Assembly: GCA_002733135.1 (NCBI GenBank)
Contig: NVUJ01000002.1
Location: 62,001 to 126,000 of the forward strand
DNA length: 64,000 nt
Source: Cycloclasticus sp.
Lineage (GTDB): Bacteria > Pseudomonadota > Gammaproteobacteria > Methylococcales > Cycloclasticaceae
Direction: 5' to 3'
Shown: in pieces, positions 1 to 64,000 of the stretch
Layout: each line of letters opens with the position of its first letter
Position numbering within the stretch: position 1 is the first letter of the stretch
Made by a program: the position numbers and the translations under genes
The notes under the pieces: model-generated
Seen by the model: only the letters and a program-made list of their open reading frames with translations
Told to the model about the DNA's origin: nothing
The model's database searches: none

Positions 1-1
1 T

Positions 2-1213
2 TGGGTGTTTGCACCTAAAAGTCGTGGCATGTCCACTGTCAATCGGCTGGATTTAACGGCTAATCATTTGTTACGACTACCATCAGCCCCAATACGTGTT
101 GAAGCTGGAGATAACATCACGTTAATCTTAGAAAACACGCATTATTTTCCGCATACTATTCATTTACATGGTGTTGATCATGTGTTTTCGAATAATGACG
201 GTGTGCCTCAAACCAGCGAAAAGATGACGATGCCGGGTGAGCAGCACGTGTATAAAATGAAACCGCGGCATGCTGGCACTATGATGTATCACTGCCACGT
301 TCAAGTGCAAGTTCATATGATGATGGGGCTTCAGGGTATTTTTGTTGTTGAAGAAAATAAGCCAAACAATTGGGTACAAACTTTTAATGTCGGGGCTGGT
401 AAGGTAAGGCATCCATCAGTTGCAGTAATGGAAGATTACGCTCAAGAATACGACATGCATTATCAGGCAATAGATACATCGCTTAATAATATGATTCAAA
501 CGACAAATGACCCTCGTCAATTGGCTAAAAAAATGAACCGTGTTTACGATATTACTGATGGGACAGACGACTACTTTTTGTTGAATGGTCGCTCATTTCC
601 GTACACGCTAAGAGAATCGTTAATCACTGTAGAGCCTGACCAACATACTAAGCTTCGCGTATTAAACGGAACGACTGAAGTTATTGCACTACATACGCAT
701 GGGCATAAGGCGACAATTACTGCATATGATGGGGTTGATGTAAATCCTGCGGCTAGAATAACCCGAGATGTATATGATTTAGCATCTGCTCAGCGCCTAG
801 ATTTAGATTTATATACCAAGGATGATGGCTTACACAGTTACGGCGAAGGTGTTTGGTTAATGCATGACCATGCCGAACGAGCCATTACTACTAATGGAAT
901 AAACCCAGGCGGTAACGTCTCGCAGATTGTTTATAGAAAATATCTTAATAAAAATGCAATGGCAAATGTAGAAGGCGGAAGCGTCATGCCTTATTTTAGT
1001 CCTGAGTATTATCAAGGTGAGTTGCCAACATGGAGTGCCTCTGATGCCTTTGGTTGGTGGGACGATGTTGCTGGGCGAAGTATTAGCACCTATAAAGATG
1101 TTATTTTGATTATTGTTTTGGGCATGTTAACCGGTGTACTGTTCCTGCTGTTCAACGTTTGGTACAATTTTTTACATGATATCGCTATTAAGCTTAAGGG
1201 TAGGAGATCATGA
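2..1213 (+). CDS. Multicopper oxidase, membrane-anchored (5'-partial)
   Basis: Copper oxidase domains followed by one C-terminal membrane helix, so the catalytic part is probably periplasmic. The frame is open to the window edge; the GTG at 5 is unlikely to be the true start because the sequence already begins inside a cupredoxin domain. Counting from that GTG, copper motifs are H50-x2-H53-x-H55, an HCH motif at 96-98 with H104 and a Met-rich tail, an HTHGH motif near 230, and MHDHAE near 288. The C-terminal motif, which in classical laccases reads HCH and supplies the type 1 cysteine, has Asp instead; the visible type 1 Cys is in the earlier domain. It overlaps the next gene by 4 bp (ATGA), implying translational coupling. 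The substrate is unknown. Family is certain, function is not. Confidence 0.85.
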   Translation, partial: WVFAPKSRGMSTVNRLDLTANHLLRLPSAPIRVEAGDNITLILENTHYFPHTIHLHGVDHVFSNNDGVPQTSEKMTMPGEQHVYKMKPRHAGTMMYHCHVQVQVHMMMGLQGIFVVEENKPNNWVQTFNVGAGKVRHPSVAVMEDYAQEYDMHYQAIDTSLNNMIQTTNDPRQLAKKMNRVYDITDGTDDYFLLNGRSFPYTLRESLITVEPDQHTKLRVLNGTTEVIALHTHGHKATITAYDGVDVNPAARITRDVYDLASAQRLDLDLYTKDDGLHSYGEGVWLMHDHAERAITTNGINPGGNVSQIVYRKYLNKNAMANVEGGSVMPYFSPEYYQGELPTWSASDAFGWWDDVAGRSISTYKDVILIIVLGMLTGVLFLLFNVWYNFLHDIAIKLKGRRS

Positions 1214-1863
1214 TGAAGTTCCCCTGTCAAAGTTTGATGCTTACATTACTCATCGTTTTTGCCACAGCCGCTCAAGCTGAAATGAGCCATATGGGCATGA
1301 GGATGGGTGAATGGGGCATGGTTATGAATGAAAACTATGATCAGCTGCCACAAGGCTGTGACGCTATTGCTGGCGAAGTGAATGTTACTATTAAGGCTGG
1401 AAGAGAGTATGCGAAAGAGTTTCCCGGCACTATTTTTGGTTATAGTCAGCATGAGTTCGATTTTCCTAAATGTACACGTGTGAATGTTACCTTTATTAAT
1501 GAAGACAATATTCGTCACCAATTTATGATTCATGGTTTGCCAACTTATTTACACCCCCAAGGGATGTTTCATTTGGAGCTGTATAGCAAGGGTGAAATAA
1601 CAGGAACTTTTATTACCCCGAAAACAGAACAGACCTATTTGGCGCACTGTGACGTTGCGCAACACATGGAAAAGGGTATGAAAGCCCAGATTAAAGTTGG
1701 CGGTGGAAACGGCAATTTACCTTCTATCCCTGGTATTTCAGGACAACTAAATAAAGATGTGTATGAACTTGATTTGAGTATAGAGAATATTCTTTTAATC
1801 TTTGCACTGTTTATATTAGGGCTATCAAGTTGTTTGTTTTTCTTCGTTTGGTATAAAGCTTAA
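1210..1863 (+). CDS. Membrane-anchored cupredoxin
   Basis: 217 residues: N-terminal signal peptide (about 1-23, ending AQA), a Met/His-rich stretch (MSHMGMRMGEWGM), a cupredoxin fold, and a C-terminal hydrophobic helix. Type 1 copper ligands are visible as a His in RHQFMIHG, then AHC, H and M within AHCDVAQHMEKGM. It probably carries electrons or copper for the multicopper oxidase, with which it overlaps by four bases; both proteins are tethered by a C-terminal helix, so they probably face the periplasm together. The pairing is seen directly; the electron-transfer partnership is inference. Confidence 0.8.
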   Translation: MMKFPCQSLMLTLLIVFATAAQAEMSHMGMRMGEWGMVMNENYDQLPQGCDAIAGEVNVTIKAGREYAKEFPGTIFGYSQHEFDFPKCTRVNVTFINEDNIRHQFMIHGLPTYLHPQGMFHLELYSKGEITGTFITPKTEQTYLAHCDVAQHMEKGMKAQIKVGGGNGNLPSIPGISGQLNKDVYELDLSIENILLIFALFILGLSSCLFFFVWYKA

Positions 1864-1940
1864 TGAATTGGGCAAGTTTTACCACCCGCTTCAATTAAAC
1901 GTATGCCCTTTAGGTATAAAGCTAATCAAATTTATAGTGA

Positions 1941-2375
1941 ATGTTTGAAGACTTAGTCGAAGAGTACGGAATCTTTGGCCTATTTATTAGTGCATTTATT
2001 TCATCAACACTTGCACCTGGTGGTTCTGAGGCAGTATTAGTTTATTTAGTGTCTGAAGACTTAAACACGCCGTTATATCTTGTTTTAGTGGCTACACTAG
2101 GCAACACACTGGGTGCATTAACTACGTATTATGTTGGCTATGTAGCATCGCTTACGGAATCCTCAAAAAAGCTTAATAAAAAATATTTTGATAAGGCTCG
2201 TGGGTTTATTCAACAGTACGGTAGTATTTCATTGCTGTTTAGTTGGTTGCCCATTATCGGAGATGTGCTTTGTTTAGCTGCGGGTTGGGTTAGGCTTAAT
2301 TTGCTAATGTCTATATGTTTTATTACGTTGGGTAAGTTTGCCCGATATTATTTATTATCATTAACGGTCAGTTAA
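1941..2375 (+). CDS. YqaA/DedA-like inner membrane protein
   Basis: 144 residues, mostly hydrophobic, with the early GIFGLFISAFISSTLAPGGSE segment and a second repeat-like hydrophobic block (SISLLFSWLPIIGDVLCLAAGW) typical of YqaA-type members of the DedA/VTT superfamily. The family is linked to membrane homeostasis and lipid scrambling in other organisms; a precise role here cannot be read from sequence. It follows the cupredoxin by 77 bp and precedes the methyltransferase by only 5 bp, so those two are probably co-transcribed. Confidence 0.75.
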   Translation: MFEDLVEEYGIFGLFISAFISSTLAPGGSEAVLVYLVSEDLNTPLYLVLVATLGNTLGALTTYYVGYVASLTESSKKLNKKYFDKARGFIQQYGSISLLFSWLPIIGDVLCLAAGWVRLNLLMSICFITLGKFARYYLLSLTVS

Positions 2376-2380
2376 ATAGT

Positions 2381-3298
2381 ATGTTCCAAGTTCCCTCAAA
2401 TATTATTGTTGTAGAAAAAGACATTGATCACCGTACGAATATTCGTGATGATTTACGAAGCGATATCGCTGACTATTATGACCAAAGTTATTGGGACTAC
2501 AGAACGTCATGGTTGAATAGTCAAAACTTGGCTATTCATTATGGTTACTGGTCTGAAAAAACAAAATCACACAGTGATTCGTTAATAGAAATGAATCAAG
2601 TGTTGGCAAGCCAGCTAGAGTTAAAACCGGGTGATTACGTATTAGACGCGGGGTGTGGCATTGGTGGTAGCTCTATTTGGTTGGCAGAAAACTTCGGCGT
2701 TAAAGTAACCGGCATTACGATTTCTACAACGCAAATTGAACAAGCGACAAAGAATGCGAAACGACGTGGTGTTGAGCACCTCGTGGACTTTAAACTAGAA
2801 GATTACACGCAAACCTCTTTTGCAGATGAGACGTTTGATCACGTATGGGGTTTAGAGAGCATCTGCTATGCGTTAAAAAAATCTGATTTCGTTAATGAAG
2901 CCTATAGGGTTTTAAAGAAAAGCGGCTGTTTTGCAATAGCTGATGGTTTCGCAAGTAGACGTGAAGTGACGCCAAAGGAGTGGAAACACGTGTTAAAGGT
3001 CTTAAATGGCTGGGCTATGCCAAATATGTCGATGCCCGATGAGTTTGAGAGTTTCATGAGTGGTGTTGGCTTTAAAGATATTTATTACCGGGATATTACA
3101 AAACACACATTACCTTCCTCTAAGCGCTTGTATTACACCGCATTATTAACCTATCCCATGGAAAAAATTATGAGTTGGCTGCGTTTAAGAAGCTCAGTAC
3201 AAAGCGGAAACTTTGATGCGTGTTTTGGCCAATATCATGTGTTACATGATGGTATCGGCTGTTATAGCTTGTTTTCAGCAAAAAAAGGTAATGGTTGA
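2381..3298 (+). CDS. SAM-dependent class I methyltransferase
   Basis: 305 residues. The SAM-binding motif I reads VLDAGCGIGGSS (around residues 87-98), followed by GITIS and a DHVWGLES post-motif, the pattern of methyltransferases related to tocopherol, sterol and sarcosine/dimethylglycine methyltransferases. N-terminal YYDQSYWDYRTSW resembles that group's cap region. The acceptor substrate cannot be named. Last gene of the short plus-strand cluster; the converging lipoprotein gene ends 41 bp downstream. Confidence 0.75.
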   Translation: MFQVPSNIIVVEKDIDHRTNIRDDLRSDIADYYDQSYWDYRTSWLNSQNLAIHYGYWSEKTKSHSDSLIEMNQVLASQLELKPGDYVLDAGCGIGGSSIWLAENFGVKVTGITISTTQIEQATKNAKRRGVEHLVDFKLEDYTQTSFADETFDHVWGLESICYALKKSDFVNEAYRVLKKSGCFAIADGFASRREVTPKEWKHVLKVLNGWAMPNMSMPDEFESFMSGVGFKDIYYRDITKHTLPSSKRLYYTALLTYPMEKIMSWLRLRSSVQSGNFDACFGQYHVLHDGIGCYSLFSAKKGNG

Positions 3299-3339
3299 AC
3301 GCCTACTGAGAACGGTGTTGGCATAAAACAAAAGAAAAA

Positions 3340-3903
3340 TTAAAATCTAATCAGTGTTATTTCTTTTTGGCGTTTTCTCCATTCTCTAAAAGCTAATAAA
3401 CTTAACGTGGTGTCTTGGTAAATCATCACAAGTTGTAAATGCTCAGGTGAGACAGAAGCTTCACAATCAATCGTTATTTCTCTTTGATTGGATTCACGAA
3501 TTTTCCATTTATTTTTTTCTTCAGTAATTCTAAATTGAGAGGTGTCGCCAAGTATATTGAGCGTTTTTTCGATTAAACTATCGCGTTGGCTTAAGCAATT
3601 CTCTTTAGATAACTCTCGTGGGCTTTTAGTTTTAATGCCATAAATAATGTGTGACTTAGGTGTCGTTGAGTATTCATACTGGACTAATCGTTCATCCGCT
3701 TTATTTGGTGTGAACACAATTTCTTTGTTTTCGATGATATACCCTTCAGGTAATTTTTCGTCAATAGACCCAATCGCGATTCCAAAAACACCGTTAATGG
3801 CAAATTTTTCGTCTAAATCAATGTCCATGTCATCATTCACTTCACTGCAACCGAAGAGGAATGTTAACAACGTGATGCTAAATACAATCTTGGTAATACT
3901 CAT
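3340..3903 (-). CDS. Small lipoprotein, paralogue of the upstream gene
   Basis: 187 residues with a lipoprotein signal: a hydrophobic segment then LFGC, so the mature protein should begin with an acylated Cys at about residue 19. The remainder is soluble and contains a repeated-family signature (GVFGIAIGS, PEGYIIENK, the STTPKSHIIYGIKTKSPRELSKENC block) shared position by position with the gene at 3971-4537. No family with a known job was recognised. The pair looks like a tandem duplication that has diverged. Confidence 0.7.
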   Translation of the reverse strand: MSITKIVFSITLLTFLFGCSEVNDDMDIDLDEKFAINGVFGIAIGSIDEKLPEGYIIENKEIVFTPNKADERLVQYEYSTTPKSHIIYGIKTKSPRELSKENCLSQRDSLIEKTLNILGDTSQFRITEEKNKWKIRESNQREITIDCEASVSPEHLQLVMIYQDTTLSLLAFREWRKRQKEITLIRF

Positions 3904-3970
3904 AATTAGGTAAAGTTATTAGTTTAAGGTGTCAGGCTTTGGGTTGAAAGGTAAGTAGTGTTTGAGGGGT

Positions 3971-4537
3971 TTATTGTGACGTAGTGATGTCATCTTGGTG
4001 TTTCGCCCATTCTACGTAGCTTAATTTACTTAACGCCGTGTCACTGACTGTCATGACTAGCTGGCGAGTTGTGGTCGATAACGCAAGTTCGCAATCAACG
4101 GTAATGGAACGTTTGTTCTCTTCACGAATCTTCCACAGGTTCCCATTTTCGGTGATTCTAAGGTTTGACGTATCGCCAAGTGATGCCAATATCTCTTTAA
4201 TTATTTCTTTTCGTTGATCTTTACAGATTGCTTTAGGTAGTTCTTTAGGGCTCAACATTTTGACGCCATAAATGGCATGTGTATTGGGGGTTACTGAGAA
4301 AGTATAGCTGTTGAAGTATTCATGCACAGTGTCGGGTTTGAAATAAAACGGCTTGTTATCAGCAAGGTAACCATTTGGTAACCCGGGGCCTTGATCGCCT
4401 AATTTCAAGCCGAACGCGCCGTCAATTTTGAATACTTTATCCGAGTTTGATGTTGCCGAGTCTTCAGAACAGCCAACTAGCAAAGCCGTTAAAATTGTAA
4501 TGAATAGTAATCCTTTGAAGATTTTCATAATAGTCAA
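3971..4537 (-). CDS. Small lipoprotein, paralogue of the downstream gene
   Basis: 188 residues, lipobox LLVGC near residue 23. Matches the 3340-3903 product along its length: FKIDGAFGLKLGD / FAINGVFGIAIGS, NTHAIYGVKMLSPKELPKAIC / KSHIIYGIKTKSPRELSKENC, LGDTSNLRITENGNLWKIRE / LGDTSQFRITEEKNKWKIRE. Conserved single Cys residues could pair in the periplasm. It is separated from the beta-propeller gene by only 3 bp, suggesting a common transcript with it. Function unknown. Confidence 0.7.
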   Translation of the reverse strand: MTIMKIFKGLLFITILTALLVGCSEDSATSNSDKVFKIDGAFGLKLGDQGPGLPNGYLADNKPFYFKPDTVHEYFNSYTFSVTPNTHAIYGVKMLSPKELPKAICKDQRKEIIKEILASLGDTSNLRITENGNLWKIREENKRSITVDCELALSTTTRQLVMTVSDTALSKLSYVEWAKHQDDITTSQ

Positions 4538-4540
4538 TGT

Positions 4541-5704
4541 TTAATGATTAATAGGAGTTGGAGCAATTATGTAAATTCTACCGCTATAGTCATCGCTTAG
4601 GTAGATGTTCCCTTGTTTATCTTCTGCTAAGTCAACGGGTCGGCCAATAACCGTTCCATCATTATTCATGCCGGTTAGAAAATCCCGTTGTGCAATGTCA
4701 CCGTTGTTTAAAAAAGATAACGCAATCACTTTGTATCCAGACTTTTCAGATCTGTTCCAAGAGCCGTGCTGTGTAACCAGAGCCGTGGTACTTAGGTGTT
4801 TGTTATGTCGCAAGAATAATAGGCTTAACGGGGCGCTATGGGCGGTCATAAGGTGACTGGGTCTACTTAGGGTTATGCCGGTAGGTTTTTTATGGGCAAA
4901 ATCAGCATCGGCAATGCCATTTGCATGTTCGTAGGGCCAACCATAATGTTGCCCGCTATTAATCTGGTTGAGCTCTTCTGGTGGAATATCATCACCCAAT
5001 AGGTCACGTCCATTGTTAACACCGTACATTAAATTAGTCGAGGGTTGCCAGTCGAAGCCGACAGTATTCCTTAAGCCGTTAGCAAAGGATGTTTCATTGC
5101 TGCCATCTAGGTCATACTGAAGAATACTGGCGCGTTTAGTTGATCTTTCTATGCACACATTACAACTGGACCCCACGCTTACGTACAGCTTATTATCGGG
5201 GCCAATTTTTACTGTTCGTGACCAGTGGTTGCCCCCACCGGGAAAACTGTCTTGAATAATAATGTGCGGTGTGCCAATAAACTTGCGTTGTTGGCTATCA
5301 TATTGAATGCGTAGCACAGCGTCTGTTTCGGCAACGTATAGCCAACCGTCGTGTAAAGCGATGCCATGCGGCCTATTGAGGCCTTTTAAAAGTATTTTTT
5401 GCCCATCAGAGCGACCATTGTTATCAGCATCTTTATACACCAGTGTTAGCGTGCCTACGTTGGGCCTAGACACAATTAAGTCATTTGTTTCTGTGGTGAT
5501 GATGCCGCGCGCATTTGTTAGTTGGTCGGCAAAAACAGATATTTTGTAACCTTTTTCAACAATGAGCTGGTCCAAAACTTCTTGTTCAGTGTAGGAGTTG
5601 GCAAACTGAATCGGCATGTTCACGGTGTATTTTGCAGGTAAAAACAACCAAAACAAAACACCAGCAATGGCCATATACAATATGCTTTTAAGGTGTTGAT
5701 TCAT
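4541..5704 (-). CDS. Sorbosone dehydrogenase-like PQQ-type beta-propeller
   Basis: 387 residues, N-terminal membrane anchor or uncleaved signal (about 8-25), then repeated beta-propeller blades. Diagnostic stretches are GLNRPHGIALHDGWLYVAET, GGGNHWSRTV, DLDGSNE..FANGLRNTVGFDW and GQHYGWPYEH, which match the soluble aldose/L-sorbosone dehydrogenase family. Members oxidise sugars or aldehydes in the periplasm with PQQ, although many homologues have no proven substrate. TAATG overlap of one base with the upstream esterase gene shows translational coupling, so the two probably act together outside the cytoplasm. Confidence 0.75.
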   Translation of the reverse strand: MNQHLKSILYMAIAGVLFWLFLPAKYTVNMPIQFANSYTEQEVLDQLIVEKGYKISVFADQLTNARGIITTETNDLIVSRPNVGTLTLVYKDADNNGRSDGQKILLKGLNRPHGIALHDGWLYVAETDAVLRIQYDSQQRKFIGTPHIIIQDSFPGGGNHWSRTVKIGPDNKLYVSVGSSCNVCIERSTKRASILQYDLDGSNETSFANGLRNTVGFDWQPSTNLMYGVNNGRDLLGDDIPPEELNQINSGQHYGWPYEHANGIADADFAHKKPTGITLSRPSHLMTAHSAPLSLLFLRHNKHLSTTALVTQHGSWNRSEKSGYKVIALSFLNNGDIAQRDFLTGMNNDGTVIGRPVDLAEDKQGNIYLSDDYSGRIYIIAPTPINH

Positions 5705-6549
5705 TATTTGGACTGCTTAAAGAAGTCTATTAGCACGGCATTCTTATTTGGCCATGTTGAATGGCTGCCGGGCCCTTCGCAATAAAAAGTTTGCGAGGTG
5801 GACGGGCAGTTTTTATAGGTACTGCAGCCATATTGATCTGGTTCTGTCTTTTCGCCACTGCATTGATTGCAATTTGCCCACCAATTGGCGGCTTGTTGAC
5901 CAAAGCCCTTAAAGTGTGAGTCGTTGTTATTATGAAATACCATAACAGGCAAAGGAGCAGGGCAAGCGTATTGCTTTAGGCTTTCTGCGTCCATACCCGC
6001 TGCACTGGGTGCGATTGCAGTTGGTTTGTTAGTCACTGATGGTAGAAAGGTGAGCGCATTTGTTATGGTGCCACCATCTGAATGGCCGGTGTAGTAAATA
6101 CGACTTGAATCAATGCACCACTTTTGTTGGATGTCGGCTGGTATAGAGGCTAATTTTTCGATGGCCTTAACTGACATGCGAAGGTTTTTCGCATAGGCAA
6201 TAATAAACCCAGCTTCGGTGGCTTTTTTAGTTAAATGAACGTGGCGTTCTGATTTGCTAGCACTCGTGCCAGCAGGTGCATAGACCACTATTAATGGGTG
6301 TGCCACCGCATTATTGTAGTTACTGGGTGTGCGAAGGTTGTACGTTGCACCCTCGTTGGTTTCTATATCTTCTGAAATATCTGCTGTTCCCGTGTTGGCG
6401 CCAGTGGGGCAATTCGTATTATTTGATGTTGGGTATTGAAAGTTAGCTGATTTTAACAGAGCAGGATCTACAGGTGGCCCTATAAAGAATGTAAAGGCGA
6501 GTATCGCTGTTAGAAAAACAACAACAGCAATGAAAATAGTTTGACGCAT
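5704..6549 (-). CDS. PHB depolymerase-like / LpqC-type esterase
   Basis: 281 residues with an N-terminal hydrophobic segment (about 5-23) consistent with export. Alpha/beta hydrolase: nucleophile elbow GHSDGG near residue 155, preceded by IDSSRIYYT, an arrangement typical of the polyhydroxybutyrate depolymerase/feruloyl esterase (CE1-like) family; a late HSTWP may carry the catalytic His. Cys-rich C-terminal region (CNQC, YGCSTYKNC, FYC) suggests disulfides, supporting a periplasmic or extracellular location. Substrate unproven; phasin genes lie about 1.5 kb away but in separate transcription units. Confidence 0.7.
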   Translation of the reverse strand: MRQTIFIAVVVFLTAILAFTFFIGPPVDPALLKSANFQYPTSNNTNCPTGANTGTADISEDIETNEGATYNLRTPSNYNNAVAHPLIVVYAPAGTSASKSERHVHLTKKATEAGFIIAYAKNLRMSVKAIEKLASIPADIQQKWCIDSSRIYYTGHSDGGTITNALTFLPSVTNKPTAIAPSAAGMDAESLKQYACPAPLPVMVFHNNNDSHFKGFGQQAANWWANCNQCSGEKTEPDQYGCSTYKNCPSTSQTFYCEGPGSHSTWPNKNAVLIDFFKQSK

Positions 6550-6626
6550 TATTGAAACCTAGGTAACAAAAAGTATTAGAGCGGGCTACAAGAAAAAAGT
6601 TTCATGTAAGTCGCTGTATTTGCTGT

Positions 6627-7691
6627 TTAGGCGATGACTTGATCCAGTTCGCCAACATCATATCGGCTAACCATGTCTTCTAAGTTAATGGGTTTAATGT
6701 TAGATGCTTGACCTGACGTGCCAAATGAATTCATACGTGCTGCGCAAATGCTTTGCATCGCTTCGGTTGAAACAGCCAAGAATTTTCGTGGGTCAAAATT
6801 CTTAGGGTTTTCAATTAAATGGCGTCTAATTGAACCTGTGCTAGCTAAGCGCAGGTCAGTATCAATGTTAACTTTACGTACACCGTATTTAATACCTTCG
6901 ATAATCTCTTCTACAGGTACCCCGTAAGTTTGACCAAGATCACCACCATAATCGTTAACAACTTTTAGCCAATCTTGTGGAACAGATGAAGAACCGTGCA
7001 TAACGAGGTGCGTGTTGGGAATACGCGTGTGAATGTCTTTTACACGTTGAATGGCTAGAGTATCGCCTGTAGGTGGTTTGGTGAACTTGTACGCACCGTG
7101 GCTAGTACCAATTGCAATGGCTAGCGCATCAACGCCGGTTTTCTTAACAAAGTCGGCGGCTTCTTCAGGGTCGGTTAGCATTTGCTTGTGGGTTAGTATG
7201 CCGGCTGCACCTACGCCATCTTCTTCACCGGCTTCACCTGTTTCAAGTGAACCAAGGCAACCTAGCTCGCCTTCAACAGATACGCCACAGGCGTGTGACA
7301 TTTCTACCGTTTTTTTAGTGACATCAACGTTATATTCATACGAGCTGGGTGTTTTGCCATCTTCCTCTAATGAACCGTCCATCATGACGGATGTAAAACC
7401 TAATTGGATAGAGCGTTGGCAAATAGCAGGACTAGTGCCATGATCTTGGTGAAACACAACAGGAATATGAGGGTATTGTTCAACCGCGGCTAGAATTAAG
7501 TGTCTTAAAAAAGAAGAACCAGCGTACTTTCTGGCACCGGCAGAGCCTTGAATAATAACCGGGCTATTGGTTGCGTCGGCTGCTTGCATAACAGCGTGAA
7601 CTTGTTCCATGTTGTTAGCGTTAAAGGCGGGTACGCCATAGCTGTGTTCTGCAGCGTGGTCGAGTAATTGACGAAGAGAAATTAAAGCCAT
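6627..7691 (-). CDS. fba: Fructose-bisphosphate aldolase, class II
   Basis: 354 residues, full length for the CbbA/Fba type of class II aldolase. It interconverts fructose 1,6-bisphosphate with dihydroxyacetone phosphate and glyceraldehyde 3-phosphate in the cytoplasm. Seen: [13 protein letters not shown] near the N terminus, HQDHGTSP (81-88) with the catalytic Asp and a zinc His, [23 protein letters not shown] with a second zinc His, and VMHGSSSVP with the third. Monocistronic by appearance: 105 bp plus a strong terminator separate it from the phasin upstream. Confidence 0.95.
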
Positions 7692-7803
7692 GGGGTGTCT
7701 CCTTGAATGTAATGTTGTGCTTTGACGTTGTCGTAATAGATTAGGCGTAGTTTAACTTTTTAAACGGTTTGATTCCATTGAATTAAGCGGCAGGCATAAA
7801 AAA

Positions 7804-7833
7804 GGCCACTACCAAAATGGTAGTGGCCTTTTT
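7804..7833 (-). terminator. Bidirectional-looking rho-independent terminator
   Basis: Perfect 11-bp stem, GGCCACTACCA (7804-7814) and its complement (7818-7828), with a 3-nt loop. Runs of A on the left and T on the right give a U tract in both directions. It sits just downstream of the phasin gene on the minus strand and upstream of fba, so its main job is to stop the phasin transcript. Confidence 0.9.
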
Positions 7834-7854
7834 AAAAACGTAAACTAAAGTCGT

Positions 7855-8178
7855 TTAGCTTTTTGGTTTAAAAGAAGCAGTACCTTCTTTAACGATGTTT
7901 AATACTTGCTCGTTATAAGATTTAGTGTCTTCGAAAAGGGACTTGCTATCAGCCACTACTTTTTCGTAACCACTTTGAGCTAGTTCAACCTGCTCTTGAG
8001 CGAATGCGTTAAGTGCGTCAGCGTCTTTTATGCCTGATGCTGCTTTCATGCGAGCTTCAGTTAATGCGATGTAGTTTTTAGCAGCTTCTTGTTGTGCGGC
8101 AGCTAGTTTTTCGAATTGTGATTTGTTTAATTCGATTAGTTTGGTGATGGGTGCTACAAATGCGTTAAAGTCATTCAT
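7855..8178 (-). CDS. Phasin family protein (1)
   Basis: 107 residues, almost entirely amphipathic helix without Cys, with the phasin pattern FEKLAAAQQEAAKNYIALTEARMKAASGIKD followed by AFAQEQVELAQSGYEKVVADSKSLFE. Phasins coat polyhydroxyalkanoate granules. RBS GGAGAT is well placed upstream of the ATG. A strong terminator follows. Paralogous to the product of 8255-8611. No PHA synthase is in the window. Confidence 0.85.
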   Translation of the reverse strand: MNDFNAFVAPITKLIELNKSQFEKLAAAQQEAAKNYIALTEARMKAASGIKDADALNAFAQEQVELAQSGYEKVVADSKSLFEDTKSYNEQVLNIVKEGTASFKPKS

Positions 8179-8254
8179 GATGTTATCTCCAAAGTTTTAT
8201 AGTAAGTAATGGAGTTATTATACCTGAATTGTTATTGCGTCGCAACAATTTATT

Positions 8255-8611
8255 TTAATCGTCCGGCGTTGGTGTAGTCTCTTTTTTTATTTCTTCTTTC
8301 AATTGAGCGGTGCTTTCCTGAAATAGTTCGATAACCTCTGCGTTGTAGCCCGTCATTGCCTCAAACATTGAACGGCTATTCATCACCATTTTTTCATAAC
8401 TGCTTTGTGCTAATGCCATTTGGTCTGTCACAAAACTGGCTAGTTCGACGGGGTCTTTAATTTCCGATGCTGTTTGCATACGCTGTTGTACAAGAGCCTT
8501 ATAATCTTCGGCAGCCTTTTTTTGAGCAGCCATGAGCGAGTCGAAGTGTTGAGTGTTCAATTCGACAAGTTTTGAAATGGGTTGGGTGAAACCTTTAATG
8601 TTTTTTATCAT
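8255..8611 (-). CDS. Phasin family protein (2)
   Basis: 118 residues, same helical pattern as the adjacent phasin: FDSLMAAQKKAAEDYKALVQQRMQTASEIKDP and SFVTDQMALAQSSYEKMVMNSRSMFE align with it in order, so the two are a tandem duplication. The acidic/basic tail after residue 105 is unique to this copy. It starts 19 bp after pyrF and could be read from the pyrF promoter. Granule-binding role is from the family. Confidence 0.85.
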   Translation of the reverse strand: MIKNIKGFTQPISKLVELNTQHFDSLMAAQKKAAEDYKALVQQRMQTASEIKDPVELASFVTDQMALAQSSYEKMVMNSRSMFEAMTGYNAEVIELFQESTAQLKEEIKKETTPTPDD

Positions 8612-8630
8612 TCTAGTTTCCTTAAAATGT

Positions 8631-9365
8631 TTATTGACTCTTGAATACCGAACGAATGCTTTCTTGTATATCTAAAGCCGCTTGACGTGGATCCGCAGCA
8701 TCACGAATGGGTCGGCCCACAACAATATGGTCAGCTCCATTATAGAACGCTTGTTCAACGCTGATCACACGTTTTTGATCATCTTCAGGGCGGTTATCCA
8801 CTGGGCGTATACCAGGGGAGACCACTAAAAAGTTTTGTCCCAGAGATTCACGTAGCCCCGGTGCTTCTAATCCTGAGGAAATAACCCCGTCACAACCTAG
8901 TTCTATGGCTCGTTTTGCACGAGAGGTAACCAGTTTTTCAACGTCACACTGAAAACCCAAGTCATCTAAATCGCCTCGGTCTAGGCTAGTCAGGACAGTA
9001 ACAGCCAGTACTTTCAAAGAACCTTTTTGCTCAGCTGCTGCTTGCATAATGGCGTTATTGCCATGAACAGTCACAAAATCCACTTTTTTATCACTAAGTT
9101 GTTTTACGGCGCGGCCCACTGTTGCGGGCACATCAAAGAATTTTAAATCAACAAAAACTCGTTTGCCTTGTTCGTTAAGCCAGTCGATTAGTTCAAAGTA
9201 ATTGCCCGACATAAACAACTCAAGCCCCACTTTATAGAAGACAACGCTGTCACCTAGTTTAGTGACTAATGCTTTAGCAATTGGAATATCAGGTACGTCT
9301 AGTGCAACGATCAGTCGTTCGTCAACAGGAATGGGTTTATTTGAAATCCATGACATCTTTGTCAC
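8631..9365 (-). CDS. pyrF: Orotidine 5'-phosphate decarboxylase
   Basis: 244 residues. Decarboxylates OMP to UMP in pyrimidine synthesis. The signature FVDLKFFDVPAT holds the charged network D73-x-K75-x2-D78; VVSPGIRP and GADHIVVGRPI form the phosphate-binding end. The annotated ATG gives MTKMSWISNK; the second Met (residue 4) is an alternative start. The gene leads directly into the two phasin genes on the same strand. Confidence 0.95.
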   Translation of the reverse strand: MTKMSWISNKPIPVDERLIVALDVPDIPIAKALVTKLGDSVVFYKVGLELFMSGNYFELIDWLNEQGKRVFVDLKFFDVPATVGRAVKQLSDKKVDFVTVHGNNAIMQAAAEQKGSLKVLAVTVLTSLDRGDLDDLGFQCDVEKLVTSRAKRAIELGCDGVISSGLEAPGLRESLGQNFLVVSPGIRPVDNRPEDDQKRVISVEQAFYNGADHIVVGRPIRDAADPRQAALDIQESIRSVFKSQ

Positions 9366-9540
9366 TCCAACGGGGGAAATTTACAAGTCATCATTATAGC
9401 GTTGTAGAAGTCGATGACGTAGTAATTTTAATAGGCATTGAATTCCAAGTAATTTTTCTTATTTCTACTATTATTCAAGTAATAAATGCCTTGGGGAATG
9501 GCGAGCATACCAAATGCATAATTAATCTAAAGGTTATACG

Positions 9541-12500
9541 GTGGCACTAACACTTCAAAAGAAAGGCTTTAGCAAGCAATTAAATGTAGCTTTCTTAATT
9601 AATATTACGTTGTTATCAATCGTTTCGGCTGCTTTTATTGCGTATGTAACGTATGAGCGCGAACGTGATGCGTATATAGACTATGGTATAAACATTTCTA
9701 ATGCTTTGGTTAAACAGCTGTCTGCCCTATCTTCTGGCAATACTGAACAGCTGATTCGTGATTCCTTTAAAACATTTTCTACTTTGTCGGGGGTTCAACA
9801 ACTGGTCGTTTTTGATGATGAGTTTCGGCCAACTTTAACACTTAATAAAAATCAAGATTTTCCTATCATCAAAGGTTGGCAGGATATTGCGTCTAATCAA
9901 GTTAAGTTTGAAAGAGAGGCTAATGAAGGCTTGTATTTCACAGTTAATCTAGAAAATTTAAACTTCCCCTCGTCGACTGCTTTTTTGATGATTGTGCTTG
10001 AGAAACAGTCGGTAGCGACTTATATACAAAGTATTTTTGTAACCAATGTCGGCATCATTGCTTTTATTGCGATGATTTTATTAATTGCCGTGAGCCTAGT
10101 TATCAGACGATTATCCAAGCCTCTCGAGGCATTCTCTTCAATGATGATTCAAGCGGCATCAGGTTCAACAGGGCTTAGAACCCACCACGATGCATCTGCT
10201 GAATTGTTTAATATGTCTGAAGCCTTCAACCAAATGATGGAAGTTATTGAAGCGCGACACGATGAATTGGAAATTTCTCGTGATAGAGCGTTGCAAACAG
10301 CAAAAATTAAATCAGACTTTGCTTCAAATGTTAGCCATGAAATTCGTACGCCCCTCAATGGTATTTTAGGCATGGTCAACCTACTTAAGGAAATGGGTTT
10401 ACCGCAACATCAGCAAGAATATCTAGAGGTAGCTAGCAAGTCTGGAGATGCATTATTGCAGATGGTCAACGATGTATTAGATTTCAGTAAAATGGAATCA
10501 GGCCGTTTCCAATTGGAAATAAAAGACGTTGATTTAACACGGTTGCTTGAACAGGAATCACTTTTATTTGCCTCTAGAGCGCAATCAAAAAATTTAGAGC
10601 TTTGCTTAGACTTACCAACCGATCAAATTTATATCATACAAAGTGACCCAACACGTCTTCGCCAAGTCGTTAGTAACGTGTTGAATAATGCTATTAAATT
10701 TACGTCCGATGGACACGTGACATTATCAGCGAAAATCCAAGTTACTGAAAAAAACGCATCGTTTGTAGAAATTAGTATTAGTGATACAGGAATAGGCATA
10801 CCAGAAAAATCCCTAGATAAAATTTTTGCACCTTTTTCCCAAGTTGACGCCAAAATAGCGAATGATTATGGGGGTACGGGCTTAGGCCTTACCATCGTTA
10901 AGAGGATGGTTGAATTGATGGGTGGGTCTGTTTCTGTCACCAGTACATTAGATGAAGGCTCGTGTTTTAAAATCATATTGCCTGTAGACGTGCAAACGAT
11001 AAAATTCGAGCGCCCCGATATTGAGACAGAGTTATTGAAGGGTAAAAACATTCTTCTAGTTGAGCCTTTTGAAGAAACAAGTAATTACATGGAGCGTGTG
11101 TTCCAGAATTGGGGGATGCACTGTCAAACGGTGCAAACCTTTGATCAAGCAGTGTCATCAATGGATGTAGAGTCAACAGCAAAACACGCTGCAGATATGT
11201 GCTTTTTTAATGTGGATTACTGTGAGGGGAATTTTCGGAATTTCTTAGATAACTTTAAAGTGAATAAGACTTACATTAATACAAAATTAGTTCCTATGAC
11301 TCGTTTTGGCAGTAAGTTAAATCCGGTCGATGAAAGTGAAGGTTCTATATTCGCGTCGATTGATCGCCCCATTCGGCGTGAAAAATTAATGATGACCCTT
11401 TTAGATGCGTTCTTTGTGGGTGAAAAACCAGCCAAAACTAAAGCTATAAAACCAACTTATTCAGGCGATTTTTTAAGAGATATGAAGGCGCTGATTGTCG
11501 ATGATAACAGTACTAACCGATTTGTAGCGGAAGCAATGCTTAATGAGTTAGGTGTGATATCGAATGTAGCTGTTAATGGCCAAGAGGCTGTGGATGCATG
11601 CAAAGAACATAATTACGATTTTATTTTAATGGATTGTAATATGCCTGTTTTGGATGGTTTTCAGGCAACTGAAGTGATTAGAGCTTTTGACACGAAGTAC
11701 AAGCAACCCATTATTATTGCTTTAACAGCGAAGGATAAACAAAGTGACTTAGATAATTGCCTAAGTTGTGGAATGAATGATGTTTTATTGAAACCGTTCA
11801 ATTTGCAAGATTTATTAGCGACACTCGGAAAAGAACTAGGTGCTTCATCATTGGAGAATCAAACGGGGAGTTTAACGGCGCAGGACGTAAGTGGAGAAAA
11901 TCCGGTTATCGTGGATTCAGTATTTAGTACATTGCATAAAAACACAGGCGATGGTATTGAAAAAATTGTCCAATCTTATTTAATTGATTCCCCTATATAT
12001 ATTGTTACTCTTATTGCTGCTATGGAGGCTGGCGATGAGTCAAAGTGTATGGACCTTGCGCATAAATTGAAAGGAAGTTCGCGCAACTTGGGTGCGGAAG
12101 GGTTGGTCTCTGCTTGTGTTGATATTGAAAATACATGGGAGCAAGCAATAGTCGAAGAAAGTTTGATAGCGCCGTTAGTTGAGAAACTTGAGCTGGAGTT
12201 TTCTCTTGTGGAACTTGCGTTGACCAATAAATTGGCAGTACTTGATATTTCAGACTCTAGCCATGTGACGAGACAAAAAGAAGTAGTATTAGTGGTGGAC
12301 GATGACCAAAGCACTCGAATGACCATTGTCAGTGTGCTTGAACGAGAAGGTTATCAAGTAGAACAAGGAAGTAATGGGCGTGAAGCGGTTAGGTTGTTTG
12401 AAATTTTAAGGCCAAATGTTGTAGTTATGGACGCTATGATGCCAATTAAAAATGGTTTTGAAGCGTGCGAGGAAATTAAGAAAATGCCTGGTGGCCAAGA

Positions 12501-13971
12501 TGTCCCTGTATTAATCACTACAGCATTGGAAAGTGAAAAGTCAGTTGATTTAGCTTTTCGAAGTGGTGCGGCTGATTTTGTTCCAAAACCGATTAATTTA
12601 TCTGTTTTAAGGCAACGAGTTAAGCGTTTATTGGCCAAGCAAGTTGCCGATAAACACGTACAAAAGCTTGCGTATAAAGATAGTTTAACGGGTTTGCCAA
12701 ACAGGGCAGCATTTGTTGAACGAATCCAGCAGGATTTAGATTATGCGAAAAGAAATAATTCTAAGACAGCTGTGTTTTTTGTTGACCTAGACCAATTTAA
12801 AGACATCAACGATAGTTTAGGCCATGAAGCGGGCGACATTCTTTTAAAGGCAATGTCAGGTCGACTAACGAATTGTATTCGTTCTGGTGACATGCTAGCG
12901 CGTCTTGGTGGAGATGAGTTTGTTGTGATTATGAATATGCAAGTTGGGGACACAGCCGATCAAATTGCAGATTCGATGATTACTGCGGTTAGAACTCCCT
13001 TTAACATCGCCGGAAATGAAATTTTCGCCAGTATCAGTATTGGTATTTCAGTTTACCCTGAAGACGGGCTCACGAAAGACGATTTGTTGAAAAATGCAGA
13101 TACCGCCATGTATCGGGCAAAGGCAGCTGGCCGCAATACGTATCGTAAATACACACAGAAAATGAGCGAGGTGTTAGAGCAGAGGTTACGTGTTGAAAAC
13201 GAGTTAAGAAAAGTCATAGATGATAATGAGTTATCACTTTATTACCAACCAAAGCAAGACACAAAAACTGGAGAAGTCGTTGGTTCAGAAGCGCTTGTAC
13301 GTTGGAAACATAAACTAAGAGGTATCGTCTCGCCAGCAGAGTTTATACCCGTTGCAGAAGAGATGGGTTTAATTAAAGATATTGGCTTATGGGTATTAGA
13401 TACCGCGTGTGCAACGATAAAAAACTGGCAAAATGAGTATGACTATCAAGGCACAGTAGCGGTCAACATTTCGGCAGTTCAAATGGCCGACGAAAAATTT
13501 GTATCATTAGTTGCATCTTGTTTGAATAAACATAAGTTGGACCCAAAATACCTTGAGTTAGAGGTAACAGAGACAATGGTGCTAGAAAATATTGATGCAA
13601 TGCTTGAAAAGCTGAATCAAATAAAAAAAATGGGTGTCAGTATTTCCATCGACGATTTTGGCACAGGCTACTCATCATTTAGCTATATTAAGCAGATGCC
13701 AGCGAGTACATTGAAGTTAGATATGGAATTTATTGCAGACATACCTCAGAACAAAGGCGATATGGCGGTGGTGGATGGCATGATCGTTTTGGCGCACAAT
13801 TTGGGTATGAAAGTGGTGGCTGAAGGTGTCGAAACGAAAGAGCAATATGATTTTCTAGTAGAGCATGATTGCGATTTGATCCAAGGTTACTATATCGATA
13901 AACCGCTTCCTGAAGAAGTATTCGAAACTAGCTACGTAAACCTTAAAGAAAAATCCGCTACATCCCACTAA
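9541..13971 (+). CDS. Hybrid sensor kinase with phosphorelay and GGDEF-EAL output
   Basis: 1476 residues with a GTG start. Order: TM helix (about 15-37), periplasmic sensor region, second TM (about 165-188), HAMP-like linker, HisKA with phosphorylated His in SNVSHEIRTPLNG (near 265), HATPase (DTGIGIP, GGTGLGL), a degenerate receiver-like stretch (about 500-620), receiver with ILMDCNMPVLDG (about 648-770), HPt (LAHKLKGSSRN, near 840), another receiver (VVMDAMMP, about 918-1040), GGDEF with intact RLGGDEF and an RSGD I-site five residues before GGDEF, then EAL with EALVRW, DDFGTGYSS and VVAEGVET. Both cyclic-di-GMP domains look catalytically competent. One polypeptide thus holds sensing, a full His-Asp-His-Asp relay and the second-messenger output. 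Signal unknown. Confidence 0.92.
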   Translation: MALTLQKKGFSKQLNVAFLINITLLSIVSAAFIAYVTYERERDAYIDYGINISNALVKQLSALSSGNTEQLIRDSFKTFSTLSGVQQLVVFDDEFRPTLTLNKNQDFPIIKGWQDIASNQVKFEREANEGLYFTVNLENLNFPSSTAFLMIVLEKQSVATYIQSIFVTNVGIIAFIAMILLIAVSLVIRRLSKPLEAFSSMMIQAASGSTGLRTHHDASAELFNMSEAFNQMMEVIEARHDELEISRDRALQTAKIKSDFASNVSHEIRTPLNGILGMVNLLKEMGLPQHQQEYLEVASKSGDALLQMVNDVLDFSKMESGRFQLEIKDVDLTRLLEQESLLFASRAQSKNLELCLDLPTDQIYIIQSDPTRLRQVVSNVLNNAIKFTSDGHVTLSAKIQVTEKNASFVEISISDTGIGIPEKSLDKIFAPFSQVDAKIANDYGGTGLGLTIVKRMVELMGGSVSVTSTLDEGSCFKIILPVDVQTIKFERPDIETELLKGKNILLVEPFEETSNYMERVFQNWGMHCQTVQTFDQAVSSMDVESTAKHAADMCFFNVDYCEGNFRNFLDNFKVNKTYINTKLVPMTRFGSKLNPVDESEGSIFASIDRPIRREKLMMTLLDAFFVGEKPAKTKAIKPTYSGDFLRDMKALIVDDNSTNRFVAEAMLNELGVISNVAVNGQEAVDACKEHNYDFILMDCNMPVLDGFQATEVIRAFDTKYKQPIIIALTAKDKQSDLDNCLSCGMNDVLLKPFNLQDLLATLGKELGASSLENQTGSLTAQDVSGENPVIVDSVFSTLHKNTGDGIEKIVQSYLIDSPIYIVTLIAAMEAGDESKCMDLAHKLKGSSRNLGAEGLVSACVDIENTWEQAIVEESLIAPLVEKLELEFSLVELALTNKLAVLDISDSSHVTRQKEVVLVVDDDQSTRMTIVSVLEREGYQVEQGSNGREAVRLFEILRPNVVVMDAMMPIKNGFEACEEIKKMPGGQDVPVLITTALESEKSVDLAFRSGAADFVPKPINLSVLRQRVKRLLAKQVADKHVQKLAYKDSLTGLPNRAAFVERIQQDLDYAKRNNSKTAVFFVDLDQFKDINDSLGHEAGDILLKAMSGRLTNCIRSGDMLARLGGDEFVVIMNMQVGDTADQIADSMITAVRTPFNIAGNEIFASISIGISVYPEDGLTKDDLLKNADTAMYRAKAAGRNTYRKYTQKMSEVLEQRLRVENELRKVIDDNELSLYYQPKQDTKTGEVVGSEALVRWKHKLRGIVSPAEFIPVAEEMGLIKDIGLWVLDTACATIKNWQNEYDYQGTVAVNISAVQMADEKFVSLVASCLNKHKLDPKYLELEVTETMVLENIDAMLEKLNQIKKMGVSISIDDFGTGYSSFSYIKQMPASTLKLDMEFIADIPQNKGDMAVVDGMIVLAHNLGMKVVAEGVETKEQYDFLVEHDCDLIQGYYIDKPLPEEVFETSYVNLKEKSATSH

Positions 13972-14058
13972 GCTTTTTACATAATATCTATACTGAAATA
14001 ATAGCGAGCTGATAACGGGTCGGTTATCCTACCGTTTTATAATCATTTCAGGTTTATT

Positions 14059-14625
14059 GTGCACGTTATCTATTTACACGGCTTTTGTAGTTCTAGCCAA
14101 TCATTTAAGGCACAGTTGGTGCAACAATATGTTGATAGTCAATCAGAACACTCCGTTTATTCGATAGATTTACCCTTTGCCCCAGCAGACGCAATGAGCT
14201 TGATCGAAACACATATTAGTACGTTAAAGGATATAAACTGGGCGGTAGTGGGTAGTTCGTTAGGGGGATATTACGCGACTTATTTGTCGGAGAAGTACCA
14301 AGTGAATGCTGTTCTAATCAACCCCGCCGTTAAAGCTTATACGCTGTTAGAACATGTGCTGGGTGAAAATACAAACTACCACTCAGGCGAGGTATTTAAC
14401 TTTACACGAGAACACTTGTCACAACTTGAAAGGTTTTTCATTTCGACGATAACAAGGCCAGAAAAACTATTGCTATTGACGCAAACAGCCGACGAGGTTT
14501 TAGACTATGTGCAAGGCGTTGAGTACTACAATAAAGCCAAACAAACTATTGTTGAAGGCGGAAGTCACGGCTTTGATGACTACGAAGATTATTTAGAACA
14601 AACATTCACACACTTAGCAGGTTAA
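14059..14625 (+). CDS. yqiA: YqiA/UPF0227-type esterase
   Basis: 188 residues with a GTG start and MHVIYLHGFCSSSQSFKA, the typical YqiA opening. Nucleophile elbow GSSLGG (about 72-77) and a late GGSHGFDDYE with the catalytic His complete an alpha/beta-hydrolase triad. YqiA of E. coli is a small cytoplasmic esterase/thioesterase-like protein; the physiological substrate is unclear. Only 4 bp separate it from the DUF2797 gene. Confidence 0.85.
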   Translation: MHVIYLHGFCSSSQSFKAQLVQQYVDSQSEHSVYSIDLPFAPADAMSLIETHISTLKDINWAVVGSSLGGYYATYLSEKYQVNAVLINPAVKAYTLLEHVLGENTNYHSGEVFNFTREHLSQLERFFISTITRPEKLLLLTQTADEVLDYVQGVEYYNKAKQTIVEGGSHGFDDYEDYLEQTFTHLAG

Positions 14626-14629
14626 AAAA

Positions 14630-15448
14630 ATGGTGCAAGGACATATAAAAAAAATGCAGTCAGAGTTGGCTGAAACGGTTCAATATTCATTACCCATTGG
14701 CGATGAGTTAATTGGATTAAACCAGTATTTAGGTAAGACAATTAAGTTGTCTTATAGGGGTGAGATTCATTGTTTCAATTGCGGTAAAAGAACTAAAAAA
14801 AGTTACAGCCAAGGTTTTTGTTATGTGTGTATGATCAAGCTCGCACAATGTGACCTGTGCATCATGAAACCAGAAACGTGTCACTATCATTTGGGCACGT
14901 GTCGTGAACCACAGTGGGGCGAGCAGTTTTGCTTCCAAGACCATTTTGTATATCTTGCTAATTCGTCTGGTTTAAAAGTGGGTATCACGCGGCATACGCA
15001 AGTGCCAACGCGCTGGATAGATCAGGGCGCCACACAAGCTTTACCGATATTTAAGGTAAAAACACGTTTGCAGTCAGGTTTGGTTGAAATGGCAATGAAA
15101 AAGTACGTGGCAGATAAAACAGATTGGCGAAAAATGCTAAAAGGGCAGGCCGAATCTAAACAAATGATGGCTGAAAGAGACCGTTTATTGTCTGAAGCCA
15201 GTGAAGAATTAGCTGCGCTTCAATGTGAGCATGAAGTGGGGCAAATAGAGCTATTGAACGATGCCGAAGAAGTTAATATTAACTACCCCGTACTGGAATA
15301 CCCATTAAAAGTGTCGTCGATGAATTTTGATAAAACTCCAGTTATTGAAGGCGTCTTATTAGGTATCAAAGGGCAATACCTTATTTTGGATAAAGGGGTG
15401 TTAAATATACGCAAATTCACTAGTTATAACCTCACGTTCGATGCTTGA
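14630..15448 (+). CDS. DUF2797 zinc-cluster protein
   Basis: 272 residues. Two cysteine-rich knuckles, CFNCGKRTKKSYSQGFCYVC and CDLC..KPETCHYHLGTC, followed by EQFCFQDHFVYLANSSGLKVGITRHTQVPTRWIDQGA, the hallmark block of DUF2797 with a GIY-YIG-like KVGIT/RW pattern. Probably a nucleic-acid or metal-binding protein; the reaction is not established. Its stop overlaps the next start by 8 bp, so the two are translated together. Confidence 0.8.
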   Translation: MVQGHIKKMQSELAETVQYSLPIGDELIGLNQYLGKTIKLSYRGEIHCFNCGKRTKKSYSQGFCYVCMIKLAQCDLCIMKPETCHYHLGTCREPQWGEQFCFQDHFVYLANSSGLKVGITRHTQVPTRWIDQGATQALPIFKVKTRLQSGLVEMAMKKYVADKTDWRKMLKGQAESKQMMAERDRLLSEASEELAALQCEHEVGQIELLNDAEEVNINYPVLEYPLKVSSMNFDKTPVIEGVLLGIKGQYLILDKGVLNIRKFTSYNLTFDA

Positions 15449-16649
15449 TAAAAAGCGTCCAACCGTGGTCATCTTCTCCCAAGGGGATGAAGTGATGACA
15501 GGTGCCACCGTTGATACCAATGCGGCTTACCTAGCCCAACATTGCCACGATTTAGGACTGGATATTATTCGCCACATTACCGTTGCCGATGATATGAGCG
15601 AGTTAGTGGGCGTGCTACGAGATATTGACCAAATGGCCGATGTTTGTTTATGTACAGGTGGCTTAGGCCCCACGCAAGATGATTTGACAACCGAAGCCTA
15701 TTCGTTGGCTTTTGAAGCGCCGCTGCAATTCGATGAAGAAGCTTACGAGATGATGGCTGCCTATTTTGACAAGCTGAATGTGCACATGGCCGAGGTGAAC
15801 CGTAAACAAGCGTTGTTGCCAGAGCAATCCATACGAATTGATAACCATTGGGGTACAGCCGCGGGCTTCATTGGTACAGCCAGTCGTTGCCGCTTTTATT
15901 TTATGCCGGGCGTGCCGTATGAAATGCGAAATATGATGCACAGTGCGGTACTGGATGATTTAAAACAACAATTTCAGATTGAAAAAACACGGTTAATTAC
16001 ACTCAGAACAATGGGTTTGGGTGAATCAACCATTCAGCAAATAGTTAATGAGTTGGATATTCCCGATAGTATTCGCGTTAGCTTTCGTGCGGGTTTGCCA
16101 GAGAACGAGTTTAAATTAACGTTTCCGCATGCGTATTCAGACGATGCACTTCGTCGCTGTGTAGAGATGGTTGAGCAAGCATTAGGACCATCAGTGTTTG
16201 CGATTGATGGGCTTGACCACTCGGTGTTAAATTTGGCAGATTGTGTCGATCAACTGATGGTAAGTGAAGGGGCAACTTTGTCTGTTATCGAAACATTATC
16301 CCAAGGCGTTTTATCTAAGCAGTGCCAAGCGCGTTGGTTGAATAGTGCGCAAGTGTTTCCAGTTTGTGAACGCGCGCTACAAGCGGTTGGTTTAGAAGGG
16401 CGAGCCATCAATGAAGAAACAGCGATAAATGCGGCTAAAGAGTTAATGAAAGGTGAAAGTTCAAACCTCGCGTTAGTTCAGCTGTATCAACAAAACAGCG
16501 AAAACAAGTCTGATATTTTTACCGCAGTCGTGGATAATACCTCGCACCTATCATCCACGCGGGAAGTGACTGGACGTACAGAAAGGCAACAAATTGTCTC
16601 TGCGGCTACGGCGCTAAACCTGATAAGAAAAAAACTTCTTAGTAATTAA
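15441..16649 (+). CDS. CinA-like protein with degenerate C-terminal domain
   Basis: 402 residues. The N-terminal MoaB/MogA-like (COG1058) domain is clear: FSQGDEVMTGATVDTNAAYLA, CLCTGGLGPTQDDLTTEA and MPGVPYEMRNMM. Full CinA proteins also carry a C-terminal nicotinamide-nucleotide amidase with an AESCTGG motif; at the equivalent place here the text is SVIETLSQGVLSKQ, so the amidase residues are missing. The likely role is NMN/ADP-ribose pyrophosphatase-type pyridine nucleotide salvage from the first domain only. Uup starts 2 bp after its stop. Confidence 0.8.
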   Translation: MLDKKRPTVVIFSQGDEVMTGATVDTNAAYLAQHCHDLGLDIIRHITVADDMSELVGVLRDIDQMADVCLCTGGLGPTQDDLTTEAYSLAFEAPLQFDEEAYEMMAAYFDKLNVHMAEVNRKQALLPEQSIRIDNHWGTAAGFIGTASRCRFYFMPGVPYEMRNMMHSAVLDDLKQQFQIEKTRLITLRTMGLGESTIQQIVNELDIPDSIRVSFRAGLPENEFKLTFPHAYSDDALRRCVEMVEQALGPSVFAIDGLDHSVLNLADCVDQLMVSEGATLSVIETLSQGVLSKQCQARWLNSAQVFPVCERALQAVGLEGRAINEETAINAAKELMKGESSNLALVQLYQQNSENKSDIFTAVVDNTSHLSSTREVTGRTERQQIVSAATALNLIRKKLLSN

Positions 16650-16651
16650 CC

Positions 16652-18523
16652 ATGCCACTCATAAAACTCGATAACGTAAGCGTCGCTTTCGGCGTAAAAC
16701 CCGTGCTTGACAAGGCTGATTTGCAAATAGATGAACAAGAACGTATCGGCTTAATTGGCCGAAACGGCGAAGGTAAATCAACTTTATTGAAAATTGTAGC
16801 GGAAGAGATTTTGCCTGATTCAGGCACATTGTGGAAACAATCTGGCGTGGTCGTCTCAACGCTTGAACAGTCTCCTGAATTGCCTAATGAGTCGACGGTG
16901 TTTGAAGCAGTGGCCGACAGCTTAGGCGACGTGGGTCATTTAATAGCGCTCTATCATGATATGTTACTAGAGCCAGATGTGGACTTAGACGCGCTGGGAA
17001 ATTTACAGCATAAGTTGGAAGCCTTGGATGGCTGGTCGCTCCAGCAACGTGTTGAATCGGTGTTAAGTAGGTTGAATTTGCCTGCCGATAAAAAAATAGA
17101 TGAAATGTCCGGTGGTTGGAAGCGCCGTGTAGGTTTGGCGCGGGCGCTAGTGGTTGAGCCAGATGTGCTGCTGTTGGACGAGCCAACTAACCATTTAGAT
17201 ATGGAAACTATTGTTTGGCTAGAAAAACAGTTAGAGAGCTTTCAAGGAGCAGTGGTTTGTATTACCCATGACCGAGCATTCCTACAAAACATAGCTAAAC
17301 GAATTATCGAAATAGATAGAGGACAGTTAACCAGTTGGTCGTGCAGTTATCACCAATACCTAGAGCGTAAAGCCGCCGCACTAGAATCGGAAGCAAAAAC
17401 TCAGGCCGAGTTTGATAAGAAGCTCGCCCGCGAAGAAGTGTGGATTAGACAAGGTATAAAAGCCAGGAGAACACGTAACGAAGGCCGTGTGCGCGCATTA
17501 AAAAAACTACGAATAGAACGCGCAGAACGTAGAAATCTAACAGGTCCAGCAAAACTAGAAGTAGATAAAGGCGAACGCTCTGGTAAGTTAGTGATTGAAG
17601 CTGAAAATATGTCCATTGCCTATGAAGGAAAACGCATGGTTCACGACTTTTCGTGCCGCCTTATGCGTGGTGATAGAGTCGGGTTAGTTGGCCCTAACGG
17701 CATTGGTAAAAGTACGTTAATAAAAGCCTTGTTACAAGAAATAGAACTCGACTCCGGTAATGTTAAACACGGCACAAAATTAAAAGTAGCTTATTTTGAT
17801 CAGCACCGCGATGTCTTGGATTTGGAGAAAACGGTTATAGACCTAGTTTCAGATGGAAAAGAAACCATCACAATCAATGGGCGTGATAGGCACATTATCA
17901 GTTATCTGGGTGACTTTTTATTTGCACCAGAACGAGCCCGTTCCCCTGCAAAAGTACTGTCTGGTGGCGAACGCAACCGAATCATGTTGGCTAAACTTTT
18001 TAGTCTGCCCGCCAACTTTATTGTCATGGACGAACCAACCAACGATTTAGATATAGAAACACTCGAGTTATTAGAAGAACTTCTCATGGAGTACCAAGGC
18101 ACATTGATATTGGTAAGCCATGATCGCCAATTTCTTGAAAATGTCGTTACTAACTTTTGGTTTTTTGAAGGGGATGGAAAAATCACCGACTATGTGGGTA
18201 AATTACCAAACTGGGCAACAGTTATTAATGCGAAGGTTCAGGCAGAACAAGGTAAAAAAGTAAAACTATCATCCGAGCCTACTCAACAGTCAAAAAAGAA
18301 AGCAAAACTCAGCTACAAGCTTCAAAAGGAATTAGATCAGTTGCCAAAAGAAATAGAAGGCTTAGAAGCGTCACTCGAGGCGTTACAACAACTCACCAGC
18401 ACAGCCGATTTTCATGCAGGTGATCGCGAGACGATCCAACAAAAAATGGACGAAATGACAGCGGTTGATAAGCAGCTACAAGAAAAATATCAGCGCTGGG
18501 ATGAATTAGAGTCGATGGTTTAA
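16652..18523 (+). CDS. uup: ABC-F ATPase Uup
   Basis: 623 residues, no membrane segments, two ATPase cassettes: GRNGEGKST with MSGGWKRRVGLARAL and LLLDEPTNHLD in the first half, GPNGIGKST with LSGGERNRIMLAKLF and VMDEPTNDLD in the second, and a coiled-coil C terminus (KLSYKLQKELDQLPKEIEGLE). This is the Uup architecture, an ABC-F translation or replication-fork factor rather than a transporter. Last gene of the plus-strand group, directly before tRNA-Ser. Confidence 0.93.
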   Translation: MPLIKLDNVSVAFGVKPVLDKADLQIDEQERIGLIGRNGEGKSTLLKIVAEEILPDSGTLWKQSGVVVSTLEQSPELPNESTVFEAVADSLGDVGHLIALYHDMLLEPDVDLDALGNLQHKLEALDGWSLQQRVESVLSRLNLPADKKIDEMSGGWKRRVGLARALVVEPDVLLLDEPTNHLDMETIVWLEKQLESFQGAVVCITHDRAFLQNIAKRIIEIDRGQLTSWSCSYHQYLERKAAALESEAKTQAEFDKKLAREEVWIRQGIKARRTRNEGRVRALKKLRIERAERRNLTGPAKLEVDKGERSGKLVIEAENMSIAYEGKRMVHDFSCRLMRGDRVGLVGPNGIGKSTLIKALLQEIELDSGNVKHGTKLKVAYFDQHRDVLDLEKTVIDLVSDGKETITINGRDRHIISYLGDFLFAPERARSPAKVLSGGERNRIMLAKLFSLPANFIVMDEPTNDLDIETLELLEELLMEYQGTLILVSHDRQFLENVVTNFWFFEGDGKITDYVGKLPNWATVINAKVQAEQGKKVKLSSEPTQQSKKKAKLSYKLQKELDQLPKEIEGLEASLEALQQLTSTADFHAGDRETIQQKMDEMTAVDKQLQEKYQRWDELESMV

Positions 18524-18598
18524 TCGCTCGAATATTGAGTTAATATGCTGATATAATTCAGCTCCAAAAACGCTGGCCATAGCGTTCTTTAAGTATTA

Positions 18599-18686
18599 GG
18601 AGAGATGTCAGAGTGGCCGAATGAGCACGCTTGGAAAGTGTGTGTACCTTACGGTACCGTGGGTTCGAATCCCACTCTCTCCGCCA
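18599..18686 (+). tRNA. tRNA-Ser(GGA)
   Basis: 88 nt with encoded CCA. The acceptor stem GGAGAGA pairs with TCTCTCC at the 3' end; anticodon stem CACGC/GTGTG closes a TTGGAAA loop giving anticodon GGA; there is a long class II variable arm and a GTTCGAATC T loop. A TATAAT hexamer at 18552-18557 is a plausible -10 element. Confidence 0.97.
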
Positions 18687-18741
18687 TTATTTTTTTAAGC
18701 AAAGCATCACTTTTATAGATTAGTTGGCTATGAAATTTTTA

Positions 18742-20134
18742 CTACATCTCACCAAAACATAAATATTTCATTTCTAGAAAGTCATCAATGCCGTATTTGG
18801 AACCTTCGCGGCCAATGCCAACAATGCCAACTTCCAGCGCTTCTGCTATGCGCCAAATACGTTTGATGTTTTGTGAATAAAAGTAAGCTGCTAAGCCGTA
18901 CGGGGTGTCATTAGCTCGTTTGATAACATCGTCATCTGTTGTGAAACGGTATAACGGCGCTATGGGGCCAAACGTTTCTTCATGACTAATCAGCATGTCG
19001 GCTGTTACGTCTGCAAAACGGTGGGTTGAAAAAACTGGCCGCCCAGGTCGTGTTGTTGCCAGCCAAGGATGACAGTGGCGCCTTTCTCGGTAGCGTCCTT
19101 AATATGTTCTTCAACTTTCTTAACAGCATTAACGTTGATTAATGGGCCTTGTTGAGCGGTTGGTTCTAAACCATCAGCAACAACCATCTGACTCACTTTT
19201 TGTGTCAATTTGCGGGCAAATTCGTCGTATACGGCATCTTGTACAAAAATGCGGTTGGCGCATACACAGGTTTGGCCAGTGTTTCTGAATTTACTGGCCA
19301 TTGCGCCGTCTACTGCCGCATCAATATCCGCATCGTCAAATACAATGAAGGGTGCGTTGCCACCTAATTCCAAGCTGATTTTTTTGACCGTATCAGCACA
19401 TTGGCGCATAAGTGTTTTGCCCACCTCGGTTGAGCCAGTAAATGAAAGTTTCCGCACAGTTGAGCTGGCAGTTAGTTCGCCGCCAATGATTTTAGCATCG
19501 CCGGTAATAACGTTTAATACGCCTTTTGGGAAGCCGGCTTGCTGAGCTAATTCGGCTAGAGCCAGTGCGGAAAATGGTGTTTCGGAAGCGGGTTTAACAA
19601 TCACAGGGCAGCCAGCCGCCAACGCAGGGGCGCATTTTCGGGTAATCATGGCATTGGGGAAGTTCCAAGGAGTAATTGCCGCAACGACCCCAATAGACTG
19701 CTTGATAACGACGATACGTTTGTCTTGGCTAGGTGCTGGGATGGTGTCACCATAAACACGTTTGGCTTCTTCGGCGAACCACTCAACAAAGCTTGCCCCG
19801 TATATAATTTCACCACGTGCTTCATTAATGGGCTTGCCTTGCTCTAAGGTCATGATAGTAGCGAGGTCGTCTTGATTTTCAATAATCAAATCGAACCATC
19901 GCCGTATGATGGCGGAGCGTTCTTTTGCGGGTGTGTCGCGCCAGCCTTGCCATGCCATATCCGCCGCTTCGATAGCTTGTTGAACTTGTTCGGCCCCTAT
20001 TTTAGGGGCCTGCCCTAAGATAGATTGGTTTGAAGGGTTAGTGACGTTTAGTTGTTTGCCATCGGCACTATCAACCCATTGCCCATTGATAAAAGCTCTT
20101 GCTGTCTAAAAAGATTTTTATTTTGAATGTTCAT
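18742..20134 (-). pseudogene. gabD: Succinate-semialdehyde dehydrogenase, disrupted
   Basis: A full GabD-type aldehyde dehydrogenase can be read only by changing frame. An ATG at 20134 gives MNIQNKNLFRQQ, then the frame shifts near 20100 to AFINGQWVDSADGKQLNVTN; the long middle piece (20104 to about 19008) contains ELGGNAPFIVFDDADID and the catalytic GQTCVCANRI; after PTVL the frame shifts again near 19008 (one base missing) to ADVTADMLISHEETFGP. The C-terminal piece reads VGIVGIGREGSKYG where GabD has about 18 more residues (including the FGG segment), so there is also an in-frame deletion near 18815-18826. The three lesions leave no functional enzyme. It would have oxidised succinate semialdehyde, the aldehyde that an HpaI-type aldolase makes, and it lies next to such a cluster. 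Confidence 0.9.
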
Positions 20135-20232
20135 GATTTAAGGCATTGATTTATTAAACATCAGACGTTAATAATATTGAAAATAATAATAGGGTATCAA
20201 CCGGTAAATAACGAGTTTTAAAGGAGAGGAAG

Positions 20233-21195
20233 ATGAAATACACCAGAGAGACTGCAAAACAATGGGCAGGTGAGAATATTAGGGGCCTGTTTATGTGCCC
20301 TATATCGCCAATGAATGATGATTTTACGTTTAACGAAGTGGGTATTCGTGAAAATATTGAAGCATTTATCGACATGGGCGTAGACGGTTTGGTGGTGGGT
20401 GGTTTTATTGCCGAGTGTTGGAATGCCACCTTAACGGAGTGGTACCGTTATCATGAAGTCGTGGCTGATGCGGTCAATGGCCGAATCCCTTTGTTCTCAA
20501 TTTTGTTGGATCCCAGTGCTTACCAAACCATTGAAAAGATGAAACGTTTGGAAGAGTTAGGATACGACGGCGCAGAGGTGATTAACCCCGTGGTGCAACT
20601 AAAAAGCGATAACGAAGTTTACGATTGGTTCAAGTTTATTACCGATCATTCTGACCTAGCGGTTGTGCTGTATAGAACGCCGGTATCGGGGAAAGTGTTG
20701 GGCTGGGATTTAATGCAACGCTTGGCGGATATACCAACAGTTGTCGGCACGAAACAGGGCGTTATGAACCGCGTAGAAACGTTAAAGCTACGGAGCATTA
20801 TCCGCAGTGATTTTATTGTTGCTGACCCGTTTGAATCAGTATTTTGCGATGACTTACGAAAAGGTGGTCAAACAGTATTTGGTGAGCTGTCTTACATCCT
20901 TTACGGTAAAAAACGCCATATAGTTAAGGATTATATGGCCTTGTCAGCGGCTGGCAAGTGGGAAGAAGCCTATCAAGTGAGTGAACAACTGAATGATATT
21001 CGGGAGTTTTATAACGAAGTATTTATTTGGGATGTGGTGCAAACATTCACTTACGCTAGTGCACTCGCTAGTATGAAAGCTTGGTTTGAGGAAATTGGCT
21101 TAAACGCCGGCCCCATTCGCCCACCAGTACGGCAATGTACGCCCGAGTTAAGGCAATCTATTCACACAAGATTAAAAGAGTTAGGTGTTAGTTAA
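20233..21195 (+). CDS. DapA-superfamily aldolase / hydratase-aldolase candidate
   Basis: 320 residues, (beta/alpha)8 class I aldolase family with the Schiff-base Lys in VVGTKQGVMNR (K174) and the partner Tyr in VVLYRTPVSG (Y147). The family includes dihydrodipicolinate synthase and the naphthalene-pathway hydratase-aldolase NahE/PahE. The C-terminal AGPIRPPVRQC resembles the latter's AGPCRPPY segment, and the neighbours are aromatic catabolic genes, so a pyruvate-releasing hydratase-aldolase is a reasonable guess, not proof. Good RBS (AAAGGAGAGG). Divergent from the gabD pseudogene. Confidence 0.65.
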   Translation: MKYTRETAKQWAGENIRGLFMCPISPMNDDFTFNEVGIRENIEAFIDMGVDGLVVGGFIAECWNATLTEWYRYHEVVADAVNGRIPLFSILLDPSAYQTIEKMKRLEELGYDGAEVINPVVQLKSDNEVYDWFKFITDHSDLAVVLYRTPVSGKVLGWDLMQRLADIPTVVGTKQGVMNRVETLKLRSIIRSDFIVADPFESVFCDDLRKGGQTVFGELSYILYGKKRHIVKDYMALSAAGKWEEAYQVSEQLNDIREFYNEVFIWDVVQTFTYASALASMKAWFEEIGLNAGPIRPPVRQCTPELRQSIHTRLKELGVS

Positions 21196-21249
21196 AAACG
21201 GGTGAACCCACAATAAAAATATTAGGGTTTGTGATGCAATGTTTGATTG

Positions 21250-21261
21250 TGATATTAATCA
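21250..21261. promoter_or_regulatory. TGATATTAATCA palindrome (possible FNR/CRP-family box)
   Basis: A TGAT-N4-ATCA dyad in the 201-bp gap before the hydrolase gene. FNR/ANR sites read TTGATNNNNATCAA; the outermost bases differ here. A second, better dyad of the same form lies at 24221-24234 before the dioxygenase operon. A weak relative of the 40.45/47.75 kb palindrome, TAACACCTGTAA, sits at 21330-21341. Confidence 0.3.
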
Positions 21262-21396
21262 TTATGGTTAAGGTTAAATTGTTTGAGTGTTATAAAGACA
21301 CACCCAAGCGCTTTAATTTATGATAAAACTAACACCTGTAAGGTTTCTGGAAAGTATTAAGGTTTATTAAGTTGGTCAAATAACTAGGAGAATAAG

Positions 21397-22245
21397 ATGA
21401 GTTTGGATGTAGTAGAAAAAATGATCCCTTCAGGGGAGTTGGCCAGTAATTGTATGATTGGTGGCGACCCTAAGAATCCACCGTTATTGTTATTACATGG
21501 AGCCGGCCCCGGAGCCAGTGCCATGTCAAACTGGGCACAATGTGCGCCTATTTTAGCAAAAGATTTTTATGTGATTGCACCGGATGCGATTGGCTTTGGC
21601 CAGTCAGAATTGCCGAAGGAAACCCCCACTAAGATTGCTCGCTGGATGGGTTATCGTGTGGAGCAGGTTAAAGGTTTAATGAATGAATTAGGTATTAAAA
21701 AAACACATGTTATCGGTAATTCTATGGGTGGCGCACTTGCTCTCCAATGTGTGGTTGAAATGCCAGACCTTTTTGATAAATGTATGTTGATGGGGGCCAT
21801 CGGTGCACCGTTTAAGAAATCTGCAACATTGGCTCGTATGATGAGTTTTTATGATGATCCACGCGTTGCGCGTTATCGTGAGTTAATTCAAAGTTTTGTA
21901 TACGACCCTAGTATTTTTGAGGATTTAGAAGCGGTGATGCAAGATCGTTTTGATAAGGCGATGGATCCAAAAATGCGCCCAATTCAAGAGATTATGTTTA
22001 AGGCGATGAATGAAGATATGGATAAATTAATTATTCCGCCGCCTGTCCTAGCTGCAATGGACCACGAGTGGGCCATTATTCATGGTCGCCAAGATAAAGT
22101 TGTTCCTCTAGAAACAAGCTTGTACTTTTTGGAACACTTAAAGCGTGCTGAACTACATGTGTTGGACCGTTGTGGGCATTGGGCGCAAACTCAACGTTGG
22201 GATGCGATGTACCCTATTGTTATGTCGCATTTCTTGGGTAAATAA
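21397..22245 (+). CDS. Meta-cleavage product C-C bond hydrolase
   Basis: 282 residues. Alpha/beta hydrolase of the BphD/XylF/CumD/HsaD group: LLLHGAGPGASAMSNW oxyanion region (about 31-46), nucleophile S109 in GNSMGG, D233 in HGRQDKVVP and H261 in DRCGHWAQ. These enzymes hydrolyse the dienoate made by extradiol ring cleavage to a carboxylic acid plus a 2-hydroxydienoate. It leads a three-gene run (hydrolase, hydratase, aldolase), with 3 bp to the next gene. The natural partner is the extradiol dioxygenase at 26240. The substrate side chain cannot be assigned. Confidence 0.88.
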   Translation: MSLDVVEKMIPSGELASNCMIGGDPKNPPLLLLHGAGPGASAMSNWAQCAPILAKDFYVIAPDAIGFGQSELPKETPTKIARWMGYRVEQVKGLMNELGIKKTHVIGNSMGGALALQCVVEMPDLFDKCMLMGAIGAPFKKSATLARMMSFYDDPRVARYRELIQSFVYDPSIFEDLEAVMQDRFDKAMDPKMRPIQEIMFKAMNEDMDKLIIPPPVLAAMDHEWAIIHGRQDKVVPLETSLYFLEHLKRAELHVLDRCGHWAQTQRWDAMYPIVMSHFLGK

Positions 22246-22248
22246 AGC

Positions 22249-23052
22249 GTGTTTGACCAGAAAACACTGGCAGCTTCTGCGCTAGCGCTTGATAAAGCGC
22301 TAGCCAGCGGCAACACTATTCCACAATTCTCTCAGCTGTACCCAGAGATGGCCATTGAAGATGGTTATGCAATACAAGCGGAGTGGACGAAATTAAGGCT
22401 GGCCCAAGGGCGTAAAATAATCGGCCGAAAAATTGGTTTAACGTCACGTGCCATGCAGCAAGCTTCGGGTATTACTGAGCCTGATTACGGCACTTTGCTC
22501 GATGATATGGTGTTTTCAGATAATTCAGAAATCCCGTTTAATCGCTTTATTGCGCCCTTGGTTGAGGTTGAAATTGCCTTTGTTTTAGGTAAGCGTTTAG
22601 AAGGCGAAAACATTACCTTAACCGATGTTTTAGCGGCAACTGATTACGTTTGTCCGGCGATTGAAATTGTTGATTCGCGTGTTATTCGAGTGGATCCAGA
22701 AACAGGCAAGCGTCGTAAAGTATTTGATACGATTGCAGATAACGCAGCCTGTGCTGGCCTTATTACAGGTGGCTTGCCAGTTAAACCAATGGATGTAGAT
22801 TTACGTTGGATTGGTGCTATCGTCTCGCGTAATGGCTTGATTGAAGAAACCGGTGTTTCAGCGGGTGTGTTGAACCACCCGGGTAATGGTATTGTGTGGC
22901 TAACGAAACGGTTCGCACCGCATGGCATTGCACTGGAACCAGGGCAAGTTATTTTAGGCGGTTCGTTTACACGCTTGCTGTCTGTTGAACGGGGTGATAC
23001 ATTTCACGCAGATTTTGGTCCATTAGGGAGTATTGGCTTTCGTTTTGTTTAA
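22249..23052 (+). CDS. hpaH: 2-oxohept-3-enedioate/2-hydroxydienoate hydratase
   Basis: 267 residues with a GTG start 3 bp after the hydrolase stop. By eye it tracks HpcG/HpaH of the homoprotocatechuate pathway closely: GRKIGLTSRAMQ, EPDYGTLLDDM, VEVEIAFVL, ATDYVCPAIEIVDSR, DPETGKRRKVFDTIADNAA, GVSAGVLNHPGNGIVWL and GQVILGGSFTR. It hydrates the enol/dienoate to the 4-hydroxy-2-oxo acid, with Mg2+, for the following aldolase. The dicarboxylate-type hydratase downstream of a BphD-type hydrolase is unusual; hydratases of simpler dienoates belong to the same family, so the exact substrate is open. Confidence 0.8.
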   Translation: MFDQKTLAASALALDKALASGNTIPQFSQLYPEMAIEDGYAIQAEWTKLRLAQGRKIIGRKIGLTSRAMQQASGITEPDYGTLLDDMVFSDNSEIPFNRFIAPLVEVEIAFVLGKRLEGENITLTDVLAATDYVCPAIEIVDSRVIRVDPETGKRRKVFDTIADNAACAGLITGGLPVKPMDVDLRWIGAIVSRNGLIEETGVSAGVLNHPGNGIVWLTKRFAPHGIALEPGQVILGGSFTRLLSVERGDTFHADFGPLGSIGFRFV

Positions 23053-23077
23053 CTGGCTCAGTAATAGGGATTAATAA

Positions 23078-23845
23078 ATGGCATTAGCAATGACCGTCAA
23101 CTGCTTTAAAATAGCAGCGCAAGCTGGTGAACGTCAATTAGGTGCATTTATGGCATTAGCTGATTCTGTATCAGCTGAATTGATGGCAACCACAGGGTTT
23201 GATTGGTTGTTAATAGACGGTGAGCATGGGCCTAACGATATAAAAAGCGTGATGGCTCAATTACAAGCATTGGCGGCTTACCCTGTGAATGCGGTGGTGC
23301 GGATGCAAGATCATAATGTTGCTGATATTAAGCGCGTACTCGATGTGGGCGGCCAAACATTGTTAATACCGATGGTTGAATCGGCTGATCAAGCCAAACA
23401 CTTAGTACAAGCCGTGCAATATCCGCCGAAAGGCATTCGTGGCATGGGCGGTGGTTTAACGCGGGCAACGCGTTGGGGTTCAATATCGGATTATCTAGAA
23501 AAGGCAGATGATAATATTTGCTTGATTCTGCAATTAGAAAGTCCAGAAGGTATCGCTCAGTTGGATGCCATAACCAATACAGATGGCGTTGACGCTATTT
23601 TTATTGGGCCTGCCGATTTAGCGGCAGCAATGGGATATATTGGCCAACCGGCACATCCTGAAGTTTGTAAAGTGGTCGAAGAGGCTATTAAACGGATTCA
23701 AGCCATTGGCAAACCAGTAGGTGTGTATTGTGGTGACCCGGAACAAGTAAAAAAATACCAGTCAATGGGGGCAAGTTTTTTCTTAATTGGCGCAGATACG
23801 ATGTTATTAAAATTAGCGGCATCAAAGGCTGTTAGTCAGTTTTGA
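23078..23845 (+). CDS. hpaI: HpaI-type 4-hydroxy-2-oxo acid aldolase
   Basis: 255 residues, class II (metal-dependent) HpcH/HpaI aldolase: DWLLIDGEHGPND, LIPMVESADQAKHLVQAVQYPP, GIRGMGGGLTRATRW, LQLESPEGIAQLD and DAIFIGPADLAAAMGY. It cleaves a 4-hydroxy-2-oxo acid to pyruvate plus an aldehyde (succinate semialdehyde for the dicarboxylate). Last of the hydrolase-hydratase-aldolase run. No acylating acetaldehyde dehydrogenase partner (DmpF/BphJ type) is nearby, in keeping with the HpaI type, which works alone. Confidence 0.85.
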   Translation: MALAMTVNCFKIAAQAGERQLGAFMALADSVSAELMATTGFDWLLIDGEHGPNDIKSVMAQLQALAAYPVNAVVRMQDHNVADIKRVLDVGGQTLLIPMVESADQAKHLVQAVQYPPKGIRGMGGGLTRATRWGSISDYLEKADDNICLILQLESPEGIAQLDAITNTDGVDAIFIGPADLAAAMGYIGQPAHPEVCKVVEEAIKRIQAIGKPVGVYCGDPEQVKKYQSMGASFFLIGADTMLLKLAASKAVSQF

Positions 23846-23924
23846 AGGCTGCATAGCATAATGCTTTTTTATATTTGATTAGCCAGTCTACTCTTCAAGA
23901 AGAATGGTTATTTTCAGATACCGT

Positions 23925-23961
23925 TAGATCGGAACGCTCGCGGAGCGAGTATCCCGACCTA
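23925..23961. repeat. GC-rich imperfect palindrome (REP-like)
   Basis: Core CGCTC-GCG-GAGCG (23935-23947) flanked by TAGATCGG on the left and the near-complement CCGACCTA on the right. It is much richer in G+C than its surroundings and follows the aldolase gene by about 80 bp. Could be a REP-like element or a terminator without a U tract. No second copy noticed in the window. Confidence 0.45.
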
Positions 23962-24220
23962 ACTAATAGTTAACTAAATCCCCAAGTCAGCACTATATGT
24001 TGTGATTTTTCACAGTAGGAGAGGTGAGTAACGTAAAAAAATCACTAATTTTTAATTTTTACTACATTTGTGTGTGTGAGCAATCGGTTGATTATTTACG
24101 ATGGTCTAAATGTTTACGTTCATGTGGTATTTTTAAATTGAGTTTAAAACTAACTTGATTGTTCTTCCTTCTGCATGAAGACCAAGAGACTCATAAGTTA
24201 TTATTCTTTTCTCGTAAAAT

Positions 24221-24234
24221 CTGATTTAAATCAA
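24221..24234. promoter_or_regulatory. Possible FNR/ANR-type operator
   Basis: CTGATTTAAATCAA matches the FNR consensus TTGATNNNNATCAA at all but the first base and contains a perfect 12-bp dyad. It lies 132 bp upstream of the dioxygenase alpha-subunit start, so it could be an activator site or part of a longer 5' region. No FNR family gene is in the window. Confidence 0.35.
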
Positions 24235-24264
24235 GTCATGCTCAGTTGCAGTGCTTGTCCTCCA

Positions 24265-24288
24265 AAAAAATGACTTGAATCATTTTTT
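24265..24288 (+). promoter_or_regulatory. A/T-rich hairpin upstream of dioxygenase operon
   Basis: AAAAAATGA, a 6-nt CTTGAA loop, then TCATTTTTT: a perfect 9-bp stem ending in a T tract, about 78 bp before the alpha-subunit ATG. It could act as an attenuator or weak terminator, or be simply an AT-rich dyad. Confidence 0.3.
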
Positions 24289-24365
24289 ATTTATTTAAAT
24301 AGTTTTAAATCTACCCGACCCATTAGGCAACTAATAAGCAAAATAAATAATTAGGAGAGGTTCTT

Positions 24366-25685
24366 ATGCAAAAGGTAGATTACAACAAATATATTGACAC
24401 CAAAGAAGGCTGGGTGGATCGACGCATTTTTTGGGATGAGGATATATACGAACAAGAGTTAAAACAGATATTCGCTAAATCGTGGCAGTTTGTTGCACAT
24501 ACATCCATGATTCCAAATGTGAATGATTTTTACACTACCTATATGGGGGAAGACGGTGTTATTGTCGCTCGCCAACAGGATAAAAGCATTAAAGTTTACC
24601 TGAACTCCTGTCCTCACCGTGGCAATAAATTTTGTTACGCAGATGACGGTAATACGCGTTCATTTACATGTAATTACCATGGTTGGGCTTTTGGGATAGA
24701 TGGCTCAATTGGTGCCTTAGCTAATGCACATGTTTACGATGAAGGTGATATTGATAAAGTAAAGTGTGGCCCTCGACAAGCTCGCGTAGATAGCTACAAA
24801 GGGATGATTTTTGCTACGTTTGATGACGAAGCACCTTCGCTAGAAGAGTGGTTAGGGGATTTTCGCTGGTATCTGGATATGATGCTTGATAACGATGGCG
24901 AAACAGAATTCATCAATGGTGGTATCAAATCATACGTAAATGCGAACTGGAAGTTTGGTGTGGAAAACTTTATTGGTGATGCTTATCACGCGCTTTGGAA
25001 TCACGATTCTGGGCTTAAAGCGATGAATAACGGTGAAGGCTTTGGTCCAGCAGTGCAGGAAGGCTCTTATCATGCCAGTGTTAATGGTCATGGCTGGGAA
25101 TTTGGAACCGATGGTTATGCTGATGTTGCAATTTTAGGTCGTCCAAAATGGCTCGAATATGTACAAAATGTTATTAAGCCAAAAATGGAAAAACGTCATG
25201 GAAAATTACGCTCAGAAATTTTCGGCTCGTTAGCTTCCGTTTCATTGTTTCCTAACTGTTCCTTTTTGCCTGGGATACAAACATTTCGTGTTTGGTTGCC
25301 TCGGGGTCCTAAAAAATTAGAGTTGAGAATTTGGACCTTGGTTAATAAAAATATGCCAGATGATGTTAAACAGGAAATTAATATTGGTTGTATGCAAACG
25401 TTTAACCCTGCTGGTGTGTTGAAAATGGACGATGGCGAGAATTGGGAAGGCAATACGCAGGTAAACAAAGGCTATTTAACACGCCAAGAAAAATTACATT
25501 ATGGCTGTGGTATTAATCGTGAAATTGAGCATGAAGAGTTACCGGGCATTATCTATGAAGGCCAATTTAATGACGCCAATCAACGTCATTTTTATCAACG
25601 CTGGGCTGATCTCATGAATGCAGATAAATGGGGCGATGTACCAACTCGTTATACGCCAAAGTATGCTGGCAAGCCAACAGTTTAA
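24366..25685 (+). CDS. Ring-hydroxylating dioxygenase alpha subunit (1)
   Basis: 439 residues. Rieske [2Fe-2S] ligands C82-P-H84 and C102-x2-H105 (CPHRG..CNYHGW); the catalytic mononuclear iron site has H208 and H213 in FIGDAYHALWNH, with the acidic ligand expected near residue 370. The enzyme adds O2 across an aromatic C=C bond to give a cis-dihydrodiol, using electrons from a ferredoxin and reductase that are not encoded in this window. It is clearly a different subfamily from the BphA1-like protein at 29432: the inter-iron region and C terminus are poorly similar. RBS AGGAGAGG; beta subunit and extradiol dioxygenase follow. Confidence 0.92.
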   Translation: MQKVDYNKYIDTKEGWVDRRIFWDEDIYEQELKQIFAKSWQFVAHTSMIPNVNDFYTTYMGEDGVIVARQQDKSIKVYLNSCPHRGNKFCYADDGNTRSFTCNYHGWAFGIDGSIGALANAHVYDEGDIDKVKCGPRQARVDSYKGMIFATFDDEAPSLEEWLGDFRWYLDMMLDNDGETEFINGGIKSYVNANWKFGVENFIGDAYHALWNHDSGLKAMNNGEGFGPAVQEGSYHASVNGHGWEFGTDGYADVAILGRPKWLEYVQNVIKPKMEKRHGKLRSEIFGSLASVSLFPNCSFLPGIQTFRVWLPRGPKKLELRIWTLVNKNMPDDVKQEINIGCMQTFNPAGVLKMDDGENWEGNTQVNKGYLTRQEKLHYGCGINREIEHEELPGIIYEGQFNDANQRHFYQRWADLMNADKWGDVPTRYTPKYAGKPTV

Positions 25686-25699
25686 GGAGGGTTAAAACA

Positions 25700-26227
25700 A
25701 TGACACAATCAAAAAATAATAGAACGGCTTCTCTTGAATTGATTAATGAAGTTCAGCAATTTTTATATCGTGAAGCGCGGGTGAACGATAATGAACAGTT
25801 TCGTGAATGGTTAACCATGTTGACAAATGATGTTCATTACTGGATGCCGTATCGCTATCAACGCTATCGTAAAAATGAAAAAGAGCCCACAATTTATGAT
25901 CAGTCTTATTACTGCGATACGATGAGCGATCTTGAAAAGCGCGTTATTCGGACGGAAACGGGCACATGTTGGTCAGAAGACCCAGCCACACGAGTTGCCC
26001 ATGTTATTACTAATATTGAAGTTGAATTAACGGATAACCTTGATGAGTATAAGGTCTATTCATTGACCACGGTACATCGAAATATGAATGAAGATGAGGA
26101 GCATACTATGATAGGACACCGAACTGATCTTATACGTCGCGTTGGTGGTGTATTAAAACTTGCTAAGCGAAAGATTATTCTTGATCAAAATATATTCATG
26201 AATAAAAGCTTAAATGTGTATTTATAA
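25700..26227 (+). CDS. Ring-hydroxylating dioxygenase beta subunit (1)
   Basis: 175 residues from the ATG at 25700, chosen because AAGGAGG lies at 25684-25690, directly before it; a longer frame from 25628 would run into the alpha gene and add non-family residues. Family features: VQQFLYREARVNDNEQFREWLTMLTNDVHYWMPYR, SEDPATRVAHVITNIEVE, HRTDLIRR, and the closing LAKRKIILDQ with NKSLNVYL. Structural partner of the alpha subunit (alpha3beta3). 14 bp after alpha, 12 bp before the extradiol gene. Confidence 0.92.
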   Translation: MTQSKNNRTASLELINEVQQFLYREARVNDNEQFREWLTMLTNDVHYWMPYRYQRYRKNEKEPTIYDQSYYCDTMSDLEKRVIRTETGTCWSEDPATRVAHVITNIEVELTDNLDEYKVYSLTTVHRNMNEDEEHTMIGHRTDLIRRVGGVLKLAKRKIILDQNIFMNKSLNVYL

Positions 26228-26239
26228 ATAGGGGGGGCA

Positions 26240-27136
26240 ATGTCAAAAGTAATTGAGTTAGGGTATATCGGTTTAAATGTAACTGACTTAAATGGATGGA
26301 GGACATTCTCAACAGAATGTGTTGGCCTTGAGATTGAAGAGGGTGATCAAGACGACAGGTTTTATCTGAGAATGGATAACCAGCACCACCGTATAACAGT
26401 GTTTAAATCGGAATCAGATGATTTAGCTTATTTAGGGTGGCGAGTATCGGGCCAAGAAGACTTCAAGGCAATGGTGAAAAAACTATCGGATGCAGGTGTG
26501 GAACATCGGGTTGCGAGTGTTGAAGAAGCAGCTGAGCGTCGTGTGCTGGGCTTGATTAAATTGAATGATCCATCAGGTACGCCAAATGAAATTTATTACA
26601 GTCCTCAAGTGGATGTAATGAAACCATTCCACCCTGGGCGCCGTATGTATGGCAAATTTCTGACTGGTAGCCAAGGGTTAGGTCATGTTTTGGTGCGTTC
26701 AGATGACGATGAGGCAACCTATAATTTCTACAAGTTATTAGGAATGAAAGGCTCTATAGAATATAAAATAGCGTTGCCTGATGGCAATGTGGCTGAGCCA
26801 ATATTTATGAGTTGTAATGAACGTCAACATTCGCTCGCGTTTGGTTTTCACGGCATGGAAAACCGTCTCAATCATTTAATGCTGCAATACACAGATTTTG
26901 ATGATTTAGGCATTGCACATGATATTTTCCGTAAGCGCGGTATCGATGTTGCTATGCAGCTCGGTAAGCATGCGAATGACCAACTGTACACATTCTATAG
27001 TCCGTCTCCATCTGGCTGGCTACTAGAGCTAGGTTGGGGCGATTACGTTAAACCTGAAGCACAAGAACATTACACGGGTGATATTTTTGGGCATGCGGTT
27101 GAGGCGTCAGGTTATGGTATGGATATTGAATTGTAG
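26240..27136 (+). CDS. Extradiol (BphC-type) ring-cleavage dioxygenase
   Basis: 298 residues, two-domain type I vicinal oxygen chelate fold, full length for 2,3-dihydroxybiphenyl/1,2-dihydroxynaphthalene dioxygenases. The iron ligands form the 2-His-1-Glu triad: H149 (GLGHVLV), H212 (LNHLMLQ) and E263 (LLELGWG). It cleaves a catechol next to the two hydroxyls to give the meta-cleavage product for the hydrolase at 21397. Third gene of the dioxygenase operon, followed by a terminator. Bicyclic-type substrates are likely from the length and family, but not proven. Confidence 0.9.
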   Translation: MSKVIELGYIGLNVTDLNGWRTFSTECVGLEIEEGDQDDRFYLRMDNQHHRITVFKSESDDLAYLGWRVSGQEDFKAMVKKLSDAGVEHRVASVEEAAERRVLGLIKLNDPSGTPNEIYYSPQVDVMKPFHPGRRMYGKFLTGSQGLGHVLVRSDDDEATYNFYKLLGMKGSIEYKIALPDGNVAEPIFMSCNERQHSLAFGFHGMENRLNHLMLQYTDFDDLGIAHDIFRKRGIDVAMQLGKHANDQLYTFYSPSPSGWLLELGWGDYVKPEAQEHYTGDIFGHAVEASGYGMDIEL

Positions 27137-27160
27137 AGAGTAAGTAACTCTGAAAAAAGG

Positions 27161-27193
27161 AAAGGCACAGGTGTTAAAGCCAGTGCCTTTTTT
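27161..27193 (+). terminator. Rho-independent terminator of the dioxygenase operon
   Basis: AAAGGCAC (27161-27168) and GTGCCTTT (27183-27190) form the stem, followed by T residues to 27193. It begins 24 bp after the extradiol dioxygenase stop codon. Confidence 0.8.
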
Positions 27194-27210
27194 AATGGAA
27201 GATTTTTGTT

Positions 27211-27782
27211 ATGAATCAATTAATATTAGCATGTTTATTGTTTTTAACTATGTATTGGGTTGTGTCTGGTGGCCCTTTGCGTGTGCCTATAGTTAATATT
27301 TTGGGAGAAAGTCTCTTTAAAATTCATAACTACTCTAAACCTAGTTTGGATGGGAATTGCCTACTTAAATGCTTTGTACGGGCCAACGTGGGGGAGTGTT
27401 AACAGGTCTACAGCCAGTCACGATAATAATTATATTTGTGGTGTGTATTATGCTGCCAATGAGTATTATGGATAAAAACCCTACATTATTGGGGCTGGTT
27501 TCGGCTGAAAATGTTAAACCTAAAGGCATGTTACGTATTACTCGCCATGTTGGGCTCCTTGGGCCTTTAAACCTAGACAGAAAATATAAGGTTAGATATG
27601 GCTAGGCTTGGGATAAGTTTGCTGCACAAACATCGTACCTTCCTACGGGAGCAATTTTCTCTGGTCGCAATAAGCTTGTTTTACAAGAATTAAACAAATG
27701 GGGTTTAGCGTTAGGTATTTTCTTATTTATAACGTTGTCGTACTTCCACCAAGATTGGTTTGGGGTACCGGCATTTCCTTAG
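27211..27782 (+). pseudogene. NnrU-family membrane protein, disrupted
   Basis: Pieces of an NnrU-like integral membrane protein lie in order but in different frames. MNQLILACLLFLTMYWVVSGG..PLRVPIVNILGESLFK starts at 27211 in one frame; a second frame (from about 27370) gives hydrophobic helices and the family motif KGMLRITRH; an in-frame TAG at 27603-27605 interrupts it, after which AWDKFAAQTSYLP, IFSGRNKLVLQELNKWG and a last membrane helix continue to TAG at 27780. At least one frameshift plus one nonsense codon are needed, so this is a decayed gene. NnrU homologues are tied to nitric oxide/denitrification or carotenoid isomerase-like functions. Confidence 0.8.
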
Positions 27783-27871
27783 AAATGTTGTAGCAGCTTT
27801 CTTATATTAGAGAATAATAATATTTATTTAAAAATCAAACAGTAGAGTGCCTTATAATAAGCGTTTTTTAC

Positions 27872-28774
27872 TTGATCATCCTTTTGATAGCTTCAATACC
27901 ATCTTACATTTGGTTAACGTTGATTGCATCAGCGCTGCATGCCTTTAGTTTTACCTATACGAAACAGTTCCTTGCGCATTCTGGTAATCGCATGAAGCTG
28001 GCCTTTTACAGCCAGTACGCTGTAGGTCTGATAGCTTTTTGCTTGTTGCCATTTGTGGACTTAGATCAACTGTGGGCGAATATAGAACTGATTTTATTGA
28101 TGTGCGCCTTTGTTTTGGTTGCGCAAACATTTTACTTGAACGCCTTGCAGCACGGTGACGCCTCTTTTGTTGTTCCCATGCTAGGTTGTAAAATGTTTGC
28201 AGTGGCGGGCTTGTCGGTGTTGTTCCTTAGTGAAACGTATAGCTCTATTGTGTACATTGGAGCGGCAGGTGCTTTCGCTAGTTTGTTTTTTCTTAACGAT
28301 GGAAAACTACACGGCTCTCCCAAATCCTTGGTTTACGTGCTGTTAACGTGTGTGTTATTTGCTTTTGCTGATATAGCAGTGGTCTTGCTGCTAAACAGAG
28401 GAGTGGGTGGCTTGGATTTAGCCGTGTTTGTTTTTATTGTACCCACGGCATTATTGATGCCTTTATCACCGCTTATTTTTAAAAGTGATTGGCAAGTGAA
28501 CAAAGCCTTTAGTAAAACCTTATTTATTTATGCGGTTGTGCAATTAGCGGGTATTATTATTTTGATGGTTGCATTTAAACAAGCGCAACAGGTAACGGTT
28601 ATTAACATTGTTCAATCGTCACGCGGATTCATTGCTATTGGTATGGTCTATTTAATGGCACGATTTGGTCTTAGTCATATTGAGGTGCTGTCCAAGCGAC
28701 AATTAATTAATCGAGCATTTGGTGGTTTCTTAATGTTTGCTTCATTAACAATGGCGGTCATGGGTTTGCAATAA
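27872..28774 (+). CDS. EamA/DMT-family transporter
   Basis: 300 residues with about ten hydrophobic helices in two five-helix halves and the EamA-type motif near the end of the first half (VPMLGCKMFAVAGLSVLFLSETYSSIVYIGAAGAFAS). The TTG at 27872 is the start used here; the true start may be slightly up- or downstream. Drug/metabolite exporters of this group carry small organic molecules; substrate unknown. It converges on the biphenyl-dioxygenase-like beta gene, leaving 23 bp. Confidence 0.75.
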   Translation: MIILLIASIPSYIWLTLIASALHAFSFTYTKQFLAHSGNRMKLAFYSQYAVGLIAFCLLPFVDLDQLWANIELILLMCAFVLVAQTFYLNALQHGDASFVVPMLGCKMFAVAGLSVLFLSETYSSIVYIGAAGAFASLFFLNDGKLHGSPKSLVYVLLTCVLFAFADIAVVLLLNRGVGGLDLAVFVFIVPTALLMPLSPLIFKSDWQVNKAFSKTLFIYAVVQLAGIIILMVAFKQAQQVTVINIVQSSRGFIAIGMVYLMARFGLSHIEVLSKRQLINRAFGGFLMFASLTMAVMGLQ

Positions 28775-28797
28775 TACAACGCTGCTAAGCGTAGGCT

Positions 28798-29370
28798 TTA
28801 AAAGAAAATACTGAGATTGTTTGACAGAACAGTACTTTGATCTAGTAGTAATGTGCGTTTTGCAATTTTAAAACCTAAGTCATTGTCTGTACGCCGAAGT
28901 ATGTCATGGCGCTCGCCTGCAAAAATATCAACTTGTGTTTCTAAACGATTTCGGTATACCAAAAAGGCTGAGCAAACCTCATACGTATTGGTTTCCTCTC
29001 CTTCATGAATAATGACGTTGGATACAGTGTGACGTGTTCTAGAAGCGGGGTTTTCAGACCAGCTATAGTCACTTTGTAGCTTACGCAATCGACCACGCAT
29101 TGTGTTGATATCATCATCAAAATGAGCAAATTCATCAGCGCCAGAATACTCACTGACATCGGTATCGCGAACACGTCCACGTTTCATAACATTGCGCCGT
29201 ATTGGCATAAAGTAATGAATGTCTTCATCAAGTAGAGCAAACCAATCTTCATAGGCAATATTGTCTAATAGAAGTGCTTCTCGGTAATAAAATTGCTCAA
29301 TTTCATGTTGAAGCGAAGGGTCAGTTTTCGATGCTGAAATAACTTTTTGTATATCAAATTTAGAAGACAT
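28798..29370 (-). CDS. bphA2: Biphenyl dioxygenase-type beta subunit
   Basis: 190 residues. By eye strongly similar to BphA2/BphE proteins: [80 protein letters not shown] and the C terminus [16 protein letters not shown]. It shapes the alpha3beta3 hexamer with the BphA1-like subunit encoded 61 bp upstream. Distinct from the beta subunit at 25700 despite the common fold. Confidence 0.92.
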
Positions 29371-29431
29371 AGAAAGTTCCTTTATACGTATAAGTTTGAA
29401 TTAATGAGGAAAGAATGTTGCTGGTGCCATT

Positions 29432-30787
<1,356 letters not shown>

Positions 30788-30832
30788 TTATTGTTGGTAA
30801 ATTATTCTACATAGGTGCTGTGGATGTTTATA

Positions 30833-30846
30833 CACAAAATTTTGTG
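30833..30846. promoter_or_regulatory. CACAAAATTTTGTG palindrome, candidate operator
   Basis: Perfect 14-bp dyad between the divergent bphA1-like gene (starts 30766) and the xylG-like gene (30927), 67 bp and 81 bp from the two start codons. The placement suits a shared operator. No regulator gene adjoins, so the binding protein is unknown. Confidence 0.45.
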
Positions 30847-30926
30847 ATTGATGCTTTTATGAAGGTTATAAGATGGTGAATGTTAGAATTGTTTTAATGT
30901 AGGCAAACCAAAATTTAGGTGAGCTA

Positions 30927-32387
30927 ATGCAAAAAATTTAAAATTTCATTAACGGTGAATTTGTTTCTGCGACTAATGCGAAGTGGTTTAATAAACATTC
31001 CCCAGTTGATAACTGTGTTATTGCACAGGTGACCGAGGCGAGTAAGGCGGATGTTAATCAGGCCGTTATGGCAGCAAAGGCGGCGTATCAAGGTGAGTGG
31101 GGAAGCTATAACGTAGGGCAACGTGTTGATATGCTGTATGCAGTGGCCGATGAGATAACCCGTCGCTTTGATGATTTTGTAACGGCAGAGATGGCAGATA
31201 CAGGCCAGCCAAAAGCGATTATGACGCATGCGTTTATTCCACGCGGTGCGGCTAATTTTAAGGTGTTTGCTGATGTAATTAAAAATGTGGCGACTGAATC
31301 GTTTCAAACCACCACGCCCGATGGCCTTGGTGCGGTTAATTACGCGATACGCGTTCCGAAGGGTGTTATTGGTGTTATCTCGCCGTGGAATGCACCGTTT
31401 TTATTAATGAGGTGGAAAGTAGGCCCCGCATTAGCCTGTGGCAATACGGTCGTTGTAAAGCCGTCTGAAGAAACACCAATGACAGCCGCATTATTGGGTG
31501 AAGTGATGCAAACAGTCGGATTGCCTAATGGTGTGTTTAACGTGGTGAATGGTTTTGGGCCAAATTCAACCGGTGAGTTTTTAACTCATCACCCCGATGT
31601 GGATGCGATTACCTTTACCGGCGAAGCCGTTACTGGCACGGCCATTATGAAAGCGGCAGCAGAAGGCATGCGAGATCTGTCGTTTGAGTTGGGCGGTAAA
31701 AATGCCAGCTTGGTGTTTGCTGATTGTGATTTTGAACAGGCCGTAGAAGGTATCTACCGCTCATCATTTTTAAACTCAGGGCAGGTATGTTTAGGCGCGG
31801 AAAGGGTGTATGTGGAAAGGCCAATCTTTGAGAAATTTGTTGAGGCGCTAAAGTGCAAAGTTGAGGGTGTGAAACATGGTCGGCCAGATGATGTGGATGC
31901 TAACTATGGTCCGATGATTAGCCATGAGCACCAAGAGAAAGTACTTTCGTATTATAAAAACGCGGTAGAAGAAGGCGCGACTGTTATAGTCGGTGGCGGT
32001 GTGCCTGATATGCCAGATGATTTGAAAGACGGCGCTTGGGTTGAGCCAACCATTTGGACCGGTTTGCCTGAAACAGCAACAGTGATGAAAGAAGAGGTTT
32101 TTGGCCCGTGTTGCCATATTGCGCCGTTTGATGATGAGCAGGGGGTTATTCGATTAGCCAATGACACGCCATATGGTTTATCAACCACCATTTGGACCAC
32201 AGACCTATCACGTGGGCATCGAGTAGCTGCCAAAATAGACGTGGGTATTACTTGGATTAATAGCTGGTTTTTGCGTGATTTGCGAACCGCTTTTGGCGGC
32301 TCTAAACAGTCTGGAATAGGGCGTGAAGGTGGCGTTCATTCATTAGAGTTTTATACCGAAACACGTAATATTTGCGTAAAGCTATAA
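30927..32387 (+). pseudogene. xylG: 2-Hydroxymuconic semialdehyde dehydrogenase with early stop
   Basis: From the ATG at 30927 the frame reads MQKI, then TAA at 30939-30941, then NFINGEFVSATNAKW and on without further interruption for 480 codons. XylG/DmpC proteins start almost identically (M-x-x-I-K-x-FI-x-G-x-FV), so a Lys codon has become a stop. The rest is excellent: GVIGVISPWNAPFLLMRWKVGPALACGNTVVVKPSEETP, ELGGKNASLVFADCDF, catalytic Cys in SGQVCLGAERVYVERP, and GREGGVHSLEFYTETRNICVKL. Translation from the GTG at 31029 would give 452 residues lacking the first strand. The enzyme oxidises 2-hydroxymuconic semialdehyde to the dienedioate. Either a very recent pseudogene, a shortened protein, or a sequencing error. 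Confidence 0.65.
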
Positions 32388-32390
32388 AAA

Positions 32391-32423
32391 ATAGCCGAGA
32401 TACTAATATAGTACCTCGGCTAT
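32391..32423 (-). terminator. Hairpin terminator after the nahF-like gene
   Basis: 15-bp stem with one mismatch around an ATA loop; the strand downstream of the minus-strand gene ends in a T tract (the A run at 32386-32390 on the plus strand). It lies in the 68-bp gap between the converging xylG-like and nahF-like genes. Its 25-nt core (32395-32419) matches 33942-33966 at 20 of 25 positions. Confidence 0.75.
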
Positions 32424-32455
32424 GAACGTTAAAACGTACGTTTTAAGTTACAGCA

Positions 32456-33913
32456 CTAGAATGGATAATGAACATGATCTGGCGCAACGGTTATCCAGCG
32501 TAATTCAGTAAATTCATCAATCATGGCGCGACCATCGAAGCGGCCATACCCCGTGGCTTTTGTACCGCCATAAGGTGCTTGGGCTTCCGCATTAACCGTG
32601 GCGCTATTGATATGGCAAATCCCAGATTCAATATGTTTTGCCATTTTCATGGCTCTAGGGAAGTTGCGACTAAACACAGCGCCCGCTAATCCATACTCTG
32701 TATCGTTGGCAACAAACAACGCTTCCTCATCGTTTTTAACGCGGATAATGGAAATAAGGGGTCCGAAAGATTCTTCCTCATAGGTTCTCATGCTGCTATC
32801 AACGTGATCAAGAATGGTTGCTGGCATTGACGAGCCATCTGCTTCGCCGCCTTTAACCAAGGTAGCCCCTTTACTAATCGCATCTTTAACGATTTCATTA
32901 AGTCGTGCGCCAGAGCTTGAATCAACCAACGGGCCAATAATACATTGTGCGTGTTCTTCTTCAACTGGGTTGCCAGCCGTTAATTGTTGCGCGGCTACTG
33001 AGAATTTTTCTACAAATTCATCGGCTACTTTCTCGTCAATAACAATTCGACCAGTCGTCATGCAAATTTGCCCTTGGTAGAGGAAACAACCGAAAACGGC
33101 GGCTCTAACGGCTTCATCAATATTCGCGTCATCCAAAATAACCAGAGGTGATTTGCCGCCAAGTTCTAGCAAGCAACGCTTTAAATGTTTGCCAGCGTGT
33201 TGGGCAATAATGCGACCAACACGTGTAGATCCGGTAAAGTTAATACGTCGTATTGCCGGGTGTGCAATCAGAGCTTCGGTAATCTGCGGTGCATCTTCAG
33301 AGGCGTGAGTTATTACATTAAGAACACCTGCTGGTAAGCCGGCCTCAATTAATGAATCGGCCACTAACATATGTGTTTTAGGGCTGACTTCCGAGGCGCG
33401 GAAAACAACGGTGTTACCACACGCTATTGGGTAAGCAATGGCGCGTGCCGCCAATACAATAGGGCCGTTCCACGGGGCCATGCTGAAAATAACACCAACG
33501 GGTTGGCGAAAGGTCATCGATAAGGTATCTGGCTTATCCGTTGGGATAGTTTCACCCTGAATTTGAGTAGTCATGCTGGCTGCTTCACGGAATAAACCAG
33601 CTGCCGCCATCACGTTAAAGCCCGACCAAAGCGCCGAAGAGCCAACTTCAGCAGCCATCGCTTGAATAAATTCACCTGCTTTACTTTCTAAAATATCAGC
33701 CGCTTTTAATAATAAAAGGCGACGTTCTGTTGGCCCTGTTTCAGACCATGTTTTGAATGCTATAGCGGCTGAATCAGCGGCCTTATTAGCATCGTCAATG
33801 GTAGCCGCTGCACCTTGAGTGACTGTTTTATTGGTTACCGGGTTAAGTCGTTGAAAGGTAGCGCCATTTGATGCGTCTACAGCTTTATTATTGATAATTA
33901 GTTTAGTTTCCAT
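32456..33913 (-). CDS. nahF: Salicylaldehyde-type aldehyde dehydrogenase
   Basis: 485 residues. By eye close to NahF/DoxF along the full length: FKTWSETGPTERRLLLLKAAD, GFNVMAAAGLFREAASMTTQIQGETIPTDK, LSMTFRQPVGVI, RINFTGSTRVGRIIAQHAGKHLKRCLLELGGKSPL with the catalytic Glu, and the Cys in YQGQICMTT. YGGTKATGYGRFDGRAMIDEFTELRW ends the protein. It oxidises salicylaldehyde or another aromatic aldehyde with NAD+. The monocistronic gene lies between two related hairpins. Confidence 0.85.
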   Translation of the reverse strand: METKLIINNKAVDASNGATFQRLNPVTNKTVTQGAAATIDDANKAADSAAIAFKTWSETGPTERRLLLLKAADILESKAGEFIQAMAAEVGSSALWSGFNVMAAAGLFREAASMTTQIQGETIPTDKPDTLSMTFRQPVGVIFSMAPWNGPIVLAARAIAYPIACGNTVVFRASEVSPKTHMLVADSLIEAGLPAGVLNVITHASEDAPQITEALIAHPAIRRINFTGSTRVGRIIAQHAGKHLKRCLLELGGKSPLVILDDANIDEAVRAAVFGCFLYQGQICMTTGRIVIDEKVADEFVEKFSVAAQQLTAGNPVEEEHAQCIIGPLVDSSSGARLNEIVKDAISKGATLVKGGEADGSSMPATILDHVDSSMRTYEEESFGPLISIIRVKNDEEALFVANDTEYGLAGAVFSRNFPRAMKMAKHIESGICHINSATVNAEAQAPYGGTKATGYGRFDGRAMIDEFTELRWITVAPDHVHYPF

Positions 33914-33940
33914 TGTACCTTTGTGGTTATGCTAAAAATC

Positions 33941-33967
33941 CCCGAGGTACTGCAATAGTGCCTCGGG
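33941..33967 (-). terminator. Hairpin terminator after the GST gene
   Basis: CCCGAGGTACT and AGTGCCTCGGG (one G-U pair) around a 5-nt loop; on the minus strand it is followed by GATTTTTAGC. It sits 14 bp after the GST stop codon and just upstream of the nahF-like gene. Sequence relative of the hairpin at 32391-32423. Confidence 0.75.
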
Positions 33968-33980
33968 TTGTGGGTTAAAC

Positions 33981-34586
33981 TTACGCTAAACCTTCATGCT
34001 TTAGTGCTTCTTGCACGGCAGGGCGGGCACCAATACGTTCTTGGAAGGCTAAAAGTGATGGCCAAGGCGAGGCATCAAATTCAAAATAAGGGTGCCAGCT
34101 TAAGATAACGAACAAGTAAATATCAGCAACTGAATACTGGTCGCCTAATAGGTAATCTTTATCGCCTAAGGCATCTACTAATTGCCCTAAACGGTTGCTA
34201 TAACCTTCTACCAGAATGGCTTTAGCTTCATCAGGCATCGCGGGGTTAAACAAAGGTGCAACGCCTTTGTGTAATTCAGTAGATAGGAAGTTTAACCATT
34301 GTTGTAGTTTTGCGCGTTCAAATGTGTCGGCGGCAGGGGCTAGATTTTTTTCAGGAGCTAGGCCAGCAAAGTATTGAATAATAGCGGGGCCTTCAAACAA
34401 AAAATCACCGTTATCAAGTTCCAGCGCAGGTACGTAACCACATGGGTTAATGTCTAGGTAGTTGTCACCGTTTTCAAGCGTGTGAGATGCCAAGTCTACT
34501 TTAACGAGTTCAACGTTTAAGCCAGTTTCGCAAATAGCAATGTGTGGTGATAGAGAGCAAGATCCAGGTGAGTAATAAAGTTTCAT
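33981..34586 (-). CDS. Beta-class glutathione S-transferase (BphK-like)
   Basis: 201 residues beginning MKLYYSPGSCSLSPHIA, with the beta-class catalytic Cys at residue 10 and the INPCGYVPALELDNG / FEGPAIIQY thioredoxin-fold signature. The C-terminal helical domain closes with YSVADIYLFVILSW. GSTs of this class (BphK, GstB) are often found inside aromatic degradation clusters, where they dehalogenate or detoxify intermediates; the role here is inference from that context. Confidence 0.88.
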   Translation of the reverse strand: MKLYYSPGSCSLSPHIAICETGLNVELVKVDLASHTLENGDNYLDINPCGYVPALELDNGDFLFEGPAIIQYFAGLAPEKNLAPAADTFERAKLQQWLNFLSTELHKGVAPLFNPAMPDEAKAILVEGYSNRLGQLVDALGDKDYLLGDQYSVADIYLFVILSWHPYFEFDASPWPSLLAFQERIGARPAVQEALKHEGLA

Positions 34587-34613
34587 TTGTGTTATTCCTT
34601 TTAGTTAAGTTGT

Positions 34614-34799
34614 GAGGCCTTAGCACGAAAGCTCTTTTGCTCCCATACGGCGTCGCCTAAAGGCGCCTACTTTTGGTAAAAAAGTGCTCAATCGGTCATT
34701 TACTCCAGTAAACTCCCTCTTTCCGCACATTTTTGCCTCGCCTAAAAGCGCCTACTGTTGGTGTCTGGAAGCAAAATCTTCTTCCGTGCAAATGCCTCA
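34614..34799 (+). repeat. Dispersed intergenic repeat, copy 1
   Basis: Shares its backbone with 55454-55593, in the same orientation: an AAAGCTCTTTTGC start, ATACGGCGT, CTCAATCGGTCATTTA, an AGTAAACTC block, TCTTTCCGC, CATTTTTGCCT and the TTCCGTGCAAATGCCTCA end. This copy holds a perfect internal dyad, TTTACTCCAGTAAA (34699-34712), and is 46 bp longer because of two 24-bp insertions. It fills most of the 302-bp gap between the GST and the carboxymuconolactone-decarboxylase-like gene, in which no gene is seen. Confidence 0.85.
34654..34762 (+). repeat. Two 24-bp direct repeats inside repeat copy 1
   Basis: The units at 34654-34677 and 34739-34762 match at 22 of 24 positions; both start CGCCTAAA and end TTGGT. 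Neither is present at the matching place in copy 2 (55454-55593), so each looks like an insertion into the ancestral repeat. Confidence 0.8.
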
Positions 34800-34888
34800 T
34801 TATAAATATAAAATCGAAGCAATTAAATTGTACTTGCCACTCCGATGTTAACCAATCAGTAACAGCTGATAAAGTGACTGATGCAATA

Positions 34889-35485
34889 TTAGCGGTGCTT
34901 GCCAACACTCCAACCTTTATCGGCAATAAGGTGTTCGGCTGCGGCTAAAGGTTCTTCTTCAAGGGGCGTTGCCATAGAGTCATTCCAGCGGTTAAAGAAA
35001 CCGAACATGCCAATGACGCCTAATAGCTCAACAATTTCTTCCTCATTCCAATGTTCACACAGACGGCCGTATAGCTCGTCGGTTACATCATTGGGAACGG
35101 CTGCCGCAGCTAATGCATAATCGAGAGCGATACGCTCTTTATTGCTAAATAATGGGCTTTGGTTATAGGTATACACATCCCTCATTTTCTCTTCGCTAAT
35201 GCCAAAGCGGGTAGCGCTAACCGAGGTATGTGCTTTGCAATATTGGCAACCGGCCGCTTGACTGGCGATATGGGCAACCAGGCGTTTAAATCCAAGATCA
35301 ACTTGTCCGTTGGGAGAAAACACCGCTTTATTCATTTGAATAACCGACTTGGCAATGGCTGGCACGCGTTGCATGGTTAATAAGCTATTGGGTACAAAGC
35401 CAAGCGTGTTCATAAAGTGGTTAAATTCTTTCTTTAACTCTTCGTCTTGGCAATCATCAATGGACAGTGGTTTCATTCGTGACAT
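34889..35485 (-). CDS. Carboxymuconolactone decarboxylase/AhpD-like protein
   Basis: 198 residues with the peroxidase-related AhpD signature C80-x2-C83-x2-H86 in AAGCQYCKAHTS, and typical flanking helices (FSNKERIALDYALAAA, LYGRLCEHWNEEEIVELLGVIGMFGFFNRWND). The CxxC in this position gives AhpD-type disulfide reductase activity in known members, rather than gamma-carboxymuconolactone decarboxylation. AGGAG ribosome binding site. Possibly protects against peroxides generated by uncoupled oxygenases; that is inference. Confidence 0.75.
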   Translation of the reverse strand: MSRMKPLSIDDCQDEELKKEFNHFMNTLGFVPNSLLTMQRVPAIAKSVIQMNKAVFSPNGQVDLGFKRLVAHIASQAAGCQYCKAHTSVSATRFGISEEKMRDVYTYNQSPLFSNKERIALDYALAAAAVPNDVTDELYGRLCEHWNEEEIVELLGVIGMFGFFNRWNDSMATPLEEEPLAAAEHLIADKGWSVGKHR

Positions 35486-35542
35486 AAAAACTCCTAAAGA
35501 TTGGGTTGTATTAGTTGTATTAGAGGGGGCTTGCTTGATTAG

Positions 35543-36022
35543 CTATTTAATATGGTGCGGGCAAGCCCAGTACTTTTTTATAATATAACATAAGGCTAAT
35601 TGTGGGCGAACGGGCGAAATTCGTGGTATCAGCGATTCACGTAGATAACGCGCAACATGATGTTTTTTTACATAACCAAAGTCACTATGAGTCATAACAG
35701 CAGTTTCGCAGGCGTGGAAACCAGCTTCAGCTGCAAGGTATTTGGAGGCATTAGTAGCTGCGCCGCAAGCGAGGTCATTGTCATATTGTGAAGCAGCAGA
35801 CATTACCATTAACCAAGCGGCTTCAAGCTCGGCCCAACAGATGGCAAGAGGGTGTTGAGTGCTCTGGTTTCGACCGATTGGGCGGTTAAAAACAATGCGT
35901 TCTGGGCTCATGCCATGGAGAATGTATTCAAAACTGCGGCCTTCTTCACTTATACGCTCTTCAACTGGTATCTTTAAACTATCAATAAATAATTCATTTG
36001 AGTCGACGGCTTTTCTTCTCAA
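35543..36022 (-). pseudogene. Acyl-CoA dehydrogenase remnant
   Basis: Only the C-terminal part of an acyl-CoA dehydrogenase remains. It is a clear degraded paralogue of the gene at 43773-44939: KAVDSNELFID, EEG..FE.ILHGM..ERI, QHPLAI.WAELEAAWLMV.SA, AGFHACETAVM and RESLIPR line up. Lesions: the first 60% is gone, about 23 codons are missing between HGMSPERI and VFNRPIG (the intact gene has GAACG-x-ATT on both sides, suggesting deletion between short direct repeats), and a frameshift near the end changes the VLGLP tail to YWACPHHIK. Not functional. Confidence 0.88.
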
Positions 36023-36121
36023 TGGTTAAGGTGTCGAATTGATACTGATTATGTGAACTGGGTTATTGAATTAGTAATTTACCGTGACCCAAAGTTAGGT
36101 TGCTTTTTGCCACACATAGTG

Positions 36122-36289
36122 CATATGGGCACCTCTATTAATTCATGATTGGCATCTTCGCACTTGAGAGACTCAATAACGTCGTTAAAAATCTTGCAAA
36201 TAGCACACTATTTGCTGCAATCTCCGCCTTGTTCTTGAGTCTCTCAAGTACAAATCTGCATAAACAGAATTAATAGAGGTGCCCATATG
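36122..36289. mobile_element. 168-bp symmetric palindromic MITE-like element
   Basis: Perfect 23-bp terminal inverted repeats (36122-36144 and 36267-36289), an inner perfect 14-bp pair CTTGAGAGACTCAA (36163-36176 and 36235-36248) and a central 8-bp pair with a CACA loop (36196-36215). All three pairs share exactly the same centre (36205.5), and the unpaired segments are equal in length (18/18 and 19/19), so the element is one long diverged palindrome. The outer CATATG on each side may be a 6-bp target duplication. No coding capacity. Likely the joined ends of an insertion sequence. It lies in the 386-bp gap between the dehydrogenase remnant and the CitE-like gene. Confidence 0.8.
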
Positions 36290-36355
36290 TTTATCATAAA
36301 TAATACGTTGAAAAATTAGGCTTGTTGAGCTTGGCACATAAAGGTAAGGCGCTTT

Positions 36356-36373
36356 ACAAACAAACGTTTGGTT
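36356..36373. promoter_or_regulatory. CAAAC-N4-GTTTG dyad, candidate TetR-family operator
   Basis: CAAACAAACGTTTGGTTG is an 18-bp dyad with one mismatched pair and also contains CAAAC-N4-GTTTG, the form of PsrA-type TetR operators. It lies 36 bp before the CitE-like gene, first of a run that ends with a TetR regulator gene. Autoregulation is a reasonable guess. Confidence 0.4.
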
Positions 36374-36408
36374 GATAGATTGATTTAATAAAAAACGTAA
36401 AATTCATT

Positions 36409-37275
36409 ATGAGCCCTATAACATCACTTCAGCGTTCAGTACTTTTTGTGCAGGGGAGCCATCAGCACCGCATAGAGAAATCGGTGGCGATTCCAGCTGA
36501 TGTGTTGGTGTTTGACTTAGAAGATGCTGTGTCGCCATCAGAAAAAGAGTGTGCTCGACGGTTGGTAATAGATGCATTGAAATCAACAGACTTTGCCAAT
36601 CGTCAATGTGTGGTACGTATAAATGGGGTGACGACGCCGTGGTTTAAAGATGATGTGGCTGCGCTAAGGGAGATACAAAACTGCGCAATTATGTTGCCGA
36701 AGTGTGAATGTGCCGGTGATCTTGTGCAACTTAAAACTGCTTTAAAAGGTCACCCAGCGACAATATATGCACTGGTTGAATCGGCGTTAGGCGTCTTTTC
36801 TGTCGGTGAGTTAGCTAAGAATTTAAATGCTGGTGATAAGCTTTGTTTCGGCCACTTAGATTTTGCGACCGATATGGGGCTAACAAACACGGAGCCAAGT
36901 ATTGGTTCTATTCACTACGCACGAAACCAAGTTGCTATCGCCGCCTGTGCCTTTAATGTCTCTGCAATTGACTGCCTAACGCTTGAGATGAAAAATGAGG
37001 CGGTGATAAGGCAGGATGTTATTGACGGTATGAATTTAGGTTTTCAAGGTAAGCTTTGTATTCATCCGTATCAAGTTGATATTGTGAATGAGGTTTACAC
37101 GCCCACAAAGGAACAATTGTTAAAAGCAAACAGGATATTAGACGAATGGGAAAAGGTAAAAGCTGATGGGCAGAGCGTTTTTACTTATGAAAATAAAATG
37201 GTAGACCTACCGGTTGTACATGCACAGCAGAATATTTTGTCACGTTATAACGCAATCATCAGTAGTCAATCTTAG
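36409..37275 (+). CDS. CitE/HpcH-family acyl-CoA lyase (citramalyl-CoA lyase-like)
   Basis: 288 residues. HpcH/HpaI-CitE (beta/alpha)8 fold: RSVLFVQGSH, VLVFDLEDAVSPSEK with a metal-binding acidic residue, VVRINGV, ALVESALGVF with the Glu ligand, LCFGHLDFATDMG with the Asp, and GKLCIHPYQVDIVNEVYTP. Members cleave malyl-, citramalyl- or 3-hydroxy-acyl-CoA esters by retro-aldol or Claisen chemistry. Followed after 2 bp by a MaoC-type hydratase, the combination of itaconyl-CoA hydratase (Ich) and citramalyl-CoA lyase (Ccl). Exact substrate open. Confidence 0.8.
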   Translation: MSPITSLQRSVLFVQGSHQHRIEKSVAIPADVLVFDLEDAVSPSEKECARRLVIDALKSTDFANRQCVVRINGVTTPWFKDDVAALREIQNCAIMLPKCECAGDLVQLKTALKGHPATIYALVESALGVFSVGELAKNLNAGDKLCFGHLDFATDMGLTNTEPSIGSIHYARNQVAIAACAFNVSAIDCLTLEMKNEAVIRQDVIDGMNLGFQGKLCIHPYQVDIVNEVYTPTKEQLLKANRILDEWEKVKADGQSVFTYENKMVDLPVVHAQQNILSRYNAIISSQS

Positions 37276-37277
37276 TA

Positions 37278-38303
37278 ATGAGCCAAATTATTATAGAAGG
37301 GCCGTTTTTTGAAGACTTTAAAAGGGGTGACATTATTGAGTCAGCTCCTTCAATTACACTAACGGAAGGACACGCTGTAGCGCATCAACAGTTATTTGGT
37401 GACCGCCTTCGTTTGCCGTTAGACCATGTTCTGTGCGAAAAGGTAACGGGCTCCAAGCAGGTTCTAGCGAACCCATCGATGGTTATTAATATGGCTATTG
37501 GCCAATCCACTTACGCAACTCAAAACGTTATCGGCAACTTGTTTTATCGTGGTTTAGTGCTTAAACAACCGGTTTATCTGGGTGATACTCTTTATACGAC
37601 AACAAGCGTGGCTCTACTTAAACAAAATAAACCTAAGGCATCTCGTCCTGCATCCGGTTTGGTGGTGTTAGAAATTCGGGTTTTAAACCAGCTCGATGAA
37701 GAATTGTTACATTTTTGGCGCTGTCCAATGATTCCTTGCCGTGATCAGTCAGTAGTTACCGGTTATGCTGATGATTTAGGAAGCATTTCGTCAGATATTA
37801 GTTTGGCGTCGCTATTGGATGCTGTGCCGTCTTATTGGAACCTAAAATGTTATAGAACAATTTTTAACGGATTGCATTTTAATGAGTTGAATGTCGGTAC
37901 AAGTTTTTTAATAAAAGCACGTGACACGGTAACTTGTGCTCCCGAGCTAGCAAGATTATCACTTAATTTAGCGATGGCCCATACAGATGCCACTAAAAGC
38001 GTATACGGCAAGCGTTTAGTCTACGGGGGGCATACAATATCGATGGCTGCTGCTCAAATATTACGGGCATTGCCTAACCTAATGACAATTCTTGCTTGGC
38101 GGTATTGTGATCATTTGGCGCCGGTTTTTGAAAACGATATTTTACATACAGAGCTTTTTATCGATGATAAGACAGCGCTGCCCACTACCGGTGGTATTGT
38201 AGAGGTTCGAGCAAAAGTGTTTGCTGAACGACAAACGGACACGAATCTGCAAGCTTGTAGTGAACAAGTGCTTGATTGGGGGCTTGTGATATTGATGGCT
38301 TAA
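37278..38303 (+). CDS. Double-hotdog MaoC-type hydratase (mesaconyl/itaconyl-CoA hydratase-like)
   Basis: 341 residues forming two hotdog domains: FFEDFKRGDIIESAPSITLTEGHAVAHQQLFGDRLRLPLDH in the first, MAHTDATKSVYGKRLVYGGHTISMAAAQI in the second. The strict hydratase-2 motif is absent, as in mesaconyl-C4-CoA and itaconyl-CoA hydratases. With the CitE-like gene before it the pair could hydrate an unsaturated branched dicarboxylyl-CoA and split the product into acetyl-CoA (or propionyl-CoA) and an oxo acid. Role is inferred from family and neighbours. Confidence 0.72.
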   Translation: MSQIIIEGPFFEDFKRGDIIESAPSITLTEGHAVAHQQLFGDRLRLPLDHVLCEKVTGSKQVLANPSMVINMAIGQSTYATQNVIGNLFYRGLVLKQPVYLGDTLYTTTSVALLKQNKPKASRPASGLVVLEIRVLNQLDEELLHFWRCPMIPCRDQSVVTGYADDLGSISSDISLASLLDAVPSYWNLKCYRTIFNGLHFNELNVGTSFLIKARDTVTCAPELARLSLNLAMAHTDATKSVYGKRLVYGGHTISMAAAQILRALPNLMTILAWRYCDHLAPVFENDILHTELFIDDKTALPTTGGIVEVRAKVFAERQTDTNLQACSEQVLDWGLVILMA

Positions 38304-38346
38304 ATTAATATGACGACTCAATGGTAAATAGGCGATTAATCAGAAT

Positions 38347-38952
38347 ATGACTGAAATTATTAAAAAGAACAACCCGGTTAAGCAGACACGAACCATGATT
38401 TTAGATGTTTCGGCAAAACTGTTTAGTCAGTATGGCTATAACGGAACCGTGATACGGGATATAGCCCAAGCCTTAAACATGAAAGCTGGCAGCCTTTATT
38501 ACCATTTTGATTCTAAAGAACAATTGGTTTTAGAAGTCTTAACCATTGGTATTGAAAACATTATTGATACTGTTCAGCGGGAAGTGGCAGCGTTGCCGAA
38601 AAATTGTTCATCAAAAGAGATTGTACAGGCTGCAACTAAAGGACATTTATTGGCCTTGTTAGAAAAAGGTGATTACACATCAACAAGTATACGTAACCTT
38701 GGGCAATTGCCTGAACCTGTTCAAGCAGAGGTGCTAGTTATACGCGACCGGTATGAGGACATGTGGCGAAAGTGGTTGTTGGATGCACAAACCAACGGTG
38801 AGATTAAGGCGAACGTTAACTTGAAAGTTTTAAGGTTATCAATACTCGGCGTGTTAAATAGAACATTGGCTTGGTATAAAAAAGGAGAGCTAACGATCGA
38901 GGAAATTGCGGGTATGCAAATAGGCTATTTTTGGGACGGCGTTAGCGCCTAA
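38347..38952 (+). CDS. TetR-family transcriptional regulator
   Basis: 201 residues with the N-terminal TetR HTH: TMILDVSAKLFSQYGYNGTVIRDIAQALNMKAGSLYYHFDSKEQLV. The C-terminal ligand domain is of the KstR2/FadR-like type (TetR_C) that often senses acyl-CoA. It is the only clear transcription factor in the window; the candidate operators at 36356, 40454 and 47753 surround genes it might control. Repression relieved by a pathway CoA ester is a reasonable prediction. Confidence 0.88.
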   Translation: MTEIIKKNNPVKQTRTMILDVSAKLFSQYGYNGTVIRDIAQALNMKAGSLYYHFDSKEQLVLEVLTIGIENIIDTVQREVAALPKNCSSKEIVQAATKGHLLALLEKGDYTSTSIRNLGQLPEPVQAEVLVIRDRYEDMWRKWLLDAQTNGEIKANVNLKVLRLSILGVLNRTLAWYKKGELTIEEIAGMQIGYFWDGVSA

Positions 38953-38989
38953 TGTTGAATTGTAAAAAGCCACAAGGTTAGCAAAAAAT

Positions 38990-40378
38990 TTATAGCTCGC
39001 TCACCAAATACTCAACTGTTTTTAGGGATGGCATCGATAAAATAGCTTGTTTGATGGCCTCAGCTTTCTTAATTGACGTGGTCATTGTGCAGTTTTTAAT
39101 GAATTTTTCTGAGATTTCTGCTGAGCTAAGGGGGCGGTCTGAGCAACCCCTATTTTTAAATTCTCGTTGTTTTAATAAACGACCATCTTTTAATTTGATA
39201 CGTACTTCGCCAGAGTAATACGTTGGGAAGCCTGAGTCGGGGTCCGCCTGATAGCTAACCTTTTTGGCTAATGCCAGCGCAACGAGGTCTTTTAAGGGTT
39301 CTGCCTCAAGGTCTTGTAGGCTAAATTCCTGACGAATCAAGCTGATGGCAATTAAATAAGGCACGCTGAATTGTGCGTCATATGCACACGTAGGCGATTG
39401 CTTGGTGGCAAGTGGCTCACATACGGTTTTAATCACTTCTTCAGGTACAAGTGCTGTAATGCTTTCTATTTGGTCGGCTGTTAGCGAGTATTGCTTAGTG
39501 AGTTGGATGGTGGCATCAATCACTGCGTGGGTGAAATGGCAGGAAGGATACGGTTTAATGCCAACATTCATCACTTCCCATGTTTTATTAAGATCACTTG
39601 TTGCTAGTGAATAATCACATTGCGAATCCAGTTCATTTAGGTGGCTTTTATATAAACCGAAGCGCCCTTCATACGGCAGGTTAGGGCCAATGTAACCAGC
39701 CTGAGCGAAGGTGGCGGACATAATGCCGGACACGGCAGCCCAGCCTGGGTGGTAACGTTTTGTCCATGCGCCATCTTCAAGAAATTCAAAGTTCCCCGAA
39801 GCCATGCTAAGCGCAATGCCTTGAGCCATCACTAATTGCTGTTCAGATAAGCCCATTAGTTTGCCCGCCACTAGGCTGCAAGCAAATGCGCCGGCTATTC
39901 CTGTTGGGTGGTGTCCCACTTGGTGAAATGCACCTTTAGCAACCATGCCAATGCGAGCGCCAACCTCCATGCCGGCAATATACGCCTCAAGCATTTGTTC
40001 GCCAGACGCATTGGTTTTTTCAGCAACCGCGAGTACGCAAGGCCACACGGCTGATGTCATATGGACTATACCGGCGACATGGGTATCGTCAAAATCGAGA
40101 CCGTGGATGAGCAAACCATTCGCCAAGGCCGCATCACGATACGGCATTTTTTCGCCAGTGCCTAGCACATGGAATGAGCCGGGTTCAGCAAATGTTCGTA
40201 AAGCTTGTAGGGCCGTTTTGCTGAATTCATAATTACTTGAAGCATAGGCAATGCCGGTGCCATCTAAAATGAGCTGCAATGCTTTTTCTTGCACAGGCGT
40301 TGGAATATTTTTAAGCTCAAGTTGGGTAACAAAACGAGCGAGTTGAGTAGATATACTAGAAGAATGATGCTTGGGCAT
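38990..40378 (-). CDS. MmgE/PrpD-family protein
   Basis: 462 residues: NYEFSKTALQALRTF, LANGLLIHGLDFDDTH near residue 95, HHPTGIAGAFACSLVAGKLMGLS, KRYHPGWAAVSG, KPYPSCHFTHAVIDA and YDAQFSVPYLIAISL. The fold covers 2-methylcitrate dehydratase (PrpD), cis-aconitate decarboxylase and epimerase/hydratase relatives. An MmgE/PrpD gene is also a member of the Pseudomonas itaconate-degradation cluster. It is transcribed divergently from the acyl-CoA dehydrogenase operon across a shared palindrome. The reaction cannot be named. Confidence 0.8.
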   Translation of the reverse strand: MPKHHSSSISTQLARFVTQLELKNIPTPVQEKALQLILDGTGIAYASSNYEFSKTALQALRTFAEPGSFHVLGTGEKMPYRDAALANGLLIHGLDFDDTHVAGIVHMTSAVWPCVLAVAEKTNASGEQMLEAYIAGMEVGARIGMVAKGAFHQVGHHPTGIAGAFACSLVAGKLMGLSEQQLVMAQGIALSMASGNFEFLEDGAWTKRYHPGWAAVSGIMSATFAQAGYIGPNLPYEGRFGLYKSHLNELDSQCDYSLATSDLNKTWEVMNVGIKPYPSCHFTHAVIDATIQLTKQYSLTADQIESITALVPEEVIKTVCEPLATKQSPTCAYDAQFSVPYLIAISLIRQEFSLQDLEAEPLKDLVALALAKKVSYQADPDSGFPTYYSGEVRIKLKDGRLLKQREFKNRGCSDRPLSSAEISEKFIKNCTMTTSIKKAEAIKQAILSMPSLKTVEYLVSEL

Positions 40379-40453
40379 AATGGCTTGAAACCTGTGGTAT
40401 TGTCGTCAATGGAACTAAAAATAGCATAAAAGATAATCAATCGCTTGTGTAAT

Positions 40454-40467
40454 CTAACAAATGTTAG
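40454..40467. promoter_or_regulatory. TAACA-N2-TGTTA operator, copy 1
   Basis: CTAACAAATGTTAG, a 6+6 dyad with a 2-nt spacer, in the divergent MmgE/PrpD - acyl-CoA dehydrogenase intergenic region. The same core appears at 47753-47766 in the other divergent promoter of the island. The form is typical of TetR-family operators. Confidence 0.55.
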
Positions 40468-40570
40468 TAATTTAAAAACAATTATGCTTAATAGAAAGAA
40501 AAGTCAGTCTTTCTTTGAGTTAATAACGCCAATACGAATTCGGTTCTACACAGAATGAAAGGAGTTAAAA

Positions 40571-41767
40571 GTGGATTTAAATTATAGCCCTGAAGAGCAA
40601 GCATTTAAGCTTGAGGTAAGGGAATTCTTGCGAACAAATTACCCCAAAGATATTAAAGAAAAGGTGGCTAAAGGTGTTGCCTTAAAAAAGTCAGACTACG
40701 TGACGTGGCAAAAAATCTTATATAAAAAGGGTTGGGTAGCACCAAGTTGGCCAGAACAATATGGCGGTACGGGCTGGTCGCCTGTGCAAAAATATATATT
40801 TGAAGAGGAGTGCGCAGCGGCAAATTGTTTGCGATTAGTCTCTTTTGGTTTAGTGATGATTGGTCCTGTCCTATTAGAGTTTGGAACGGAAGAGCAAAAG
40901 CAGAAATATTTACCTGATATTTTGAAAAGTGATGTCTGGTGGGCGCAAGGATATTCAGAGCCGAATGCGGGATCTGACCTTGCATCATTACAAACACGTG
41001 CAGAAAATAAAGGCGACCATTACCTTTTAAATGGCACTAAAACATGGACAACGCATGGCCATTACGCAGATATGATTTTTGTGTTGGCACGTACCAGTCA
41101 AGAAGATAGAAAACAAAAAGGCATCAGTTTTTTATTGGTCGATATGAAAGACCCCGGTGTGTCTGTTGAGCCTATTATCACGGTTGATGGTATGCATGTG
41201 GTGAACCAAGTGTTTTTTGATGAGATAAAAGTGCCCATAGAAAATATCGTGGGTAAAGAGGGTGAGGGCTGGACGATTGCTAAATATTTATTGCAACATG
41301 AGCGCACCAATATTGCCCAAGTTCCTCGTTCTAAAAAGCAAATAGAGCGGTTAAAAGCATTGGCGGAAAAAGAGCAATGTAATGGTAAGCCGTTACTGGA
41401 AGATACAAACTTTAGAAGGAAAATAGCAGAGGTGGAAGTTGAGCTGATGGCCTTAGAAATGACAAACTTGCGGGTACTGTCTAAGTTGTCTGCTGGTGAG
41501 CCGCCCGGTTCAGCTTCGTCATTACTAAAAGTTAAAGGCACTGAGGTTCAGCAGGCAATTACTGCCTTGCTAATGGAAGCGGTGGCGTATTACGGGTTTC
41601 CGTATGATAAAAACGTTATGTTAGACGGCTGGCAAGAAGACCCCATCGGGCCAGAAGAGGCTATATTTTTAGCGCCGCACTATTTTGACTGGCGCAAAAC
41701 ATCCATTTACGGCGGTTCTAATGAAATTCAAAAAAACATCATGGCAAAAGCCGTGTTAGGGCTATAG
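40571..41767 (+). CDS. Acyl-CoA dehydrogenase, first subunit of a tandem pair
   Basis: 398 residues with a GTG start and a good AAGGAG. Family motifs: QYGGTGWSPVQKYIFEEE, WAQGYSEPNAGSDLASLQTRAENKGDHYLLNGTKTWTTHGHYADM, FFDEIKVP..NIVGKEGEGWTIAKYLL and the C-terminal IYGGSNEIQKNIMAKAVLGL. It is 10 bp ahead of a second, divergent dehydrogenase that lacks the GSNEIQ tail; such pairs form alpha2beta2 enzymes in steroid side-chain degradation (ChsE1-ChsE2 type). Alpha,beta-desaturation of a bulky acyl-CoA is the likely job. The typical catalytic Glu in the Y-E-G motif is Gly here, as in several FadE subgroups. Confidence 0.85.
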   Translation: MDLNYSPEEQAFKLEVREFLRTNYPKDIKEKVAKGVALKKSDYVTWQKILYKKGWVAPSWPEQYGGTGWSPVQKYIFEEECAAANCLRLVSFGLVMIGPVLLEFGTEEQKQKYLPDILKSDVWWAQGYSEPNAGSDLASLQTRAENKGDHYLLNGTKTWTTHGHYADMIFVLARTSQEDRKQKGISFLLVDMKDPGVSVEPIITVDGMHVVNQVFFDEIKVPIENIVGKEGEGWTIAKYLLQHERTNIAQVPRSKKQIERLKALAEKEQCNGKPLLEDTNFRRKIAEVEVELMALEMTNLRVLSKLSAGEPPGSASSLLKVKGTEVQQAITALLMEAVAYYGFPYDKNVMLDGWQEDPIGPEEAIFLAPHYFDWRKTSIYGGSNEIQKNIMAKAVLGL

Positions 41768-41777
41768 GGCGAAGCAG

Positions 41778-42908
41778 ATGAATTTAGAATTTAGTGAAGA
41801 AATGAACATGTTGCAGGATATGTTGAATAAATTTCTGCATAACGAATACAGTTTTGAACAACGCCAAACACTCAGCCGGCAAGGCATTGGCTATAGCGAA
41901 GACAATTGGCAACAATTTGCTGAAATGGGGCTGTTGGGTGTGCCGTTTGATGAACAATATGGCGGTTTTGGTTTTGGCCAAGCAGGGCTTATTGTCGTTA
42001 TGGAAGCTATTGGTAAAGGGCTTATAGTTGAGCCATATCTTGCTTCAATTGTATTGGCTGGACAACTGGTTCAGCAAGCGGGCAGTGAGGCGCAAAAGCG
42101 CACCTTACTTGAACCGCTTATTGGAGGCGGATTAAAACTGGCATTTGCTTATGTCGAGCGCCAATCACGCTATAACTTGGCTGATGTAGTTTGTAAGGCA
42201 GTAAAACGAGGAAACCAATTTTGTATCAGGGGTAGTAAGTCCGTGGTGTTTAATGCTGAAACGGCAGACAAGATTATTGTCTGTGTTCGAACCAGCGGGG
42301 AGAGCATTAGCCAAGCAGGTATTTCGTTATTTATCGTGGATAAAGGCAGTAAGGGTTTATCAACAAGAGATTATGAAACAGTCGATGGGTTACGAGCATC
42401 TGAGGTTCATTTTGATGGTGTTATGGTTGACGAATCGTCTTTAATCGGCGAGTTGGATAATGCTTATGACGCTATCCAAACAGTCATCGATTCTGCTTCG
42501 GCCGCCATTTGCGCAGAGGGGGTGGGTGTTATTACGCAGCTTCGTGATAAGACGGTTGAGTACTTGAAAACACGCAAACAATTTGGTCAACCATTGAGTC
42601 GCTTCCAAGTATTACAGCACCGCTGTGTGGATATGTTTATGCACGAGGAACAAATGCGCTCTTTAGCCTACTTAGCGGCCATAAAAGTGACGAGTGATGA
42701 TGCCAGTGAATCAGCAAAAAGCGTATCATCGGCAAAAGTTTATTTAGCTGATGCACGAACGATAGTGGCAGAACAAGCGGCGCAATTGCACGGTGGTATC
42801 GGTGTCACGGATGAATTGGATGTGGCGCACTATGTGAAACGCCTCACCATGTTAAATACCTTGTTTGGCGATAGAGATTTCCACTTACAACGTTTGTGTT
42901 CCTTGTAA
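41778..42908 (+). CDS. Acyl-CoA dehydrogenase, second subunit of a tandem pair
   Basis: 376 residues. Recognisable FadE features: QYGGFGFGQAGLIVVMEAIGKGLIVEPYLAS, FAYVERQSRYNLADVVCKAV, FDGVMVDESSLIG, TRKQFGQPLSRFQVLQHR and AAQLHGGIGVTDELDVAHYVKRL. The glycine and acidic residues of the FAD-contacting SEP.AGSD block are weak, as in non-catalytic or half-site subunits of heteromeric dehydrogenases. Gene spacing (10 bp upstream, 27 bp downstream) argues for co-expression with its partner and with the hotdog hydratase genes. Confidence 0.85.
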   Translation: MNLEFSEEMNMLQDMLNKFLHNEYSFEQRQTLSRQGIGYSEDNWQQFAEMGLLGVPFDEQYGGFGFGQAGLIVVMEAIGKGLIVEPYLASIVLAGQLVQQAGSEAQKRTLLEPLIGGGLKLAFAYVERQSRYNLADVVCKAVKRGNQFCIRGSKSVVFNAETADKIIVCVRTSGESISQAGISLFIVDKGSKGLSTRDYETVDGLRASEVHFDGVMVDESSLIGELDNAYDAIQTVIDSASAAICAEGVGVITQLRDKTVEYLKTRKQFGQPLSRFQVLQHRCVDMFMHEEQMRSLAYLAAIKVTSDDASESAKSVSSAKVYLADARTIVAEQAAQLHGGIGVTDELDVAHYVKRLTMLNTLFGDRDFHLQRLCSL

Positions 42909-42935
42909 CGTTAATGATGGCCGATAATTAATACG

Positions 42936-43358
42936 ATGAGTGACTTTGTAACATACGCAAGCCTTGTAGAAGGTGACGACTTTTTAAACCCACCGGTGCC
43001 CTTTGAAGTTAATCAAAATGTGGTCGATTGGTATATTAATGCGACCAACGATACGACAGCAGAACTTCAGGAAGTTGATCCGCAGGGTGACCGTATTGCG
43101 CCGCCGATGTTAGCAGCAGTGTATGTGATAGACGCCTTGCGAACACGCGTTGGACCACCGGGTGGTATTCATGCCAAGCAGCGTTTTAAGTTACACCGGC
43201 CAGCGAAAATTGGCGAAAAGTTATATACCTCGGCTAATGTCCTTAAGCTGTACGAGCGCAAAGGGCGTAACTACGTGGAAATGACGACAGAAACAAAAAA
43301 TCAGACCGGCGAGTTAATTACAAGCGGTTTGATTACCCGGATATGGGGAAAAGAATAA
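42936..43358 (+). CDS. Hotdog hydratase subunit (FAS1/MaoC N-terminal type)
   Basis: 140 residues, single hotdog domain of the MaoC_dehydrat_N type (PF13452-like): VVDWYINATNDTTAEL, IAPPMLAAVYVIDALRTRVGPPGGIHAKQRFKLHRPAKIGEKLYTSANV. It has no hydratase-2 catalytic motif and probably forms a heteromer with the catalytic MaoC subunit immediately downstream, whose start codon overlaps its stop (TAATG). Same layout as the ChsH1/ChsH2 or split R-specific hydratases. Confidence 0.8.
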   Translation: MSDFVTYASLVEGDDFLNPPVPFEVNQNVVDWYINATNDTTAELQEVDPQGDRIAPPMLAAVYVIDALRTRVGPPGGIHAKQRFKLHRPAKIGEKLYTSANVLKLYERKGRNYVEMTTETKNQTGELITSGLITRIWGKE

Positions 43359-43786
43359 TGTCATCAACCAATGAACTGGAGCAATTCAATGGTTTTTCTG
43401 TGGGTGATGATTTGCCGCAGCTGCTTGAGAAAGTTGATCAAAGTATGATTGACGCTTACGCCGATGCGTCAGGTGATGTTAACCCGCTTCATGTTGACCC
43501 CGAATTTGCAAAAACCACTATTTTTGGCGGTACGATTGCACATGGTTTGCTAACACTCGCGTTTGTATCGCGGGTATTATCTGCGTGGAATTGGCAGGGT
43601 TGGGCTTATGGGGGGGAGCTAGATATCGTCTTTCTTGGCCCCGTACGGCCAGGCGATACAGTACGTGTTTGCGCTAAAATAGACGCGATAGAGCAACGTG
43701 AAGATAGTGTATACGCTCGCTGCAGCCTGGCTTGTTATTGTGGCGAGAAAGCCGTTGTTAAAGGCACGGTTATCAGTAAGATTTAG
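43358..43786 (+). CDS. MaoC-type (R)-hydratase catalytic subunit
   Basis: 142 residues from the ATG at 43358, chosen because it forms a one-base TAATG overlap with the preceding stop; an upstream ATG at 43343 would add five residues inside the preceding gene. The hydratase-2 motif is complete: YADASGDVNPLHVDPEFA with the Asp-His dyad, then FGGTIAHGLLTLAF and PVRPGDTVRV. It hydrates trans-2-enoyl-CoA, presumably the product of the tandem dehydrogenase. Its last 14 bp overlap the convergent acyl-CoA dehydrogenase gene. Confidence 0.85.
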   Translation: MSSTNELEQFNGFSVGDDLPQLLEKVDQSMIDAYADASGDVNPLHVDPEFAKTTIFGGTIAHGLLTLAFVSRVLSAWNWQGWAYGGELDIVFLGPVRPGDTVRVCAKIDAIEQREDSVYARCSLACYCGEKAVVKGTVISKI

Positions 43787-44939
43787 GTAAGCCCAATACT
43801 TTTTCAGCGATAAAACACAGCGCCAATTGTGGGCTAACAGGCACCAGCCGAGGAATAAGCGATTCGCGGAAATAGCGTTCCACGTGATATTCCTTCGCAT
43901 AGCCAAAACCACCGTGTGACATAACGGCGGTTTCACACGCATGAAAACCGGCTTCTCCTGCAAGGTACTTGGCCGCATTAGCTGCAACGCCAACAGATTT
44001 TCCATTGTCGTATTGCCATGCAGCTGACAATACCATCAGCCAAGCGGCTTCAAGTTCTGCCCAACGAATGGCAAGTGGGTGTTGAATGGCTTGGTTTTTA
44101 CCGATGGGGCGATTGAAAACAATGCGTTCTTGTGCGTAAGTTTTAGCTTTATTTAAGGCTATGTTGCCAAGGCCAATGGCTTCTCCAGAAATTAGAATAC
44201 GTTCTGCATTCATGCCGTGAAGAATGCATTCAAACCCTTTGCCTTCTTCACCAATGCGGTCTTCCAGTGGAATTTTTAGATTGTCGATAAATAACTCGTT
44301 GGAATCGACTGCTTTACGTCCCATTTTTGGAATCTCACGCGCATTTATGGCGCTGCGATCAAAGTCGGTATAGAAAAGGCTCAAACCGTGCGTTGGTTTT
44401 TCAACTTCTTCAAGTGGTGTTGTGCGAGCAAGCAATAGAATTTTGTTGGTGACCTGGGCAGTCGAAATCCATACTTTTTGACCATTCACAACATAATGGT
44501 CACCATCACGAACGGCGAGTGTTTTAAGCTTAGTTGTATCAAGCCCAGTATTGGGTTCGGTAACGGCGAAACACGCTTTGTCGCGGCCTTCCACAATAGG
44601 CGGCAGCATGCGTTGCTTTTGCTCTTGTGTGGCAAATTTAACAATAGGGTTTAAGCCAAAAATATTCATATGAATGGCGGATGTCCCCGACATTCCGGCA
44701 CCCGTCTCGGCAACAGTGCGCAGCATAATGGTGGCTTCGGTAATCCCTAACCCTGAACCGCCGAATTCTTCAGGAATACAAATGCCTAACCAGCCGCCGC
44801 TTGCCATTGTTTCATAAAAATCGTGCGGAAAGCCGCCTTCTTGGTCACGTGTTAACCAATAGTCATCATCAAAGGGTTCGCACGTTTTGATGATGGATTC
44901 GCGGATTGCGTTTTGTTCTTCTGTATATGAAAAGTTCAT
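43773..44939 (-). CDS. Acyl-CoA dehydrogenase (itaconate-cluster type)
   Basis: 388 residues: GGSGLGITEATIMLRTVAETGAGMSG, CFAVTEPNTGLDTTKLKTLAVRDGDHYVVNGQKVWISTA, LHGMNAERILISGEAIGLG, SHGGFGYAKEYHVERYFRESL and the C-terminal KVLGLPKSY. This C-terminal pattern recurs in the protein at 50115, so the two are a distinct subfamily from the 40571/41778 pair. A broken copy lies at 35543-36022. Last gene of a minus-strand run DUF35 - thiolase-like - CoA transferase - dehydrogenase; 5 bp after the CoA transferase. Probably acts on the CoA ester that transferase makes. Confidence 0.88.
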   Translation of the reverse strand: MNFSYTEEQNAIRESIIKTCEPFDDDYWLTRDQEGGFPHDFYETMASGGWLGICIPEEFGGSGLGITEATIMLRTVAETGAGMSGTSAIHMNIFGLNPIVKFATQEQKQRMLPPIVEGRDKACFAVTEPNTGLDTTKLKTLAVRDGDHYVVNGQKVWISTAQVTNKILLLARTTPLEEVEKPTHGLSLFYTDFDRSAINAREIPKMGRKAVDSNELFIDNLKIPLEDRIGEEGKGFECILHGMNAERILISGEAIGLGNIALNKAKTYAQERIVFNRPIGKNQAIQHPLAIRWAELEAAWLMVLSAAWQYDNGKSVGVAANAAKYLAGEAGFHACETAVMSHGGFGYAKEYHVERYFRESLIPRLVPVSPQLALCFIAEKVLGLPKSY

Positions 44940-44944
44940 CGTGT

Positions 44945-46138
44945 CTATTTTTTAGGTTTTTGTAGGGTGATTTGTATATCTTTAAAGCGTTGAATTTCTT
45001 CTTCACAATACCCAGCAGCGGATAAAATTTCGCTATTGTTTTCACCGTATTGTGGAGGTTTAAATTGTATTTTTCCGGGGGTTCTAGACAGTTTGATAGG
45101 GATGCCTGTGCCACGGTATTCACCGTCTGTAACGACCATTTCTCTGGCAATGGTTTGTGGGTGCTGCATGGCATCCTCTACGGTTTGTACTGAGCCTGCG
45201 GGTATGCCTTTTTCCAGTAATTCTTGGGTGAGGGCCTTACCGTCTTTATCGGCGAGTATATCTTCCAGTATTTTACGTAAAACAAGCCTATTAGCTGCGC
45301 GATCTGCGTTTATGGCAAAACGTGGGTCACTGGAAACATTTTCACAGCCTAGGTGTTTGCATAAGCCAGCAAATTGCCGGTCATTACCGATGGCTAGGAA
45401 TAAATAGCCATTGGCGGTAGGTAGCAAGTCGTAGGGCGTAATATTGGGGTGTGCACTGCCGGTACGATTTTGTGGTTTGCCATCTAAGAACCAATTGGCA
45501 GCATGGGGGTGAATCAGGCTGATGGCGGTGTCGTACAGGCTGACTTCTATAGATTGCCCTAGGCCAGAGGTGTTCCGTTCATGCAAGGCTAATAAAATAG
45601 CGATAACGGCATTCATGCCGGTTGTTAGGTCGACAATAGGTACGCCAATACGAACCGGCGGCCGGTCTGGGTCACCATTAATGCTCATTAAGCCGGAAGT
45701 GGCTTGGGCAACGGCATCGTAACCTGGAAATCCAGCATAGGGGCCGGTGCTACCAAAGCCAGTAATGCGGCAATGGATTAATTGTGGGAATTTTTTCTGT
45801 AGCACGTCTTCAAAGCCAATGCCCCACTTTTCAAGCGTGCCCACCTTGAAGTTTTCGACGAGTATGTCGGCTTGTTCAAGCAAACGAAATAATATCTCAT
45901 GAGCTTCAGCTTGGCGCATATCCAAAGCAATACATTTTTTATTACGATTAACGCCGTCATAATAAGCGCTACCACGTTCGTGATAAGGAGGGCCCCAGCC
46001 ACGTGTTTCATCACCGGCAGGTGGTTCTACTTTAATGATTTCTGCACCGTGGTCGCCGAGTATTTGGGTAGATAAAGGGCCGCCTAATACACGTGATAGG
46101 TCGACTACTTTTATTCCTTCAAGCGATGATTTTGGCAT
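44945..46138 (-). CDS. Class III (CaiB/BaiF) CoA transferase (1)
   Basis: 397 residues. Family signature: LSRVLGGPLSTQILGDHGAEIIKVEPPAGDETRGWGPPY, NRNKKCIALDMR, HCRITGFGSTGPYAGFPGYDAVAQATSGLM and the catalytic Asp in IVDLTTGMNA. Such enzymes swap CoA between carboxylic acids, here probably from succinyl-CoA to the pathway acid. Its start codon directly abuts the stop of the thiolase-like gene. The island encodes two such transferases and no CoA ligase, so activation seems to use CoA transfer rather than ATP. Confidence 0.9.
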   Translation of the reverse strand: MPKSSLEGIKVVDLSRVLGGPLSTQILGDHGAEIIKVEPPAGDETRGWGPPYHERGSAYYDGVNRNKKCIALDMRQAEAHEILFRLLEQADILVENFKVGTLEKWGIGFEDVLQKKFPQLIHCRITGFGSTGPYAGFPGYDAVAQATSGLMSINGDPDRPPVRIGVPIVDLTTGMNAVIAILLALHERNTSGLGQSIEVSLYDTAISLIHPHAANWFLDGKPQNRTGSAHPNITPYDLLPTANGYLFLAIGNDRQFAGLCKHLGCENVSSDPRFAINADRAANRLVLRKILEDILADKDGKALTQELLEKGIPAGSVQTVEDAMQHPQTIAREMVVTDGEYRGTGIPIKLSRTPGKIQFKPPQYGENNSEILSAAGYCEEEIQRFKDIQITLQKPKK

Positions 46139-47290
46139 TTAGAGCACCTCCTCAGTGCCAAGTATTGAGGTGACTTGGCTGGACAAAACGCCGCCATTGC
46201 CATGTACCAGAGCCACTTCAGCATTATTAACTTGTCGTGCGCCACAGTGGCCACGCAGTTGTTGAATAGCTTCTATAAGAATGAAAATACCGTACATGCC
46301 CGGGTGCACACAAGATAAACCGCCACCATTGGTATTAACCGGCAAGCTACCACCGGGGGCAATGTTACCGTTCGAAACAAAGGGGCCGCCTTCGCCTTTT
46401 TCGCAAAACCCTAAGTCTTCTAAAAACAATAGAGTGTTGATGGTGAAAGCGTCATAGACCTCTACAACATCAATATCGTTTTGCGTAACACCAGCCATCT
46501 TGAACGCACGCTCGCCGGATTCTTTCGCGGCGGTAACCGTCAGGTCGGGCATTTGGGTGATTTGGCGATGCCAATGCGCGGTACCTGTGCCTAATAGGTA
46601 AACCGGTTTGTTGGGGAAGTCTTTGGCTCGCTCACTCGACACCATAATAACAGCGCCACCACCGTCGGTAACGAGGCAACAGTCCAGCAATGATAGTGGG
46701 TCGCTAATCATTCTTGAGTTCAGTACGTCTTCGCGTGTTAAATCATCACGTGCAAAAGCGGCAGGGTTTAATTGCGCCCATTGTCGCGCGGCTACAGCAA
46801 TATCGGCGAGTTGCTCGCGGGTAGTGCCATATTGGTACATATGCCGTGCAGCGGCTAATGCATAAGAGCTAATAGGGTATCGTGGTTTATACGGTGCTTC
46901 ATAAATTTGCTGTTCTGACATGGTGGCCAATTTTCCACCAGCGGTACGCTGATTGCTGCCGTAACAAATAAGCGCCACATCGCATAAGCCAGTTTTAAGC
47001 GCCATTGCAGCATTGAGCGTGTGTGCAACAAAAGACGAGCCACCGACCATGCTACCGTCGGAAAACCGCGGTTTAATACCCAAGTATTCAGCCGTGCTAA
47101 GTGTGGGCATAAAATGGTAAGACGAGCCGGTAAATAGCCCGTCAATATCGCTCAGCTTTAAACCGGCATCGTCCAATGCGTTATGCGTGGCTTCGGCAAG
47201 AATATCTAGCGGCATTTTGCCGTGCGCTTCACCGCAACCCGCCAAGCCGACACCAACGATAGCGGAAGAACCTCTTAAATTATGAGCCAT
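46139..47290 (-). CDS. Thiolase-fold protein, Cys nucleophile absent (Ltp2/SCP-x-like)
   Basis: 383 residues: AIVGVGLAGCGEAHGKMPLDILAEATHNALDDAGL, SYHFMPTLSTAEYLGIKP, NGGGLSCVHPGMYGIF and HGNGGVLSSQ. Where true thiolases have the nucleophilic Cys this reads GGSSF (S85, S86), and the second thiolase Cys is also missing, as in lipid-transfer-protein-type aldolases (Ltp2) rather than acyltransferases. TAATG overlap with the DUF35 gene; Ltp2 and BbsB likewise need a DUF35-type partner. Candidate retro-aldol or C-C-cleaving enzyme on a 3-hydroxy- or 3-oxo-acyl-CoA. The absence of Cys is by eye and should be confirmed by alignment. Confidence 0.82.
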   Translation of the reverse strand: MAHNLRGSSAIVGVGLAGCGEAHGKMPLDILAEATHNALDDAGLKLSDIDGLFTGSSYHFMPTLSTAEYLGIKPRFSDGSMVGGSSFVAHTLNAAMALKTGLCDVALICYGSNQRTAGGKLATMSEQQIYEAPYKPRYPISSYALAAARHMYQYGTTREQLADIAVAARQWAQLNPAAFARDDLTREDVLNSRMISDPLSLLDCCLVTDGGGAVIMVSSERAKDFPNKPVYLLGTGTAHWHRQITQMPDLTVTAAKESGERAFKMAGVTQNDIDVVEVYDAFTINTLLFLEDLGFCEKGEGGPFVSNGNIAPGGSLPVNTNGGGLSCVHPGMYGIFILIEAIQQLRGHCGARQVNNAEVALVHGNGGVLSSQVTSILGTEEVL

Positions 47291-47691
47291 TAACTCGCTT
47301 CCTTACTTGGGGTGAAGACAACAAACGGCTCATCGTCATCATTAATAATGCGGGCCGTTACCTTATCACCAATATTGACTAATTTAGCGTCGATATCTTC
47401 AATGCGGCTCATCATGCGAGGGCCTTCATCGAGGGTAATAAGGCAAACATTATAATCACCGCCACGTTCAGGTTTGCGGTAAATGGTCGTGGTTGAATAG
47501 ACTTCACCTTTACCTGAAATGGCTAACCATTCGAGTTCAAATTCGCCACAATATGGGCATACGACGCGGGGGAAGAAATGAAACTGATTACATTTCGTAC
47601 ACTTTGGCAGGGCAAAAATATGACGATCTAAAAAAGAACGGTAGATCATATCAGGACCGCTTTTATTGGTTTTATCAGATTGTTTGGTCAT
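47290..47691 (-). CDS. DUF35 OB-fold zinc-ribbon partner protein
   Basis: 133 residues. A zinc ribbon with C31-x2-C34 and C45-x2-C48 (CTKC..CPYC), preceded by FLDRHIFALPK, then the OB-fold GKGEVYSTTTIYRKPERGGDYNVCLITLDEGPRMMSRI. DUF35 proteins bind acyl-CoA handling thiolase-fold partners, as in BbsA-BbsB and the ChsH2 C-terminal domain with Ltp2. It heads the minus-strand operon and overlaps the thiolase-like gene by one base. Confidence 0.88.
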   Translation of the reverse strand: MTKQSDKTNKSGPDMIYRSFLDRHIFALPKCTKCNQFHFFPRVVCPYCGEFELEWLAISGKGEVYSTTTIYRKPERGGDYNVCLITLDEGPRMMSRIEDIDAKLVNIGDKVTARIINDDDEPFVVFTPSKEAS

Positions 47692-47752
47692 GGGGAATCA
47701 GTCTAATTTTCTTTAAATTAATGTGTATTAAATAAAAAACTTGTGGAAAATT

Positions 47753-47766
47753 CTAACACTTGTTAT
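47753..47766. promoter_or_regulatory. TAACA-N2-TGTTA operator, copy 2
   Basis: CTAACACTTGTTAT between the divergent DUF35 gene (starts 47691) and the Old Yellow Enzyme gene (47808). Core identical to the dyad at 40454-40467 except for the two spacer bases. It lies 62 bp and 42 bp from the two start codons. Confidence 0.55.
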
Positions 47767-47807
47767 GTTGAGAAACTACTTGTTTGTTATTTAGGAGATA
47801 TCGCACT

Positions 47808-48950
47808 ATGCCTGCAAAAAATGCGTTACTTTTCGAGTCGCTTAAAGTGCGCGAGCTTGAATTGTTGAATCGAATTATGATTTCCCCCATGTGCACTTAT
47901 CAAGCTGAGCTTGATGGTAAGGCGCATGAAACGCATTTGGTGCATTACGGCCAGTTTGCGCTCGGCGGTGCCGGTTTAATTATGACCGAGGCGACAGCGG
48001 TTGAAGCGCGTGGCCGTATTAGTGCCGGAGACTTGGGCTTGTGGTCGGATGAGCAAGTTCCAGCGATTAAACGAGTGGTTGATTTTGTTCACCAACAAGG
48101 CTCAAAAATGGGCGTTCAATTGGCGCATGCAGGTATTAAAGCGTCAACGCGTCCACCGTGGGATGGTAATAGTTTTTTAGATAACAGTGATGCTGAAAAG
48201 GGCGCCAAACCTTGGCAAACGGTTGGCCCTACAGACGAGCCATTAGCGGCAGATTGGCCGACCCCAATGGCGTTGAGTATTAGTGATATAGAAACGCTCG
48301 TCGAAGCATGGGGCGCGGCGGCTGCTAGAGCAAATACCGCGGGCTTTGATGTACTGGAAATACACGGTGCGCATGGGTATTTAATCAGTGAATTTTTGTC
48401 GCCACTAACGAATACGCGTACGGATGAATACGGTGGTGAGCAAGGGCGAACTCGATTAGCCTGTGAAGTAGTTGAAGCGGTGCGTGCAAATTGGCCGGAA
48501 CATAAACCGTTGTTTTTTAGAATGTCGGTGATCGAAGGGGTGGATATTGGTTGGTCGCTAGATGACTCGATTAAACTGGCGAAGCGGCTTAAAACCTTAG
48601 GCGTGGATTTGATTGATTGTTCCAGTGGCGGAGTGATTGGGATGCATGGAAAGTATGCCATTCCCCGCACGCCGGGTTATCAGGTTTTTCTTGCTGATGC
48701 GATAAGGTCACAAGCACGAATACAGGTGTCTGCGGTGGGGTTAATTACTCAGCCTAATCAGGCAGAAGCAATTTTACAAGCGAGCCAAACTGATATTATT
48801 GCGCTTGGGAGAGAAGCGCTAAATAACCCTTACTGGCCAAGACATGCGGCGCAAGTTTTTAACGCAGATGAGCATTTTGAAAATTGGCCGCAGCGTTATG
48901 GTTGGTGGTTAGATAAACGTGCAGCAATGGTCAAGGGGGCTGGTCAATAA
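47808..48950 (+). CDS. Old Yellow Enzyme-family NAD(P)H:flavin oxidoreductase (XenA/NamA type)
   Basis: 380 residues from the ATG at 47808, preceded by AGGAG at 47793-47797; a longer frame from 47784 would place the RBS inside the gene. FMN-dependent enoate reductase: LLNRIMISPMCTYQAE with the thermophilic-like/XenA-type Cys (C29), the substrate-binding HGAH motif in LEIHGAHGYLISEFLSPLTN, and IALGREALNNPYWP. It can reduce an activated C=C bond. First gene of a five-gene run with CoA transferase, dehydrogenase, crotonase and SDR genes. Role in saturating an unsaturated ring or side chain is inference. Confidence 0.9.
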   Translation: MPAKNALLFESLKVRELELLNRIMISPMCTYQAELDGKAHETHLVHYGQFALGGAGLIMTEATAVEARGRISAGDLGLWSDEQVPAIKRVVDFVHQQGSKMGVQLAHAGIKASTRPPWDGNSFLDNSDAEKGAKPWQTVGPTDEPLAADWPTPMALSISDIETLVEAWGAAAARANTAGFDVLEIHGAHGYLISEFLSPLTNTRTDEYGGEQGRTRLACEVVEAVRANWPEHKPLFFRMSVIEGVDIGWSLDDSIKLAKRLKTLGVDLIDCSSGGVIGMHGKYAIPRTPGYQVFLADAIRSQARIQVSAVGLITQPNQAEAILQASQTDIIALGREALNNPYWPRHAAQVFNADEHFENWPQRYGWWLDKRAAMVKGAGQ

Positions 48951-48951
48951 T

Positions 48952-50118
48952 ATGAATGATCAGCAAACAGAAACCACATGGCCCTTAACAGGTATTAAAG
49001 TCTATGAGATAGGTACCAGTGTTGCAGCGCCTTATGGTACATGGATTTTAGCAGCACTTGGGGCCGAGGTTATCAAAGTTGAGCCGGAAGGTCGAGGAGA
49101 TGATTGTCGACACTGGGGGCCTCCATTTTGGCATGGCTCTTCGTCTATGTTTCAGGCGCTAAATAGAGATAAACAATCCATTACCGTTAATTTAAACCAT
49201 GCTGAAGATAAAGCGTGGTTACGGGATGAGTTAGTACATAACGCCGATGTTATATTACAAAATATGCGCCCTGGAAAAATAGCATCACTGGGCTTGGGTT
49301 CAGATGAACTGTGTAAGTTAGCGCCGCGCCTTGTGTACTGCAATATTTGGGCGTTTGGTCAACAAGGGCCAATGGCAGATAAACCTGGATATGATCCATT
49401 AATGCAAGCCTACAGTGGCCTGATGGGTTTGAATGGAGAGCCCGATCGCCCGCCGGTTAGAGTGGGTACATCCATTATTGATATGGGGACTGGCATGTGG
49501 TGCGGCATTGGTATTTTGGCGGCTTTATTAGAACGTGAAAAAACCGGAAAAGGTTGTGTGGTGGATGCTTCATTATATGAAACAGCGCTTGGGTGGATGA
49601 CCTCACACATGGCCAGTTATCAAGCAACCGGAAAGCTACCCACGCCTCAAGGCTCTGGTATACAAGGGCTTGCACCTTATCAGGCCTATGAATGTTCCGA
49701 TGGTTTTTTAGTGATTGCTGCGCCGAATGATAAATTATTTGAATTATTGAAAGCCGTATTAGGCCACCCTGATTGGGCGGAAGAGGAACGGTTTAAAACG
49801 AACCCTTTGCGTTTTGAAAACAAAGCGGCTTTAAACCGATTGATAACCGCCATTTTAATAGAGCATCCACGGGTTTATTGGGAGCAGAAGCTTGATGGGG
49901 TAGGTATTCCTAATTCGCCGATAAAACAGGTTGATGAGGTGTTAAACGACCCACAAACGAAGGCTTTAGGTATCGTCCAAGAGTCTGCCGAGCACGCAAT
50001 GAAATTAGTCGGCTTGCCAATAAGCTTCAATGGTAAACGCCCGCCGATTCGAAATGAAGCGCCGAGCCTAGGCGCACAAAATAGCAGCGTTAAAAACGAA
50101 AAAAAGGAAAATAAATGA
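48952..50118 (+). CDS. Class III (CaiB/BaiF) CoA transferase (2)
   Basis: 388 residues from the ATG at 48952, one base after the preceding stop; an in-frame Met at 48919 lies inside the upstream gene. YEIGTSVAAPYGTWILAALGAEVIKVEPEGRGDDCRHWGPPFW, NIWAFGQQGPMADKPGYDPLMQAYSGLM and the catalytic Asp in SIIDMGTGMWC. It is similar in pattern to the transferase at 44945 but clearly a different protein (mutual identity is confined to the family motifs). Four-base ATGA overlap with the next gene. BbsEF of benzylsuccinate metabolism also consists of two such proteins, but as heteromer subunits encoded side by side. Confidence 0.9.
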   Translation: MNDQQTETTWPLTGIKVYEIGTSVAAPYGTWILAALGAEVIKVEPEGRGDDCRHWGPPFWHGSSSMFQALNRDKQSITVNLNHAEDKAWLRDELVHNADVILQNMRPGKIASLGLGSDELCKLAPRLVYCNIWAFGQQGPMADKPGYDPLMQAYSGLMGLNGEPDRPPVRVGTSIIDMGTGMWCGIGILAALLEREKTGKGCVVDASLYETALGWMTSHMASYQATGKLPTPQGSGIQGLAPYQAYECSDGFLVIAAPNDKLFELLKAVLGHPDWAEEERFKTNPLRFENKAALNRLITAILIEHPRVYWEQKLDGVGIPNSPIKQVDEVLNDPQTKALGIVQESAEHAMKLVGLPISFNGKRPPIRNEAPSLGAQNSSVKNEKKENK

Positions 50119-51287
50119 GCGATATATCCATTCTGCTGGGTAATGATTACGCTGATATACGCGATGCCGTTAGCAAAATATGTGACGATTTCCCTGGGGG
50201 ATACTGGCGTAAGTTGGATGCTGAAAGTGCTTACCCAGAAGCTTTTGTTAAGGCTTTAACAGAGTCAGGTTTTTTATCAGCATTAATTCCAGAAGAGTAT
50301 GGTGGCGTTGGCTTACCCTTACGCGCTGCGGCTGTAATAATGGAAACCATTCATGCTTCAGGTGGATCGGCTTCTGCTTGTCATGCGCAAATGTACATCA
50401 TGGGTGCACTGCTTAGGCATGGTAGCGAAGAACAAAAAGAAAAGTATTTACCAAAAATTGCATCGGGTGAACTGCGCCTGCAAGCCTTTGGGGTAACTGA
50501 GCCCACATCAGGTTCTGATACGACCAAATTACGTACCAAAGCCGTTCGACAAGGTGATAAATACATCATTAACGGTCAAAAAGTATGGACGAGCCGTGCT
50601 TTTCAATCAGACCTTATGTTGTTACTAGCACGTACAACGCCTTTAGAAGAAGTGTCTAAACCCACCGATGGCTTATCTATTTTCTTGGTTGATATGCGTG
50701 ATGTAGTCGGCAATGGTATGGAAATTCGCGCCATTGACGCGATGATTAACCACAACACTACCGAAGTATTTTTCGACAATATGGAGATTCCTGCCGACGC
50801 TTTGATTGGTGAGGAGGGGAAAGGCTTTCGCTATGTGATGAGTGGCATGAATGCAGAACGTGTGATTATTGCCGGTGAAAGCATTGGCGATGCTCGATTT
50901 TTTATTAAAAAAGCCACGGACTACGCTAATGAACGAAAAATATTTGGCGGGCCAATTGGTCAAAACCAAGGGGTGCAATTCCCCATTGCGCGAGCTCATG
51001 CGGAAGCCGAAGCGGCAGATTTAATGGCTCGTAAAGCGGCTGCTTTATACGAAGCAGGTATGCCGTGTGGTGCAGAAGCTAATATGGCAAAAATGTTGTG
51101 TGCAGACGCCGCTTGGAATGCTGGCGAAGCGTGTATGCAAACCCACGGCGGCTTCGCCTTTGCGCGTGAATATGATATTGAACGTAAATGGCGCGAGGCA
51201 CGTTTGTATTTAATCGCGCCCATTTCAACCAATATGATACTGAGCTATATCGGCCAGCATGTTTTAGGCATGCCAAAATCTTACTAA
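50115..51287 (+). CDS. Acyl-CoA dehydrogenase (2)
   Basis: 390 residues: PEEYGGVGLPLRAAAVIMETIHASGGSASACHAQMYIMG, AFGVTEPTSGSDTTKLRTKAVRQGDKYIINGQKVWTSRA, GEEGKGFRYVMSGMNAERVIIAGESIGDA, THGGFAFAREYDIERKWREARLYLIAPIS and the end HVLGMPKSY. Same subfamily as 43773. It is positioned after a CoA transferase and before a crotonase and SDR, so it probably makes the enoyl-CoA for the following hydratase. FAD-dependent, cytoplasmic. Confidence 0.9.
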   Translation: MSDISILLGNDYADIRDAVSKICDDFPGGYWRKLDAESAYPEAFVKALTESGFLSALIPEEYGGVGLPLRAAAVIMETIHASGGSASACHAQMYIMGALLRHGSEEQKEKYLPKIASGELRLQAFGVTEPTSGSDTTKLRTKAVRQGDKYIINGQKVWTSRAFQSDLMLLLARTTPLEEVSKPTDGLSIFLVDMRDVVGNGMEIRAIDAMINHNTTEVFFDNMEIPADALIGEEGKGFRYVMSGMNAERVIIAGESIGDARFFIKKATDYANERKIFGGPIGQNQGVQFPIARAHAEAEAADLMARKAAALYEAGMPCGAEANMAKMLCADAAWNAGEACMQTHGGFAFAREYDIERKWREARLYLIAPISTNMILSYIGQHVLGMPKSY

Positions 51288-51336
51288 ACAGGCTGGGCCA
51301 GTAAGCCAAACCAGCGGCAAATAAAAAGAGTGACAT

Positions 51337-52137
51337 ATGACACAAGCAGTGATTAAAGAATTTAAAGACGGCATAGAAATATGGCGTATGAACCATGTTG
51401 AAACGCGTAATGCGATAACCAATATGGAGATGATAGATACCTTGGTTTTATATGCGCAACAAGCACAGAAAAACCCGGAAGTTAGAGTCATTATTTTAAC
51501 GGGCAATGGGCTTGCTTTTTCATCGGGCGGCAATGTGAAGGAAATTCGTTCGCAGATGACCGAATCAGACAAAACACCGCACGAACTAGCGACTTGGTAC
51601 CGTGAAGGCATCCAGCGTATCCCCTTGGCTTTTGAAAAATTGGATGTGCCGATTATTGCCGCTATTAATGGGCCGGCAATAGGCGCAGGTTGTGATTTAA
51701 CCTGTATGTGCGATATGCGTATTGCGGCACAAAGTGCCCGATTTGCCGAGAGTTTTGTGAAGCTGGGTATTATCCCCGGCGATGGTGGTGCGTGGTTATT
51801 ACCGCGTGCAGTAGGTTTAGCAAAAGCCGCAGAAATGGCATTTACAGGCGACGCCATAAGCGCACAAGAAGCGCTTGATTGTGGTTTGGTGTCAAAAGTT
51901 GTGGCGGATGATCAGTTAATGAATGAAGCAATGTCATTAGCAAAACGGGTAGCGGTTAACCCACCTATTTCAGTGCGTATGGCCAAACAATTGATGCGCG
52001 AAGGGCAACGTACAAACTTGGATAATCACTTGCAAATGGCGGCTGTTATGCAGGCCGTTTCCCATCGTACAGAAGACCATCGCGAAGCAATGGAAGCGAT
52101 TTTTGAAAAGCGTGCGCCGATATTTAAAAGCCGTTAG
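51337..52137 (+). CDS. Crotonase-fold enoyl-CoA hydratase family protein
   Basis: 266 residues. LTGNGLAFSSGGNVKEIR and INGPAIGAGCDLTCMCDMRIAAQSARFAESFVKLGIIPGDGGAWLLPRAVG are classic crotonase, with oxyanion-hole glycines. Where the first catalytic Glu of standard hydratases stands (PEI), this reads SFV, so hydration may be carried out by another residue, or the protein may be an isomerase or hydrolase. Fourth gene of the OYE - CoA transferase - dehydrogenase - crotonase - SDR run. Confidence 0.85.
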   Translation: MTQAVIKEFKDGIEIWRMNHVETRNAITNMEMIDTLVLYAQQAQKNPEVRVIILTGNGLAFSSGGNVKEIRSQMTESDKTPHELATWYREGIQRIPLAFEKLDVPIIAAINGPAIGAGCDLTCMCDMRIAAQSARFAESFVKLGIIPGDGGAWLLPRAVGLAKAAEMAFTGDAISAQEALDCGLVSKVVADDQLMNEAMSLAKRVAVNPPISVRMAKQLMREGQRTNLDNHLQMAAVMQAVSHRTEDHREAMEAIFEKRAPIFKSR

Positions 52138-52176
52138 ACGGGGTGTTCTACGGATGAATTGAAAGGAGACAATAAT

Positions 52177-53085
52177 ATGATGATGAAAGGTAAAGTAGCC
52201 TTAGTAACGGGTGCTGGTAGAGGTATTGGTCGAGCAATTGCCATTGAAATGGCCAAGCAAGGTGCAAAAATAGTGGTGAATGATTTAGGCGCTAGTTTGG
52301 GCGGTGAAGGCATTGATATGAGCCACGCCGAAGAGGTGGTTAAAACAATTACGGATATGGGCGGCGAGGCCGTAATTAATGGTGATAGCGTGGCAGAACT
52401 GTCCGGTGCGCAAGCGATGGTACAAACAGCCATTGATAATTTTGGCCGTATTGATACCGTGGTGAATAACGCCGGTATTTTGCGTGATAAAATTTTCCAC
52501 AAAATGACACCCGATGATTGGCACGCGGTCATTAACGTGCATTTAAATGGCAGTTTTAATACCGCTCACGTGGCCGCGCAACACTTTCGCAAGCAAGAAA
52601 GCGGTAGCTTTGTGTTTATGACATCCACATCGGGGTTGATTGGGAATGTGGGGCAGGCGAACTATTCAGCCGCTAAACTGGGCATTACCGCGTTGTCTAA
52701 AAGCATTGCTCTGGATATGCAGCGTTACAACGTTCGTTCAAATTGTATTGCGCCGTTTGCTTGGAGCAGAATGACCAGCGCCATTCCCGTGGATACGCCA
52801 GCTCAACAAGCGCGCGTTGATAAGTTAAAGCAAATGACACCCGATAAAGTTGGCGTAATGGCGACGTATTTAGCGACCGATGCAGCGAAAGACGTGACAG
52901 GGCAAATTTTTGCGGTGCGTAATAATGAAATATTTTTGATGGGACAATCTAGGCCACAACGTTCGGCACATCGTTCAGAAGGTTGGACACCAGAAACCAT
53001 TGCAGAACATGCTATACCAGCGCTTAAAAATGACTTTTATCCGTTAGATGTATCTGCCGATGTGTTTAGTTGGGACCCTGTTTAA
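52177..53085 (+). CDS. SDR-family 3-hydroxyacyl-CoA dehydrogenase-like protein
   Basis: 302 residues from the ATG at 52177, preceded by GAAAGGAGAC. Rossmann TGAGRGIG (11-18), NNAG (97-100), serine near 150 and Y163-x3-K167. The C-terminal extension with RSEGWTPETIAEHAIPALKN resembles the multifunctional-enzyme type-2/HSD17B4-like dehydrogenases that oxidise 3-hydroxyacyl-CoA. Consistent with the NAD-dependent third step of a beta-oxidation. Last gene of its operon. Confidence 0.85.
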   Translation: MMMKGKVALVTGAGRGIGRAIAIEMAKQGAKIVVNDLGASLGGEGIDMSHAEEVVKTITDMGGEAVINGDSVAELSGAQAMVQTAIDNFGRIDTVVNNAGILRDKIFHKMTPDDWHAVINVHLNGSFNTAHVAAQHFRKQESGSFVFMTSTSGLIGNVGQANYSAAKLGITALSKSIALDMQRYNVRSNCIAPFAWSRMTSAIPVDTPAQQARVDKLKQMTPDKVGVMATYLATDAAKDVTGQIFAVRNNEIFLMGQSRPQRSAHRSEGWTPETIAEHAIPALKNDFYPLDVSADVFSWDPV

Positions 53086-53105
53086 GGCGTAGCCTACGAT
53101 TGCGA

Positions 53106-54308
53106 TTATGTTCGTTCAATAACGACAGCCAGCCCCTGGCCAACCCCAATGCACATGGTGATGAGGGCGTAGCGCCCGCCGGTTCTTTGTAATTGCCGCG
53201 CTGCTGATAAGGCTATGCGAGCACCAGAAGCCCCCAGTGGGTGACCAACGGCAATAGCACCGCCGTTTGGGTTAATGCGTGGGTCATCGCTCGCTAGCCC
53301 TAGCTGTTTTAAGTCACCAAGTACTTGTGCGGCGAAGGCTTCGTTAATTTCAATAACATCCATTTGTGCCAGCGTTAAGCCCAAGCGTTTAAGTACTTTT
53401 TGGCTGGCTGGCACTGGGCCTAAGCCCATCAATGAAGGCTCGACACCTGCCGACGCACCACCCAGTACACGTGCAATAGGTTTGAGGTGATGTTGTTCGC
53501 CAAAGGCTTTGTTTCCCATCAGTACCGCAACTGCGCCATCGTTAAGGCCAGACGCATTAGCCGCAGTGACTACACCGCCATCGAGTAAAGAATTCATGGA
53601 AGCCATTTTGTCGGCAGTTGTGTTTGGCCGTGGGTGTTCATCGGTATCAACAACAGTATCCGCCTTGCCTCTTTTTTGCGGTATGTTAATAGCTATGATG
53701 TCGTCTTTAAAATAGCCATTAGCGGTTGCATCGGCCCATTTTTTTTGTGATTGGTAAGCAAACTTATCAGAAGCTTCGCGGCTAATATTCTCAGCCTTAG
53801 CAACGTTCTCAGCCGTTTCTGGCATACTCTCATGGCCGTAAAGTTTGCCAAAAACCTGGTTTGGAAAGCGCACGCCAATGGCGCTGTCGTAAATGTTAAT
53901 GTCTTTACTGTAGGCGGTATTGCTTTTATTAAACGTCAACGGTGCGCGCGTCATACTTTCCACGCCACCTGCAATATACACGTTGCCTTCACCACAGCTA
54001 ATGGCACGAGCAGCATCCAAAATAGCCGATAAACTACTGGCGCATAAGCGGTTAACGGTTTGGGCGCTCACTTCGACAGGCAAACCGGCCAGCAAACTGG
54101 CGTAACGCGCGATGTTGCGGCTATCTTCGCCAGACTGGCAAACACAACCCAAAATAACGTCATCAATTAACGCGGGGTTAAAGTCGTTACCTTCTACCAA
54201 TGCTTTAATGACACTAGCGGCTAAATCATCTGGTCTAACAGCGGCCAACGAACCACAGTATTTTCCAAAAGCAGTTCGTGCGCCGTCATAAATGTATGCA
54301 TTTAACAT
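53106..54308 (-). CDS. Acetyl-CoA C-acyltransferase (thiolase)
   Basis: 400 residues with the full thiolase catalytic set, in contrast to the protein at 46139: nucleophile C89 in NRLCASSL, GHPLGASGARIAL with the His, and C near 386 in MCIGVGQG. It splits 3-oxoacyl-CoA with CoA; the close relatives are PcaF/FadA-type. It faces the SDR gene convergently, 20 bp apart, and starts 135 bp from the divergent ketopantoate reductase-like gene. Probably the last step of the beta-oxidation-like sequence. Confidence 0.9.
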   Translation of the reverse strand: MLNAYIYDGARTAFGKYCGSLAAVRPDDLAASVIKALVEGNDFNPALIDDVILGCVCQSGEDSRNIARYASLLAGLPVEVSAQTVNRLCASSLSAILDAARAISCGEGNVYIAGGVESMTRAPLTFNKSNTAYSKDINIYDSAIGVRFPNQVFGKLYGHESMPETAENVAKAENISREASDKFAYQSQKKWADATANGYFKDDIIAINIPQKRGKADTVVDTDEHPRPNTTADKMASMNSLLDGGVVTAANASGLNDGAVAVLMGNKAFGEQHHLKPIARVLGGASAGVEPSLMGLGPVPASQKVLKRLGLTLAQMDVIEINEAFAAQVLGDLKQLGLASDDPRINPNGGAIAVGHPLGASGARIALSAARQLQRTGGRYALITMCIGVGQGLAVVIERT

Positions 54309-54443
54309 GTTGCTGTGCTCATAGTCATATCAAGGTTATTAAACATTATTCATTAATGCAGTGTGCTTTACAAACGTGTGGCTGCTTGTTAAGTTTGCTG
54401 AAGATTCTGCATAATTAGGGCAGGCGTTAATTTAAGGTCAAGA

Positions 54444-55496
54444 ATGAATTCAACATTACACATATGCATACACGGTGCAGGTGGTTTAGGGTCTGTGATT
54501 GGTGGTTATCTTGCGAAATCGGGTCATAAAGTAACGCTAATCAGTCGCCAAGCACATGCTGATGCCGTTAACAACCAAGGTTTGAATATTTTTGGTCGGC
54601 TAGGCGATATGGTTGTTAAGGATAATCTAACGGCAGTGACAACGCCTGATCAGGTGGTTGGCGATATTGATTACTATATTCTGTTGACCAAAGCGAAGGA
54701 TGCAGCAGGTGCTATTAGTGACGTGGCAGTCATATCCAAACAAATTAAATGCGCGTTGACGATGCAAAACGGTGTGGGTAAAGAGTCGCTATTGATTGAA
54801 ACGTTTGGTAAAGAGCGGGTGATGGGTGGGTCGATTATTGAAGGCGCAACGTTGATTGAGCCGGGTAGGGTTAATAACCACGTAACCGCACCAACAACCG
54901 CTTATTTTGGTGAGTTAGGCGGCGGTAGTACGCAAAGAACTGAGGTGTTAGCGGAGGCATTTACGAATGCTAACCTAAACGCTAAATCTGTTGAAGATAT
55001 CGATAATGTACTGTGGGAAAAAATTGTTCAAGTGTCGGGGGCATCGTCTTGGTCTGCCAGTTCGTTGAGTTCTATACCGGCATTGGATTATTGGGATGGT
55101 ATATCAATAAGAGAAGGCGCAGAACATTACGTGACAATCGCTCAAGAACTTATTAATGTATACAAGGCGATGGGGTATGAGCTGCAAGATTATTATGCTC
55201 CGTTTTCTTTTTTGAAGATGATTGATGAGTCATCATTTGAAACAGCAGTACAAGCTTGTATTGATATGGGCGTAACAATGAAGCCTAAAACGCCGGGCGT
55301 TAGAACATCCATGCACGAAGATTTGTTGAAAGGTAAAGAAACAGAAGCCGATACGTTGTTCATGCCGCTGGTGGAACAAGCTAAAAAATATAATATTGCG
55401 ATACCTACTTTTTTGGGTGCGTATAGGGTGATAAAAACCATTGATAGTAATTTGAGACCTTCGCAGAAAAGCTCTTTTGCCCCTATACGGCGTTAA
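54444..55496 (+). CDS. Ketopantoate reductase (PanE/ApbA)-family protein
   Basis: 350 residues. GAGGLGSVIGGYLAKSGHKVTLISR is the NADP-binding Rossmann start; LTMQNGVGKE, GGSIIEGATLIEPG, NVLWEKIVQ and the family-typical KPKTPGVRTSMHEDLLKGKETE place it among PanE/ApbA reductases. The family includes 2-dehydropantoate reductase and other short 2-oxoacid reductases; the true substrate in a catabolic context is uncertain. The last 12 residues (PSQKSSFAPIRR) are encoded by a dispersed repeat, so the original C terminus was replaced. Confidence 0.8.
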   Translation: MNSTLHICIHGAGGLGSVIGGYLAKSGHKVTLISRQAHADAVNNQGLNIFGRLGDMVVKDNLTAVTTPDQVVGDIDYYILLTKAKDAAGAISDVAVISKQIKCALTMQNGVGKESLLIETFGKERVMGGSIIEGATLIEPGRVNNHVTAPTTAYFGELGGGSTQRTEVLAEAFTNANLNAKSVEDIDNVLWEKIVQVSGASSWSASSLSSIPALDYWDGISIREGAEHYVTIAQELINVYKAMGYELQDYYAPFSFLKMIDESSFETAVQACIDMGVTMKPKTPGVRTSMHEDLLKGKETEADTLFMPLVEQAKKYNIAIPTFLGAYRVIKTIDSNLRPSQKSSFAPIRR

Positions 55497-55593
55497 AAAA
55501 GTTCTCAATCGGTCATTTATTCTAGTAAACTCTCTCTTTCCGCGCATTTTTGCCTTGTCTAGGAACAAAATCCTCTTCCGTGCAAATGCCTCA
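55454..55593 (+). repeat. Dispersed repeat, copy 2, overlapping a gene end
   Basis: Same element as 34614-34799 in the same orientation, without the two 24-bp insertions. It starts inside the last codons of the ketopantoate-reductase-like gene and supplies its stop codon, and ends 21 bp before the epoxide-hydrolase-like gene. The dyad is imperfect here (TTTATTCTAGTAAA). Confidence 0.85.
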
Positions 55594-55614
55594 ATTTAAA
55601 TAAAAGGAAATAAC

Positions 55615-56007
55615 ATGACAATACAATCACAAAAAGACACGGTTAGAGAATTTTGTTCAGCTTGGGATAATTTGGATGTAGATAAAATTATGTCTTTAAT
55701 GACGGATGATGCGGTGTATCACAATATGCCTATTGCGCCTTTAAAAGGACACCAGCAAATAGCTGAATTTATTGGGGGCTTCCTCGATATGTGCAGCTCA
55801 TGCAAATTTGATATTTTAAACATTATTGCGGATGATCACCGTGTGGTGACTGAACGAGTTGACACGTTTGGGATGAAAGATGGCTCTACGATAGATGCCT
55901 TGCCAGTGTTAGGCATATTTGAATTCGATGATAACGGTAAGATTTGTTCTTGGCGTGAATATTGGGATTTACAAGACTGGATTGCCAGAGGTGGCCCTGC
56001 TTTATAA
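55615..56007 (+). CDS. Limonene-1,2-epoxide hydrolase-like protein
   Basis: 130 residues, SnoaL/NTF2-like cone fold. The residues of the limonene-epoxide hydrolase active site are all in place: Y35 and N37 (YHNMP), R81-x-D83 (ERVD) and D118 (YWD). These enzymes open epoxides in a one-step water attack and are small and cofactor-free. It is followed after 32 bp by a flavin reductase-like protein. Terpene- or aromatic-derived epoxide substrates are possible; no monooxygenase adjoins. Confidence 0.78.
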   Translation: MTIQSQKDTVREFCSAWDNLDVDKIMSLMTDDAVYHNMPIAPLKGHQQIAEFIGGFLDMCSSCKFDILNIIADDHRVVTERVDTFGMKDGSTIDALPVLGIFEFDDNGKICSWREYWDLQDWIARGGPAL

Positions 56008-56039
56008 TGGCTGTAAGAGAATAAAGAGACATATAAACA

Positions 56040-56660
56040 ATGAAAATAGACCCTAAAACACAAGATAAGTTTTTTAATGTTTTAAAAGCAGTTGTAATTC
56101 CAAGGCCTATTGCTTTTATATCCTCGCAATCTAAAGAGGGTGAGTTAAATCTAGCGCCGTTCTCGTTTTTTAATGGCGTCTGTTACGAACCTCCAACCGT
56201 GAGTGTTGCTATAGCTCGCTTTGCTGGAGAGAAGTCAAAAGATAGCTTGGTCAATATTGAAGAAACGGGCGAGTTTGTTATTAATTTGGTCAACCGTGAT
56301 ATGGCAGAAGGCATGAACCAAACGGCTGCTGAATATCCGTCAGATGTTAATGAATTTGATTTAGCGAGCTTTACCACACTGCCATCTGAATTAGTGAGCG
56401 CACCACGTGTAGCAGAGTCGCCTGTTAGCCTTGAATGTAAGCTAATTCAAGTGGTGCCAGTGAACGAAGGTAGCCGGAAAGAGTGTGGCTTGGTGTTGGC
56501 AGAAGTCGTGTATTGCCATATTAAAGACGGTTTGTTCGATGGCCGTTATGTAGACATGAAAGGGCTGAATCTTATTGGTCGTTTAGGTGGCCACGACTAT
56601 TGTGAATTAGGTGATTTCTTTAAAATGCAATTGCCGGTATACCAGCCCGAAGAAAAATAA
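56040..56660 (+). CDS. Flavin reductase-like FMN-binding protein
   Basis: 206 residues of the DIM6/NTAB flavin-reductase family: VVIPRPIAFISSQSKEGELNLAPFSFFNGVCYEPPTVSVAI, TGEFVINLVNRDMAEGMNQTA and SPVSLECKLIQV. It binds FMN without covalent link and may supply reduced flavin to a monooxygenase or act as an oxidoreductase itself. No partner monooxygenase lies nearby. The convergent DUF2889 gene ends 2 bp away. Confidence 0.8.
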   Translation: MKIDPKTQDKFFNVLKAVVIPRPIAFISSQSKEGELNLAPFSFFNGVCYEPPTVSVAIARFAGEKSKDSLVNIEETGEFVINLVNRDMAEGMNQTAAEYPSDVNEFDLASFTTLPSELVSAPRVAESPVSLECKLIQVVPVNEGSRKECGLVLAEVVYCHIKDGLFDGRYVDMKGLNLIGRLGGHDYCELGDFFKMQLPVYQPEEK

Positions 56661-56662
56661 AG

Positions 56663-57223
56663 TTACTGTTTGTTTTTATCGTCATCGCCAGTATAAAAAG
56701 CGGGAAAAAATTGCTGGACTTGTTTGCTATTAGTATCCCAAGCATGGCAGCCGTTTAAAAAGAAAGGTTTCACTGACTTGTCAGGGTTAGTTTTTCTCGT
56801 CATACGCGACATGGTTTGGAAAATAGTGGTGGTTGCGGGACCTATCAAGTCGGTCAAATGTGTGCATCCCTGTAACCCTCCAACCAGTTTTTTAACCCGC
56901 ATGGTCCAGCCAGCCGCAATTTGTTGACCAATTAGTTTTCTGAAAATAGGATTAATGTCGGGGCAACAAGCAAAGGGTGATTTGTCTGTAACGGCAATGC
57001 AGTCACGCACCACTAATTGCTCATCTACCGTGATACGGATTTTCATATCGTGTATCGGGTCACCCGGCTCAATACCGTTTCGAAAAGCGTTTTCAACGTG
57101 ATAGGTTTTAATATCTGTTAACCGTGCGTCAACCTCCCATAATCCGTCTTCTCGTTGATAGCCCTCACAGGTGATTTGACGCGTGTGGAGGTGTTTTCTG
57201 GCTTGGTTTTCAGGTAAGGGCAT
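56663..57223 (-). CDS. DUF2889 protein
   Basis: 186 residues with the DUF2889 signature: LHTRQITCEGYQREDGLWEVDARLTDIKTY, GDPIHDMKIRITVDEQLVVRDCIAV, GGLQGCTHLTDLIGP and LNGCHAW. Members are often found in CoA-linked or steroid/aromatic catabolic clusters but have no proven function. Position at the edge of the catabolic region fits that pattern. Divergent from htpG, 189 bp away. Confidence 0.82.
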   Translation of the reverse strand: MPLPENQARKHLHTRQITCEGYQREDGLWEVDARLTDIKTYHVENAFRNGIEPGDPIHDMKIRITVDEQLVVRDCIAVTDKSPFACCPDINPIFRKLIGQQIAAGWTMRVKKLVGGLQGCTHLTDLIGPATTTIFQTMSRMTRKTNPDKSVKPFFLNGCHAWDTNSKQVQQFFPAFYTGDDDKNKQ

Positions 57224-57412
57224 GTCGATGGGTTTGCTGTTTCGTAAAAGAGGGTATCTTGCGACTCTATGATGTAAATATCAACTCATCTTGATGAAAA
57301 CTCATTTGAATATGGTGTTAAAGATAAAGCTGACCGTCTTATCTTGAAATATAAAATAAAGCCCTCATAACGTGTAAGGAGATAAAATTTTGATGTTAAC
57401 AAGGTGATTTAA

Positions 57413-59326
57413 ATGAGTGAAGCAAAGACAAAAACAAAGAGCGACAAACAAACATTAGGCTTTGAAGCTGAAACTAAGCAGGTTTTAGAGCTGATGATTC
57501 ATTCTCTTTACAGTAATAAAGAGATTTTTTTACGCGAACTCATTTCAAACGCATCTGATGCGTCAGATAAGTTGCGTTTCGCAGCACTTTCCAATGATGG
57601 TCTATACGAAGGTGACGGCGAGCTAAAAATACGCATTAGTATTGATAAGGATGCGCGCACGCTGACTATTTCAGATAATGGCATTGGTATGAATGCTGAT
57701 GAAGTTAAAAAGAACATAGGCACAATTGCTCACTCTGGTACGAAAAAGTTTTTTGATTCATTAACCGGTGATGAAAGCAAAGACAGTCAAATGATTGGCC
57801 AGTTTGGTGTTGGCTTCTATTCCAGCTTTATCGTTGCTGATAAGGTCACCATGATTACGCGTAAAGCGGGTGAAGATAAAGCCATAGGCGTTAAGTGGCA
57901 ATCAACGGGTGAAGGCGAATACACCATCGAGACCTTTGAAAAAGCATCTCGCGGAACCGATGTTATTTTGCACCTTAAAGAAGCTGAAAGTGAATTTTTA
58001 GAAATCCATCGAGTGCAGTCTGTTATTCATAAGTTTTCAGAGCACTTGGATATTCCGATTGTGATGAAAAATGAGAATAAGGCTGAAGATAAAGAAGACG
58101 AGCCTGATGATATTACCGTTAATAGTGCGACCGCGTTATGGGCGAAGGCGAAAAACGAATTAAAAGAAGACGATTACAACGATTTCTATAAACAAACGAG
58201 TCATGATTTCCAAGATCCTCTTGCTTATACGCACAGCAAAGTAGAGGGAACGAATGAGTACACATTGTTGTTATACGTGCCATCAAAAGCGCCGTTTGAT
58301 ATGTGGGACAGAGAAGCGACCAGCGGCGTAAAACTGTATGTAAAACGCACCTTTATTATGGAAGGTGGTGAGTTAATGCCGCGCTATTTGCGCTTTGTTA
58401 AAGGTGTAATTGATTCAGATAGTTTGCCGTTAAATGTGTCTCGTGAGTTGTTACAACAAAGCAAACAAATTGATTTGTTGAAAGCAGGTGCGGTTAAAAA
58501 GGTATTGTCGCTGATTGAAGGTTTATCTAAAAAACATCCCGAGAAATTCGACACGTTATGGGCGGAATTTGGAGCGGTATTAAAAGAAGGCCCTATCGAG
58601 GACTTTAAAAATAAAGACCGCGTTGCGAAGTTATTACGTTTCGCTTCCACAAAAACGGATGGCAAGCAGACCTTAACGTTCGGGCAATACATTGAAAATA
58701 TGCAAGAAGGTCAAGATAAAATTTATTATCTTACTGGCAGCGCGTATTCAACGATTAAAAACAGCCCGCACCTTGAAGTATTTAAAAAGAAAGGTATTGA
58801 AGTGCTTTTGTTAACGGATCATGTGGATGAATGGTTAGTGCAGCATATGCCTGAATTTGATGGCAAATCACTTCAGTCTGTTGCCAAGGGTGACCTTGAT
58901 TTATATGGCTCTGGCAAAGATGGTGATGCGGAGAAAAAAGATGATGATAAAAAAATAGATGAGTCTCTAACCAGCGTGCTTGAGCAAATTAAAAAAGTAC
59001 TTGATGGCAAAGTTAAAGATGTTCGTGTGAGTTCTCGCTTAACAGATTCACCAGCTTGTTTAGTGGCCGATGAGCATGAAATGGGCGCGCATATGGAGCG
59101 CATTATGAAAGCGGCAGGCCAAGACATGCCAGCGTCGTTACCAACGTTTGAAGTGAATGTTGATCACGCATTAATTCAACGCCTGAAAGATGAAGCAGAT
59201 GACGAACGTTTTGCTGACTTATCTCACTTGTTATTTGAACAAGCCTTGTTGAGCGAAGGCGGGCAGCTAGAAGACCCAGCAACCTTCGTTCACCGTTTAA
59301 ACAAATTGTTGCAGTCGCTTCTATAA
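57413..59326 (+). CDS. htpG: Hsp90-family chaperone HtpG
   Basis: 637 residues, full length. GHKL ATPase: FLRELISNASDASDKLR, TISDNGIGMN, GTIAHSGTKKF and GQFGVGFYSSFIVA; middle domain YVKRTFIMEGGELMPRYLRFVKGVIDSDSLPLNVSRELLQQ; C-terminal dimerisation domain. ATP-dependent folding chaperone in the cytoplasm. A strong terminator follows the stop. Confidence 0.97.
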   Translation: MSEAKTKTKSDKQTLGFEAETKQVLELMIHSLYSNKEIFLRELISNASDASDKLRFAALSNDGLYEGDGELKIRISIDKDARTLTISDNGIGMNADEVKKNIGTIAHSGTKKFFDSLTGDESKDSQMIGQFGVGFYSSFIVADKVTMITRKAGEDKAIGVKWQSTGEGEYTIETFEKASRGTDVILHLKEAESEFLEIHRVQSVIHKFSEHLDIPIVMKNENKAEDKEDEPDDITVNSATALWAKAKNELKEDDYNDFYKQTSHDFQDPLAYTHSKVEGTNEYTLLLYVPSKAPFDMWDREATSGVKLYVKRTFIMEGGELMPRYLRFVKGVIDSDSLPLNVSRELLQQSKQIDLLKAGAVKKVLSLIEGLSKKHPEKFDTLWAEFGAVLKEGPIEDFKNKDRVAKLLRFASTKTDGKQTLTFGQYIENMQEGQDKIYYLTGSAYSTIKNSPHLEVFKKKGIEVLLLTDHVDEWLVQHMPEFDGKSLQSVAKGDLDLYGSGKDGDAEKKDDDKKIDESLTSVLEQIKKVLDGKVKDVRVSSRLTDSPACLVADEHEMGAHMERIMKAAGQDMPASLPTFEVNVDHALIQRLKDEADDERFADLSHLLFEQALLSEGGQLEDPATFVHRLNKLLQSLL

Positions 59327-59348
59327 GGCGCTGTTTTAAGAAAAAAAG

Positions 59349-59374
59349 AAAGGCGGACAGTTGTCCGCCTTTTT
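59349..59374 (+). terminator. Rho-independent terminator of htpG
   Basis: Perfect 11-bp stem AAAGGCGGACA (59349-59359) with its complement (59362-59372), a 2-nt spacer at the top of the hairpin, and a T run. It begins 22 bp after the htpG stop. Confidence 0.92.
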
Positions 59375-59425
59375 AGTGCGTGAGAATAAATCTCACAAGA
59401 GAGGAAATTATTTAAACGCTAGCCA

Positions 59426-59878
59426 TTAAAACCTAAGGTGAACATTAAACCCATGACGTGGGTAGTAATGACTCAGCGCATGATGAACTACTTTTGCTGG
59501 ACGGTAATAGTGTGAATACCGTGATTGGTAGTAGTGGTTATTATGGCGACGGTTATGCTTATGGTGTGTAGCGTGGTGGCGCCCATATTTATAGTGGTTT
59601 TTATGTTTGTAGTTATGGACTGCATAACCGTGGTTAAAGTGCGCGTAATTATGTTTGCGCCAATGATTGTTAGCGTGTGACCTTTGATCATGATTGTGGT
59701 GAGAGCGTGAGCTTTTGAAGGTCGCTTTATGGTCATCTTGGCGTTCATTGTGTTGATAAGAGGAATGACGGTCAGATTGGTGTGTGTTCGTGTTATGTCG
59801 TCTTTCAGCTAACACGGAGGTGCTAGCTAAAAATAGCAGAGCCAAAAGGGCGGTAGAGCTGATGTCTAAAGTTTTCAT
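59426..59878 (-). CDS. His-rich secreted protein
   Basis: 150 residues: cleavable signal peptide (about 1-24, ending VLA), then a mature part with about 29 His, plus many Tyr, Asn and Arg, no Cys. Pattern fragments such as HHNHDQRSH, RHHATHHKHNRRHNNHYYQ recur. Probably binds metals (Cu, Zn, Ni) in the periplasm or outside; no conserved domain recognised. Reading frame is supported by a start with upstream GGATAAGGA and by the signal peptide. The bases are unusually uniform in codon use because of CAT/CAC runs. Confidence 0.7.
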   Translation of the reverse strand: MKTLDISSTALLALLFLASTSVLAERRHNTNTHQSDRHSSYQHNERQDDHKATFKSSRSHHNHDQRSHANNHWRKHNYAHFNHGYAVHNYKHKNHYKYGRHHATHHKHNRRHNNHYYQSRYSHYYRPAKVVHHALSHYYPRHGFNVHLRF

Positions 59879-59994
59879 AGTCCTTATCCTTACTGCACAA
59901 GCAGTTTTGTTAACGTACAGTTAAAGGATAAAGGCTAGGGATGAATTGAAACTGAATGCTCTAAAAAAGTTTTAATTAATTTTAAATGGAGTAT

Positions 59995-60384
59995 TTATGG
60001 TAACTGTATGGGGGTTGCAGGTTCCCAGTCGTCGGCTTTATGCTCTGCAACGATGGTTGTGTAGACGCCACCTCGAACATTGAATTCAGCAGATAAGCGC
60101 ATAAACCTTGGGTTACAGGCTTTAACTAAATCATTTAGGATTGAATTAGTAACGGCTTCATGAAATGCGCCTGTGTCACGGTAGGACCATACGTATAGTT
60201 TGAACGATTTTAATTCGATGCAACTTTCATTGGGCACGTATTCAAGTGTGAGTGTTGCAAAGTCAGGTTGTCCCGTTTTAGGGCACAGGCAGGTAAATTC
60301 AGGTGTATCAATACGAATGGTGTAATCGCGTTTAATATTGGGGTTAGGGAAAGTTTCTAAGTCAGTATATGGTTTTGTGCTCAT
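59995..60384 (-). CDS. queF: NADPH-dependent 7-cyano-7-deazaguanine reductase
   Basis: 129 residues, short unimodular (YkvM-type) QueF. The catalytic Cys34 and Asp41 lie in [16 protein letters not shown]; the QueF motif is [12 protein letters not shown]. It reduces preQ0 to preQ1 in queuosine biosynthesis. Single gene, divergent from smc. Confidence 0.93.
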
Positions 60385-60575
60385 AGGAATAAGGTTAGAT
60401 TGTTCTTAAAACGGCATTTTACTATGAATCATAAAACTAGGGATTTATTCCCCTGGTTAAATCAATAAATTAAGTTAACGGATGCTTTATACGCAAAGGG
60501 CATAAGTCTTATGGAAAAAGACAATATTTTTTTATTCGGCTTTATGAAAAACACGCAATGATGTATCGTTAGCCG

Positions 60576-63500
60576 ATGCGTTTGGAGAAAATAAAACTAG
60601 CCGGCTTTAAGTCATTTGTTGACCCAACGACGATACCTTTTACGAGCAATATGATGGGTATTGTTGGGCCAAATGGATGCGGTAAATCAAATGTTATTGA
60701 TGCGGTTAGGTGGGTGATGGGTGAGAGCTCAGCAAAGCACCTGCGTGGTGACCAAATGGCCGATGTTATTTTTAATGGCTCTACTACGCGCAAGCCAGTT
60801 GGGCAGGCCTTTGTTGAGCTGTTTTTTGATAATAGCGATGCGACGATAACGGGGGAGTACGCTGGTTATCAAGAAATTTCATTAAAACGTCAAATCAACC
60901 GTGAAGGTCAGTCAGTATATTTTCTTAATGGCACGCGTTGCCGACGGAAAGACATCACAGATTTATTTCTTGGTACAGGGCTGGGTGCCCGTAGTTATGC
61001 CATCATTGAGCAAGGTACAATCTCTCGCTTAGTTGAAGCAAAACCCGATGAGTTGAGAGTGTTTCTTGAAGAAGCGGCGGGTATCTCAAAATACAAAGAG
61101 CGGCGCCGAGATACTGAGAACAGGATTCGACGTACCCGTGAAAATCTTGACCGTATTGCAGACTTATGTGAAGAAATTGAAAAGCAGTGTCGCCACCTTA
61201 AACGTCAGGCGGGAACAGCAGAAAGGTATAAAGTATTAAGAGCAGAAGAACGTCAGCTAAAGGCCCAATGGTTGGCTCTGCGTTGGCAAGTTTTAAATGA
61301 AGAAGATGAAGGACGCAACCAAAAACAACAAACGTTACAACTTAAGGTCGATGAGGCACTAGCCAAGCAGCGTGAATTAGAAAAAAACATCGAGCAACAT
61401 CGCGATCATTATAATGGTCAACGTGAGACATTGAACGAAGTGCAAGCTGAGTTTTACTCAATCGGTGCAGAGATATCTCGAGCAGAACAAGCTTTACAGC
61501 ATCACCAATCACAAAAAGAGCAGCAAAGCACAGAGTTGACGCACTATAGAAATATATTGCAGTCATCTCAACAAGAGTTACAAGAGGGTGAATCTAAGTC
61601 GGAGAAATCTTCAGAGTTGCTTAAAGCAAGCGAGCAAGCGCTTATCGAAGCTAAGCAACAAGAAGACGGGGTTGTAAATTCGTTAACGACTACTGAACAA
61701 GCAATGCATGATTGGCAGGAAGCTTGGGATGAGTTCACGTTACAAATAGCAGAGCCTAAAAGAAAAATAGACGTTGAAAAGACTAAAATAGATCAACTGG
61801 ATAGACAATTAATGTTGTCAACTCAACGTCTTTCTACCGCTAAAAGTGAACAAGTAACGTTAAACCAACTGTTAAAAAATAACGATTTGGCGGAGTTACA
61901 GCAACAGTACAAAACGCTGAATAATCAGCATGAAGCTGATCGAGAATTACTTAAAAGCGTGAGACGTAAAGTCTCGAATTACCAACAATCTGTTCATGAA
62001 GATATTGAATCTTTAGCTGGATTACGTTCACGGCATGCTCGCTTGGAAGGTCGACTCGAATCTATTAATGTTTTACAACAAACTAATTTAGGTGATTCGC
62101 GTGAGAAAGTGAGTGACTGGTTAACTCAGATGGGTTTACATGAAGCGGCTACGTTAGTTGAAAAAATTAATGTTGCGAGTGGTTGGGAGCGCGCAGTGGA
62201 GATTGTGTTAGGAGCACGACTGCAAGCCATTTGTGTGGATGATGTTGACCGAGTATTAAGCCGTGTTGAGCAATTTCCTGAAGGCGAATTAATTCTATTT
62301 AATGCAGGAGGTTCTGCTGTAAATGATAAAGTTTCAGACACTTCGTTGGCTAACCATGTGGCTACGGACTTTTCGTCAGTATCGATTTTGAAGAATGTGC
62401 ATTTCGCGACATCAATTAAACAGGCAAGACAATTACTGTCCACTCTCGCTGAGCACGAGTCAGTCATTACTCAGGATGGCGTGTGGCTTCATTCTGATAG
62501 TGTTTCGTTTAAGCATAACGATGAAAACGATAGCGTGCTAGTACTGGCCAAAGAGAAAAAAGAGTTACTTAAAACGTTACAAGAATTATCTGCTGACATT
62601 TCTCAAAAAAAGCAAGCGCTAACAGTGGCACGCGTGGCGCTAACAGATTCAGAGAAGCAGGCTGATAAAGTTAGTCAGCAAGAGAGCATTTTGTTGGCGC
62701 AGATGTCTGAATTAGGCATTCAGTTAAATGACAAGCAATTAAAAATAGAGCAGGCTGAGCAAAGATTAACTCAAATTATCGCCGATATCAGCCAGTGTGA
62801 GTCTGATAATAAGCAGGAGACAGACAGTCTGGTTGAATGTAAAGAATTGTTGTCTCAAGCGCTAAATCAAGCGGCTCAAATTGAAATAAAACGTGAGTCG
62901 CTTCAGCAGCAGCGAACTGCTAAAAAAGAATTATTAGAGGGCGCCAGAAGAGCTGCACATAGTACGCGCGAATTAACACATAGCCTGATGTTGAAGATTG
63001 AGTCCCACCGTTCTTCTCAAGCGCTTGTTACGCAAAATATACAAACTGTAAAAGAAAGAATTGTCCTCGCAAATGGAAAGGTGAAAGAGATTCAGGCGTA
63101 CATTGACAAGAGTAATGAACCATTAGATTCGCAAAAAAACGCGTTAGAAATCAGTTTAAAAAAGCATGTGGCAATCGAAGAGCAGCTTGTTAAAGCCAGG
63201 TCCGCTGCTGAAGTTACAGATCAGTTGATTAGGGAATTTGAAGCGAAGCGTCACCTAGCAGAGCAAGATGTTCAAGGAGCAAGAGAAAATATTTCATCGG
63301 CGAAGATTGACCACCAAGAAGTACTGGTGCGGAAGCAAACCTTGGTGGAGCAAATGCAAGAAACGGGCGTTGAATTAGATGAAATGCTTGTAAATTTGCC
63401 GGCAGAGGCTGAAGAGGGAGTCTGGCAGCAGAATGTTGTGAAATTAGGCGAAAAAATAAACCGTTTAGGCCCTATAAATCTGATGGCTATCGAGGAATAC

Positions 63501-64000
63501 GAAACACAGTCTGAAAGAAAACAGTACTTAGATAGTCAGCAATTTGATTTAACTGAAGCGCTTAAAACATTAGAATCTGCGATAGATAAAATTGATAAAG
63601 AAAGCCGGTTATTATTCAAGCAAACATTCGATAAAGTGAATGAAGGCTTTGAAAAGAGGTTCCCAAAATTATTTGGTGGCGGACATGCGTATTTGCAACA
63701 AATGGGTGACGATGTTCTTGAGTCAGGCGTGACCGTAATGGCTCGCCCCCCTGGTAAACGTAATAGTTCGATACATTTACTGTCAGGTGGTGAAAAGGCG
63801 TTAACGGCGGTGGCGCTAGTGTTTTCAATTTTCGATTTAAATCCTTCGCCGTTTTGTATGTTAGATGAGGTGGATGCACCACTTGATGAGGCGAATGTTG
63901 GTCGTTTTGGTGAATTGGTGAGAGAAATGTCTAAAAGCGTTCAGATAATTTTGATTACGCATAATAAGGCAACCATGGAAATGACCAATCAATTAGCCGG
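60576..64000 (+). CDS. smc: Chromosome segregation protein SMC (3'-partial)
   Basis: The frame is open from the ATG at 60576 to the window edge, about 1141 codons. [19 protein letters not shown] is the canonical start; Walker A [9 protein letters not shown] (31-39); [43 protein letters not shown] coiled coils; a hinge around 510-640 ([28 protein letters not shown]); then [18 protein letters not shown] and Walker B [15 protein letters not shown] near the end. Only about 20-30 residues appear to be missing. ATPase that organises and segregates the chromosome. Confidence 0.95.
   Translation, partial: [1141 protein letters not shown]

Follow-up and report, generated by a model that had tools for sequence, protein, structure and literature searches.

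A thiolase-fold protein without the nucleophile cysteine and its DUF35 partner: a putative retro-aldolase pair in a Cycloclasticus-like genome

What reaction should be expected of a thiolase-fold protein that has lost the nucleophile cysteine? The question is raised by a gene pair in a Cycloclasticus-like metagenome-assembled genome (1.76 Mb, 83% complete), which we analyzed within a stretch of 64,000 nucleotides (hereafter, the window). An initial annotation of the window described the thiolase-like gene as fused by overlap to a DUF35 gene. The partner gene is present, but the two are separate genes: the DUF35 gene precedes the thiolase-like gene, and they share one nucleotide in a TAATG stop/start overlap (Table 1). 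The thiolase-fold protein scores 675.8 bits against the NCBIfam profile PRK06158 (NF004811), above the curated cut-off of 421, and NCBIfam names this family acetyl-CoA acetyltransferase. Of 299 Pseudomonadota genomes sampled, 13 encode proteins above that cut-off (the genome of the window counted), and the nearest homologues in named records, with 90–99% identity, belong mostly to Piscirickettsiaceae or Cycloclasticus bins. A cultured relative, Polaromonas sp. JS666, has a homologue with 73.6% identity. A megablast search of window positions 38000–53100 against plasmids gave zero matches.

Table 1. Genes of the pair, neighbouring genes and codons of the catalytic columns (window coordinates)
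Feature	Coordinates	Strand	Remarks
Thiolase-fold protein, 383 aa	46139..47290	minus	NCBIfam PRK06158 member; proposed beta-hydroxyacyl-CoA retro-aldolase
DUF35 partner, 133 aa	47290..47691	minus	Domains zf-ChsH2 and OB_ChsH2_C
CaiB/BaiF-type CoA-transferase	44945..46138	minus	Start codon directly after thiolase-like stop codon
Acyl-CoA dehydrogenase	43773..44939	minus	5 bases after CoA-transferase gene
Acyl-CoA dehydrogenase, PimC-like	40571..41767	plus	478.4 bits, under cut-off 623.85
Acyl-CoA dehydrogenase, PimD-like partner	41778..42908	plus	381.8 bits, under cut-off 652.7
MaoC-fold (FAS1_DH-region) protein	42936..43358	plus	Possible inert partner
MaoC hydratase	43343..43786	plus	Would make beta-hydroxyacyl-CoA
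Canonical Cys thiolase, 3-oxoadipyl-CoA thiolase-like	53106..54308	minus	601.8 bits, just below cut-off 622
Gly84 codon	47039..47041	minus	Column of thiolase nucleophile Cys
Tyr279 codon (YDAF)	46454..46456	minus	Column of Ltp2 Tyr294 and Sal Tyr302; proposed base
His329 codon (VHPG)	46304..46306	minus	Column of thiolase GHP His, Ltp2 Tyr344 and Sal Gln352; proposed acid
Val362-His363 codons (HGNGG)	46202..46207	minus	Val362 in CxG Cys column of 53106 thiolase

Catalytic columns of the thiolase-fold protein

Our alignment comprised the window protein, six references, the thiolase encoded at 53106 and 188 family ORFs. Before counting, 10 of 198 profile hits were excluded (shorter than 300 aa, X-containing or identical), and rows L193 and L194 were excluded for gaps; both are included in the 56 Tyr-type rows of the residue tally against the references. 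The numbering of Sal uses an inferred tag offset of 24, with which eleven of eleven residue letters agree with PMC12329534, and the residue assignments of Ltp2 are taken from the same source. Papers are cited by PMC number, for excerpts of their text.

The motifs GGSSF, YDAFT, VHPG and HGNGG start at residues 83, 279, 328 and 363. In the ungapped register of the helix, the nucleophile column falls on the second Gly of GGSSF (Gly84), where BbsB has its nucleophile Cys and CtSal has Gly89; in Sal, too, a Gly replaces the catalytic Cys (PMC12329534). A pairwise alignment with BbsB, which opened a gap inside the helix, had pointed to Ser85, but we dropped this placement, as Gly84 comes out of both the ungapped register and the multiple alignment. 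The initial annotation had read the nucleophile position as GGSSF and had called for an alignment with Ltp2 and BbsB; the motif was the right one, and the alignment narrows it to a glycine, not a serine.

The loss of the nucleophile is one half of a two-column switch, from Cys to Gly at 84 and from His to Tyr at 279. Among 107 Pseudomonadota rows with letters in all three columns, the residues at the nucleophile column and column 279 are Gly/Tyr in 53, Cys/His in 49, Ser/His in two (L144 and L167) and Gln/Tyr (L131), Cys/Ala (L160) and Gly/Gln (L162) in one each; L131 looks like a gap artefact, and L162 is a real exception. The loci of near relatives supplied 77 rows, of which 75 (72 PRK06158-like proteins and three paralogues) are Gly/Tyr, all with His329, and the other two are Cys thiolases. 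As Gly is found in 75/75 Tyr-type rows of these loci, the loss of the nucleophile is clade-wide and does not reflect chance decay. The change at column 279 is the more telling half of the switch. Arg193, in the column of the CoA-binding Arg216 of Sal, is Arg in 70 of 72 near relatives.

The C-terminal cysteine carries no weight in this argument. The initial annotation had stated that both catalytic cysteines were lost, and this holds for the nucleophile, but the C-terminal loss is ordinary. In the alignment, Val362, which adjoins His363, takes the place of the CxG Cys of the 53106 thiolase. The sample contains 53 rows that lack Tyr279, 50 of them with the nucleophile Cys; Cys at 362 or 363 is absent from all 53 (one of them, L140, has a Cys two positions further on). 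Cys occurs at 362 in 6 of 72 near relatives. As SCP2-type Cys thiolases in the sample also have no Cys there, we discarded this loss as evidence for an aldolase.

Could the protein still be a thiolase or acyltransferase that cleaves 3-ketoacyl-CoA with another nucleophile, such as Ser85, Ser86 or a Cys elsewhere? Its cysteines lie at 19, 103, 109, 204, 205, 296, 327 and 349. The family name, the thiolase fold, the retained GHP histidine (His329) and Gly367 of the oxyanion region would all suit such an enzyme, and Ser86, Cys204, Cys205 and Cys296 are invariant among 38 near relatives. However, Cys204, Cys205 and Cys296 are also Cys in BbsB, beside its true nucleophile, and Ser85 is replaced by Ala in 6 of 72 near relatives. 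We also looked for Cys19 and the Cys of SCVHPG (Cys327), which the initial annotation had singled out, at the nucleophile position, and neither aligns there: position 19 is Cys in only 14 of 72 near relatives, and Cys327, which lies two residues before His329, is Cys in 69 of 72 and has Glu (Ltp2), Phe (Sal) and Tyr (BbsB) as its counterparts. Together with the replacement of the HDxF His by Tyr, and with a position in the tree shared with Ltp2, Sal and IpfD, these observations make a thiolase with a substitute nucleophile improbable.

We predicted the structure of the thiolase-fold protein as a single chain (mean pLDDT 86.0, pTM 0.89). Residues 328–330, which include His329, have pLDDT values below 50, and so the placement of His329 relies on the sequence alignment. 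In a fold search, the nearest structures were Sal (Z 49.4, rmsd 2.1, 370 residues aligned), 4u4e (Z 49.0, rmsd 1.8, 349 aligned) and Ltp2 (Z 48.2, rmsd 2.2, 367 aligned), and the thiolase 6esq followed with Z 47.4 (rmsd 2.1, 369 aligned), Z differences of less than 1 being ties. The search does not discriminate between aldolases and thiolases, as both kinds score alike. The poorly modelled segment might be taken to favour a non-catalytic scaffold that binds CoA esters, a role open in principle to thiolase-fold proteins without Cys, but 38 aligned near relatives show no variation at Tyr279, Asp280, Phe282, His329 and many further positions, and we consider a scaffold very unlikely.

Descent, DUF35 partner and comparison with known enzymes

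Rows at least 72% identical to a retained row were left out of the trees, and two long branches were also left out of the careful tree. In that tree of 83 rows, which was built without the catalytic columns, a branch with 100/100 support (200/200 bootstrap trees) sets apart the 46 Gly/Tyr rows, Ltp2, Sal and IpfD among them. The same grouping, with a support of 98, came from a quick 85-row tree that had the 53106 thiolase as its root. The Gly/Tyr switch is thus one event in the tree, which indicates shared descent and not repeated co-evolution. Fifteen picked PRK06158-like rows form one clade (100/92), as do sixteen when L098, a protein above the PRK06158 cut-off that nevertheless reads GGC, is included (100/97).

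Column 329 is His in 52 of the 53 sampled rows without Tyr279, and the simplest interpretation is that His329 is a retained ancestral state. Most simply, Tyr or Gln at this column would have arisen later, in the relatives of Ltp2 and IpfD and in those of Sal, with four changes on the tree. The window clade looks like a putative aldolase that kept the thiolase histidine.

A DUF35 gene adjoins all 76 Tyr-type rows in the near loci (the window copy and three paralogues included). In the wider sample, it adjoins 54 of 57 Tyr-type rows (56 and the ipf locus) compared with 8 of 53 others; a less sensitive DUF35 profile gave 75/76, 46/57 and 6/53. DUF35 proteins also serve thiolases, as in BbsAB and an archaeal complex (PMC12329534). 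The window DUF35 protein contains a C4 zinc ribbon (Cys31, Cys34, Cys45 and Cys48; C-x2-C-x10-C-x2-C). The ribbon is not universal, as the C4 pattern is found in only 59 of 75 near partners.

By sequence, the nearest proteins of solved structure are 4u4e, CtSal (9myr) and Ltp2 (6ok1). Ltp2 and Sal are characterized retro-aldolases, and IpfD has been assigned by genetics. Ltp2–ChsH2(DUF35) is a steroid C3 side-chain retro-aldolase that acts on a 17-hydroxy C3-side-chain steroid CoA. The likeness to Ltp2 on which the initial annotation had drawn is partial. Both proteins have the thiolase fold, a Gly in the nucleophile column, the Tyr of YDxF (Tyr294, the reported base in Ltp2; PMC12329534), a DUF35 partner and the same side of the tree. 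However, they are 32% identical in a structural alignment, the acid Tyr344 of Ltp2 is His329 in the window protein, His296 (YDHF) is Ala281, and the window DUF35 is a free protein, whereas that of the Ltp2 system is the tail of a hydratase.

Sal–Shy(DUF35) is a bile-acid C5 side-chain retro-aldolase. Gly89, Tyr302, Tyr165 and Arg216 of Sal match Gly84, Tyr279, Tyr143 and Arg193 of the window protein, and Sal Y302F has almost no activity (PMC12329534). In contrast, Cys304, which is essential in Sal (C304A, C304S and C304H are inactive; PMC12329534), is Ala281 in the window protein, Gln352 is His329, and the zinc finger of Shy is of the Cys3His1 type, unlike the usual C4 ribbon of the window DUF35. 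The alignment places Cys304 of Sal and His296 of Ltp2 in the same column.

IpfD, from the ibuprofen pathway of pIBU218, shows 37% end-to-end identity with the window protein, with which it also shares YDAF and the Gly of the nucleophile column; its partner IpfE is an OB-fold DUF35-like protein. PRK06158 is the best NCBIfam profile of IpfD, with 287.4 bits, which is below the cut-off. IpfD differs in having Tyr in the 329 column and in lying outside the PRK06158 clade, IpfE has no zinc-ribbon Cys, and the context of the two is ring deacylation. The IpfD step has been described as a retro-aldol cleavage from mutants and metabolites, although IpfDE has also been termed a thiolase (PMC9195938); the identity of the ipfD sequence was set by accession in PMC11347016.

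The closest solved sequence, 4u4e (E 7.1e-123), is a putative thiolase of Sphaerobacter thermophilus that shares GGSSF and the Tyr and His columns with the window protein and has YDSF instead of YDAF. BbsB, of benzoylsuccinyl-CoA thiolase (7pxp), has the fold, a DUF35 partner and the GHP His in common with the window protein, but it has a nucleophile Cys and HDAF and lies across the Gly/Tyr branch. Among the features of SCP2-type thiolases and BbsB, the window protein lacks the nucleophile Cys and HDxF, and its His329 aligns with the GHP-type His. As judged from the alignment, it differs from Ltp2, Sal and IpfD at the second catalytic position, where it keeps the thiolase His329. Our best reading is that the pair would work like Ltp2, Sal and IpfD, yet it lacks the full set of diagnostic residues of each. 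The PRK06158 family is real, widespread and, to judge by these comparisons, probably misnamed as acetyl-CoA acetyltransferase.

Neighbouring genes, proposed reaction and substrate

The thiolase-like gene and the CoA-transferase gene that follows it probably form an operon. A plus-strand operon facing the pair encodes a PimC/PimD-like dehydrogenase pair and two MaoC-fold proteins. The protein encoded at 42936..43358 lacks the usual hydratase-2 motif, and that encoded at 43343..43786 has the D-x-N-P-x-H motif. For the PimC-like dehydrogenase, the best-ranking solved relatives are 6wy8/6wy9 (Tcur3483) and 4x28, heterotetrameric steroid side-chain dehydrogenases. A PimCD-type pair has been likened to ChsE12 (PMC12543098). 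By analogy, the dehydrogenase pair, the hydratase pair, DUF35 and the thiolase-fold aldolase would make up the function set of the igr operon of steroid degraders, with DUF35 freed from the hydratase.

It is likely that the pair is a DUF35-dependent retro-aldolase (a beta-hydroxyacyl-CoA lyase) fed by the neighbouring enzymes. What we observe are the residues, the clade, and a partner gene with its position; the activity and substrate, the complex, the proton roles and the sequence of steps are inferences. The CoA-transferase would make an acyl-CoA, the PimCD/ChsE-like pair would desaturate it, and the MaoC pair would hydrate the product to a beta-hydroxyacyl-CoA. Tyr279 would then take the proton from the beta-hydroxyl, and the thiolase-fold protein would break the C-alpha/C-beta bond to give an aldehyde or ketone and acetyl-CoA or propionyl-CoA. 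The enolate would most likely be protonated by His329, in the role of Tyr344 of Ltp2 and Cys304 of Sal, while Arg193 would bind CoA as Arg216 does in Sal, and DUF35 would complete the substrate cleft. Such a reaction would require no ketone oxidation, no attack by CoA and no acyl-enzyme. A point against it is that the second catalytic residues of Ltp2 (Tyr344 and His296) and of Sal (Cys304 and Gln352) are missing. We found no reported activity for PRK06158 members in the literature searched, nor any paper that addresses what PRK06158 or 4u4e does; the search on PRK06158 combined it with thiolase and covered the best-ranked matches, so papers that name PRK06158 only may exist. None of the papers matched for 4u4e, thiolases and Sphaerobacter named 4u4e.

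It is possible, although we lean against it, that all PRK06158 proteins would represent a third catalytic type of thiolase-fold retro-aldolase (Tyr279–His329), in which an ancestral step is preserved within a non-steroid, igr-like module. The kept His would then mark a step between the thiolases and the Tyr/Tyr (Ltp2 and IpfD) and Tyr/Cys (Sal) aldolases, and the module would offer a general means of shortening acyl-CoAs (beta-branched, cyclic or dicarboxylic) that are not amenable to thiolysis. If this is true, the reaction name of PRK06158 is wrong, thiolase-based pathway models err at the C–C cleavage step, and a non-thiolytic cleavage route extends beyond steroid and ibuprofen degradation; the kept thiolase histidine would also make the switch from thiolase to aldolase testable by two point mutants. 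PRK06158 could supply the gene for orphan lyases such as (1-hydroxycyclohexyl)acetyl-CoA lyase. Our search of the literature on a cyclohexylacetate lyase found no matching paper.

Retro-aldol reactions are reversible, and an enzyme on the same scaffold might instead form C–C bonds in an aldol or Claisen manner, or decarboxylate a malonyl-CoA-type substrate. PhlC acylates phenols with a DUF35 partner, and TbSLP (YDCF) decarboxylates malonyl-CoA very weakly (PMC12329534). However, CtSal gave no acetyl-CoA from malonyl-CoA (PMC12329534), and the neighbours of the window pair look catabolic (ring dioxygenases, BphC- and HpaH-like enzymes, CoA-transferases, dehydrogenases and hydratases). We therefore regard a bond-forming enzyme or a decarboxylase as unlikely.

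We also considered whether the pair acts as IpfDE does, as a deacylase that removes the acyl-CoA side chain from a dearomatized dihydrodiol made by a dioxygenase of the window. YDAF and the best profile of IpfD speak for this reading, and there are two dioxygenase alpha subunits, at 24366 and 29432, for which HcaE is the best NCBIfam match. Each shares just 27–28% identity with the ipf-cluster alpha subunit, though, which weakens the case for ibuprofen-type ring deacylation in the island, and that at 29432 is biphenyl/benzene dioxygenase-like (724 bits to 5aeu). IpfD also has its Tyr in the 329 column and a place outside the PRK06158 clade, and dehydrogenase and hydratase genes adjoin the window pair. 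We consider ring deacylation of this kind less likely still than bond formation or decarboxylation, and retain the retro-aldolase as the preferred reading.

We probed 60 loci of relatives of at least 16 kb for the neighbours of the pair. With window probes, acyl-CoA dehydrogenase was found in 50, crotonase in 42, CaiB-type transferase in 35 and SDR in 21, and the window's own MaoC type matched in only three; with Pseudomonas aeruginosa probes, 38 of the same loci gave a match to MaoC and 36 a match to a pair's first dehydrogenase. A dehydrogenase and some hydratase are thus common company, with no single fixed hydratase partner. In a P. aeruginosa plasmid record, the pair adjoins an acetate-CoA ligase family gene, which had no match to pimeloyl-CoA models at the threshold used, as well as MaoC, dehydrogenases and an IclR regulator.

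As to the substrate, the PimCD-like and itaconate-type genes point towards dicarboxylic or branched acids. RB-TnSeq has given dicarboxylate phenotypes for PimCD/ChsE12-like dehydrogenase pairs and, on dicarboxylic acids of C8 and longer, for two thiolases, whose family we have not placed (PMC12543098). The main text of that paper, in the excerpts cited, makes no mention of DUF35, OB-fold or aldolase, and the excerpts of a paper on azelaic acid (PMC10945470) make none of thiolase or DUF35. A role in dicarboxylate metabolism (pimelate or azelate) is a lead only.

The island further contains BphC-like, HpaH-like, HpcH/HpaI-aldolase and BphD/HsaD-like genes and two ring dioxygenases; the set would fit a meta-cleavage route in which an aromatic with an alkyl or cycloalkyl substituent yields an acyl side product. 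The initial annotation had also noted a separate, fully catalytic thiolase at 53106, and this is borne out by Cys, Asn and His in the canonical columns. Its presence, together with the protein that lacks the nucleophile Cys, makes two cleavage chemistries in one island plausible. As the window also holds an SDR (at 52159) in addition to this Cys thiolase, ordinary beta-oxidation of other intermediates is possible there as well.

A second Gly/Tyr paralogue and variation at the nucleophile column

Genomes closely related to that of the window encode a second, distinct paralogue of the Gly/Tyr type (Gly at the thiolase nucleophile column and Tyr at column 279) within a few kilobases of the first copy. 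In the loci L005, L007, and L011, this second paralogue has the motifs SGAT and YDCF and retains His at the column of His329. A protein search of the window's own genome, which is 83% complete, recovered a single full-length copy together with one weak, fragmentary match, and the second paralogue was not found.

In 10 Gly/Tyr relatives (L098, L100-L104, L109, L110, L113, and L132), the motif reads GGC, which places a Cys one residue past the nucleophile column. Two other sampled proteins, L144 and L167, have Ser at the nucleophile column itself together with HDAF. L162 is an exception on the Cys/His (thiolase) side: its nucleophile column is Gly and the His is replaced by Gln (QDAT), which perhaps reflects an independent loss of thiolase chemistry. 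IpfD is paired at the ibuprofen (ipf) locus with a DUF35-like protein, IpfE, in which the zinc-ribbon cysteines have been lost.

A contig from a viral collection (L083) encodes part of a relative (61% across residues 175-380); it may be a bacterial stretch placed in a viral bin.

Apparent dehydrogenase remnant and other genes of the window

An incomplete copy of the acyl-CoA dehydrogenase encoded at 43773-44939 (-) matches dehydrogenase residues 197-385 with 61% identity and is overlapped by a 159-aa ORF with a TTG start; it looks like the decayed remnant of a duplication. An itaconate-degradation-like set adjoins the island and comprises a CitE/RipC-like lyase, a RipB/Ich-like hydratase, and a PrpD/MmgE protein, every one of which scores under the NCBIfam cut-offs.

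Elsewhere, two similar lipoprotein-like ORFs lie in tandem and are probably a duplication. A small ORF has a signal-peptide-like start and an extremely high content of His, Asn, and Tyr, and its product is possibly metal-binding.

Coordinates of the features described (window positions unless a locus is named)
Feature	Position	Strand
Second Gly/Tyr paralogue	L005:6668-7840	-
Second Gly/Tyr paralogue	L007:13956-15140	-
Second Gly/Tyr paralogue	L011:13277-14461	-
Cys/His-side exception	L162:1300-2535	
IpfE	L084:3232-3627	-
Partial dehydrogenase copy	35558-36046	-
Itaconate-degradation-like set	36409-38303, 38990-40378	
Tandem lipoprotein-like ORFs	3340-3903, 3971-4537	-
His/Asn/Tyr-rich ORF	59426-59878	-
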